Shown here piece by piece: positions 1-38,594 of a DNA stretch of 38,594 bases. Position numbers and translations under genes: made by a program. The stretch lies in NCBI GenBank assembly GCA_017470095.1, contig JAFUFC010000012.1:1-38594 (forward strand), written 5' to 3'. Positions within the stretch are counted from its first letter, which is position 1, and each line of letters starts with the position of its first letter. The notes below the pieces were generated by a model that was not told the DNA's origin, did no database searches, and saw nothing but the letters and a program-made list of their open reading frames with translations. This DNA is from Clostridia bacterium. Its GTDB lineage: Bacteria; Bacillota; Clostridia; Christensenellales; Aristaeellaceae.

Positions 1-159
1 ATGGGGGTAGCCGATGCAATCGGCGCAGGGGGCCGCCCCTGCTGATGGAGAGAAGCCATGAAAGTGGCCTCTCTCCATCGAGCCCTCCGCAGGAGCCCTC
101 GGAGAGCGCAATGGATGAACGAAGTTCATATAATTGCGCCCTCCGTAAACTCCGGGTTC
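1..159. other. Structured non-coding region left of the DUF3847 gene
   Basis: I see no credible gene here. Three hairpins sit side by side: GCCGAT/ATCGGC around a GCA loop (10-24), GCAGGGG/CCCCTGC (25-42), and ATGGAGAGA/TCTCTCCAT (45-78). They are followed by an oriT-like site at 116-142. The first two hairpins resemble a pair upstream of the other mobilization operon (31591-31622), with stem bases that differ but still pair. Together this looks like the mobilization or regulatory region of an element extending beyond the left edge. Confidence 0.55.
116..142 (+). other. oriT: Candidate oriT (MOBQ / pIP501-pSK41-like nic region)
   Basis: An inverted repeat TGAAC-gaa-GTTCA (116-128) stands directly 5' of TATAATTGCGCCCT. 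From memory, the pIP501/pSK41 family of oriT sites has a GAAC..GTTC inverted repeat followed by ATAAGTGCG/CCCT, so this copy differs from the core by one base (G to T). By analogy the nick would fall between 138 and 139. It lies beside a DUF3847 gene of the kind that accompanies a MobA/MobL relaxase at 31241-31552. The relaxase for this copy would be outside the window. Confidence 0.5.
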
Positions 160-492
160 TTAGTCAGTCGATTCCCCGGCTTCGGTTCCCTCGGCCTTCG
201 CTGCCGCCATCCGCTTGGTTTCCAGCAGGTTTTCCAGGGCCTTCTTTGCATACGGCGTATTCAAGGCATAATCCAGATAACCGAATACTTCCTCGTCCGT
301 AAGCTCCGGCGCGCCAAGGGTTTCCAGAAGCTTTTCCAGATACCCGCCCCTGTTGCACAGCCGATGGGTGCGCTCGCTGCGGGTCAGTTCTTTGATCTGC
401 TTCTGCACGGCCTTTTCCTCGGCTTCAGCCTGCTGTTTCTTCTCCAGCAGCTTCTTTTGCTTCTCCAGCAGTTGATCCATCCGTTTGCTCAT
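160..492 (-). CDS. DUF3847 family mobilization-associated protein
   Basis: A small, highly charged protein of about 110 residues. The N-terminal half is a predicted coiled coil (MDQLLEKQKKLLEKKQQAEA). The C-terminal half has the pattern seen in DUF3847 proteins, which sit next to MobA/MobL relaxases in Clostridia mobile elements. I place the start at 492 rather than the longer reading at 525, because GGAGGTG lies 5-10 bases upstream of this ATG. A second DUF3847 gene, directly upstream of a relaxase, is at 31241-31552, so a relaxase probably follows this one beyond the left edge. The role is probably accessory to DNA transfer. The family assignment is fairly secure; the function is not known. 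Confidence 0.75.
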   Translation of the reverse strand: MSKRMDQLLEKQKKLLEKKQQAEAEEKAVQKQIKELTRSERTHRLCNRGGYLEKLLETLGAPELTDEEVFGYLDYALNTPYAKKALENLLETKRMAAAKAEGTEAGESTD

Positions 493-725
493 TCGTTCAC
501 CTCCTTCGCTTGAAAATCCAGGCACAGAAAAACAGCGTCACCCTGCTCTGGCGCTGTCATTCGTCCCTTCACCGTAAATATGATCGTTTTCGTTAAAAAC
601 CCAAAAAACCGATGACAAGCCTGAAAGAAAAAACACGACAAAGGCGCAAATTACCCCTTTCATTTTCAAAAAGAATGATGTATAAAGAAACGCGAACACA
701 CATTCGTATCTTTGAGGAGTACAAC
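493..725. other. Non-coding interval with dispersed repeat copy A
   Basis: This interval separates the divergent DUF3847 and DUF6076 genes. It holds a small hairpin (ACAGCG...CGCTGT, 530-555) and one copy of a roughly 61-bp repeat also found twice near 36 kb. Promoters for both genes probably lie here, but I cannot pick out convincing -35/-10 pairs. Confidence 0.5.
580..658 (+). repeat. Dispersed repeat, copy A
   Basis: The copy begins ATGATCGTTTTC, contains GACAAGCC and AAAACACGACA, and ends near TTACCCC. Copies B (35965-36051) and C (36191-36269) share these blocks in the same order. The distance from the first ATG to the end of CACGACA is 61 bp in copies A and B and 62 bp in copy C. Copy A has in-frame stops, so a conserved protein is unlikely. 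The function is unknown; the copies lie in the mobile-element parts of the window. Confidence 0.6.
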
Positions 726-1847
726 ATGGATTTGGAGAAAGAGAGCGGTATGCTCACACTGATTTTTGCCGATGATACCGTGCAATACAGGGATCGGATT
801 CTGCCCACAGGTTCCATCGCTTGCATGGCGCTGAATATCCCAGGGAAAGCCTTGGAAGAATTGCTGCCCCTGTGTCAGCGGATCGCGGCAGTCAACACCA
901 TGCTGCACACCGGCACCGCAGACAAAATCGCCATGAAAAGCGCGTGCCTGGCAGCCCATGACCTGTTGAAGCTGATAGCCCGATACGAGCCCTTTACATT
1001 CTTCAGCAATCCGAAATTGGATCAGCGGCTGGATCAGGTATTCAGCGTGGAAGCGTTCAAGAAAATCCAGGCTTATAACAGGGCTGTACAAATCGGACAG
1101 GTGGACGAAGAAGCAGGGAAGCGATTTGGTCCTACCCGAGACTTGCTTGGCCTGGCTCCTGCGCTGTCGAATTACTATGAAGCTATCACGATGCTGCAAA
1201 AGCATATCGGCCCATTTGCCGATAAGCTGGACGGAAAGGATGTGCCCCGCACGAAGGAAGCATATCTGACGCAGTTCAGCCAGTCTTTCCCGGAGAATTT
1301 CCGCATCGGAGATGGCACCGATTCCTGGATGTCCATGGCAAATGTATCCCTTCAATATACGGCGGGCGTGAACGGAAAGAACGGGCAGAAGCACATGAAA
1401 AAACAGATGCACTTCCTCACCTTCGGCGGGATGCTGCGGGCCGATTTCTTTGAGGGCCTATCCGTAGGCCACGCCCCGAAACGCTGCGCCATCTGCGGCA
1501 GGTGGTTTCTGACCACCGATGCTCGGCACACGAAATATTGCAGCGATCTTTGCCCCACTGATCCCCTGGGAAGGAAGTGCCGGGTGATCGGCAATATGCA
1601 GGGCCGGGCAGCGCGGGAATTGGCGGCGGATCATCCGCTGAACGCGCCTTATAACCGGCGCATGAACACCATCAACCAATGCCTGAGCCGAGGCACGATC
1701 AGCCGGGAATTGGCCGACGCCATGAAGAAATTGGCGAAGGATAAAAAGCAGCGGGCCAAGGCGGATCTGGCCTATGCAAAGGGAGCCTATCAGCGGGAAA
1801 TGGAACAGGACGCACTGAAGGCTGAAGCGCAAAAACTGCAGGGATAA
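726..1847 (+). CDS. DUF6076-like protein with a C-terminal zinc-finger motif
   Basis: A protein of 373 residues. The start at 726 is chosen because GAGGAG lies six bases upstream; the frame stays open to 612 but has no ribosome site there. The C-terminal third has a Cys-rich motif: CAIC, then W, then YC, then C, with a following basic stretch (about residues 250-290). This resembles the zinc-binding element of DUF6076 and CGNR-like proteins. The N-terminal part has no recognizable domain. A GGAGG-preceded TTG start for the next gene follows after 12 bases, so the two are almost certainly one transcript. A DNA-binding or regulatory role in the mobile element is possible but is inference. Confidence 0.65.
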   Translation: MDLEKESGMLTLIFADDTVQYRDRILPTGSIACMALNIPGKALEELLPLCQRIAAVNTMLHTGTADKIAMKSACLAAHDLLKLIARYEPFTFFSNPKLDQRLDQVFSVEAFKKIQAYNRAVQIGQVDEEAGKRFGPTRDLLGLAPALSNYYEAITMLQKHIGPFADKLDGKDVPRTKEAYLTQFSQSFPENFRIGDGTDSWMSMANVSLQYTAGVNGKNGQKHMKKQMHFLTFGGMLRADFFEGLSVGHAPKRCAICGRWFLTTDARHTKYCSDLCPTDPLGRKCRVIGNMQGRAARELAADHPLNAPYNRRMNTINQCLSRGTISRELADAMKKLAKDKKQRAKADLAYAKGAYQREMEQDALKAEAQKLQG

Positions 1848-1859
1848 ACGGAGGCAGCG

Positions 1860-3065
1860 TTGGAACAGATACTGAAAGATTACTCCTGGGATTTAGGCGA
1901 ATACACGCTGCGGGCGTCCCAATCAGGACGAGGCAGGCTGACGTTGTATGACGCGCGAAATGCGTATCGGCTGAACCCGGAGCCGCCTGCTTCGCCGGAA
2001 GGCAAAAAGGATCATTACATCTGCCTGGCCCAGGAGACCCACGAGCTGAAATACATCTTCTTTTATCTCCATGAGAATGAGGCATATTTCAATAAACGAA
2101 TCGAGAATTTTCTCGGTACGGAGACAAGCTGGATTCACCCGGAACGGTTCATGGATTTGAAGCTGGAATGCCGGATGGAGGTACTGCGGAGATTCCAGGA
2201 CTATGATCCCGACAGGAACGTAAGATTCCTCTCTTATATCAAATGGTATATCACCGACGTGATGCTGCGCTTCCGCATGGAAGAGGAATACTATGCTTTC
2301 GATTCTCTCCAGGAATACAAGGACGCCCGGCAGATCATGGAGTTTTATGCGTTGTGCCACGGAAATACGAAAGAAACGATCCGGCTTTTCGCTGAAAAAA
2401 ATCAATGCTCCGAGGATACGGCTGCGGCAAAGCTGGCTGCCGCTTTCCGGCAGCGCAAACGCCGAGTGCCCGTGCTGCTCAACGATGAAGGCGAAGGCTG
2501 GGAACAAGCGGATGAACTGATCCCGGATCATTGGGATTATGTCGATATTCTATGGGCAGGCACAGAGGCGAAGGCGGTTGACAAAGCGTTTGAAAGACTG
2601 TCCTACCGGGATCAGAGGCTGCTGGAGAAACGCAACGCCATCTGCATGACCTGCGGCCGGGTCAGCGATATGAAAACGAAAGTTTCCTTTGAAAAGCTGG
2701 CCGAAGATTTTGAAGGCACCGGCGCGCCTGGCGCAGAAATGGCTTACAAGCGCGCCGTGGAAAAGCTGATGCTGGAGTTGGTAAAAATGGGCCAGCTTCA
2801 TTGCGTGCGCCTCAAGCGAATCTCCATCCAGCGTGAAGGCAAAAAAATAACCGCCGCTGCCTACGCTTATCAGGTGGACAACGACGGTGCATGGGGTGAG
2901 ATTCAATTCAATCTGGAAGAAGAGACTGCTTGGGTAGAGACATTCGCTGAGAACGATCCCTGCGATACTTGGAATATAACGGATGCTGCCATTCACGCCA
3001 TTATCTCTTTTTTCAAAGACAAAAAATATCCCAAAAGGATGCTGATACCCGTTTCAAGTTTCTGA
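1860..3065 (+). CDS. Divergent sigma-70-like protein
   Basis: A protein of 401 residues starting at TTG, with GGAGG five bases upstream and only 12 bases after the preceding stop. The middle N-terminal part (about residues 105-145) reads like sigma region 2: Leu-rich helix, FQDYDP, then FLSYIKWYI. The segment around residues 245-310 (LSYRDQRLLEKR ... SFEKLAEDF ... AYKRAVEKL) looks like a region-4 helix-turn-helix split by an insertion containing CMTCG. Length and the C-terminal extension are atypical of housekeeping or ECF factors. It may be an element-specific transcription factor acting with the DUF6076 protein. Sigma relatedness is a motif-level judgement. Confidence 0.55.
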   Translation: MEQILKDYSWDLGEYTLRASQSGRGRLTLYDARNAYRLNPEPPASPEGKKDHYICLAQETHELKYIFFYLHENEAYFNKRIENFLGTETSWIHPERFMDLKLECRMEVLRRFQDYDPDRNVRFLSYIKWYITDVMLRFRMEEEYYAFDSLQEYKDARQIMEFYALCHGNTKETIRLFAEKNQCSEDTAAAKLAAAFRQRKRRVPVLLNDEGEGWEQADELIPDHWDYVDILWAGTEAKAVDKAFERLSYRDQRLLEKRNAICMTCGRVSDMKTKVSFEKLAEDFEGTGAPGAEMAYKRAVEKLMLELVKMGQLHCVRLKRISIQREGKKITAAAYAYQVDNDGAWGEIQFNLEEETAWVETFAENDPCDTWNITDAAIHAIISFFKDKKYPKRMLIPVSSF

Positions 3066-3150
3066 ATATAATGGCACAGCATACTGTAACCGTTGTATAA
3101 CTTTTATGTGCTAAAATGGGTATTGCCGTCTGAAGGGAGGTATGGTTGGG

Positions 3151-3945
3151 ATGACCATTTTCGTGATCGATGATGAAAAGGTGATCTTGGAAGGAGAAGC
3201 AGCGCTGATCCGGCAATGCGCGCCACAGGCAACGGTATTGGCTTTTTCTTCTCCGGCAGATGCGTTAGCACGTTTGAAGGTTGAAGCAGCGGACGTGGTT
3301 TTTCTGGATTTGGAAATGCCGGAGTATCATGGCATTGAACTGGCAAAACATATGAAGCACCTTTGTCCCCGGCTGAATATTATCTTTGCTACCGCCTATC
3401 AGAACTATTTTGAAGAAGCAATGAATCTGCGGGCATCGGGTTATTTGCTCAAGCCGCTCAAAACGGAACGGGTCATGGAGGAATTAGGCAATCTGCGTTA
3501 TGCCCCGGAAACACAGCATACCGGCCTGTATGTTCGCACCTTTGGCAGCTTTGAAGTATTTTATGATAAACGACCTTTGGTTTTCAAGTATCAAAAGACG
3601 AAAGAGCTTTTTGCCTATCTGATTGATCGGCGCGGTGCAGTGATCTCCCGTGATGAGCTGATTACTATTCTATGGGGAGGAAAAACTAAACGGGACAGTT
3701 ACTATAAGCAGGTGCAGAAGGATTTGAATGACACACTGAAAAGCGTGGGCATGGAATATATTCTGATCAAACAGCGAAACTCCCTGGGGTTGGCAGCAGA
3801 TCAGATACGCTGTGATTACTATAACTGGATTCGCGGAACGCCTGAAGGCATCAACGCCTATATGGGTGAATACATGCGGCAATATGATTGGGCGGAACAG
3901 ACGCATGTCAATATCGACCGCAAAGAAGGGCGGATCGGCTTATGA
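3151..3945 (+). CDS. Two-component response regulator, REC plus SARP/OmpR-type winged helix
   Basis: The receiver domain (residues 1-115) has the acidic pair D7/D8, phospho-acceptor D53 in FLDLEMP, T81 and K101. Residues 125-220 form a winged-helix output domain of the trans_reg_C/SARP kind (GSFEVFYDK, KTKELFAYL, SRDELITILW). The ATG at 3151 is preferred; AAGGGAGG ends 10 bases before it, whereas the ATG at 3142 is one base from that site. The stop overlaps the kinase start as ATGA, so the two proteins are translationally coupled. The likely target is the downstream pilus operon, whose leader carries two AACCGATG direct repeats at 11-bp spacing, the arrangement known for SARP binding sites. 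Confidence 0.85.
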   Translation: MTIFVIDDEKVILEGEAALIRQCAPQATVLAFSSPADALARLKVEAADVVFLDLEMPEYHGIELAKHMKHLCPRLNIIFATAYQNYFEEAMNLRASGYLLKPLKTERVMEELGNLRYAPETQHTGLYVRTFGSFEVFYDKRPLVFKYQKTKELFAYLIDRRGAVISRDELITILWGGKTKRDSYYKQVQKDLNDTLKSVGMEYILIKQRNSLGLAADQIRCDYYNWIRGTPEGINAYMGEYMRQYDWAEQTHVNIDRKEGRIGL

Positions 3946-5213
3946 ATCTGGTCAATGGTGTCTTGAATCTCTACTGCGCCGGTCTTGGTATTCTTTTTAT
4001 CATTTGGGGAACGGTCTTAAAGAGAGATATAAGGCGCTCTGAACCCGGAGAAATCAACCGGGTCTTGCTGATTGTTGCTACTGTGATGCTCCTGCTCAAC
4101 GGTACGGCGCTATGCTTTTTTTATCAGGATGAACGCTATGACCTTCTGTTCAGATTGTTGAACGCCCTTTCATTCGTTGCGTTCTATTCGCTTATATGGC
4201 TCTATACTTACTATATGCTGGCTGTGCTTTCTATAAGGAAGAACCGTGCCGCAAAACTGCTGCTCCTATGCAACGGCATCGCTTGCATGATCGGGCTGCT
4301 TTTGTGGAGCAGCAACTGTATTTCCCCATATTTTTATGATTTGGTGGTTCGGGAAATAACCAATCCCATTTTGTATCGGATCGCTATCATTCCTGGCGCG
4401 CTTCCGGTAATCTTTAACATCATTTCTGTGATCCGATATGTGAAAAAGACCAATAAGAAAACGGATGCCGCTTTGCTTATTTTTCTCCCGTCACTGCCGC
4501 TCATATCCTCACTGATTGGCCCGGTTATTCCAGGACTCAGCCTGCAATATCCGTTGATTATGGCCGGCCTGGTGGCAAATCATTTTTATTTTGATGAAGT
4601 CCTGGAACGGAAATTGACTCAGCGGGAGCAGGAAGTGCATGAATATCACCTGCGAGCCATATTGGAGCGAGTCAAACCGCATTATATTTATAACGTGCTC
4701 ACAAGCATCTATTATTTGTGCGAAAGCGATCCTTCAAAGGCGCAGCAAGCTGTCGGGCTGTTTTCCGATTATCTGCGGGATGCACTACGGAATATGGATC
4801 AATTGCAGCGTGTCCATTTTTTCCAGGAACTGAAGCTGGTGGAAAACTATGTAAAGCTGGAGCAAATGCGGTTCGGAGATCGGCTGACTGTCCGTTATGA
4901 CATTCAAAATAGCGATTTTTCAGTTCCCCCTTTTACCGTACAGCCACTGGTAGAAAACGCCGTCAAGCACGGAATGAAAGGATCGTCTGGCATACATATT
5001 GAAATAAAAAGCTGGATGGACAATGACAGTTTTTGCGTCATGGTGCAGGATGACGGGCCGGGCTTTGACCCTTCTCAATTCGATGCGAAAGAATCCTTCG
5101 GCCTCAAGAATATGCAAGAGCTTCTTCGCTTATGGAATGCCGGGTCTTTAACGGTTGAAAGCAAACCCGGATGCGGCGTCAAAGCTACGCTATTGTTTAC
5201 CCCCCCCGCATGA
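3942..5213 (+). CDS. Membrane sensor histidine kinase, LytS-like His_kinase plus HATPase
   Basis: A protein of 423 residues. The N-terminal ~215 residues contain six or so hydrophobic segments, forming a multi-pass sensor with little extracellular domain. The His_kinase box follows (VKPHYIYN, with H247 the likely phosphorylated residue), then an HATPase domain with the N box (QPLVENAVKHG), G1 box (DDGPGFD) and GLKN. The start at 3942 overlaps the regulator stop by four bases. It is cotranscribed with the regulator, and a terminator follows at 5275. The signal is unknown; position suggests control of pilus production. Confidence 0.88.
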   Translation: MNLVNGVLNLYCAGLGILFIIWGTVLKRDIRRSEPGEINRVLLIVATVMLLLNGTALCFFYQDERYDLLFRLLNALSFVAFYSLIWLYTYYMLAVLSIRKNRAAKLLLLCNGIACMIGLLLWSSNCISPYFYDLVVREITNPILYRIAIIPGALPVIFNIISVIRYVKKTNKKTDAALLIFLPSLPLISSLIGPVIPGLSLQYPLIMAGLVANHFYFDEVLERKLTQREQEVHEYHLRAILERVKPHYIYNVLTSIYYLCESDPSKAQQAVGLFSDYLRDALRNMDQLQRVHFFQELKLVENYVKLEQMRFGDRLTVRYDIQNSDFSVPPFTVQPLVENAVKHGMKGSSGIHIEIKSWMDNDSFCVMVQDDGPGFDPSQFDAKESFGLKNMQELLRLWNAGSLTVESKPGCGVKATLLFTPPA

Positions 5214-5274
5214 AATTTTTTCCAGTTACCAAACAAAAGTAAGAAAACAGCATATTTTCTTTTAATCATTTTCA

Positions 5275-5305
5275 GTCAGAAGCTCGCGCTTCTGACAATT
5301 TTTTT
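5275..5305 (+). terminator. Rho-independent terminator after the kinase gene
   Basis: A perfect 9-bp stem (GTCAGAAGC / GCTTCTGAC) with a TCGC loop is followed two bases later by seven T residues. It separates the two-component operon from the pilus operon, so the pilus genes should have their own promoter between 5306 and 5423. Confidence 0.9.
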
Positions 5306-5332
5306 GAAAATTTCTGATAATACAGCCATTGT

Positions 5333-5351
5333 AACCGATGGCAAACCGATG
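5333..5351 (+). promoter_or_regulatory. Direct repeats, candidate regulator binding site for the pilus operon
   Basis: AACCGATG occurs at 5333-5340 and 5344-5351, an 11-bp period that places both copies on the same helix face. SARP-type winged-helix regulators are known to bind short direct repeats at 11-bp spacing upstream of target promoters. The adjacent regulator has such an output domain. AT-rich candidate -10 sequences lie between 5365 and 5390, but none is clear-cut. Confidence 0.45.
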
Positions 5352-5422
5352 AATAACCCTCTGCTATCAGCTGCTCTGCTATCCTATATCACTGGAGAAG
5401 CGACTGAAAGCGAGGTGAGTGT

Positions 5423-7879
5423 ATGAAGAGCTTTCCACCGACCAGACGGGGGCGTCGCTGGCTTCACATGATGCTGTGCCTTATGATGATGTGCTGCCTT
5501 TTTCCTTTCCCGGCTTCGGCAGCAAACGGTGATCCCGTGCAGACGATTTCCAATCCTGCCAACACGAACATCGACGTTTTTGACTATTGGGTCTATGATG
5601 CGAAAGGAAACAGCACAATAAAAGACAATAATCGAGGAATTAATTATGATAATCACACATTATGGTTTTGGGGCAGCACAAACAACAGCCACGGCACAGA
5701 AAACAATTGGACTGGATATACTGGAGGTGTTACACAAAACCTCGTGCAGCGGCAATTGGTGGACGGATACCCTGTGCTGAATTTTGGAAGCAGAGAAAGC
5801 CTGGCCTACTTATTTAATCATGAGGATATTGATGTTGAAATCAATGGCAATACACTGCCGGCCAAGGAAACGCATACGGACGCAAGCGAGTTGTTTACCG
5901 TGGATGAGGACGGCTACTATTATTTTAATTCGGAAATTCACAAAGCCAAGCTGAATACGGAAACGGGAGATTTTGACGTAACACAGCAAAGCAACGGCAT
6001 GTTTTTCCCGTTTTCAGATGCCGAACCGGATCGATGCTTCTTTGGCGTTCATATGCAAACCGAGTTTTCTGTGCCGAATGACGGCCTGGTGCTCAACCCC
6101 AGCGGTCAATATCAGGAAATGGTTTATGAGTTCTCCGGCGATGACGATGTATGGGTCTTTATCGACGGCATTTTGATCGGCGACGTGGGCGGCATTCACT
6201 CTGCACAGGATTTGAGCATCAACTTTGCCACGGGTGAAGTGAAGGTGAAAAACCATCAATATGGTAACAATGTACATGAAACAACGATCTATGACATGGT
6301 GGTTGCAGCCATCGGGGAAGAAGCTGCCCAAGAGCAGTTCCGCTGGAAGGTGGAGGAAGATGGCAGCATCAAAACATACGCCAGCGGCACATATCACACT
6401 TTGGATTTCTTTTATCTGGAACGCGGAGCTGGCAGATCCAATATGAAGATCCGTTACAATCTGGTGAGCACCTATGACTTTACTGCGCATAAGACCCTAT
6501 ATAAGGGTGGCAGTGACGGCGAGGAAACGCTGAAGGAAAATCAATTTCAATATAAGCTAACCGGCTATGCCATTCTGGATGAAGACGGCAATGTGCTGTT
6601 GCCGGCGGTGATGCCCGTATCTGCACCAGATCAGGATGTAATTTGGATACCGGACTATGATCACGAGCCGCAAACGCTGATTGTGGGCAACGCGGTCGAT
6701 GGCAACATCAACTATGGCGATGCGCAGCTGGAGGGAGAAAGGCTGGAGCGTTACGTCGGCAAAACATTCCGCTATGTGTATGAGGAACTTATACCGGACG
6801 GCGCGATACTCAACGCAGACGGTACATATTCCCTGAACGGCATAACCTATGATACGAAGAAATTCTATTTTGAGGGAACCGTCAGTCCGGAGGGGTGGAT
6901 CAACAAAACATACTACACCGATGAAACCTTTACGCAGAAAGCCAATGTGGATTTTGTCAATTTCACGAATTATTACAACTCAACAGGCAAATCCGTTCTG
7001 GCGGCACAGAAAAGCTATCTGTCTGCGCTGGACGAGCCGCTGCCCATGGAAGTAGGACAGTTTTCCTGCAAATTAACAAACATTACGGACGCTGCCAATC
7101 CCGTGGTGATAGCGGAGGCTGTCGGCAACGATGGAAGCGGGAAATTCACCTTCCCTGAGATGATGTTTTCCCTCGCAAATGATATGACGGGAGGCGTGAC
7201 CAACAAAACTTATACCTATAGAATCGAAGAAAATCCTGGCAGTGATCCGAGCATCAGCTATACAGACCAGACTTATTATGCCCAGGTCATTTTAACGGAC
7301 GACGGGGACGGCAGCCTGATCGTGGAAACGAAGTATTATTATGACGAAGCCTGCACTGAGGAAATTCAGGAAAGCCAAGTGATATTTGTAAACACGAACA
7401 CGCAGGTTGGAAAGTTGACCGTATCCAAGCAGGTGGGTGGCAATATCGGAAGCAAGGATCAATCCTTTGCTTTTGAACTGGCAGCGCCTGATTATGCTGA
7501 TATGACCATCCAATATTCGATGGATGATGAAACTGGCGTCAGGGAAATCCAGCTTGACGCAGACGGAAAAGCAACATTCAGCCTGGCCCACGGTCAGACC
7601 ATTACATTTCACGCTTTTCACGGAAGTTACGTCATTCAGGAATCCAACGGCGCATACGCAGCATCTTACCAAATCAATAACGGAACGATTACAGCCGGGA
7701 ATCAGGCACAAGGGACTGTTGCAGGCAACGAGGAAGAAGTGGCGTTCATCAATGAACTGGAGGCATCTCCTCCTACCGGGGTGCTGGATTCCGTAACACC
7801 AGCTTGGATTGGAATAGGGACTGGCATTGCTTTGCTGACAATCGTATGGCTGGAAAGGAGAAAACGCGGATATGAATGA
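5423..7879 (+). CDS. Fibro-slime domain pilus tip/adhesin protein with sortase anchor
   Basis: A protein of 818 residues. It has a signal peptide (twin Arg/Lys N-terminus, hydrophobic core, cleavage near SAA). A large N-terminal fibro-slime/PA14-like domain follows (about residues 30-350), with the diagnostic DDDVWVFIDG, HSAQDLSINF and LDFFYLERG segments. Two to three Spy0128-like pilin modules come next (about 355-770). The C-terminus is a sorting signal: PPTGV at 783, hydrophobic helix, basic tail. It is exported, anchored by a class B sortase, and probably sits at the pilus tip as an adhesin, since large N-terminal binding domains characterize tip pilins. It is first in the operon, and the next gene overlaps its end by 8 bases. 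The ligand cannot be predicted. Confidence 0.85.
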   Translation: MKSFPPTRRGRRWLHMMLCLMMMCCLFPFPASAANGDPVQTISNPANTNIDVFDYWVYDAKGNSTIKDNNRGINYDNHTLWFWGSTNNSHGTENNWTGYTGGVTQNLVQRQLVDGYPVLNFGSRESLAYLFNHEDIDVEINGNTLPAKETHTDASELFTVDEDGYYYFNSEIHKAKLNTETGDFDVTQQSNGMFFPFSDAEPDRCFFGVHMQTEFSVPNDGLVLNPSGQYQEMVYEFSGDDDVWVFIDGILIGDVGGIHSAQDLSINFATGEVKVKNHQYGNNVHETTIYDMVVAAIGEEAAQEQFRWKVEEDGSIKTYASGTYHTLDFFYLERGAGRSNMKIRYNLVSTYDFTAHKTLYKGGSDGEETLKENQFQYKLTGYAILDEDGNVLLPAVMPVSAPDQDVIWIPDYDHEPQTLIVGNAVDGNINYGDAQLEGERLERYVGKTFRYVYEELIPDGAILNADGTYSLNGITYDTKKFYFEGTVSPEGWINKTYYTDETFTQKANVDFVNFTNYYNSTGKSVLAAQKSYLSALDEPLPMEVGQFSCKLTNITDAANPVVIAEAVGNDGSGKFTFPEMMFSLANDMTGGVTNKTYTYRIEENPGSDPSISYTDQTYYAQVILTDDGDGSLIVETKYYYDEACTEEIQESQVIFVNTNTQVGKLTVSKQVGGNIGSKDQSFAFELAAPDYADMTIQYSMDDETGVREIQLDADGKATFSLAHGQTITFHAFHGSYVIQESNGAYAASYQINNGTITAGNQAQGTVAGNEEEVAFINELEASPPTGVLDSVTPAWIGIGTGIALLTIVWLERRKRGYE

Positions 7880-8495
7880 TGGTATCAGAATGAACAAAGG
7901 CCCATCAGACGACCAAATGCCGATTGATGAGCCGGTTGAAGTTCAGGCCCCTGAGAAGGCTGTGCAAAAGCCAAGAGCACCACAGGACACGGAACAGAAG
8001 AAGAGCCGGGGCCTTGTTGTTCGGTTTCTGATCAAGCTGGCCCTGAATGCAACTCTGCTCACGGTGGTGTTTATCTTCATCATAGGGGTTCATATCCAAC
8101 GGGGCAATCGAATGTATCCCTTTCTGATGGATGGAGATTTGACGGTATTTTACAGGCTGGGCGAATATCGCGTAGGCGATGTGGTGGCTTACAGAAATCC
8201 GGATACCGGAGAGATCGCCCTTTCCCGTATCGCAGCCATGGGCGAAAACACCATTCAGGTGACGCCTGATGGGAAACTGCTGATAGATGATCAGGAGCTT
8301 GATGAAAGTGTATTCTATCCTACTTATCAGATAGAGAACAGCGCAGTAGTTTATCCCTACACTATGCGGAAAACCGGCGTGTTCGTATTGGATGACTGCC
8401 GAACCATCGGCAGTGACAGCCGCAGCTTTGGAGAATTGCGGCTGAGTGATCTGATCGGAAAAGTTGTATATGTATTCCGCAGACGGGGCATATAG
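7872..8495 (+). CDS. SipA-like degenerate signal peptidase I homologue (pilus assembly)
   Basis: A protein of 207 residues with a hydrophilic N-terminus, one membrane helix (about 52-74), and an S26 signal-peptidase fold recognizable from MYPFLMDGDL and GDVVAYRNP. The catalytic residues are absent. The Ser of the usual Ser-Met-x-Pro motif is Arg80 (GNRMYP), and the Lys of box D is Ser118 (LSRIAAMG). Streptococcal SipA of pilus islands likewise lacks the Ser/Lys dyad and works as an assembly factor rather than a peptidase. The gene overlaps the tip gene and precedes the major pilin, the right place for such a chaperone. AAAGGAG lies 11 bases before the start. Confidence 0.85.
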   Translation: MNDGIRMNKGPSDDQMPIDEPVEVQAPEKAVQKPRAPQDTEQKKSRGLVVRFLIKLALNATLLTVVFIFIIGVHIQRGNRMYPFLMDGDLTVFYRLGEYRVGDVVAYRNPDTGEIALSRIAAMGENTIQVTPDGKLLIDDQELDESVFYPTYQIENSAVVYPYTMRKTGVFVLDDCRTIGSDSRSFGELRLSDLIGKVVYVFRRRGI

Positions 8496-8557
8496 CTTCG
8501 CTGAACTCTGCCTGATTCGTAGGAAAAGAATAGATAAAACGAAAGGATGGAAGTTAC

Positions 8558-9682
8558 ATGAAAAAAGCATTTGTACTGACGCTTGCAGCCATGCTGATGT
8601 TGTCAGCTATGGTATTGCCGGCACTGGCAGACGTCGTAAACTATACTGCCGTTACGCCGGGCAACAGTTCCGTAAACCATACCATGGAACTGACGGAATC
8701 CCCCTACAACCTCGATTACACCATTACCTATTCCTTTGCGGCAGGAAGCCCCACCGTAAAATCGCCGGATGGTTTATCTGCCGCTGATGTGATCACGGGC
8801 ACACCCGCCATTGCCTCCGTATCCTATGGCCCCGATGATGATTTTGCCGGCGCCGCAGGCCACAAAATCACCAAGACGGCTGCCGTAGATTGGAGCGGCG
8901 TTTCCTTCAAGGAGCCCGGCGTCTATTATTGGGAAATCACGAAAACAGCAGATGATGGCGGGGCTCCTCTGACACTATCCAACAATTCCGAGAAAACCTA
9001 TCTCTTCGCATTGGTTACGGATGTGAACGGCGTATTGACAGCGGCTGCTACCGGGCTCAGCACAACGGATGCGTTAAGCGCAAAAGCGGACTTGCAGGAT
9101 CAGTATCCGGCGACGTCGGTTGACCTGTCTGTGGGAAAAACCGTTACCGGCACACAAGGCTCCAAAGAGCAATACTTCAAATATGATATACAAATCACGC
9201 CCGCAGGCAGCGCCACCCGCAACTATCAGATCAGCGGTTTTGACGATGCCTCCGTTGTGAACGCCAGTCCCTACAATTCCGGCGCTACGCAGCCGACAAG
9301 CCCCGTATCGCTGACCGGCAATTCCACAACCAAGATCACCGTATGGCTGCGGCATGGACAGACATTCAAAATCTCCGATCTGCCTTACGGCACAAGCTAT
9401 ACCGTTACTGAAAGCGCAAACGATGGATATGATACGCCCACAACTGTTGTGACCGGCGATAATACCAACAGCACTTCAAATGATATTGCGAGCGGAAGCG
9501 GCGAAACGGTTACTGATTCCTCTCTGACCGCTGATACGCTGGTGCAGTACACCAACAACAAGGATGCGGATGTTCCCACCGGTGTAACGCTGGAAAGCAG
9601 CGTAGCGATGCTTGGCATCCTGCTGGCACTGAGCCTGCTGATGATGGCTTTCCTTCCCAAGCGCAAGGAAAAAGTGCGCTGA
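8558..9682 (+). CDS. Major pilin subunit, Spy0128-like, VPTGV anchor
   Basis: A protein of 374 residues with an N-terminal signal peptide ending at ALA-D. Two Spy0128/DUF7601-type beta-sandwich modules follow (about 30-185 and 190-325); the second has the glutamate-containing YTVTES strand typical of isopeptide-forming pilin domains. A sorting signal follows: VPTGV at 339, hydrophobic stretch, KRKEKVR tail. Size, tandem modules and position before a class B sortase mark it as the backbone pilin polymerized into the shaft. The candidate linking lysine is in the VGKTVTG region, by analogy only. A long hairpin directly after the gene may stabilize this message relative to the sortase. Confidence 0.87.
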   Translation: MKKAFVLTLAAMLMLSAMVLPALADVVNYTAVTPGNSSVNHTMELTESPYNLDYTITYSFAAGSPTVKSPDGLSAADVITGTPAIASVSYGPDDDFAGAAGHKITKTAAVDWSGVSFKEPGVYYWEITKTADDGGAPLTLSNNSEKTYLFALVTDVNGVLTAAATGLSTTDALSAKADLQDQYPATSVDLSVGKTVTGTQGSKEQYFKYDIQITPAGSATRNYQISGFDDASVVNASPYNSGATQPTSPVSLTGNSTTKITVWLRHGQTFKISDLPYGTSYTVTESANDGYDTPTTVVTGDNTNSTSNDIASGSGETVTDSSLTADTLVQYTNNKDADVPTGVTLESSVAMLGILLALSLLMMAFLPKRKEKVR

Positions 9683-9741
9683 TCACAACAAGCAGTTACC
9701 ACCACTCTTACAACGGATGATATGATCATCCGACGACAGTT

Positions 9742-9784
9742 CTATGCCTTCGGGGGAGGATGATTTCCTTCTCCGAAGGCATAG
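9742..9784 (+). promoter_or_regulatory. Intercistronic hairpin between major pilin and sortase
   Basis: A perfect 12-bp stem (CTATGCCTTCGG / CCGAAGGCATAG) continues inward for up to seven more pairs including G-U, leaving a five-base loop. No T run follows, so it is not a standard terminator. It ends six bases before the GGAG of the sortase. It probably protects the upstream pilin message and/or lowers sortase translation, setting the high pilin to sortase ratio. Confidence 0.65.
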
Positions 9785-9801
9785 GCAATGGAGCATGAGC
9801 A

Positions 9802-10542
9802 GTGAAAAAAGCACTTGAGCGAATCGTGTATCTGCTGGATCACGCATTAAATTGCGCACTGATCCTGTTTGCTTTGATCGTTCTGTGTGTAAGCGGCTAT
9901 TCACTGCTGGACAATGCACAAATCTATCATTATGCTTCGGATACCTCACTGCAGCAATTCAAGCCCGTCGTCAGAGATGAGGAACGGAGCGACAGCAGCT
10001 TTGTTTTTCTCGATCATCAATCGGCGTGGCTCTGCATTGATAATACTTATGTTGATTATCCTGTAATGCAGGCCGAAAACAACTTTGAGTATTTGAACAA
10101 AGACCCTTACGGCGAATACCGGATCAGCGGGTCCATCTTTTTGGATTGGAGAAACGCCCCTGATTTTTCGGACGAATTCTCCATGATCTACGGACATCAC
10201 ATGGATCATTACAATATGTTCGGTTCGTTAGATTTATTCACCTCAGAAGCATATTTTCTGACGCATACTGCGGGATGGCTCGCAACCAGAAACGGAATAT
10301 ATGATCTGGAGCTGTTTGCTGTCGTGTGGGGAGATGCCAAAGATTACACGGTATTCAACCCGCAGGGGCGCATGGCTGCAGATGTATTGAGCTACATCGA
10401 GGATAAGGCTGAAATATATACAGCATATAAACCAGGCGCAAAGATCATTGCGTTATCCACCTGCGCCGGAGAAAACGAAACATCCAGACTATTGGTATTC
10501 GCCATGATTCTGGACAGAGATGAGGAGAAAGGAGCGCTATGA
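9802..10542 (+). CDS. srtB: Class B sortase (pilus polymerase candidate)
   Basis: A protein of 246 residues with an N-terminal membrane anchor (about 15-33) and a class B sortase domain. Catalytic residues are H132 (YGHHM), C221 (LSTCAG) and R229 (SRLLVFA). It starts at GTG; GGAG lies eight bases upstream, and the nearby ATG at 9795 runs into a stop. It directly follows the backbone pilin and overlaps the minor pilin start by ATGA. By context it polymerizes pilins through the VPTGV/PPTGV-type signals; substrate choice between this and the second sortase is inference. Confidence 0.88.
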   Translation: MKKALERIVYLLDHALNCALILFALIVLCVSGYSLLDNAQIYHYASDTSLQQFKPVVRDEERSDSSFVFLDHQSAWLCIDNTYVDYPVMQAENNFEYLNKDPYGEYRISGSIFLDWRNAPDFSDEFSMIYGHHMDHYNMFGSLDLFTSEAYFLTHTAGWLATRNGIYDLELFAVVWGDAKDYTVFNPQGRMAADVLSYIEDKAEIYTAYKPGAKIIALSTCAGENETSRLLVFAMILDRDEEKGAL

Positions 10543-11399
10543 AAGGTAAAACTGATATGATCCTGGGTGCGCTCCTTATATGCGCCTTCCTATGGATAAT
10601 GCCGATGGCCCATGCCGCTGCTTCGGAATCGGCCCAAGTGAATATCCCGGTGATTGCGTATGGTGCAGACTGCACGGCAGAATTGTATGGCAGTGACGGC
10701 ATTCAATTGCAAACAATACGGCTGATAAAGGATGTGCCGTCTTCCTTCACCATTGAATGTGTTGGGCTCAAACAGTTTGATTTTTCTATTCGCCTGGCCG
10801 ATCATGATACAGAAACAGTTCAATATGACCACACACAATATGATCTGAGAGTGATTCTGTATTACAATTCAGAGGATCAGGTTGGATATTCAATTATCGT
10901 TGATACCTACGGGGTGCTGGGAAAAACATCCCAAGGGAAGAAAGAAGCCCTGGAGTTTTACAATGTCATTATCACGCCGCCGCCCACGCCCGTTCCCTAT
11001 CCCTATTGCTTCACCTTTACCAAGCTGTGGCAGGGAAGTCACGAAGACAGCATTGATTGGATACTGTATCGGCCGGACGGCTCAGTGCTGCATAAAAAAT
11101 TCAACAAGCGCTATATCAGCGAAAACGAATGGTATTATGAAGCATGGTTCCCGGAGCCTGTGGATGACTGCTATATAATTGAAACGATCCCCGATGGCTA
11201 CAAAGTCCGATATGAAAACGTAGGCGCGCACGCCGGGGAAACGGATCGCTGCTACAATGGCGGCACCATCATCAATTACAAGGTGCCCAAGACAGGCGAT
11301 GATTTCGATCTGTGGCTGTGGCTGGGATGTGTGCTCCTGGGCGTCAGCGCCGTGTGCGGCACGCTGATATTCAGCAGAAAGAAGAACACCCATCAATAA
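10539..11399 (+). CDS. Minor pilin with VPKTG anchor
   Basis: A protein of 286 residues with a signal peptide (cleavage near AHA-A). An N-terminal pilin-like domain is separated by a Pro-rich linker (TPPPTPVPYPY, about 148-158) from a second beta-rich Cna_B-like domain ending in IINYKVPKTG. The sorting signal is VPKTG at 249, with hydrophobic helix and RKK tail. It overlaps the sortase by four bases. Its anchor differs from the PPTGV/VPTGV of the other two pilins, which suggests use by a different sortase, perhaps as the basal subunit that fixes the pilus to the wall. Confidence 0.8.
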   Translation: MKGKTDMILGALLICAFLWIMPMAHAAASESAQVNIPVIAYGADCTAELYGSDGIQLQTIRLIKDVPSSFTIECVGLKQFDFSIRLADHDTETVQYDHTQYDLRVILYYNSEDQVGYSIIVDTYGVLGKTSQGKKEALEFYNVIITPPPTPVPYPYCFTFTKLWQGSHEDSIDWILYRPDGSVLHKKFNKRYISENEWYYEAWFPEPVDDCYIIETIPDGYKVRYENVGAHAGETDRCYNGGTIINYKVPKTGDDFDLWLWLGCVLLGVSAVCGTLIFSRKKNTHQ

Positions 11400-11469
11400 G
11401 GTATGATGAGGATACTAACAGGCTATATCAGCAATTTGGTATGGCCTGTTCTATCAAGAAGGTATAAGT

Positions 11470-12435
11470 ATGGATTGGCAGCCCAGGCGGAGAAGACGCA
11501 GACGATACCGCAGAATACGTTGGGAACGGCTGCTGGTAGTGCTCATGGGACTGATCGCGGCAACTTTCGGGTTGATCAAACTGATTGGCTATGGAGTCAA
11601 TCTGCTGTCAGCCCGACACACCGCTCAGGAATTGCGGGAAACATACTACGCAGAAGCAACACCGGAGCCGATCCTCGCAACAGAGGCACCAACCCTAACG
11701 CCTGTGCCATCCACTAAAGAAACACCGTTCGTGACACCTACCGTCACTGTGACACCTTCCCAATCACCCATTCCGCGCCTTCCCAGCGTCATTTATCCAA
11801 GCAATCCCAAGTTGACCGTCAGCAGCCGTTTCAAGACATTGCAGAAGGAAAGCAAATACATCGTTGGCTGGCTGTCGATTCATAGGATGCTGGATGAAGC
11901 CGTGGTGCAGCGGGATAACGTCTATTATCTCGATCACGACGCCTTGGGCAACAGCAACGTAAACGGAGCGTTGTTCCTGGACAGCGGCATTAATCTGAAA
12001 ACCAGGCCCTATACCTATATCATCTACGGTCACAACATGAAAAGCGGAGCCATGTTCGGCAGTCTGCGGAACTATGAAAACAGCACCTTTTATCACAATG
12101 ATCCCTTCATCACCTTCGATACCCTGTACGAAACGGGTCGCTATGTGATCTTCGCTGTGGGCATCGTCAGCACAGAGGAAGGAGACAGCAATTATGTGGA
12201 TTTCTACGCTCTCCGCTCTGTCAATATTCCTGAGCGTCAGAGGGTCATCGAAACCCTGATTGCTGCCTCGGTTCATACTTGTCCCATTGATGTGCAGATG
12301 GACGATCAGCTTTTAGTGCTGGTGACCTGCGTGGACAAAGATGAGGATCGCCGGGTGGTCGTTGCACGGCGTGTCCGGGATGGGGAGGATGAGGCAACAC
12401 TCAAAAAGTTTGTGGAAAATAGTCGGAAACGATAA
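11470..12435 (+). CDS. Second class B sortase
   Basis: A protein of 321 residues. It has a very basic cytoplasmic N-terminus (run of Arg within residues 6-20), one membrane helix (about 21-45), a Thr/Pro-rich wall-spanning linker (about 62-105), then the sortase domain. H188 lies in YGHNM, C287 in LVTC, and R294 or R295 follows. GAAGG lies seven bases before the start. It is the last gene of the pilus operon and is followed by a strong hairpin. The long Thr/Pro linker is unlike the first sortase and would place the catalytic domain farther out in the wall. A housekeeping-type or anchoring role for the minor pilin is possible. Confidence 0.86.
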   Translation: MDWQPRRRRRRRYRRIRWERLLVVLMGLIAATFGLIKLIGYGVNLLSARHTAQELRETYYAEATPEPILATEAPTLTPVPSTKETPFVTPTVTVTPSQSPIPRLPSVIYPSNPKLTVSSRFKTLQKESKYIVGWLSIHRMLDEAVVQRDNVYYLDHDALGNSNVNGALFLDSGINLKTRPYTYIIYGHNMKSGAMFGSLRNYENSTFYHNDPFITFDTLYETGRYVIFAVGIVSTEEGDSNYVDFYALRSVNIPERQRVIETLIAASVHTCPIDVQMDDQLLVLVTCVDKDEDRRVVVARRVRDGEDEATLKKFVENSRKR

Positions 12436-12448
12436 TAGTTTCACCAAA

Positions 12449-12501
12449 AAACAAAGGCCGCTGACAAGATCGGTACGATCCCGCCAGCGGCTGCTTTGTT
12501 T
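12449..12501. terminator. Bidirectional terminator between pilus operon and tnpV
   Basis: An extended hairpin: AAACAAAG / CTTTGTTT outer stem, GCCGCTG / CAGCGGC middle stem, GATCG / CGATC inner stem. The A- and T-rich flanks serve both directions. It overlaps the tnpV stop codon. A related hairpin (CCGCTGACA...CCAGCGGCTGCT) occurs at 36380-36410 in the second element. Confidence 0.8.
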
Positions 12502-12877
12502 ACAGGATGTTGATGACTTCTGCCATGATGATCTCTTCGGCTCGGCTGCGAATGCTGTTCATTTTGCCCACCCATACCATGGGCTGCTCGGCCTTGAGCT
12601 GCTCAGTGATGCCTTCCTGCCTGACCATCTGCATAATCAGGTTCTCAAGCATTTCTGTCGCTCTTTCGTTTGCATCAGCCAGATGTCTGCCTAAAGTTCC
12701 TTTCAGGATGAGTCGTTGATATAGGCTCGGATGCTTCTTTTCGAGATAATCCTTGTGCATCCTTCCCCATTTTCCGATGGGGCGTTGGTCGCGATCATCA
12801 ATCGTCAGGTTTGGATAGTACATTCCGTCTTTGCTCAGGGTATAGGTTCCGCCGAGCTCTTCAAACAGGGATTTCAT
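12500..12877 (-). CDS. tnpV: TnpV-family transposon-encoded protein
   Basis: A protein of 125 residues with the TnpV pattern: an N-terminal YY-PNL segment, IGKWGRMHKDYLEKKHP, then a helical C-terminus ending in WVGKMNSIRSRAEE. The same layout recurs in the copy at 37840-38190 (IGKYGRMRMDYLKEHRP ... WVRKMNNIRNRAEE). TnpV is carried by Tn4451-type mobilizable transposons; its function is not established. The start at 12877 is chosen for GGAGG eight bases upstream; an upstream in-frame ATG (12892) overlaps that site. It lies 18 bases downstream of the truncated flavoprotein gene on the same strand. Confidence 0.85.
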   Translation of the reverse strand: MKSLFEELGGTYTLSKDGMYYPNLTIDDRDQRPIGKWGRMHKDYLEKKHPSLYQRLILKGTLGRHLADANERATEMLENLIMQMVRQEGITEQLKAEQPMVWVGKMNSIRSRAEEIIMAEVINIL

Positions 12878-12895
12878 TGTGTTTTCCTCCATAAT

Positions 12896-14767
12896 TCAGT
12901 ATTGACCAATCCAGTACGCAGATGCCTTTTCTGAATTTCTGGCTAATACTGTTTTATGGATACCTGCCATTTGCGTCGATTTTTTAGTTTCGTTGGTTTG
13001 TATCAAAGTTGACAGGGTTTTTTCGCCTGCAGCATACAGGCCAGGAATGGGGGTTTCATCGGTATCCAGCACCTGGGCTTCTTTATTAATCACCAGGCCG
13101 CCAAAGGTCAAATGGCAAGCCAGTTGCAGCTTGGCAGCATAGTAGGGGCCATCTTCTACTTTGCCATTGAAAGTCTTGCGGCCAAATTCGGCATCTTCTT
13201 CCGCGTCCACATAACCATTGAAGGTATCAACGGTAGCGACGAGGGTGGCAGCATCCAAGCCCGTCAAATTGGCCATTTCATCCAGGGAATCGGCAGTATA
13301 CGCCATGCCGCGGCTGATCAGTTCAGCGGCAAAGCCTTCCTTCTGAGCATTCAGGGCTTCGATCATTTTGCTATCGCCAATGGCAATCAGAATGCCGTCC
13401 GGCTGGTCATTTCCCTCCCGGCTGACGATCCGGCTCTGGTTGCTGTCGTCCGCAAAACGCACGGCATTGGTATTTACCAGCAGTTGAGCGGCCTTGAACA
13501 CATTGCCTGCTTCGCCGGAGGCGGCCAGGTTCTGATAGCCCTTCAGATAGGTCTGGATGAAGCCCATATCCCGCAGTTCTGCGCCAACGGCTTCGGCCAT
13601 CACAATGCCGTCGCCCCGATTGCCCGCAGGGTTGTTGCTGGGAATATTGGCAGTCAGGCCTGTGCCGATCTTCTGATACTGGGCAACCATTTCACCATTG
13701 GAGGAGAAACTGCCGGTAGCCAGCACTACACCGCCATTGGCGTGATAGGTGATGCGGTTGCCTTCTGCATCTTCCGCAATCACGCCTACCACTTTACCGT
13801 TTTCCACAACCAACTCACGCGCCCGGGTGCTTAGGCGGATTTCAGCTCCGTTGGCGGCCTTGTTCAGCAGTTCGATCAAGCCCATGCCGCGGCCAGCGGG
13901 CGTAGACACATATTCCATCAAGGGCGTGGTCGTCAGGCCGTATTCTTCCAGCCATCCATAGATGTTTTCGGCGTTTTCCACGCCGGAGCGAATCATGTCA
14001 TAATCCAGGAATACCGTATTGCCTTCCAGGTCTTTCCCCATGCCCTTGACATAGTGATCGATCATCACGCGTTCAATGGTCACAAGGCTGCCTTTTTCGT
14101 GGCCGTTGTTTTTGTATTCTTCGATCTGATTCAGCAGGGTTTTGTAATCTGTTTTCCAAGGTTCGGGAAAACGATCCTCGCCGTAAGCGGCATATTTTTC
14201 CAGCGCAGCATCATTGCGATCCGCCTGGGCAAATACTTCCTGATTAAGATCCAATATGTTGCCCATGGAGGTTCCTGCCGCGCCGCCCAGGAAGGAATTG
14301 GCTTCCAGAACGATCACGGAAGCGCCGCTGTCGATAGCGCTGGCAGCAGCGGACAGGCCCGCGGCACCTGCGCCGACCACGATCACATCAGCGGTTTCAT
14401 CCGTCACGACGGGCTTTTCTTCCGCAATGCCCTTGGCCTGATTGATGCAATCAGCCACGGCAGAGAGCATAGCGGTACTGGAAACAGTAGCGCCGGAAAC
14501 CATATCCACTTCAGCGGATTGTGCATCCAGAACGGCCTGGGTCAGCTGTTCGATGGCTACATCGCCCAGCCCCTTGGTTTCCAATTCGCCTGCTGCGATA
14601 ATGGAAACGATGGCATCTTCGCTGAATTCCATGGTAACAACCACGGGGCCGCCCATTCCCTGTACGCTGGCCTCGTAGGTACCAGGAGTATACAGGCTTT
14701 CAGCGATTACGTTCACGCAGCCCAGCAGCATAGCCAGGCACAGGATCAATGAAACGAGTTTCTTCAT
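12896..14767 (-). CDS. FMN-binding, fumarate-reductase-like flavoprotein with replaced C-terminus
   Basis: A protein of 623 residues. The signal peptide has a lipobox-like LLGC (C17), so it is exported and perhaps lipid-anchored. Residues 25-110 form an FMN-binding domain with SGAT (91-94), the usual site of covalent FMN attachment by ApbE. From residue 125 there is a fumarate reductase/urocanate reductase-type FAD domain (VVGAGAAG, then a GG loop and later NPAGNRGDG). Such proteins reduce enoate-like acceptors outside the cell. The family normally ends with a Gly-rich FAD-contacting motif after GLYAAGE; here 41 unrelated, AT-richer residues follow, reaching into the tnpV boundary. The gene is probably truncated and may be inactive. 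AAAGGAGGG lies seven bases before the ATG. Confidence 0.8.
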   Translation of the reverse strand: MKKLVSLILCLAMLLGCVNVIAESLYTPGTYEASVQGMGGPVVVTMEFSEDAIVSIIAAGELETKGLGDVAIEQLTQAVLDAQSAEVDMVSGATVSSTAMLSAVADCINQAKGIAEEKPVVTDETADVIVVGAGAAGLSAAASAIDSGASVIVLEANSFLGGAAGTSMGNILDLNQEVFAQADRNDAALEKYAAYGEDRFPEPWKTDYKTLLNQIEEYKNNGHEKGSLVTIERVMIDHYVKGMGKDLEGNTVFLDYDMIRSGVENAENIYGWLEEYGLTTTPLMEYVSTPAGRGMGLIELLNKAANGAEIRLSTRARELVVENGKVVGVIAEDAEGNRITYHANGGVVLATGSFSSNGEMVAQYQKIGTGLTANIPSNNPAGNRGDGIVMAEAVGAELRDMGFIQTYLKGYQNLAASGEAGNVFKAAQLLVNTNAVRFADDSNQSRIVSREGNDQPDGILIAIGDSKMIEALNAQKEGFAAELISRGMAYTADSLDEMANLTGLDAATLVATVDTFNGYVDAEEDAEFGRKTFNGKVEDGPYYAAKLQLACHLTFGGLVINKEAQVLDTDETPIPGLYAAGEKTLSTLIQTNETKKSTQMAGIHKTVLARNSEKASAYWIGQY

Positions 14768-14783
14768 CAAGAAACCCTCCTTT

Positions 14784-14810
14784 CTTTATGGTTCGCATGA
14801 TACCATAAAG
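14784..14810 (-). promoter_or_regulatory. Inverted repeat upstream of the flavoprotein gene
   Basis: A perfect 9-bp inverted repeat (CTTTATGGT / ACCATAAAG) sits between the kinase stop and the flavoprotein ribosome site. It could be an operator or an mRNA hairpin that limits readthrough from the kinase genes. No clear promoter was identified. Confidence 0.45.
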
Positions 14811-14849
14811 AGGAGGGCTCATGGGTTCAAATGCCTCAACTGGGCATTT

Positions 14850-16196
14850 TCAAGCGGCAACTGGCACGGGAATCATCCATTCCACCTGAAAGATGCCGTT
14901 CTGTTCATCAATCTGCAAAATGCCCTGATAAGACTCCACAATGCGCTTCAAATTACTCAAGCCGATGCCATGCAGGAAAGTATCCCGTTTGGAGGTGGAA
15001 AACAAACCGTCCTGTCGTTTCTTCAGCGTGCCCGCGTAGGGATTTTCGCATTTGACGATGATCTGCCCGCCGATCATTCCAGCGCTAAGATGGATACAGC
15101 GTTTTTCCTCCAGCAATACCTGCACTGCTTCCATGGCGTTGTCGATTGCGTTGGCAAACATGGTAACCACATCGGCATATCGGATGAAATCAGCTTTGGA
15201 GAAATCTACCATACACTCCAAGTCGATATCCTTTTCTTTACATTCCACCTGTTTTTGCGCAAGCAGCATATCCAGCACAGCATTTCCCGTATGAATCTGG
15301 GGTGTAACGGTATCGGTTGCCTGTAATATATCATTCAAATACTCATTGGCGGCGCTGGCGCTTTTGCTGTTGGCTGTCATGCCTTCCAGCACACGCAGAT
15401 GCTTGCTCATATCGTGATATATACGCCGTGCCTGTTCATCTGAAAGCTGCCTGTTTTCAAATTCCTGCACCTGCTGCTTCATCTGGTTCTCCATCCGCAG
15501 CAGCTTTACCTTTTCCCGCTGCAGCTGGAATTGCTTTTCCGTGGCAGCAAGGATACAAGGCATACCGAACACCAGCATCAGGGTCAGCAACGTCATTTCC
15601 AGAGAAATACCCGCCACCTGGGAAGATGGCGCTATAATCGTCAGATAATACAAGATTAACACCGTTGTATGATCGATGACCGCGGGCACCAGCGCCAGAA
15701 ACGCTTCTTTGGCCGTGATCTGCCGATCCGACGAAATATCAAAGGTATATTTCTGCATCAACACAATAGCCAGCACCCGGCAGGCGTTTTCCGCAAGCGT
15801 CACTGGAATTAGCGGAAAGGCATCCGTTACAGCGTAGCCGAAGGTGGGCAGATGCAGGGAAGCAAATACCACAGGGGTAAAAAGCTTGAGCCAGCCGCCC
15901 CATAGGAAAAAGACGATACTGGCTAAAAAGATTAGGTATTGCGCTTGCCCTTTCCTCCATGATAGCATGACAAAACAGGTCAGCACATATAAAAGGATGT
16001 TTCTCACCAAGGCTTCGCTTAAAGTATTTCGATTCAACACATACCGCTGGCCCAGCACGAAAATGATCATCAACAGCACGGAACCGATCCGCCAACCCCA
16101 GGCTTTCTCCCTTTTTCCCATGGCATGGGAAAAAAACAGAATCGACCATATCTTTACTGAGCAGTCAATCACATCCCGAAGAAAAGGAGCATTCAT
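14850..16196 (-). CDS. GHKL-type sensor histidine kinase (AgrC-like)
   Basis: A protein of 448 residues with about six to seven hydrophobic segments in the first 220 residues, a coiled-coil linker (about 235-265), and a kinase core with the YHDMSKHLRVLEG phospho-acceptor region. A GHKL ATPase domain follows, with N box FANAIDNAMEAV and GIGLSNLKRIVE. The start at 16196 overlaps the regulator stop (ATGA) and has GGAGGT upstream; the frame stays open to 16337, but that part overlaps the regulator. This architecture pairs with LytTR regulators and in relatives senses peptides or cell-envelope cues. It lies 82 bases upstream of the flavoprotein gene, which may be its target. Confidence 0.85.
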   Translation of the reverse strand: MNAPFLRDVIDCSVKIWSILFFSHAMGKREKAWGWRIGSVLLMIIFVLGQRYVLNRNTLSEALVRNILLYVLTCFVMLSWRKGQAQYLIFLASIVFFLWGGWLKLFTPVVFASLHLPTFGYAVTDAFPLIPVTLAENACRVLAIVLMQKYTFDISSDRQITAKEAFLALVPAVIDHTTVLILYYLTIIAPSSQVAGISLEMTLLTLMLVFGMPCILAATEKQFQLQREKVKLLRMENQMKQQVQEFENRQLSDEQARRIYHDMSKHLRVLEGMTANSKSASAANEYLNDILQATDTVTPQIHTGNAVLDMLLAQKQVECKEKDIDLECMVDFSKADFIRYADVVTMFANAIDNAMEAVQVLLEEKRCIHLSAGMIGGQIIVKCENPYAGTLKKRQDGLFSTSKRDTFLHGIGLSNLKRIVESYQGILQIDEQNGIFQVEWMIPVPVAA

Positions 16197-16909
16197 CTTA
16201 GCTGACCTCCCCAATGCTTCATCAGCACCAGCATAAAATCTTTCATCCGATGTTTGCTGACAGGGATCAACACCCCGTTCTTCATCAACACATCCGTTTT
16301 CATAAGTTGCTTCACATAGCGCAGATTGACCATGCATCCCTTATGACAGCGAAAAAAAGCGTGATCCCGCAATTCGTTCTCCAGGGTGCTGATGCCCGCA
16401 TTGGCCAGCGCCACAGTGCCATCCTGAAGCGTAATCTTTACATGCCCCATTTCCGTTTCGCAATACATAATATCCGAAATACGGAATTGCTCCGTTTGAT
16501 ATCCACAGCGCAGCACGATGGAAGCCTGGGCAGATTTTAGATGCTGCTCCACCGCTTCCGTCAGAACTTTGGTAAATTGGGCATAGCTGATTGGCTTTTT
16601 CAGGTAACGAAAAGCGGCCACCTCATATCCCTGCAAGGCGTATTCCAGGTAGTTTGTGCTGAAAATGATGATGTTGTTTTCATTATACTGGCGGATTTCC
16701 CGAGCCAAGTCAATGCCGTTCCATTCACCCATCTGGATATCAAGGATCAAAATATCCTCTTTAGCCAGATTTTCCGCCCGCATCTCCCTGGGATTTATCA
16801 GATAATTCCAATCCATGTGATGGATCTGCTCCGTTTCGTAGCGGGCAGCGAAATCTTTACATGCTGCAATGATTTCAGCATCATCGTCACAGATCGTGAT
16901 ATGAATCAT
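16193..16909 (-). CDS. LytTR-family response regulator
   Basis: A protein of 238 residues. The receiver domain has D8-D10, phospho-acceptor D57 (LILDIQM) and YLKKP. The LytTR DNA-binding domain runs from about 135 to 235 (ISDIMYCETEMGHVKI ... FFRCHKGCMVNLRYV). The start at 16909 has GGGGAG seven bases upstream; the longer reading to 16933 has none. It forms an operon with the kinase. LytTR proteins bind paired ~9-bp repeats; I did not find a clear pair in the window. Confidence 0.9.
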   Translation of the reverse strand: MIHITICDDDAEIIAACKDFAARYETEQIHHMDWNYLINPREMRAENLAKEDILILDIQMGEWNGIDLAREIRQYNENNIIIFSTNYLEYALQGYEVAAFRYLKKPISYAQFTKVLTEAVEQHLKSAQASIVLRCGYQTEQFRISDIMYCETEMGHVKITLQDGTVALANAGISTLENELRDHAFFRCHKGCMVNLRYVKQLMKTDVLMKNGVLIPVSKHRMKDFMLVLMKHWGGQLR

Positions 16910-17326
16910 GATTGTACTCCCCTCGTCATTCATGAATATTTGTGTATTTTTTTACCGCATCTAAGCTGCAGGAAAAGCAAACTTTCTGTTTCGCCTTGCT
17001 CATTATATCACAGATGAAGAAATCCGGCTATCTAAAATGAAAGCGCCACTCGATGTAAGAGCGACGCTTTGTAAACACATTGTTAGTGCATGGCTTACGA
17101 AATTATACTTTGTTACAATTTAGGTTCGTTTCCTTTTTGTTTATTTTCTTTGCCCCAATGTTTTCCTCACTTTCCCCCTGCACATCTTTTGACGACTGTT
17201 TTGTAAAGGGGAAAATCACGAATAGAACAATTTTGTAGGTATATTCTAATTCATAATAAACAATCCGCAAATTCCTATTATAGGGAATTGCGGATTACTC
17301 TCAGATTATCATTTCTTTTTTACATG
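16910..17326. other. Intergenic interval between LytTR operon and phosphorylase gene
   Basis: I see no gene in this AT-rich stretch of about 400 bases. It holds a hairpin with AAAGCG / CGCTTT ends (17040-17070) and the terminator at 17262-17296. The promoter of the LytTR operon should lie near 16930-17030, but no convincing boxes stand out. Confidence 0.5.
17262..17296 (-). terminator. Terminator after the phosphorylase gene
   Basis: The stem AATCCGCAA-ATTCC / GGAATTGCGGATT has one bulged base and a short AT loop. On the minus strand it is followed by a T-rich stretch (TTGTTTATT). It ends the alpha-galactoside enzyme operon. Confidence 0.7.
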
Positions 17327-18822
17327 TTAAGCCAGGGTGATGTTGAAATCATACGTCAGTAGATTCGCTTCCAGGGCGGCTTTGCCGTCTTGCTTATGCC
17401 AGGTCAATCGCAGAATGTGCTTTTCCGGCTGTTCGATCTGCAATTCCGCGTCAACGCCAAAGGCGGGGCAGGCGTTGCGCATTTTCAGCAGTTTCAGTTG
17501 CTCCTGCACGATGGGCCATTGCATGCGCTTCTCAATCTCTGCTTTTGAAAGATTCGTGCGGTTGATTTCCTTGTGACCTGCTTCGCCACCGCGCTGTACG
17601 GCCTCCAAATCATTTTCCCCTGCAAAGAGATCCAGATACCACACCTGGGGCTTCCCCGGCATAAACATCTGCAAAGCGCGGGCCAGCAGCATTTTTTTTC
17701 GTCGCATCCCAAAGCGCTGAAATAGGTGGCGTTGACCTGGTAGTACATATTCTTTTTGCCGTGCAGGTTCTTGATCAGCCCGCCCCGGCTGACGATCAGA
17801 TCGATAAGCCCCTGGATACGCTCGTCGGGCACCAGGCCTTTCAAATCCAGCAGCGGGATGCCGTCATGGCAGCCCAGCATGTTCACGCAGCGGATATCGT
17901 TTTCCTTTTGCTCCAGGGCCCAGCGTGCCAGATAGGTGGCGTCGTGGTTTTCGATGGCGTCGATCAGCAGCCCGGGCAGAAAAAAATCGTAGGTCATGTA
18001 TCCCTTTTGCGCCAGGGTTTTGTAGCTGCCCTCGCCGTAGGCGGCGTGGATCTCGGGCAGCAGGGTCAAGCCGCGCTGCTCGGCCATCTGCCGGATGCGC
18101 TCCAGGATTTCCCAGGTTTCGGGCTCATTCATGAAGTTGCGCCGTCCCGGGATCTTGGAGGCGTACCCGAAGGCGTCCAGCCGCACGATGGACGCCCCGT
18201 AGGAAGCCAGCTTGTCCAGTACTTCTTCGTAATACTGCCACACCAGGGGCGACTGGATATTCACATCCATCTGGCCCAGATAGCTGCGTTTGCCACTTTC
18301 CGGGTCTGTTTTCACCTCCTGATAGAAGGTGTTCCAGTACGGGATTTCTTTCCCATCGGGAAACTGCACCATCAGGATGGGCAGTCCCGGCTTGCGGAAA
18401 AACATATCCTGAATATACTGTTCGTCGGGCTGAATATAGCCCGATTCCGTCATGTGTCCCTTTCCTTCCCAAAACTTGTTCCAATCGATAAAGAAGTCCC
18501 GGTATTCCGAGGCTTCGCCCTTCTGGATCATATCCTGAAATTGCGGCGATTGCACGGACAGGTGGTTAAGGATAAAATCCAGCTTCAAATCCAGGCCCAG
18601 GGCCTGCAGGCGTTCCATATCGTCGGGAGAAGTGAGTTGCTTGTCCAGATCGTAGCTGATCACCGAAAAGCCCCGGTCCAAATCGGTGGTGAATACACTG
18701 GGCAGGATGTAAAAGGAGCGAAATGCTCCCTGCATTTCCTTCGTTTCCAGCAGAGATGCGATGTCGGTCAACGTGCCGCCCAGGCTGTCGGGATAGGCGT
18801 TGAGCATAGCGCCGCTGTGCAT
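17327..18822 (-). CDS. GH13_18 sucrose / sucrose-6-phosphate phosphorylase, frameshifted
   Basis: The enzyme family phosphorolyses sucrose (or sucrose 6F-phosphate) to glucose-1-phosphate plus fructose (or fructose-6-phosphate). Family landmarks are present: start NAYPDSLGG, nucleophile D216 (RLDAFGY), acid/base E257 (LLPEIHAAY), D320 (CHDGI), and YFSALG. The frame breaks in a run of eight A (minus strand, 17692-17699). The first frame would end at 17494 after unrelated residues; the correct continuation (MLLARALQMFMPGKPQVWYL) runs in the other frame to 17327. One added A restores about 497 residues, the usual family length. This may be a sequencing or assembly error, transcriptional slippage, or a real mutation. 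The sucrose-kinase-like neighbour favours the sucrose-6-phosphate enzyme. GGAGG lies seven bases before the start. Confidence 0.85.
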
Positions 18823-18835
18823 GGCTTTTCCTCCT

Positions 18836-19738
18836 TTATTCTTTCGCCATCAAAAGGCGGTAATCAGCGTAGGACAGTAATTCACCCTGCTTGCTCAGGA
18901 TGATTTTGGCCTTGTGCGCCTGAGCTTCCAGCTTCTTTTGCTCGATTTCCAGCACCATGGTGGTGAAGGCGCTGTCGATTTTGCCGTCCCGGTTCCGGGC
19001 GCGGCGATGGGCCAGGGTTTCAGCGGGGGTAGAATTGAGGAGAATGGGAATATCCACGCCTTCAATAAAATCGCTGTTGCCGTGGGTCCATTCCAGGATC
19101 AGCACCTGGATGTTGGAAAAATCCACCTTGTCGTACCATAATTCGGTGGTTTCCCGGCCCATGCGTTTGAGGTAAATGGCTTCCTCCCCCTGATGAAAAC
19201 GGGCCAGGATATCGGATACCTCGTCAAAATTGGTTTCATTGGGCGTGCCAAGATACCCCGTCAGCGCCCGGCGGCCCGATTGCTGATAGACAGCCAGCCA
19301 GGGAAGCGCCTGCGCCGCCGCTGGATCGGCATCCTTTTCTTCGCCCCACAGCCTGCGCAGTTGGGCGGACACATCGGCCGTAAGCAAATCATGATCCACC
19401 AGCCCATGCAGCCCGCCCTGGCGGTACACCCGCACCCGTTCGATATCGTTGTCCCGGGGGATGCGGCGGGGGTAATTATCGCCGCTCATCACATACGCGC
19501 CGATGCCGTCGTGATTCAGGTAATAGGCCAGCACCGAGGCGATCTCGCTTTTGCCCACGCCGCTGCCGCCGCATACGGCCATAACAGCTTTCTTATCCTT
19601 CGGCGCATCCAATTCCTCCCGCAAACGGGGATAGATGGCCTGGGCTTTTTGAATGTGTTCTTCGCCTATGCAGACTTTATCTCCGGGCATATCCCCGTGG
19701 CGAATATCCGCCGGAACAGCAGGAAATTGCAGCGACAT
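18836..19738 (-). CDS. P-loop kinase, sucrose-kinase-like (stand-alone AgaSK kinase domain)
   Basis: A protein of 300 residues with a Walker A motif GGSGVGKS (57-64) and a kinase fold of the uridine-kinase/APS-kinase type, including SGDNYPRRIPRDND and LILEWTHGNSDF. The sequence resembles, as I remember it, the C-terminal kinase half of Ruminococcus gnavus AgaSK, a fused GH36 alpha-galactosidase/sucrose kinase. Here the two are separate genes in the same order, 14 bases apart. It would phosphorylate sucrose released by the galactosidase and pass it to the phosphorylase downstream. The start at 19738 has GGAGGAGG five bases upstream; an ATG at 19756 overlaps the galactosidase stop. The kinase fold is certain; the substrate is inference from context. 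Confidence 0.75.
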   Translation of the reverse strand: MSLQFPAVPADIRHGDMPGDKVCIGEEHIQKAQAIYPRLREELDAPKDKKAVMAVCGGSGVGKSEIASVLAYYLNHDGIGAYVMSGDNYPRRIPRDNDIERVRVYRQGGLHGLVDHDLLTADVSAQLRRLWGEEKDADPAAAQALPWLAVYQQSGRRALTGYLGTPNETNFDEVSDILARFHQGEEAIYLKRMGRETTELWYDKVDFSNIQVLILEWTHGNSDFIEGVDIPILLNSTPAETLAHRRARNRDGKIDSAFTTMVLEIEQKKLEAQAHKAKIILSKQGELLSYADYRLLMAKE

Positions 19739-19752
19739 TTTTTCCTCCTCCA

Positions 19753-21945
19753 TCATGCTTCTTCCGAAATCAAATGAAGCTGGATCGCCGGATAGTCCCC
19801 TCTCAGCTGCCCAAAAGCGTATCCGCCATACAGCAGCGCCGAGCCGGGGTAGCTTTCCTCTGTGCCTTCCAAACGGTAAACCTGCCGGGGGTCCAGCCCC
19901 TGCAGCCGGATATACGGGAAGGGCCCGTTGGCGCGAATGTGGGTCATCACCAGATTCACCAGCGCTTCCTTTTGATCGGGCGATACGAACATCCAGGCTT
20001 CATAATCCTTGTTTTCATCCAGTTCTGATAGACGATAGTAGCTGCCCTCAGCAATCAGCGCTTCAAAGCGGTGATAATCGCTGATCTGCGCTTTGATCTG
20101 TTCTTTTTCTTCCTCCGTCAGTCGTTCGGGATTCAGCTCATATCCAAAGGTGCCGGATTGGGCTACGATGCTGCGTGTGGAAAGGGGCGTCATCCGGCTT
20201 GTCTGGTGATTGGGGGACGCGGACACGTGGGCCCCCATGGCAGAAGCGGGATAGCCATAGGAGGTGCCTCGCTGGATTTCCAGGCGCTCGATAGCATCCG
20301 TATCATCGGAACACCAGATTTGCGGGCAGTAGAACAGCATCCCGGCATCAAACCGGCCGCCGCCCCCAGAGCAGCCCTCGATCAGTAAATCGGGATACTT
20401 TTCCAGGAGTCTGGAAAGCAGCTGATAGGTGCCCATCATAAAGCGATGAGCCACTTCGCCCTGGCGTTCCGGAGGCAGCGCATGGGAATAGCAATTGGCG
20501 ATGGAACGGTTGAAGTCCCACTTGACATACTCAATTTTCGCATGATCCAGTACAGCGCACATGGCGTTAACCAGATAATCTACCACGTCCTGCCGGGACA
20601 TATCCAGCACCAATTGATTCCGGGCCAGCATGGGCTTGCGCTCCGGATCGGTGAGCGCCCAATCGGGATGCGCCCGGAAAAGTTCGGAATCCTCACTGAT
20701 CATTTCCGGCTCAAACCACAGGCCAAATTTCAGACCGATCTGATGAATCTGATCGGAGAGCGACTTCATGGAGCAGCCCAGCTTCTTCTCGTTAACCACC
20801 CAATCGCCCAGGCCGGAATTATCATCGTCCCGCTTGCCGAACCAGCCGTCGTCCAGCACCAGCATTTCCATGCCAAGCGCCTTGGCGGAGCGGGCGAAGC
20901 GCAGGATCTTTTCTGCGTCAAAGTCAAAATACGCCGCTTCCCAGCTGTTGATCAGCACGGGTTTCTTAGTCCCCCGGTACCGGGGATCAATCACCTGTTC
21001 CCGGATGATGCGGTGGTACTGATTGCTGAGGCCGTTGAAGCCTTCCGCGCTGAAAGATAAAATCGCTTCCGGCGTTTCAAAGGTATCGCCGGGCTCCAAA
21101 CGCCAGGCAAAGCCGTCGGGATGAATGCCCGTCACAATGCGGATGCTGCCCGCCTGATCCACTTCCATTTCCTCCAAGTGGTTGCCGGAATACATCAGCA
21201 TGAAGCCGTAGCAATCGCCCTGATGCTCGGTGGCGCGCCTGTCGCTGAGGATCACGAAGGGGTTGCTGTGGTGGCTGCTCATGCCCCGGCGGGAGCCGAA
21301 GGAAGTCGCGCCCTTGGGCAAATGCAGCCTTTCCGCCTGCCGCTCCATGCAATGGCGGCCATGAAAATGCAGCGCGTCGAAATCGCCGTACAGGAAATCC
21401 ACGCAGGCGGAAGCCGCTTTCCCAATCGTCAGCGTTTTTTTGCTTGTATTCTTCAAAATCACCGAACGGACGATCACATCCTGGGATGGAAACACATGAT
21501 ATAAAAGCTGCGCTTCCAGGCCGATCACATCGTCCCGCAGGGTGACGGTCAGCGTTTCACAATCCGCGCTTTCACGAATATAAGGCAGACCATGCAGTGC
21601 CTGGCGGCCTTTTTCAATCTGGAAATCAACGTACCGTAAGTCCACGCTTCGGCTGCCATTTTCGCTTAGCACCTGCACAGCAGGCAGGCGATAATCCCCC
21701 ACGCCGCTGCCGGAATATTCCTGGGGCAGGGTATCCAAAGAATAGCCCCGGCGGTCCCGCTGCTCGTAGGGATTGCCGGAAAATCCCCGATCACTGTAAC
21801 GGATCAGGTAATCCATATTGCCGCTTGTCTTTTCCCCGTAATAAAGGTGCAGCAGAACGCCTGCTTCGTCCGCCTTCATCTGGTAAAGAGAATGTGCCGT
21901 TTCCAGTGAAAATACGCCGGTAGGCTCATGAAATTGAATACTCAT
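19753..21945 (-). CDS. aga: GH36 alpha-galactosidase
   Basis: A protein of 730 residues, typical for AgaA/RafA-type GH36 enzymes. It has an N-terminal beta-sandwich (about 1-330), a TIM barrel (about 330-640) and a C-terminal beta domain. Nucleophile D477 is in YVKWDFNR; the acid/base is D547 or D548 in CSDDTDAIERL; LDDGWFGKR is the barrel substrate loop. There is no signal peptide, so it acts in the cytoplasm on imported alpha-galactosides such as raffinose or melibiose. The start overlaps the AraC gene by 20 bases, implying translational coupling, and the kinase gene follows. No strong ribosome site precedes it, consistent with coupling. Confidence 0.92.
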   Translation of the reverse strand: MSIQFHEPTGVFSLETAHSLYQMKADEAGVLLHLYYGEKTSGNMDYLIRYSDRGFSGNPYEQRDRRGYSLDTLPQEYSGSGVGDYRLPAVQVLSENGSRSVDLRYVDFQIEKGRQALHGLPYIRESADCETLTVTLRDDVIGLEAQLLYHVFPSQDVIVRSVILKNTSKKTLTIGKAASACVDFLYGDFDALHFHGRHCMERQAERLHLPKGATSFGSRRGMSSHHSNPFVILSDRRATEHQGDCYGFMLMYSGNHLEEMEVDQAGSIRIVTGIHPDGFAWRLEPGDTFETPEAILSFSAEGFNGLSNQYHRIIREQVIDPRYRGTKKPVLINSWEAAYFDFDAEKILRFARSAKALGMEMLVLDDGWFGKRDDDNSGLGDWVVNEKKLGCSMKSLSDQIHQIGLKFGLWFEPEMISEDSELFRAHPDWALTDPERKPMLARNQLVLDMSRQDVVDYLVNAMCAVLDHAKIEYVKWDFNRSIANCYSHALPPERQGEVAHRFMMGTYQLLSRLLEKYPDLLIEGCSGGGGRFDAGMLFYCPQIWCSDDTDAIERLEIQRGTSYGYPASAMGAHVSASPNHQTSRMTPLSTRSIVAQSGTFGYELNPERLTEEEKEQIKAQISDYHRFEALIAEGSYYRLSELDENKDYEAWMFVSPDQKEALVNLVMTHIRANGPFPYIRLQGLDPRQVYRLEGTEESYPGSALLYGGYAFGQLRGDYPAIQLHLISEEA

Positions 21946-22828
21946 CGCGATGCTTCTTTCTATATTGTTCTGGGCTCAGCCCGAATTTTTTACGAAAGAT
22001 TTTTGAAAACGCCAGCTGATCATTATATCCTACTTCTTTGGCGACCACATAGATCGGCACGTCCGTTTTTAGGAGCAATTCACGGCTTTTGTCCATGCGC
22101 ACCTGCATCAAATACTCCTGGGGAGATATATGCATTTTTTCTTTGAAAATGGCCGTCAAGTAGGTGCGGTTGATGCCGATGTAATCCGCCACGTCGCTTA
22201 CCTTGATCCCCGAATAATTGCTTTTCATGAATTTGGCCGCAAAGTTGACATAGTCCTCCACGGTCAAATCATTTTTATGACGGGCCCCTTCCTCGCTTTT
22301 TTCCCAGGATTCAATGGCCAGGGACAAGAACCGAAGCGCAAGGCTTGCACGATAAAATTCACTGGAGGGCTTCAGGTGCGGGCGTTCCAGGATATCCGTC
22401 ACCACGGAAGAAAACTCTGACAGGTCAATATTACAGTCCTGCACGTATACGCCGTCTGTAAACCCGGCAAAGGCCATATATTGGCCCGCCTTTTCCCCGC
22501 AATAGGTGATCCACACATAATACCAGGGGTCTTCCATATCTGCCTGATAGAAAATATCGTCCCTTTCCCTCAGCAGGAATAACTGCCCCTTGTGGATGTG
22601 ATATTCCTTTCCTTCGGCCCGCAGGATGCCTTTTCCGGACAGCACCACATGCAAATGATACCCTTCCCGGGAATTATGCGGATAGGCGTAGCCCGGCAGA
22701 CAGCGCTGGATGCCGCAGGTTTTCATATAGAATTCATCGTCTTTGTTGCGCAGGTATTCGATGCCATGGTAATTTGGCGATTTGAAAACAGAGGGACTTT
22801 CCACGGTCTGCCCGCTCTTTTCCGTCAT
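21926..22828 (-). CDS. AraC-family regulator of alpha-galactoside genes
   Basis: A protein of 300 residues. The N-terminal cupin sensor domain (about 40-150: HVVLSGKGIL, HKGQLFLLRERD) is joined to two C-terminal helix-turn-helix units (about 195-295: VSDVADYIGINRTYLTAIFKE, AKEVGYNDQLAFSKIFRKKFG). This is the MsmR/RafR-like layout, normally an activator that binds the sugar. GGAGG lies eight bases before the start. It leads the enzyme operon and is divergent in role from, but on the same strand as, the importer genes upstream. A palindrome at 22863-22904 in its leader is the best candidate operator. Confidence 0.88.
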   Translation of the reverse strand: MTEKSGQTVESPSVFKSPNYHGIEYLRNKDDEFYMKTCGIQRCLPGYAYPHNSREGYHLHVVLSGKGILRAEGKEYHIHKGQLFLLRERDDIFYQADMEDPWYYVWITYCGEKAGQYMAFAGFTDGVYVQDCNIDLSEFSSVVTDILERPHLKPSSEFYRASLALRFLSLAIESWEKSEEGARHKNDLTVEDYVNFAAKFMKSNYSGIKVSDVADYIGINRTYLTAIFKEKMHISPQEYLMQVRMDKSRELLLKTDVPIYVVAKEVGYNDQLAFSKIFRKKFGLSPEQYRKKHRDEYSIS

Positions 22829-22862
22829 TTTGTTTTCCTCCTTTCCTGTTGCTCATAGAAAA

Positions 22863-22910
22863 GGCGCAGTACAGCAGGTTCTTGCGTCTGTACTGTACTG
22901 CGCCATTATA
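22863..22910 (-). promoter_or_regulatory. Promoter -10 and 12-bp inverted repeat before araC
   Basis: On the minus strand TATAAT (22905-22910) is followed immediately by a perfect 12-bp inverted repeat, GGCGCAGTACAG / CTGTACTGCGCC (22863-22904), with an 18-base spacer. The repeat would begin near the transcription start, so it could be an operator or a 5' mRNA hairpin. No good -35 box is visible, which fits activator dependence. Confidence 0.6.
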
Positions 22911-22982
22911 ACATAAACTTCCCGGTCGCGCACATTGTCGCAAACGGCCCTTCATGGGCCCTTTGCTCTGTGTGCGCTCTGT

Positions 22983-23027
22983 AAAAATCCATTTTAATTT
23001 CCCCCACTGGGGGAAAATGGATTTTTA
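22983..23027 (-). terminator. Terminator of the ABC importer operon
   Basis: A long imperfect palindrome with outer stem AAAAATCCATTTT / AAAATGGATTTTT and inner stem CCCCC / GGGGG around ACT. It includes the stop codon of the permease gene and ends in a T run on the minus strand. It separates importer transcription from araC. Confidence 0.85.
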
Positions 23028-23951
23028 CCCCTTCACAGCGCCCAGCATGATGCCCTTGACGAAATATTTCTGGATAAAGGGATAGATCATCACGATGGGC
23101 AGAGTGGCTACCATGGTGGCAGCCATGCGGATGGAGTCAGGGGTCACGGTGGCTGCACTGGTCTTGCCCGCGGCCATCTGCTGGGAGGTGGATGCGCCGG
23201 TCTGGTACTGATTCAGAATTTCCACCAGGATAGACTGCATGGGCTTCAAATTCTGAGAGGAAGTATACAGATAGGCGTCGAACCAGCTGTTCCACTGATT
23301 GATCGCTACGAACAGCGCAACGGTCATCAGGATGGGCTTGGACAGCGGCAGGATGATCTTAAAGAAGATCACCAGGTCGTTGCCGCCATCGATGCGCACC
23401 GCCTCAAACAGAGAGGAGGGCATGGAATCGATGTAGGAACGGATCAGGATCATGTTGTACACGCTCATGACGTTGGGCAGGATGAAAACCCAGAAATTAT
23501 CCAGCAGGCCCAAGCCCTTAAGCACCATGTAATAAGGCACCTGGCCGCCGCCAAAGTACATCGTGAACACGAACAGCAAACTCCAGAACTTATGGCCCAC
23601 CAGATCCTTGCGGCTCAGCGGATAGGCCAGCATGGCCGTGCACATCACTGCCAGCGGCGTGCCGATCAGGGTACGGGCCACAGTGACCAGGATGGAATGC
23701 TGGAAGGTGGAGCGGCCCAGGATTTCTTTATAGCTGGCCAGGGAGAACACACGGGGCCAGAAGTAGATGCCGCCGCGCACAGCGTCTGTCGCGTCGTTGA
23801 TGGACACCACAAAAATATTCCAGAAGGGATATACTGTGATGATAGCGACAATGGCCAGGAAGAGAACCTTGAAGATATCCAGCACCCAGTCGCCCGGCGT
23901 CCTTTTTTCCTTGATGCGGCTGGGAATGGCTTTTTTGGTGATCGCAGTCAT
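23025..23951 (-). CDS. Sugar ABC transporter permease, LplC/YtcP type
   Basis: A protein of 308 residues with six membrane helices. The cytoplasmic EAA loop is EAVRIDGGNDLVIFFKIILP (about 190-210), contacting the ATPase. The N-terminal signature (IFKVLFLAIVAIITVYPFWNIFVVSIN) and length match the second permease of CUT1 importers of the LplABC kind. GGAGGAG lies before the ATG. It is the last gene of the importer operon. No ATPase gene is nearby, so a shared MsmX-like ATPase encoded elsewhere is expected. Confidence 0.92.
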   Translation of the reverse strand: MTAITKKAIPSRIKEKRTPGDWVLDIFKVLFLAIVAIITVYPFWNIFVVSINDATDAVRGGIYFWPRVFSLASYKEILGRSTFQHSILVTVARTLIGTPLAVMCTAMLAYPLSRKDLVGHKFWSLLFVFTMYFGGGQVPYYMVLKGLGLLDNFWVFILPNVMSVYNMILIRSYIDSMPSSLFEAVRIDGGNDLVIFFKIILPLSKPILMTVALFVAINQWNSWFDAYLYTSSQNLKPMQSILVEILNQYQTGASTSQQMAAGKTSAATVTPDSIRMAATMVATLPIVMIYPFIQKYFVKGIMLGAVKG

Positions 23952-23968
23952 GGTTTTCTCCTCCTTTC

Positions 23969-24919
23969 TCAGAACAGTGCGCTGTCGTTCAGCTTGGCGG
24001 TGATCTTGTTGGTGCTCATCACCAAAATGAAGGACACGATGGATTTGAACAGGCCCACGGCGGTACCGTAGGAGTACATGCCTTTGGCCAGGCCGTAGCG
24101 GTAGGCGTAGGTGTCCAATACGTCGGAGTAATTGAGGATGGCGTTGTTGCCCATCAGCAATTGCTGTTCAAAGCCGGTAGAGAGGATTCCGCCCACAGCC
24201 AGGATCAGCAGTGTTGCGATGGTGGGACGGATGGTGGGCAATGTGATGTGCCAGATGCGCTTGATCCGGCTGGCGCCGTCGATGGAGGCCGCTTCGTACA
24301 ATTGCTCGTCGATACCAGAAATGGCCGACAGATAGATGATGGCGTTATAGCCCATGCCCTTCCAGGTGTTTGCGATGGCGATGATCCACCAGAAGTAGGG
24401 GCCGTGCTGGAAGAACAGGATGCGCTCCTTGATCAGCCCCAGGCTCATCAGTAAATCGTTTACCAAGCCGCCGCCGGACAGGAAGGTGAGGAAAATATTG
24501 GCGGCAATAACCCAGGAAACGAAGTATGGCAGGTAGGAAGCGGTCTGAATGAATTTCTTCAGCCTGATGTTCTTCAGCTCATTGAGCATCACGGCCAGGA
24601 TGATGGGGGCCGGGAAAGAGAACAGCAAGGTCAGCAGGCTGGTGGCCAAGGTGTTCCGCATGATCATGCCGAAATCCTTGTTGAAGAAATACTGGAACCA
24701 CTGCAGGCCGACGAACTTGCCGTTGAACAGATCATAGAAATATCCGTTCTGGGAAGGGCGGTAATTGGTAAAGGCCATATACAGGCCGGTCATAGGCGCA
24801 TAGCAAATCACCAGCACCCAGATCACGGCGGGAAGCATCAGCAGGAACAGATACTTCTGGTCCTTCAGCCTGCTCATTAACGGCTTTTTCTTTTTGCCGT
24901 CCATGGGGATGCTTGTCAT
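23969..24919 (-). CDS. Sugar ABC transporter permease, LplB/YteP type
   Basis: A protein of 316 residues with a basic N-terminus and six membrane helices. The EAA loop is YEAASIDGASRIKRIWHITLP (about 206-226). The motif APMTGLYMAFTNYRP near the first helix is typical of LplB-type permeases. AAGGAGG lies eight bases before the start. It is 17 bases upstream of the partner permease and is separated from the binding-protein gene by a 113-base gap with a hairpin. Confidence 0.92.
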   Translation of the reverse strand: MTSIPMDGKKKKPLMSRLKDQKYLFLLMLPAVIWVLVICYAPMTGLYMAFTNYRPSQNGYFYDLFNGKFVGLQWFQYFFNKDFGMIMRNTLATSLLTLLFSFPAPIILAVMLNELKNIRLKKFIQTASYLPYFVSWVIAANIFLTFLSGGGLVNDLLMSLGLIKERILFFQHGPYFWWIIAIANTWKGMGYNAIIYLSAISGIDEQLYEAASIDGASRIKRIWHITLPTIRPTIATLLILAVGGILSTGFEQQLLMGNNAILNYSDVLDTYAYRYGLAKGMYSYGTAVGLFKSIVSFILVMSTNKITAKLNDSALF

Positions 24920-24942
24920 CAGGAATCCTCCTTCACAGAAAC

Positions 24943-24995
24943 AGAAGCAGGATCAGATAAGTCGCTTGGAAGCAACATCATCCAATCCTGCTTCT
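24943..24995 (-). promoter_or_regulatory. Intercistronic hairpin after the binding-protein gene
   Basis: A perfect 11-bp stem (AGAAGCAGGAT / ATCCTGCTTCT) encloses a small GCTT/AAGC hairpin. No long T run follows. Such structures after binding-protein genes commonly keep that message abundant relative to the permeases. Confidence 0.65.
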
Positions 24996-25032
24996 CTCGC
25001 TTATCCCTTGGCAGAGATGAAACGTTCAGGCA

Positions 25033-26592
25033 TTATTTGCTGGCGACGGGTTCCAGGCCCCACAGCGCCAGACGGGCAAAGTAAGTTTCGGTCATGTAGG
25101 CTTCGATATCGGCCATGCCGGCGCTTTCCATGGCGGCAACCATTTCGTTGTACAGCGCATCGCACTGTTCCACGGAAGCGGCGTTGACCATGCGGGGATA
25201 GTACTGGTCGAACACGTCGATCACACCCTGATACATCAGTGCTTCCAGGGTGCTGCCGGCGGGCTCCAGCGCGGCGAATTCGGCGCTGTCATAGTAGCCG
25301 TTGGTCAGGTTCTGGTAGGCGTAGGTGGCGCTGCGGTCCTTTTCGTTGAACCAGATACGGCAGGTGGTGCCGTCATCGGGATGCACGTCGTTCTTGACGA
25401 ACCAGGTCCACTTGGTGATGCCGGTCTGATCCACGGTGTTGGAGGGGTCAGCCTGGTAGCGTTCCACGATGTCGCCGATGGGAGTGCGCACGCCGTCCAC
25501 AAAGTCCCAATCCTGGCCCTGGATGCCCCACAGCAGCAGGTCCTGGCCTTCCTGGGAAGCGCAGTAGTCGATGAACTTCACAGCGGCTTCAATGTTCTTG
25601 CAGTTGGTGGTGATGGCGATGGCGTCCCAGCCCAGGGAGGAACGGCCGGCCAGAGGCAGATCGGTGGTGGCGGCGTCATCGGCCACGACCTTGTAAGCCA
25701 GGTATTCGGCGTTTTCATTGGCGGAGGCCATCAGCGCGGCGGAGGGGGTCCATGTGTCCCAGTAAGCGCCGGCGAAGGCGAACGCGCCGTCGTTGGAGAG
25801 CTTCTGGTTGCGCAGCTCGCTGTTGTTGCCAGTCCATTCGGGATCCAGGATGCCTTCGCGGTACAGCTCGTTCATCTGGTGAATGGCGTCGATGAACTGC
25901 GGATCGCGGACGGAGAAGTACAGCTTGCCTTCATGCACATAGTATGGATAAATGTCGTTCATGCCGGCGAAGGTGCCGTTGATCAGGCCGCTGCCGGGCT
26001 CGCTGATCACCAGGGTGTTGCTGGATTCGGGATGGGCGGCCTTGTACCGTTCCAGCAGAGCCTTGAATTCGCTCCAGGTGAAGGGCTCGGCGGAATCGGC
26101 CCGCTCCTGGCCCACCAGGTTGATCATTTCGTCATAGCGGCAGATGAAGCCGTTCACTGGGTCGGGATCGTAGCCGTACCAGTTGGACAGGTAGTAGTTG
26201 TTGCCGTCGGAGTAGCGGGTCTTGTTCAGGGTGTCGCCGTACATGGCCACCACGTTGGGCATCTGATCCAGATAGTCGGAGAGGTTCACCAGAGCGCCTG
26301 CTTCGATGTACTGGTTCACGATGTCGCTGCCGCGGTCCATCAGTACGATGTCAGGGTAGTTCAAGCCGGCCAGCATCAGGCTCAGCTTTTCCCCGGGGTT
26401 GCCGGAGGGGCTGATCAGGTCGATCTTCACGCCGGTGCGTTCTTCCAGGGCTTTCGCCACGGGATCGTCGAAGGCGCGCACGCCGGAGTTCTTGTCGAAG
26501 AAGGAGATGGTAACGGCGTCATCCGCCAGGGCGGGAGCCATGATGGACAGAACCATCATCGCGGCCAACAGCAGGCCAACCAGTTTCTTCAT
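25033..26592 (-). CDS. Extracellular sugar-binding protein of the ABC importer
   Basis: A protein of 519 residues with a signal peptide (MKKLVGLLLAAMMVLS, cleavage near ALA-D) and no lipobox Cys at the expected place, which is unusual for a Firmicutes binding protein. The mature part is a family-1 extracellular solute-binding protein: VTISFFDKNSG start, VKIDLISPSG, and ADSAEPFTWSEFKALLERY. It captures an oligosaccharide and delivers it to the two permeases downstream. AAGGAGG lies seven bases before the ATG. The neighbouring alpha-galactosidase suggests raffinose-family sugars; related LplA-type proteins often bind uronide or complex glycans, so the ligand remains inferred. Confidence 0.9.
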   Translation of the reverse strand: MKKLVGLLLAAMMVLSIMAPALADDAVTISFFDKNSGVRAFDDPVAKALEERTGVKIDLISPSGNPGEKLSLMLAGLNYPDIVLMDRGSDIVNQYIEAGALVNLSDYLDQMPNVVAMYGDTLNKTRYSDGNNYYLSNWYGYDPDPVNGFICRYDEMINLVGQERADSAEPFTWSEFKALLERYKAAHPESSNTLVISEPGSGLINGTFAGMNDIYPYYVHEGKLYFSVRDPQFIDAIHQMNELYREGILDPEWTGNNSELRNQKLSNDGAFAFAGAYWDTWTPSAALMASANENAEYLAYKVVADDAATTDLPLAGRSSLGWDAIAITTNCKNIEAAVKFIDYCASQEGQDLLLWGIQGQDWDFVDGVRTPIGDIVERYQADPSNTVDQTGITKWTWFVKNDVHPDDGTTCRIWFNEKDRSATYAYQNLTNGYYDSAEFAALEPAGSTLEALMYQGVIDVFDQYYPRMVNAASVEQCDALYNEMVAAMESAGMADIEAYMTETYFARLALWGLEPVASK

Positions 26593-26635
26593 ATCTGTTC
26601 CTCCTTGTCAGCTTATCGCTGCGTTTGATGGCTTT

Positions 26636-26664
26636 ATTATATGGTTATGTGTCGCGTCCGTCTA
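26636..26664 (-). promoter_or_regulatory. Candidate promoter of the importer operon
   Basis: On the minus strand TAGACG (26659-26664) and TATAAT (26636-26641) are separated by exactly 17 bases and lie about 45 bases upstream of the binding-protein start. A second TATAAT at 26680-26685 lacks a good partner. Confidence 0.6.
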
Positions 26665-26817
26665 TGGAATTATGACAGGATTATATGTTTTTTTGTTGGG
26701 TGATTGCGGTATGAAAAAGTAAACAATGTGCAAATCAAAACCAAATAAAACATTTTCAATCTGCTTTTATCTGGGATTCAGCGAAATTCAACATACATTT
26801 CGCCTTGCCCGAAATAG

Positions 26818-28743
26818 CTATATTTTCTTGAGCAGCGCTGCATCCGTACCATCAAATGACCATACAAGGAACTGCGCATCGGACTGTACCTGTTTTCCGC
26901 TCCACACATCCTCATAGGTCCCACAGGGAAGGTTCGCTCGTTTCAGATCGACGGTCACGGTTTCCCCGACAGGCTTCCAGCAAAACAGGGCAACATAAAT
27001 TTGTCCATCTATTGTTGCTGTATAGGTATTGCACGCCGATCCTCCCGCCGCATCCACCGGACGGAATACCACGCCGCTGCGAGCGATGGCGTTCACCGCC
27101 GGATTGCCCACGATCTTTAAGGTGCGCTCTTTCGCGCCGGGCCTGCCGTAATCCTCCGACAGCAGCATCACGGAACCCGCGATCACGGCGGAGGTATACC
27201 TGGCCCGGGCCTCCCCTTCGGTGGAATCCTTCAGCATGCAGAAGCTGCGCTGCAAGACGATGTGATCCGGGTCGTTGAATTGGTACAACCTGCCGCCAGT
27301 CCACCAGGAATAAGTTTGGGCGTTGAGCACGTATTCGATATCCTCGGATAAACCGAAAGCGTCGCAGGAAAAGCGCCGGGCGTTGCCAAAGCCATAGGGG
27401 AACAGCGGTGCAATGGACAGGCTGATAAAGAAGGGCCTGCCGATTTTCTTTTCATCGTACAATTGTTCCAGCGTCCGATACCCGAAATCCAGCGCCTGTC
27501 TGCCGGTGCGGACGGCGGGATCGTGATGAATGCCCTCCATGCCGCCGTGACTGAGGAAATCGATTTTCAGGTAATCATAGCCCCAGTCGATGAACTGCCT
27601 GGCTTTCTTCTCCGTCCATTCCAGCCACAAGGGATGGGTCACGTCGTAGGGCACGGCCCGGTCGATGCGGGGCAGCGGTTCGCCCTTTTCATTTCGCAGC
27701 ACGATTTCCGCGAAGGTGTGCCCCGGCAGCAGCGGGATTTCCCGATCCAAGGGATAGAAGCAGGCAAAGGGAGCGTCATAGATGCCCGTCTTCTGCCCAT
27801 GGGCGTGCAGATTATCCTTGATGCGCAAGCGTTCCTCCTCCGAGATGCGCTGCCAGCCGCCGTCCAAATTGATGTAGGTTCCCCCGTGATTGTGGAAGCC
27901 CCGGGGCGTCAGTTCTTCCCGCACGAAATCCCCGCTGGCCCGGAAGTTTTCCGCGTTCAGGGTATGCGCCAGCCCGGCGTAGCTGTTGAAGCCAAAGGGC
28001 ACGCCCTGATCCCACATGCGGGGAGCTCTTTCTTTTGCCAGCGCGTCGGCGTACAGCTCCAGCAAATTGCGCCAATCTGCACCAAAGTTCACCAGGAAGC
28101 GAGAGGAGAATACCTCCGCTCCTTCGATTACGCCGTGAGGCGCGTAATCGTGGCTGCCCTCATCGCTGGCACCCTGGCCGCAGCGAGCCTCCAGGATACG
28201 GGCGTCCATGCCAGGGCAAGCGATGGCATTTTTCCATATATCAAAATTCATGGCTCCGATGAGCAGCCCTTCCCGTGTGTCCTCCTTCAAGAGCACCGTC
28301 ACGTCATAGCTCTTTCGTCCCGCCCGCAGCGCCGCGGTTTCATATCGCATCCACATGTCGTTATCATAGGGTGCCAGCAGCATTTTGGCCCCCAAGTCCC
28401 GCCATAAATAGGGCTCGTCCCCTTTCCCGTGGGCGATCAGCGGGATCAGGCGGTTGGATTTGACTGATGCGCCGTCATTCCTGGATATGCTGCATTGAAC
28501 AATCGCCCCGGCCTCGGTCACAGTCAAATATTCCGTCAGACGCAGTCCGGCCTCGTTTGCATAGGTCAAAGTCAATGTCTGCTTCTGTTTTTTAACGTCG
28601 ATCAACGCCGCTTGCCGGGTGTCGATCCGCTCGCCTGTTTCAAACTCCTCCGCCTGGGCGGATGCGGACAAAACAGGCTGCTCGTCCTGATACAAGGTAA
28701 AAATTCCTTTTTCATCTTCCTGCCACCGATAGCCGCTTGCCAT
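26818..28743 (-). CDS. Clan GH-D glycoside hydrolase (alpha-galactosidase-like)
   Basis: A protein of 641 residues. The start at 28743 has GGGAGG four bases upstream; the frame stays open to 29601, but that extension is antisense to the esterase gene. An N-terminal beta-sandwich (about 1-230) precedes a TIM barrel with YINLDGGWQ, and the probable nucleophile D395 in YLKIDFLSHG, as in GH27/GH36 enzymes. A C-terminal beta domain follows (VALFCWKPVGETVTVDL). There is no signal peptide, so it is cytoplasmic. Overall similarity to the GH36 enzyme at 19753 is low, so substrate and linkage may differ. It is divergent from the esterase gene. Confidence 0.75.
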   Translation of the reverse strand: MASGYRWQEDEKGIFTLYQDEQPVLSASAQAEEFETGERIDTRQAALIDVKKQKQTLTLTYANEAGLRLTEYLTVTEAGAIVQCSISRNDGASVKSNRLIPLIAHGKGDEPYLWRDLGAKMLLAPYDNDMWMRYETAALRAGRKSYDVTVLLKEDTREGLLIGAMNFDIWKNAIACPGMDARILEARCGQGASDEGSHDYAPHGVIEGAEVFSSRFLVNFGADWRNLLELYADALAKERAPRMWDQGVPFGFNSYAGLAHTLNAENFRASGDFVREELTPRGFHNHGGTYINLDGGWQRISEEERLRIKDNLHAHGQKTGIYDAPFACFYPLDREIPLLPGHTFAEIVLRNEKGEPLPRIDRAVPYDVTHPLWLEWTEKKARQFIDWGYDYLKIDFLSHGGMEGIHHDPAVRTGRQALDFGYRTLEQLYDEKKIGRPFFISLSIAPLFPYGFGNARRFSCDAFGLSEDIEYVLNAQTYSWWTGGRLYQFNDPDHIVLQRSFCMLKDSTEGEARARYTSAVIAGSVMLLSEDYGRPGAKERTLKIVGNPAVNAIARSGVVFRPVDAAGGSACNTYTATIDGQIYVALFCWKPVGETVTVDLKRANLPCGTYEDVWSGKQVQSDAQFLVWSFDGTDAALLKKI

Positions 28744-28771
28744 AAAATCCTCCCTGCCTTTCAAAAAATGG

Positions 28772-28800
28772 TTGACATATACGATTGGAGCCAATAAACT
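28772..28800 (+). promoter_or_regulatory. Candidate promoter for the esterase gene
   Basis: TTGACA (28772-28777), a 17-base spacer and TAAACT (28795-28800) lie about 85 bases upstream of the esterase GTG. The -35 box is perfect; the -10 box matches four of six positions. The opposite-strand glycosidase promoter must lie in the same short interval. Confidence 0.6.
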
Positions 28801-28884
28801 ATACTCATCATATAGAAAAAGCCTGCCGATGTACAGATGGAAAAATGTCGGGAAACCATTCGCTTTTTTGAAGGAGGTATTTTC

Positions 28885-29760
28885 GTGATTCCTGAAATCG
28901 CCCATTTGCCCATGAATCCCACATTGAAGGGCCAGGCGGAATTGATCCAGCACGTGATTTATTCTCAAAACGGGCAGGAACTGACGTTGATCCTGCCTTG
29001 GGCTCCTCAGGATGACCGCTCCAAAGTACCGCCCGTGCCCCTGATTCTGTTTGTACAGGGCAGTTCCTGGACCACCCCCAATCTGGGTTATGAAATCCCC
29101 ATGCTGTCTCACTTTGCCGAAGAAGGCATCGCAGTAGCCACCGTATCTCACCGCAGTGCCAACGACGGGTATCCCTTCCCCGCTTTCCTGCTGGATGTGA
29201 AGTGCGCCATCCGTTTTCTGCGGGCCCACGCCGCCGATTATGCCATCGACCCGGATCGTATCGTTGCCTTCGGCACGTCCTCCGGCGGCAATACCGTTTG
29301 CCTGCTGGGGCTGACCGGCGACGAGCCCGCCCTGAAAACCGAGGAATACGCCGATCAAAGCGATGCAGTCTGCGCTGTGGCATCCTGCTTTGCGCCTACC
29401 GATCTGCCGGCGCTGTTTGCGTATCTCAAGGACGTGCCGAATATGAACGCTGTCATGACAGCCTATTTCGGGCAGGATTCCGAAGCATGGGATCAGGTTA
29501 TGCGCACCTGGAGCCCTGTTTATCGTGTGCAACAGGGAAAGGAATATCCACCGTTCCTGCTGCTGCATGGCACCGGTGACCCGGTGGTGCCCTGCCAGCA
29601 AATGGACTCACTGTATACAAAGCTGAAAGAAGCCAAAACGGACGTCGCCGCTTATTACGTGGATGGTGCGGAGCATGAAGGCAACTTCTGGAGCCCTATT
29701 GTACGAAAAGTAATACAAGAATGGATAAGAAGTATTCTGAAATCGGTGGATTCAAAATAA
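28885..29760 (+). CDS. Alpha/beta-hydrolase fold esterase
   Basis: A protein of 291 residues starting at GTG, with AAGGAGG nine bases upstream; the upstream ATG at 28837 has no ribosome site. It has an alpha/beta-hydrolase fold: oxyanion region FVQGSSW, nucleophile elbow FGTSSGGN, catalytic Asp in HGTGDPVVP and His in GAEHEGNF. This is the BD-FAE/acetylesterase-like group. There is no signal peptide. Divergent from the clan GH-D hydrolase, it may deacylate imported decorated oligosaccharides. Its stop lies 15 bases from the relaxase stop, so the mobile element abuts it. Confidence 0.83.
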   Translation: MIPEIAHLPMNPTLKGQAELIQHVIYSQNGQELTLILPWAPQDDRSKVPPVPLILFVQGSSWTTPNLGYEIPMLSHFAEEGIAVATVSHRSANDGYPFPAFLLDVKCAIRFLRAHAADYAIDPDRIVAFGTSSGGNTVCLLGLTGDEPALKTEEYADQSDAVCAVASCFAPTDLPALFAYLKDVPNMNAVMTAYFGQDSEAWDQVMRTWSPVYRVQQGKEYPPFLLLHGTGDPVVPCQQMDSLYTKLKEAKTDVAAYYVDGAEHEGNFWSPIVRKVIQEWIRSILKSVDSK

Positions 29761-29774
29761 TTATATAGAGAATG

Positions 29775-31241
29775 CTAATGGGTCAGAATCTTGCTTCGCC
29801 TTTTTTCTGGTTCGCTACGATCATTCTTCCGCATTTGGTCAACACAATACTTTACGTTGAGCATCTGATCCAACTTTTCACGAAGGGGCTTATACTGAGC
29901 AGCCCGCTCTTTTTCCTTCTGGCGGAGTTCAGCCTGTTCCTTTTTCCAAGCAGGAATGTCGATCTTCTTCACACCATGTTTTTCCTTCAGGATACGCTGG
30001 GAGGTATAGTACAGGTCAATATCATTCTGATGGGCCGCCCGGAACTTTTCTCGGCTTCCTTTCCAATGGATGGCATTCATTTGGTCAATGATGGGCTGAA
30101 TGTGGCGAATATGCTCGGCAAAGGTGATCATGTTGTCAAGCTGTTTGATACGGGCAGTATTGGACTTGGATTGGGCAACAAGATCGTCCACGGCAGCGGA
30201 TAATTCGTGGGTCTGGCGCTCCAATTCTTCCACGGTGAAAATCTGGTTTTCCTTCAGGAAATGGAAAGCGTCCACAAACTTTTTCAGATTGCCGATCTTG
30301 GCCTTCTGGCTCCATGCCCCGGCATTGCGCATATCGTGATACTGGATCAGATAATCAGCGAGATCAGGCTCCTTTGCTTTTGTCAGTTCTTCCTTCACAG
30401 CGGCGATCCATTCAACCAAGGATTTCAGCTTCTTTTTGATGCTGGCAATCAGGCGGTTGGTGGCCTTGATCCAGCGGTTTAGGTCGCCTTTCTGTGTGTG
30501 GATGCCCCGTTTCTCCATCTTTTGTACCAGCGGCCCTTCATGTACCGTGGGGATTTGCTCAATGCCCTGGGCCTCGTAGCTGCGGTGGTCGATCCGGGTT
30601 TCAAGTCCCTTCCGTTCAAACTCGGCGTTTACCATCCGGCACCAGGCTTCCCGCCAATGCTCCAGCGTTTCCGGCTCATGCCAGTCGGTGGTATGAACGG
30701 CGTTGAATAAATACTCGCCCTTCTCGTCCCGGATGCGCTCGCCGTTTTCATCCAAGGCATACTCCCGGCGCTGCTTGTTGCCCCAACTGCCATCAGGATT
30801 GAAGGGCCGCATGGTGGTCAGCACATGGAAATGCGGATTGGGGATGCCGTTCTCCTTGTCTGGCTCATGGACAGCGAGATCGGCAATCATGCCCTTGCTG
30901 ACGAAATGCTCCTGCACGAAACGCCGGGCCAAGGCAATGTTTTCTTCCATCGTCAATTCATTTTGCAAAGCAATGTCGAAGCTGTATGCCAGCTGTGCCT
31001 TCTTGTTTTTCTCCACTTTCTCCACAGCGTTCCATAAGGTCTGCCTGTCGGAATATTCAGCAGGTGCATTGGGTGGCAACATGATTTCCGTATGCAGCAC
31101 GCCGCCCTTCCGGGTGAAATCGTTGGTTTCACCGTAGTATTCGCTGTACAGGTTTTCTCCTGCCCGGTAGGCGGCAGCAGCGATGGCACTTTGGCCAGCG
31201 CTGCGCTTGATCTGTTCCACATGGAAATGATACAGCGCCAT
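29775..31241 (-). CDS. mobA: MobA/MobL (MOBQ) relaxase
   Basis: A protein of 488 residues. The relaxase domain is N-terminal: MALYHFHVEQIKRSAGQSA, candidate nucleophile Y25 (AAYRAGEN), and the metal-binding histidines H137/H139 in NPHFHVLTTMRP with H125 nearby. The C-terminal ~250 residues are helical and charged. It nicks oriT and pilots the strand during conjugative mobilization. The start overlaps the DUF3847 stop (TAATG), so the two are coupled. A candidate oriT with a TAAGTGCG core lies upstream at 31750-31765. There are no type IV secretion genes here, so the element would need a helper. Confidence 0.93.
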   Translation of the reverse strand: MALYHFHVEQIKRSAGQSAIAAAAYRAGENLYSEYYGETNDFTRKGGVLHTEIMLPPNAPAEYSDRQTLWNAVEKVEKNKKAQLAYSFDIALQNELTMEENIALARRFVQEHFVSKGMIADLAVHEPDKENGIPNPHFHVLTTMRPFNPDGSWGNKQRREYALDENGERIRDEKGEYLFNAVHTTDWHEPETLEHWREAWCRMVNAEFERKGLETRIDHRSYEAQGIEQIPTVHEGPLVQKMEKRGIHTQKGDLNRWIKATNRLIASIKKKLKSLVEWIAAVKEELTKAKEPDLADYLIQYHDMRNAGAWSQKAKIGNLKKFVDAFHFLKENQIFTVEELERQTHELSAAVDDLVAQSKSNTARIKQLDNMITFAEHIRHIQPIIDQMNAIHWKGSREKFRAAHQNDIDLYYTSQRILKEKHGVKKIDIPAWKKEQAELRQKEKERAAQYKPLREKLDQMLNVKYCVDQMRKNDRSEPEKRRSKILTH

Positions 31242-31552
31242 TATCCAGCCTCCATTTTCTCATGGGCCTGATGTTGGGTAACGGCTTCCTCGATGATCGG
31301 AAAGATTCCGGGCAGTTCGGAGATTTGCTCCACCATCTCATAAAACTCCCGTTCCGTCAGAGACTTGATGGCGGGAAAGATACTTTCCATCGCCGCCCCT
31401 CTGGTGATCAGCCTGTGATTTCGCTGCCTACGGGACATAGCTTCAAAGTATTCCTTACGGTTCTCTGCCCGTTGCAGCCGGTGCTGTTCCTGATCGTGCT
31501 GCCGCTGAGCGTCGGTCAGTTCGTTTTGTAATTCGTCTTTTGTTTTCTTCAT
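31241..31552 (-). CDS. DUF3847 family mobilization-associated protein
   Basis: A protein of 103 residues. The N-terminal half is a charged coiled coil (MKKTKDELQNELTDAQRQHD); the C-terminal half is compact. Layout and position match the copy at 160-492. It directly precedes and overlaps the relaxase gene, which suggests an accessory role in relaxosome formation or its regulation. GGAG lies 10 bases before the start. Function is not established. Confidence 0.8.
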   Translation of the reverse strand: MKKTKDELQNELTDAQRQHDQEQHRLQRAENRKEYFEAMSRRQRNHRLITRGAAMESIFPAIKSLTEREFYEMVEQISELPGIFPIIEEAVTQHQAHEKMEAG

Positions 31553-31590
31553 CGTCGGTTTTCTCCTTCGTCGTACTTACTCATGGGATA

Positions 31591-31622
31591 GCCGCGCAGC
31601 GGCGCAAGGGCCGCAGCCCTTG
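31591..31622 (-). other. Tandem GC-rich hairpins upstream of the mobilization operon
   Basis: GCCGC-GCA-GCGGC is followed directly by CAAGGGC-CGCA-GCCCTTG. The same two-hairpin design, with different but paired stem bases and the same GCA loop in the first, is at 10-42. Such compensatory differences imply selection on the fold. Confidence 0.55.
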
Positions 31623-31726
31623 GAGGGAGGGAAAGATGCCGGTGGGCACACCGAAAGCATCTTCCACTCCGGCCTGTTTGCCGCATTCGGATGCGGTGGG
31701 CAGGCTGCCTCGCAGAGCGCGCGGAG

Positions 31727-31765
31727 ATACAGGTGGGACACCTGTATAGAAGTGCGCACTTATCG
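31727..31765 (-). other. oriT: Candidate oriT of the MOBQ relaxase
   Basis: On the minus strand CGATAAGTGCGCACTTC contains TAAGTGCGC, the nic core I know from IncQ and pIP501/pSK41-type oriT sites; the nick would fall between 31755 and 31754. AAGTGCGCACTT is itself a 12-bp palindrome. A perfect 9-bp inverted repeat, ATACAGGTG-gga-CACCTGTAT (31727-31747), adjoins on the 3' side, whereas the known sites have theirs 5'. It is upstream of the relaxase operon. Confidence 0.55.
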
Positions 31766-31858
31766 TGACCTTTTGCTTGTTCCCCGGAAACTTCGTGGGG
31801 GCCTCGCCGGGTGGGTGACCAAAACGGGCTGTTTCCCGTTCCTTTGGGGCTCGAAAAG

Positions 31859-31986
31859 TGACAGTAAAACGTGCGCATATTGGCAGAAAAACACGCTCCT
31901 TTCGTCGTAAAGATTGGCAGAAAAAGGCGGGGATTTACTGCCACTCCGAAAAAGTGACAGTAAATCGCCCACCGATTGACAGAAGG
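31859..31986. repeat. Iteron-like array, candidate parC centromere or origin
   Basis: Six copies of a ten-base unit close to TGRCAGWAAA occur at 31859, 31881, 31915, 31934 (inverted), 31955 and 31977. The first and last pairs each start 22 bases apart, two helical turns. The array ends three bases from the stop of the ParR-like gene. Type II partition systems have a repeat array bound by ParR, so parC is the first guess; replication iterons are the alternative. Confidence 0.6.
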
Positions 31987-31988
31987 TA

Positions 31989-32366
31989 TCAAAGGCCCAT
32001 GTCCTTCAAAAATGCCTCCGCAATCTCATAATTCTCTTGGCCTGTATCGCTATCGTCCGGCTTCTCTTCGGGCTGGACAGGCAGCGCAGGGACCGTGAGC
32101 TGGATGGTGCTCATGCTCTCGTTGATGCCATCCTTGATTGTATCCAGCACCTGCCGCAGGAAGCGATCTTCCTTCTCCCTGGTTTCCAGGAAGGGATCAG
32201 CCTTCTGCTTCTCCTGCCGGGAAAAGAAATCATTGAGGGCGGCGACTACGGCGCGGGTGTAAGATTTGTACCGCTTCCTGTCCATGTTCCGCAGATGTTC
32301 GTATGCCCGCCGGTCATCCTCCCGGCTCAGATCAAAGCGGATGTTGGTATTGACGATCCTTTTCAT
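31989..32366 (-). CDS. parR: ParR-like DNA-binding partition protein
   Basis: A protein of 125 residues. The N-terminal ~55 residues (VNTNIRFDLSREDDRRAYEHL ... SYTRAVVAALNDFF) look like a ribbon-helix-helix fold. The acidic, disordered C-terminus ends in a short helix (YEIAEAFLKDM) that could contact the filament, as in other ParR proteins. It is three bases downstream of the actin-like gene and directly upstream of the repeat array. The ParR role rests on gene order and fold pattern. Confidence 0.7.
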   Translation of the reverse strand: MKRIVNTNIRFDLSREDDRRAYEHLRNMDRKRYKSYTRAVVAALNDFFSRQEKQKADPFLETREKEDRFLRQVLDTIKDGINESMSTIQLTVPALPVQPEEKPDDSDTGQENYEIAEAFLKDMGL

Positions 32367-32369
32367 TCA

Positions 32370-33308
32370 TCATCCCGCTTTCCGCATGCGGGCATTCGCC
32401 ATGTATTCATAGCCCTTGGCTGTGGCGCAGATGTCTTCATTGATCGTCACCCTGTCCGCATCAAGATCGGCAAAGTTCTTCAAAAGACATCCACCACCTC
32501 CCACGATATACAGCCTCATCATGGAGGGGTTATACTCATGCTCCCGCAAGCGGCGCAGGATGCCTTCTGTGTATTCCTTCGCTGCCTCAATGATCGTTTC
32601 CAGGTAGGGCTTGCCAATATCAGCGGCCCCGGTGCGCAGCACTTCTTCGATCACAGCATCGTCCACGGTCACATGATGTTTCTGCATCAGGCGCTCCCGG
32701 ATCAGCAGGGTGCATTGATGGGTGCCATACTTTTCCGTAAAACATTTGCTGGAGATGGGCCGCCCGTTGATGATGGTCATCACGTTCATGGTGCCGTTTC
32801 CGATGTCGCACAGCATATTGACGCCCTTGAAATCGGACAGGCGGCTGACGATAGCGGCGAAGCCTTGGGGAAACACGTCCACGCCGGTGATGTGGATGCG
32901 GTATTCCTTTCCTTTGAAGGAGAATACGATCTCCTCTCGGGGATCGCGCTGCATGAGATACTTCTTGAAATCGTCTTTCTGCTCTGCTACCCAGGTCAGG
33001 GACAGGCCCACAGCCAGATGAACATCCGCAGATTTCCGTCCATAAAAAGCCAATTCGGACGCGATGCTCGCCAGGGTCAGGATGAAATAATCGGGATCGT
33101 TGATTTTGTTGGCAATGAACTCCTTATGCTCCTCACCGATGGTGTAGTACCAGCCATCATAGAACAGCATACTGCTCTTGAACGTAGGCTCTTTCTCATG
33201 CTTGGTCACACCAGCCTGGAAACAAGCATGAGCCGTTTTGACGTTCCCAAGGCCATGATCCAACCCAATGATGACGGGGTGATTGGGGGTATTGTAATTG
33301 GTTATCAT
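32370..33308 (-). CDS. parM: ParM/StbA-like actin-family partition ATPase
   Basis: A protein of 312 residues with the actin-fold nucleotide motifs: phosphate 1 (IIGLDHGLGNVKTAH), phosphate 2 (LCDIGNGTMNVMTI) and adenosine (YIVGGGGCLLKNF). It polymerizes to push element copies apart together with a ParR adaptor. The start at 33308 has AAAGGA nine bases upstream; the longer frame to 33383 overlaps the recombinase terminator. A partition system in a mobilizable element suggests an excised or plasmid-like phase. Confidence 0.87.
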   Translation of the reverse strand: MITNYNTPNHPVIIGLDHGLGNVKTAHACFQAGVTKHEKEPTFKSSMLFYDGWYYTIGEEHKEFIANKINDPDYFILTLASIASELAFYGRKSADVHLAVGLSLTWVAEQKDDFKKYLMQRDPREEIVFSFKGKEYRIHITGVDVFPQGFAAIVSRLSDFKGVNMLCDIGNGTMNVMTIINGRPISSKCFTEKYGTHQCTLLIRERLMQKHHVTVDDAVIEEVLRTGAADIGKPYLETIIEAAKEYTEGILRRLREHEYNPSMMRLYIVGGGGCLLKNFADLDADRVTINEDICATAKGYEYMANARMRKAG

Positions 33309-33370
33309 ATCGTTTTTATCCTTTCTGCCTTCGTGACCTCCGGGGCGGGATCGTTGAAAAATGGGTAAAG

Positions 33371-33403
33371 AAAAACGGCACACAAGCGTGTACCGTCTTT
33401 TGA
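33371..33403 (-). terminator. Terminator after the serine recombinase gene
   Basis: On the minus strand ACGGTACAC / GTGTGCCGT (one mismatch) with a GCTT loop is followed by TTTTTCTTT. It insulates parM from recombinase transcription. Confidence 0.8.
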
Positions 33404-33414
33404 GAGAATGGTAA

Positions 33415-33445
33415 GCCCCGCAGGCTGAAAATAATTCTGCGGGGC
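33415..33445 (-). terminator. Second hairpin after the recombinase gene
   Basis: A perfect 9-bp stem GCCCCGCAG / CTGCGGGGC with a 13-base AT-rich loop lies eight bases beyond the recombinase stop and has no T run. It probably acts with the terminator at 33371-33403. Confidence 0.55.
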
Positions 33446-33452
33446 CGCTGGG

Positions 33453-35622
<2,170 letters not shown>

Positions 35623-35843
35623 GGTAATTGCGTTTTCGATAATTATTCCTCCTTCGGTATTTACAATGATGCTTTGTTTTGTTATGAGGTTGCGTGACGG
35701 GCACAGCGGTCACGACTGATTCGAGCAATAATGTGTTCATTGATTGCCTCCTGATATTCTGTTGTTTAGTTTCCTGAGCGTCTTCCCCGTGGGAGGACCT
35801 CGAATGGTGTGGAGCATGGTATCATCCTCTCTTTTTTTGAATC

Positions 35844-35871
35844 AAAAAAGCATCCTTGCAGATGCCCTTTT
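35844..35871 (-). terminator. Minus-strand terminator
   Basis: On the minus strand GCATC-TGCAAG-GATGC is preceded by AAAAGG and followed by six T. It would stop transcription entering from the right before the tnpW/recombinase genes. Confidence 0.6.
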
Positions 35872-35964
35872 ACGCTGGTTATTGGTAAATTCGCGGTATA
35901 AAAAATGCCACATCGCTGTGACGCTGCGTGGGGGCAGGCATTATTCTGCTCCCTCGTATATATT

Positions 35965-36051
35965 ATGATCGTTTTCTTCAAAAACATAAAAATTCAACGA
36001 CAAGCCCAAAGGAAAAAACACGACATCGATTCCTTCGCACAATATACCCCT
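35965..36051 (+). repeat. Dispersed repeat, copy B
   Basis: ATGATCGTTTTC, AAAAACATAAAAAT, CGACAAGCC, AAAAAACACGACA and TACCCC appear in the same order and spacing as copy A (580-658). It is preceded by an imperfect hairpin-forming stretch. Confidence 0.6.
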
Positions 36052-36190
36052 CCGTATATTGGAGAAAATCAGGGGGCTTTGCGGAACTGTTTTGGGAAAA
36101 AACAAAAATTTTCTCTCGACCTGTGATAATTGATAGGGGAAGATGCTATGTGCTGCACCTATCGCAGCTTTTTCCCTACCCATAATAATT

Positions 36191-36269
36191 ATGTCGAAAT
36201 TCACCAAAAACATGAAAATCGCCCGACAAGGCCAGAAAGAAAAAGCACGACAGCTTCTGGCGTTACCCA
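36191..36269 (+). repeat. Dispersed repeat, copy C
   Basis: Shares AAAAACATGAAAAT, CGACAAGGCC, AGAAAG, AAGCACGACA and TTACCC with copies A and B; its first 15 bases are more diverged. A hairpin flanked by TAGGG/CCCTA precedes it. Confidence 0.55.
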
Positions 36270-36370
36270 TTTCAGTCAGGCCACGACGCCAAGGTCAGAG
36301 GCTGCACATTCATGCTTCGCCAGCCCTTATATTTCAAGGATCGTTTCCTTCCTAATGGGTAACGCCACGC

Positions 36371-36410
36371 ACAGAAAAACCGCTGACAGGATGCTGCCAG
36401 CGGCTGCTGT
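36371..36410. terminator. Hairpin related to the pilus-operon terminator
   Basis: Stem CCGCTG / CAGCGG with outer ACAG / CTGT. The sequence CCGCTGACA...CCAGCGGCTGCT also occurs in the hairpin at 12449-12501. The T run is poor, so termination is uncertain. Confidence 0.5.
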
Positions 36411-36566
36411 ATGATCGGCTCCATTCTTTCCCTATCGTATCCCTTCATCATACATTGGCTTGAGAAGGGTCGTTTTTTTCCAGGCTGAGAAAAAAATTTT
36501 CAGAAGTCAATATTGGGCAAGAAGCTGTTTCCCGATCAGCGGTCCCGTCATGGCTTTACGCAAAGG

Positions 36567-36599
36567 AAAAGTCCGGGGATCGAATCACCTCGGACTTTT
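36567..36599. terminator. Bidirectional terminator-like hairpin
   Basis: AAAAGTCCG / CGGACTTTT, a perfect 9-bp stem with A and T ends, allowing termination in either direction. No gene flanks it closely. Confidence 0.6.
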
Positions 36600-36621
36600 A
36601 CGAATACAGTAGATCACAGGG

Positions 36622-36666
36622 GGTAGGTAAGGTTCAAGTAAGCATTAGGTAAGCATCAGGTAAGTT
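36622..36666 (+). repeat. Four phased direct repeats with GTAAG core
   Basis: GGTAGGTAAGG, TTCAAGTAAGCA, TTAGGTAAGCA and TCAGGTAAGTT follow one another with an 11-12-bp period. This spacing places each core on the same helix face, as in regulator or recombinase-accessory binding sites. Confidence 0.6.
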
Positions 36667-36726
36667 TTTTGAACGGGCGCAAAAAATCATTCCAGTAACG
36701 AAAAACGTGGAATAATTCTTCAAAAT

Positions 36727-36848
36727 AGTAACTGTCAGTTACTGTTCAACTTCTTGGCCGCATGATATAATGCCTCCATCAACAAGACCGGAAACCAACT
36801 TTAGCGAAGGAAAGAGGTTTTGCCCACATTCCGGGCAAAACCTCTCTT
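36727..36848 (+). promoter_or_regulatory. Palindrome, extended -10 promoter and hairpin: possible short RNA
   Basis: AGTAACTG-T-CAGTTACT (36727-36743) is a perfect palindrome. TGATATAAT (36763-36771) is an extended -10 box. A transcript starting near 36778 would meet the 13-bp hairpin at 36813-36845 after about 35 bases, with no open frame. This fits a regulated small RNA of about 70 bases, although the T run after the hairpin is weak on this strand. Confidence 0.4.
36813..36845 (-). terminator. Terminator hairpin after the SLOG-like gene
   Basis: A perfect 13-bp stem AGAGGTTTTGCCC / GGGCAAAACCTCT with a 7-base loop, 12 bases beyond the stop of the minus-strand gene at 36857. On the minus strand a short T-rich stretch (TTTCC) follows. 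Confidence 0.7.
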
Positions 36849-36856
36849 GGCTATAC

Positions 36857-37303
36857 TCAACGATCATTCCTCTTTTTCCGATCTTCAAAGCTGATTATCG
36901 TTTTTCCTTTTCTCGCCGCATATTCATATGTTCTTGAAGCTCCGCCCCAGCTGTGTAAGACATAAGCAACTACAACATCAGCCTCAGTTACCATCCATTC
37001 ATTCCGCTTTACAATAGCATACCGTCTTGGTACATTTTCCAATGGAGGATAAAGAGAGTGGTCATATAGTGCCATATCGACATCCCTATTAAGGTATGGC
37101 AGGACAAGAACGGAGGATACCTCCGGGAATAACGATTTTACCCGCCAAACGGTTTTTGCTGCCAGCCCATCAAAGCACCCATATCCGCCTATCAGGAATC
37201 GCTTTGCCCCTTGAAGACATAACCGAAAAACTGTTTCATGTAGCCAGGCTTGAACCGCTGCTTCCTCAGTTATCTCTGAATGCCCGCAAAATGTGACTGT
37301 CAT
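36857..37303 (-). CDS. SLOG/DUF1273-like nucleotide-binding protein
   Basis: A protein of 148 residues from the ATG at 37303 (frame open to 37342 with no better start). It begins MTVTFCGHSEI, followed by FLIGGYGCFDGLAAKTV and ends with ADVVVAYVLHSWGGASRTYEYAARKGK. This is the Rossmann-like pattern of DUF1273/SLOG proteins (glycine-rich turns, late Gly-Gly-Ala/Thr loop). SLOG domains are predicted to bind nucleotide-like ligands and occur in defence and mobile-element loci. It is divergent from the XRE regulator. The specific function is unknown. Confidence 0.65.
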   Translation of the reverse strand: MTVTFCGHSEITEEAAVQAWLHETVFRLCLQGAKRFLIGGYGCFDGLAAKTVWRVKSLFPEVSSVLVLPYLNRDVDMALYDHSLYPPLENVPRRYAIVKRNEWMVTEADVVVAYVLHSWGGASRTYEYAARKGKTIISFEDRKKRNDR

Positions 37304-37435
37304 ACGCTTCACCGTCCATCGGGTAAAAGAAAGATTCTCCATCTTGTTCTATAACCGTAAAATACGGATATGAATTATTATAATATTTTCTCTCCGTAGT
37401 TACAATAAGAAAAAGTACTGCGAAGGGGAATTATT

Positions 37436-37789
37436 ATGGAGCTGGACTACAAGGCCATTGGTAAGCGAATCAAAATCGCCAGAATCAATGCGGACATGAC
37501 CCAGGAAGCTCTTGCCGGAAAGGTCGATCTTTCTCCTTCACACATGAGCAACATTGAAACCGGCACCACCAAAGTGAGCCTGACGACCATCGTCAACATT
37601 GCCAATGCCTTATCTGTAACGGTTGATGACCTTTTGTGTGATAATCTGGTACGGGCCAGGGCTCAAATGGAGCGCGACATACAAGCTGTGCTGGATGGCT
37701 GCGACGATTATGAAATTCGTATAGCAAAGAACACAATGCAGGCCGTCATAGAAACCCTGAGAAAAAACAAAGCATTGCAAAATGGATAA
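37436..37789 (+). CDS. XRE-family transcriptional regulator
   Basis: A protein of 117 residues. The N-terminal helix-turn-helix (IGKRIKIARINADMTQEALA ... SPSHMSNIETGTTKVSLTTIVNIANAL, about 8-63) is of the Cro/CI-SinR kind. A helical C-terminal part probably dimerizes. An AGGGGAA site lies just before the ATG, and TATAAT at 37379-37384 is a possible -10 box. It may control the divergent SLOG-like gene and the element's excision genes. A perfect terminator follows. Confidence 0.88.
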   Translation: MELDYKAIGKRIKIARINADMTQEALAGKVDLSPSHMSNIETGTTKVSLTTIVNIANALSVTVDDLLCDNLVRARAQMERDIQAVLDGCDDYEIRIAKNTMQAVIETLRKNKALQNG

Positions 37790-37793
37790 AAGC

Positions 37794-37825
37794 GAAGCCC
37801 GGCTGGATGATTTCAGCCGGGCTTC
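37794..37825. terminator. Bidirectional terminator between XRE gene and tnpV
   Basis: GAAGCCCGGCTG / CAGCCGGGCTTC, a perfect 12-bp stem with an 8-base loop, between two convergent genes. The flanks are not T-rich, but the stem is strong. Confidence 0.75.
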
Positions 37826-37839
37826 CCATTCGGGATTAT

Positions 37840-38190
37840 TCAGTTATAGATCAGATCGTTCAGGATCATTTCTTCAGCACGATTGCGAATATTGTTCATC
37901 TTCCGCACCCATTTCATCTGATCGGCTGCTTTTAGGGCTTCGGAGACACCTTCCTCCCCTTTCATCTGTGGAATCATCCGATCCAGCCTTTCTTGGCAGA
38001 TCTGTTCGATCTCAATAAGATGATTATACAGCTTGCCAGACAGGATCAGTTGATTGTAGATAATGGGACGGTGTTCCTTCAGGTAGTCCATTCTCATCCG
38101 TCCATATTTCCCGATGGACTGCTGTTCACTTGGGGGAAGGACGATATTGGGGATGAAATAATCTCCGTTCTTTATGTATTCTATGTCCAT
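37840..38190 (-). CDS. tnpV: TnpV-family transposon-encoded protein (second copy)
   Basis: A protein of 116 residues, similar in layout to the copy at 12500-12877: GDYFIPNIVLP, IGKYGRMRMDYLKEHRP, and WVRKMNNIRNRAEE near the C-terminus. AAAGGAG lies six bases before the ATG. The two copies are clearly diverged, so they are unlikely to be a recent duplication. The neighbouring recombinase remnant indicates a second Tn4451-like module. Confidence 0.85.
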   Translation of the reverse strand: MDIEYIKNGDYFIPNIVLPPSEQQSIGKYGRMRMDYLKEHRPIIYNQLILSGKLYNHLIEIEQICQERLDRMIPQMKGEEGVSEALKAADQMKWVRKMNNIRNRAEEMILNDLIYN

Positions 38191-38289
38191 TCTGCGCTCC
38201 TTTCATGGTCGAATGATTGACTGACAGCTACCAGGCTTCTGCTCCTTTCCTCATAACTGTCATACCATTCGCCACAAATGAGCCACAGT

Positions 38290-38336
38290 CATGATGTATT
38301 TGAAGGATAAAACCTTCCTCTACACATTACATCATG
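38290..38336. repeat. Two-tier inverted repeat at the recombinase break point
   Basis: CATGATGTA / TACATCATG (9 bp) encloses GAAGG / CCTTC. It begins exactly where the recombinase remnant stops resembling its family, so it marks an insertion or deletion scar. Confidence 0.5.
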
Positions 38337-38468
38337 ATTTTGGATGGAGTTGGACTCTCCATCCAGGTCGTCTTCGTTGCTGAGTCTGCAATATAACGCG
38401 GTAATCTGCTGCTGATTCAATTCTGTTTCCTCCTTTCGGGAATCAGCCGGCAGTACCGTAGTGCTCAT
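38331..38468 (-). pseudogene. Truncated large serine recombinase
   Basis: From the ATG at 38468 the frame reads MSTTVLPADSRKEET, then QQITALYCRLSNEDDLDGES and NSIQN, which is the N-terminus of a large serine recombinase including the catalytic Ser. After about 46 residues homology stops at the inverted repeat, and the frame ends at 38289. The rest of the gene is absent before tnpV. It compares with [18 protein letters not shown] of the intact recombinase at 35426 but is clearly a different lineage. Confidence 0.8.
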
Positions 38469-38497
38469 TGGGATCGTACCATAGTTTAGGAAATTCG

Positions 38498-38594
38498 TCA
38501 TCCGGGAATTGCCTCCATACGGGGTAAAGGTTCGGAGAAGATCAGTCGTTTTACTTTGCCGACAAGGCTCTCTGCGCCATCACAATCAGTCAGG
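38498..38594 (-). CDS. Partial TnpW-like protein, cut by the window edge
   Basis: The last 31 codons of a frame entering from the right edge: SLVGKVKRLIFSEPL, then RMEAIPG and stop. This matches the end of the intact TnpW (DTFQDKILHLIGNEPL ... IMEVPQ). The stop overlaps the ATG at 38501 of the recombinase remnant frame, the same tnpW-recombinase order as at 35.4 kb. Confidence 0.5.
   Translation of the reverse strand, partial: LTDCDGAESLVGKVKRLIFSEPLPRMEAIPG

What the first reader, a model, noticed from the sequence alone, without database searches (positions are those of the whole stretch)
17327..21945. Unfused alpha-galactosidase / sucrose kinase / phosphorylase trio (AgaSK-like pathway in pieces)
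The GH36 gene, a P-loop kinase and a GH13_18 phosphorylase follow each other on one strand. In R. gnavus, AgaSK fuses the first two, and a sucrose 6F-phosphate phosphorylase has been described beside it. Here the kinase is separate, only 14 bases from the galactosidase stop, and a reading frame overlapping that stop (ATG at 19756) shows how little change a fusion would need. The route would yield glucose-1-phosphate and fructose-6-phosphate from raffinose-type sugars at low energy cost. The resemblance to AgaSK is from memory.
Basis: partly seen in the sequence, partly recalled or inferred. Interest (0 to 1): 0.8.

Follow-up and report, generated by a model that had tools for sequence, protein, structure and literature searches.

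The report
Sucrose kinase paired with its phosphorylase
Three neighbouring bacterial genes, predicted to cut galactose off raffinose-type sugars, phosphorylate the sucrose left over and split that product with free phosphate, include a kinase gene that in nearly every related genome place we read sits directly before the phosphorylase gene, so the kinase likely makes the phosphorylated sucrose whose source had been called unknown.

Summary
The trio is real: on the minus strand a GH36 alpha-galactosidase, a separate P-loop kinase and a GH13_18 phosphorylase follow an ABC importer and an AraC gene; the phosphorylase frame breaks in an 8-A run. The kinase is a homologue of the AgaSK kinase domain (37% over 259 residues), not a uridine or APS kinase. 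An unfused trio was already reported for Clostridium sp. L2-50, so the arrangement is not new. The phosphorylase pieces carry the strict sucrose 6F-phosphate phosphorylase (SPP) signature. In 36 of 36 kinase places from overlapping surveys of 200, 398 and 391 genomes, SPP lies next downstream; GH36 is seen adjacent in 3. Elsewhere the kinase is fused to GH36, or to SPP in single ORFs that no paper I found describes. GH13_18 genes with no kinase beside them lack the signature (0 of 18). The 22 kinase-bearing genomes found in the window's family show no PTS EIIC. The kinase therefore most likely supplies sucrose 6F-phosphate, against the published 6-glucose assignment for AgaSK. No activity was measured. 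The same genome holds a second, intact kinase-SPP pair.

The parts
19753..21945 (-). GH36 alpha-galactosidase, 730 aa; catalytic Asp expected in KWDFNRS and CSDDTDA (roles recalled from the family)
   Evidence: Pfam; 2yfn AgaSK E 1e-248; alignment; motif places
18836..19738 (-). AgaSK-type sucrose kinase, separate gene, 300 aa (306 aa if started at 19756)
   Evidence: AF2 model pLDDT 92; PanK/PRK/uridine-kinase fold
19547..19570 (-). Walker A (GGSGVGKS); its G63, S65, G66, G68 and K69 are invariant in 20 of 20 aligned kinases
19478..19480 (-). invariant Asp of SGDNYP, the likely catalytic base by analogy with the PRK/uridine kinase fold
   Evidence: invariant; role inferred
19280..19417 (-). 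segment (46 residues here) absent from 20 of 20 GH36-fused kinases read, from 2 of 13 kinase-SPP rows and from 2 of 37 unfused ones
17494..18822 (-). GH13_18 SPP-type phosphorylase, N-terminal piece; homologous up to the break near 17699
17327..17707 (-). GH13_18 SPP-type phosphorylase, C-terminal piece in another frame
17692..17699 (-). 8-A run at which the phosphorylase frame breaks; the only A or T run of 8 or more in the window
17770..17772 (-). codon of the residue equivalent to IcSPP Lys364
17737..17745 (-). YYQ of loop A, IcSPP 376-378
17570..17572 (-). codon of the residue equivalent to IcSPP Lys434
21926..22828 (-). AraC-family regulator
23025..23951 (-). ABC permease
23969..24919 (-). 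ABC permease
25033..26592 (-). extracellular solute-binding protein (SBP_bac_1)
26636..26664 (-). promoter-like site (10 of 12) before the binding-protein gene; consensus match only
   Evidence: 13 such sites found in the region, 8.4 expected in shuffles
17040..17070 (-). terminator-like stem of 12 pairs after the phosphorylase; consensus match only
   Evidence: 17 such sites found in the region, 11.3 expected in shuffles

Best explanation
This operon encodes a predicted importer, an alpha-galactosidase, a separate AgaSK-type sucrose kinase and an SPP-type phosphorylase that would together turn raffinose-type sugars into galactose, glucose 1-phosphate and fructose 6-phosphate, the kinase likely phosphorylating sucrose on the fructose side so that its product is the phosphorylase's substrate. 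Steps shown by sequence: gene order; homology of the GH36 and the kinase to AgaSK; the strict SPP signature across the two phosphorylase pieces; kinase-SPP linkage in relatives. Steps inferred: uptake of raffinose-type sugars, the kinase's substrate and its 6F position, one ATP spent per sucrose. The unit that evolution keeps together is kinase plus SPP; GH36 is an optional addition. In this contig the local SPP is frame-broken, so its work may fall to the intact copy on contig C103 of the same genome.
For: Kinase to AgaSK-type kinase domain (L009, GH36 98% identical to 2yfn, one 938-aa ORF): 37% over 259 aa, tblastn E 6e-48 against the fetched loci. SPP next downstream on the same strand in 36 of 36 kinase places (window included; one runs off its contig) from overlapping surveys of 200, 398 and 391 genomes (read); GH36 adjacent in 3 of 36, two of the 36 having under 300 bases of upstream sequence. 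In the GH36-anchored set of 80 loci, 24 hold a kinase match and 23 of these an SPP right after it: 16 GH36-kinase ORFs, 5 kinase-SPP ORFs, 2 fully split; the 24th (L012) has a stop before a kinase remnant and no SPP. Protein database: 7 kinase-SPP fusions and 20 GH36-kinase fusions among 29 hits. A 55-row quick tree needs 2 changes for GH36-kinase and 4 for kinase-SPP; starred branches (SH-aLRT 95 or more) force at least 2 each. Signature Lys364, YYQ and Lys434: 57 of 57 kinase-linked loci that could be read and 7 of 7 fusion proteins; in GH13_18 genes with no kinase beside them, Lys434 and YYQ in 0 of 18. PTS EIIC in 0 of the 22 kinase-bearing genomes of the window's family. 7 of the 24 genomes tested have kinase and SPP but no GH32, and none of the 7 shows EIIC.
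Against: PMC7688924 states that AgaSK makes sucrose-6-glucose-phosphate, resting on Bruel 2011, which is not held, so the strength of that assignment is unseen. 17 of the 24 genomes do have GH32, and the window's own genome has two GH32 genes over the sucrose-6-phosphate hydrolase cut-off (8 of 24 genomes have one), a possible sink for the 6G product. The 2 of 24 genomes outside the window's family do have EIIC. Several genomes are incomplete drafts (68-97% in the family), so single absences are weak. The signature follows one clade, so its rows are not independent. The window's SPP is frame-broken. Nothing was assayed.
Confidence: 0.78

Rival explanations
1. Published model: the kinase makes sucrose 6-glucose-phosphate, which a GH32 sucrose-6-phosphate hydrolase splits, while SPP acts on sucrose 6F-phosphate that comes in from outside or by a PTS.
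For: Stated in PMC7688924 and drawn in PMC6521584; the window's genome has two scrB-type GH32 genes.
Against: Does not explain 36 of 36 kinase-SPP adjacency, single-ORF kinase-SPP fusions, no PTS EIIC in 22 of 22 kinase-bearing family genomes, or 7 of 24 genomes with the pair and no GH32.
Confidence: 0.14
2. The kinase acts on another acceptor, such as fructose, and the GH13_18 enzyme works on plain sucrose.
For: The nearest folds are broad: pantothenate, uridine and phosphoribulo-kinases and one putative fructose transport kinase.
Against: The AgaSK homologue phosphorylates sucrose (PMC7688924), and the partner enzyme has the signature of phosphorylases strict for sucrose 6F-phosphate.
Confidence: 0.06
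3. The locus is decaying in this strain: the phosphorylase break is a true mutation, and only GH36 and the kinase still work here, the C103 copy supplying the phosphorylase.
For: The 442-aa broken protein is held as 2 member sequences on 3 contigs up to 39049 bases; an intact 509-aa copy lies on C103.
Against: The break lies in the only A or T run of 8 in the window, where sequencing and assembly errors are common (recalled); each piece is open over its homologous part; whether the contigs are independent samples is unknown.
Confidence: 0.4
4. The 8-A run is a slippery site and the full phosphorylase is made by transcriptional or ribosomal slippage.
For: Runs of 8 or more A are known slippage sites (recalled).
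Against: Not conserved: the longest A run at this place is 1 to 7 in the 35 of 37 relatives that could be read, all in frame there.
Confidence: 0.07

Closest known systems
AgaSK, alpha-galactosidase/sucrose kinase of Ruminococcus gnavus E1 (2YFN; PMC7688924)
   Same: GH36 and kinase both homologous, followed by an spp gene, behind an ABC importer and an AraC regulator
   Different: two genes instead of one; the kinase keeps a 46-residue segment and a longer N-terminus that GH36-fused kinases lack (P0249 keeps part of the N-terminus); 6F product proposed instead of the reported 6G
Clostridium sp. L2-50 locus with separate alpha-galactosidase and kinase (PMC6521584, PMC7688924)
   Same: unfused trio, the nearest described arrangement
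   Different: its sequence was not compared here; the window's phosphorylase is frame-broken and its genome has a second kinase-SPP pair
RgSPP and IcSPP, strict sucrose 6F-phosphate phosphorylases (6S9U; PMC6720575)
   Same: GH13_18, KxxYYQ loop A, Lys364, Lys434, Arg152, catalytic Asp, Glu and Asp
   Different: split over two frames in this contig; intact on C103
Type I pantothenate, phosphoribulo- and uridine kinases
   Different: 11-18% identity in the first 16 rows; sequence scores far below family cut-offs

Membership tests
AgaSK (GH36-sucrose kinase) | GH36 domain homologous to 2yfn | tested here: met
   E 1e-248 over residues 3-723
AgaSK (GH36-sucrose kinase) | kinase homologous to the AgaSK C-terminal domain | tested here: met
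   37% over 259 aa against L009, used as stand-in because its GH36 is 98% identical to 2yfn; the R. gnavus gene itself was not retrieved
AgaSK (GH36-sucrose kinase) | both domains in one polypeptide | tested here: not met
   separate ORFs; so AgaSK-like, not an AgaSK
AgaSK (GH36-sucrose kinase) | ATP-dependent sucrose phosphorylation | not testable with these tools
   needs an assay
Strict sucrose 6F-phosphate phosphorylase (IcSPP/RgSPP clade of GH13_18) | closest to IcSPP among solved GH13_18 structures | tested here: met
   6s9u E 6e-137, next 1e-60
Strict sucrose 6F-phosphate phosphorylase (IcSPP/RgSPP clade of GH13_18) | KxxYYQ, Lys364, Lys434, Arg152 and the catalytic triad | tested here: met
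   read on the two pieces apart
Strict sucrose 6F-phosphate phosphorylase (IcSPP/RgSPP clade of GH13_18) | one open reading frame | tested here: not met
   frame break at 17692-17699; the C103 copy is intact
Strict sucrose 6F-phosphate phosphorylase (IcSPP/RgSPP clade of GH13_18) | activity on sucrose 6F-phosphate only | not testable with these tools
   needs an assay
APS or uridine kinase | score over the family cut-off | tested here: not met
   APS kinase NF003013 21 bits against 163 and no uridine kinase model at E 0.001; no Pfam hit at E 0.001
PRK/uridine kinase/PanK fold group | shared fold with Walker A | tested here: met
Rgaga1-like locus | regulator, ABC importer, alpha-galactosidase/kinase, spp together, spp last | tested here: met
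   no importer ATPase among the window genes scanned; here the regulator lies between importer and GH36

The most novel reading that the evidence does not exclude
The AgaSK-type kinase is a sucrose 6F-kinase that exists to feed the strict 6F-phosphate phosphorylase: kinase plus phosphorylase form a self-contained, PTS-free sucrose entry route in Clostridia and beyond, fused more than once to either neighbour, and the published 6-glucose assignment for AgaSK is wrong. This names the missing source of sucrose 6F-phosphate.
Probability: 0.72. Interest if true: 0.66.

Novelty: new member of a known kind. Interest (0 to 1): 0.52.

Why it matters
[quoted passage not shown] The linkage, the fusions and the missing PTS found here turn this mismatch into a one-tube test. 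If the kinase is 6F-specific, cells would get two hexose phosphates from sucrose for one ATP without PTS or invertase, and kinase proteins now named 'adenylylsulfate kinase' in public records (for example P0004, P0007, P0061, P0085) would be renamed.

Tried and rejected
Uridine or APS kinase: rejected on sequence scores; the fold is of that broad group, which shows no function. The best sequence match among solved structures is chance-level (SRP54, E 0.004); the AgaSK entry there is 720 residues long and stops before the kinase. Programmed frameshift at the 8-A run: rejected, not conserved. Fusion by simple stop loss: rejected (frames differ; GH36-fused kinases lack the segment). Plain sucrose phosphorylase: rejected on signature. 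No RNA family in the window at gathering scores. Bruel et al. 2011 is not held, so how the 6-glucose position was assigned could not be read; the 2020 paper names the product S6P by mass spectrometry. R. gnavus itself was not among the 80 loci kept of 258, so a Roseburia porci locus stood in. The I. coccineus genome context was not reached. In one search two no-kinase rows (L158, L159) have K, Y, Y, Q in the aligned columns but read KSYQ and KAYQ in their own sequence and have Arg at 434; I count them as lacking YYQ. L078 has Gln in place of Lys373; Lys373 is not in my count. One GH13_18 copy (G008 C65:7194) was not read. Six of the 18 rows with no kinase beside them, and the second copy in L124, come from genomes that have the kinase elsewhere. 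PTS EIIC was not tested in the Lachnospiraceae with fused AgaSK.

That kinase-SPP fusion is not in print rests, in an open-licence PMC library only, mostly as listings. Papers seen: PMC6521584 abstract, first part of results, section 21 and passages; PMC7688924 abstract and sections 3, 4 (part 1), 11, 13, 15; PMC6720575 abstract and section 4; PMC10112845 and PMC7178133 passages only.
Full report
Observation. On the minus strand of the window lie, in order, an ABC binding protein, two permeases, an AraC regulator, a GH36 enzyme, a P-loop kinase and a GH13_18 enzyme. A promoter-like site precedes the first gene and a terminator-like stem follows the last (consensus matches only, found about one and a half times as often as in shuffles). 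The GH36 gene is closest to AgaSK among solved structures. The kinase begins 14 bases after the GH36 stop, behind a GGAGGAGG, or overlaps that stop from the ATG at 19756. The phosphorylase is in two frames that break in an 8-A run; each piece matches its own part of IcSPP.

What the kinase is. It has no Pfam family at E 0.001 and weak APS kinase scores. To compare it with AgaSK I searched named genomes with the AgaSK GH36 sequence (80 of 258 relatives kept). In L009 (Roseburia porci, GH36 98% identical to 2yfn) GH36 and kinase are one 938-aa ORF; the window kinase matches that kinase part at 37% over 259 residues. In an alignment of 20 kinases the Walker A residues, the Asp of SGDNYP, E, W, T and H of EWTH and the R, R, R and D of the final RxxRxRD are invariant across fused and unfused forms. 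A segment (window residues 114-159) is missing in 20 of 20 GH36-fused kinases read (16 loci, 4 proteins), in 2 of 13 kinase-SPP rows (P0247, P0269) and in 2 of 37 unfused ones (L135, L187), window included. The model (pLDDT 92) has the fold of pantothenate, uridine and phosphoribulo-kinases.

What travels with the kinase. Surveys at E 1e-20 found the kinase in 22 of 200 genomes of the window's family, 3 of 398 of the phylum and 14 of 391 of the class, G000 counted each time and G341 and G515 twice: 35 genomes, 36 places. In 36 of 36, GH13_18 is next downstream on the same strand (window); in one (L133) it runs off the contig. The 35 other kinases have no stop inside. GH36 is directly upstream in 3 of 36 (window, L137, L185); two places (L117, L130) have under 300 bases of upstream sequence, so GH36 there is not excluded. 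In the 80 GH36-anchored loci, 24 have a kinase match: 16 as a GH36-kinase ORF, 5 (L043, L062, L077, L079, L088) as a kinase-SPP ORF behind a separate GH36, 2 split in three (L047, L078), and 1 (L012) with a stop before a kinase remnant and no SPP within the stretch read. A protein-database search scored on the kinase part gave 29 proteins: 20 GH36-kinase, 7 kinase-SPP, 2 unclear (domains of some). The quick tree needs at least two origins for each fusion type by its starred branches; it has SH-aLRT support only, and four rows are long, so their place is unsure.

Does the partner fit? In IcSPP the residues that matter most for fructose 6-phosphate are Lys434, Lys364, Arg152 and Tyr377. Lys364, YYQ and Lys434 are present in 57 of 57 kinase-linked loci that could be read (23 family and phylum, 11 class, 16 GH36-kinase, 5 kinase-SPP, 2 split; L133 too short) and in 7 of 7 fusion proteins; the window has them across its two pieces. 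The 18 GH13_18 genes of the same family that have no kinase beside them all have Arg at 434 and none reads YYQ. Of the 200 family genomes, 32 hold GH13_18 at E 1e-60: the 22 with the kinase, and 10 without it whose copies lack the signature. So kinase and signature go together, with the caution that the signature marks one clade.

Where does sucrose 6F-phosphate come from? The literature leaves this open and gives the AgaSK product as sucrose-6-glucose-phosphate; RgSPP was strict for the 6F isomer against plain sucrose, and I saw no test of it on the 6G isomer. PTS EIIC gives no match in the 22 kinase-bearing genomes of the window's family, while the same search rings in 7 of 14 control genomes and in the 2 other-family genomes tested. 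GH32 gives no match in 7 of 24, all 7 at 90% completeness or more. Against this, 17 of 24 have GH32, and G000 itself has two scrB-type GH32 genes. The simplest reading is that the kinase makes the 6F isomer. This is inference from linkage, fusion and gene absence, not a measurement.

State of the window copy. G000 carries a second kinase-SPP pair on C103 (kinase 84% identical, SPP intact, no GH36 beside it). The two kinase-SPP stretches align at 83% DNA identity over 2298 bases. The break may be an assembly error or a true mutation; among the 120 proteins listed no near-identical intact copy appears (next best identities 78-87%).

Novelty. Unfused kinase and GH36 beside spp are known from Clostridium sp. 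L2-50, so the window is a new member of a known kind. Additions here: kinase-SPP as the constant core, kinase-SPP fusion proteins, the segment that goes with freedom from GH36, and the case against the published regiochemistry.

Noticed in passing
L003:2834-10848 (G000 C103): Second kinase-SPP operon of the same genome, without GH36 but with a DUF3502 binding protein, two permeases, a NIF3-family gene and a PF00756 esterase. Matches to that esterase lie in 9 of the 35 kinase-SPP stretches fetched (L003, L120, L124-L127, L180, L181, L187). Acylated sucrose as food is a guess.
   Followed up: partly
L043:7197-9599, L062:7474-9828, L077:7243-9612, L079:7437-9794, L088:7249-9588: Single ORFs that join kinase and SPP, behind a separate GH36; also P0241-P0243, P0246-P0248 and P0269.
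   Followed up: yes
L143-L150: GH13_18 genes at 45-51% identity to the C103 SPP, no kinase beside them, Lys at 364 but VYQ and Arg at 434: a group whose specificity I did not look up.
   Followed up: partly
P0003: Database protein that reads like the window kinase up to its last part and like the C103 copy after it: a recombinant or a chimeric contig.
   Followed up: no
L135 and L187: Unfused kinases that lack the 46-residue segment otherwise missing from GH36-fused kinases.
   Followed up: partly
window 5423-10542: Large protein with FctA and DUF7601 domains, and a sortase downstream: looks like a pilin or surface-protein cluster.
   Followed up: no
window 26818-29601: 927-aa ORF upstream of the binding-protein gene with no Pfam match at E 0.001.
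   Followed up: no
window 14850-16933: Sensor kinase and LytTR response regulator next to the sugar operon on the same strand.
   Followed up: no
G000 C103:74940-77042 (L138): Second GH36 of the genome, 43% identical to the window's and not beside a kinase.
   Followed up: no
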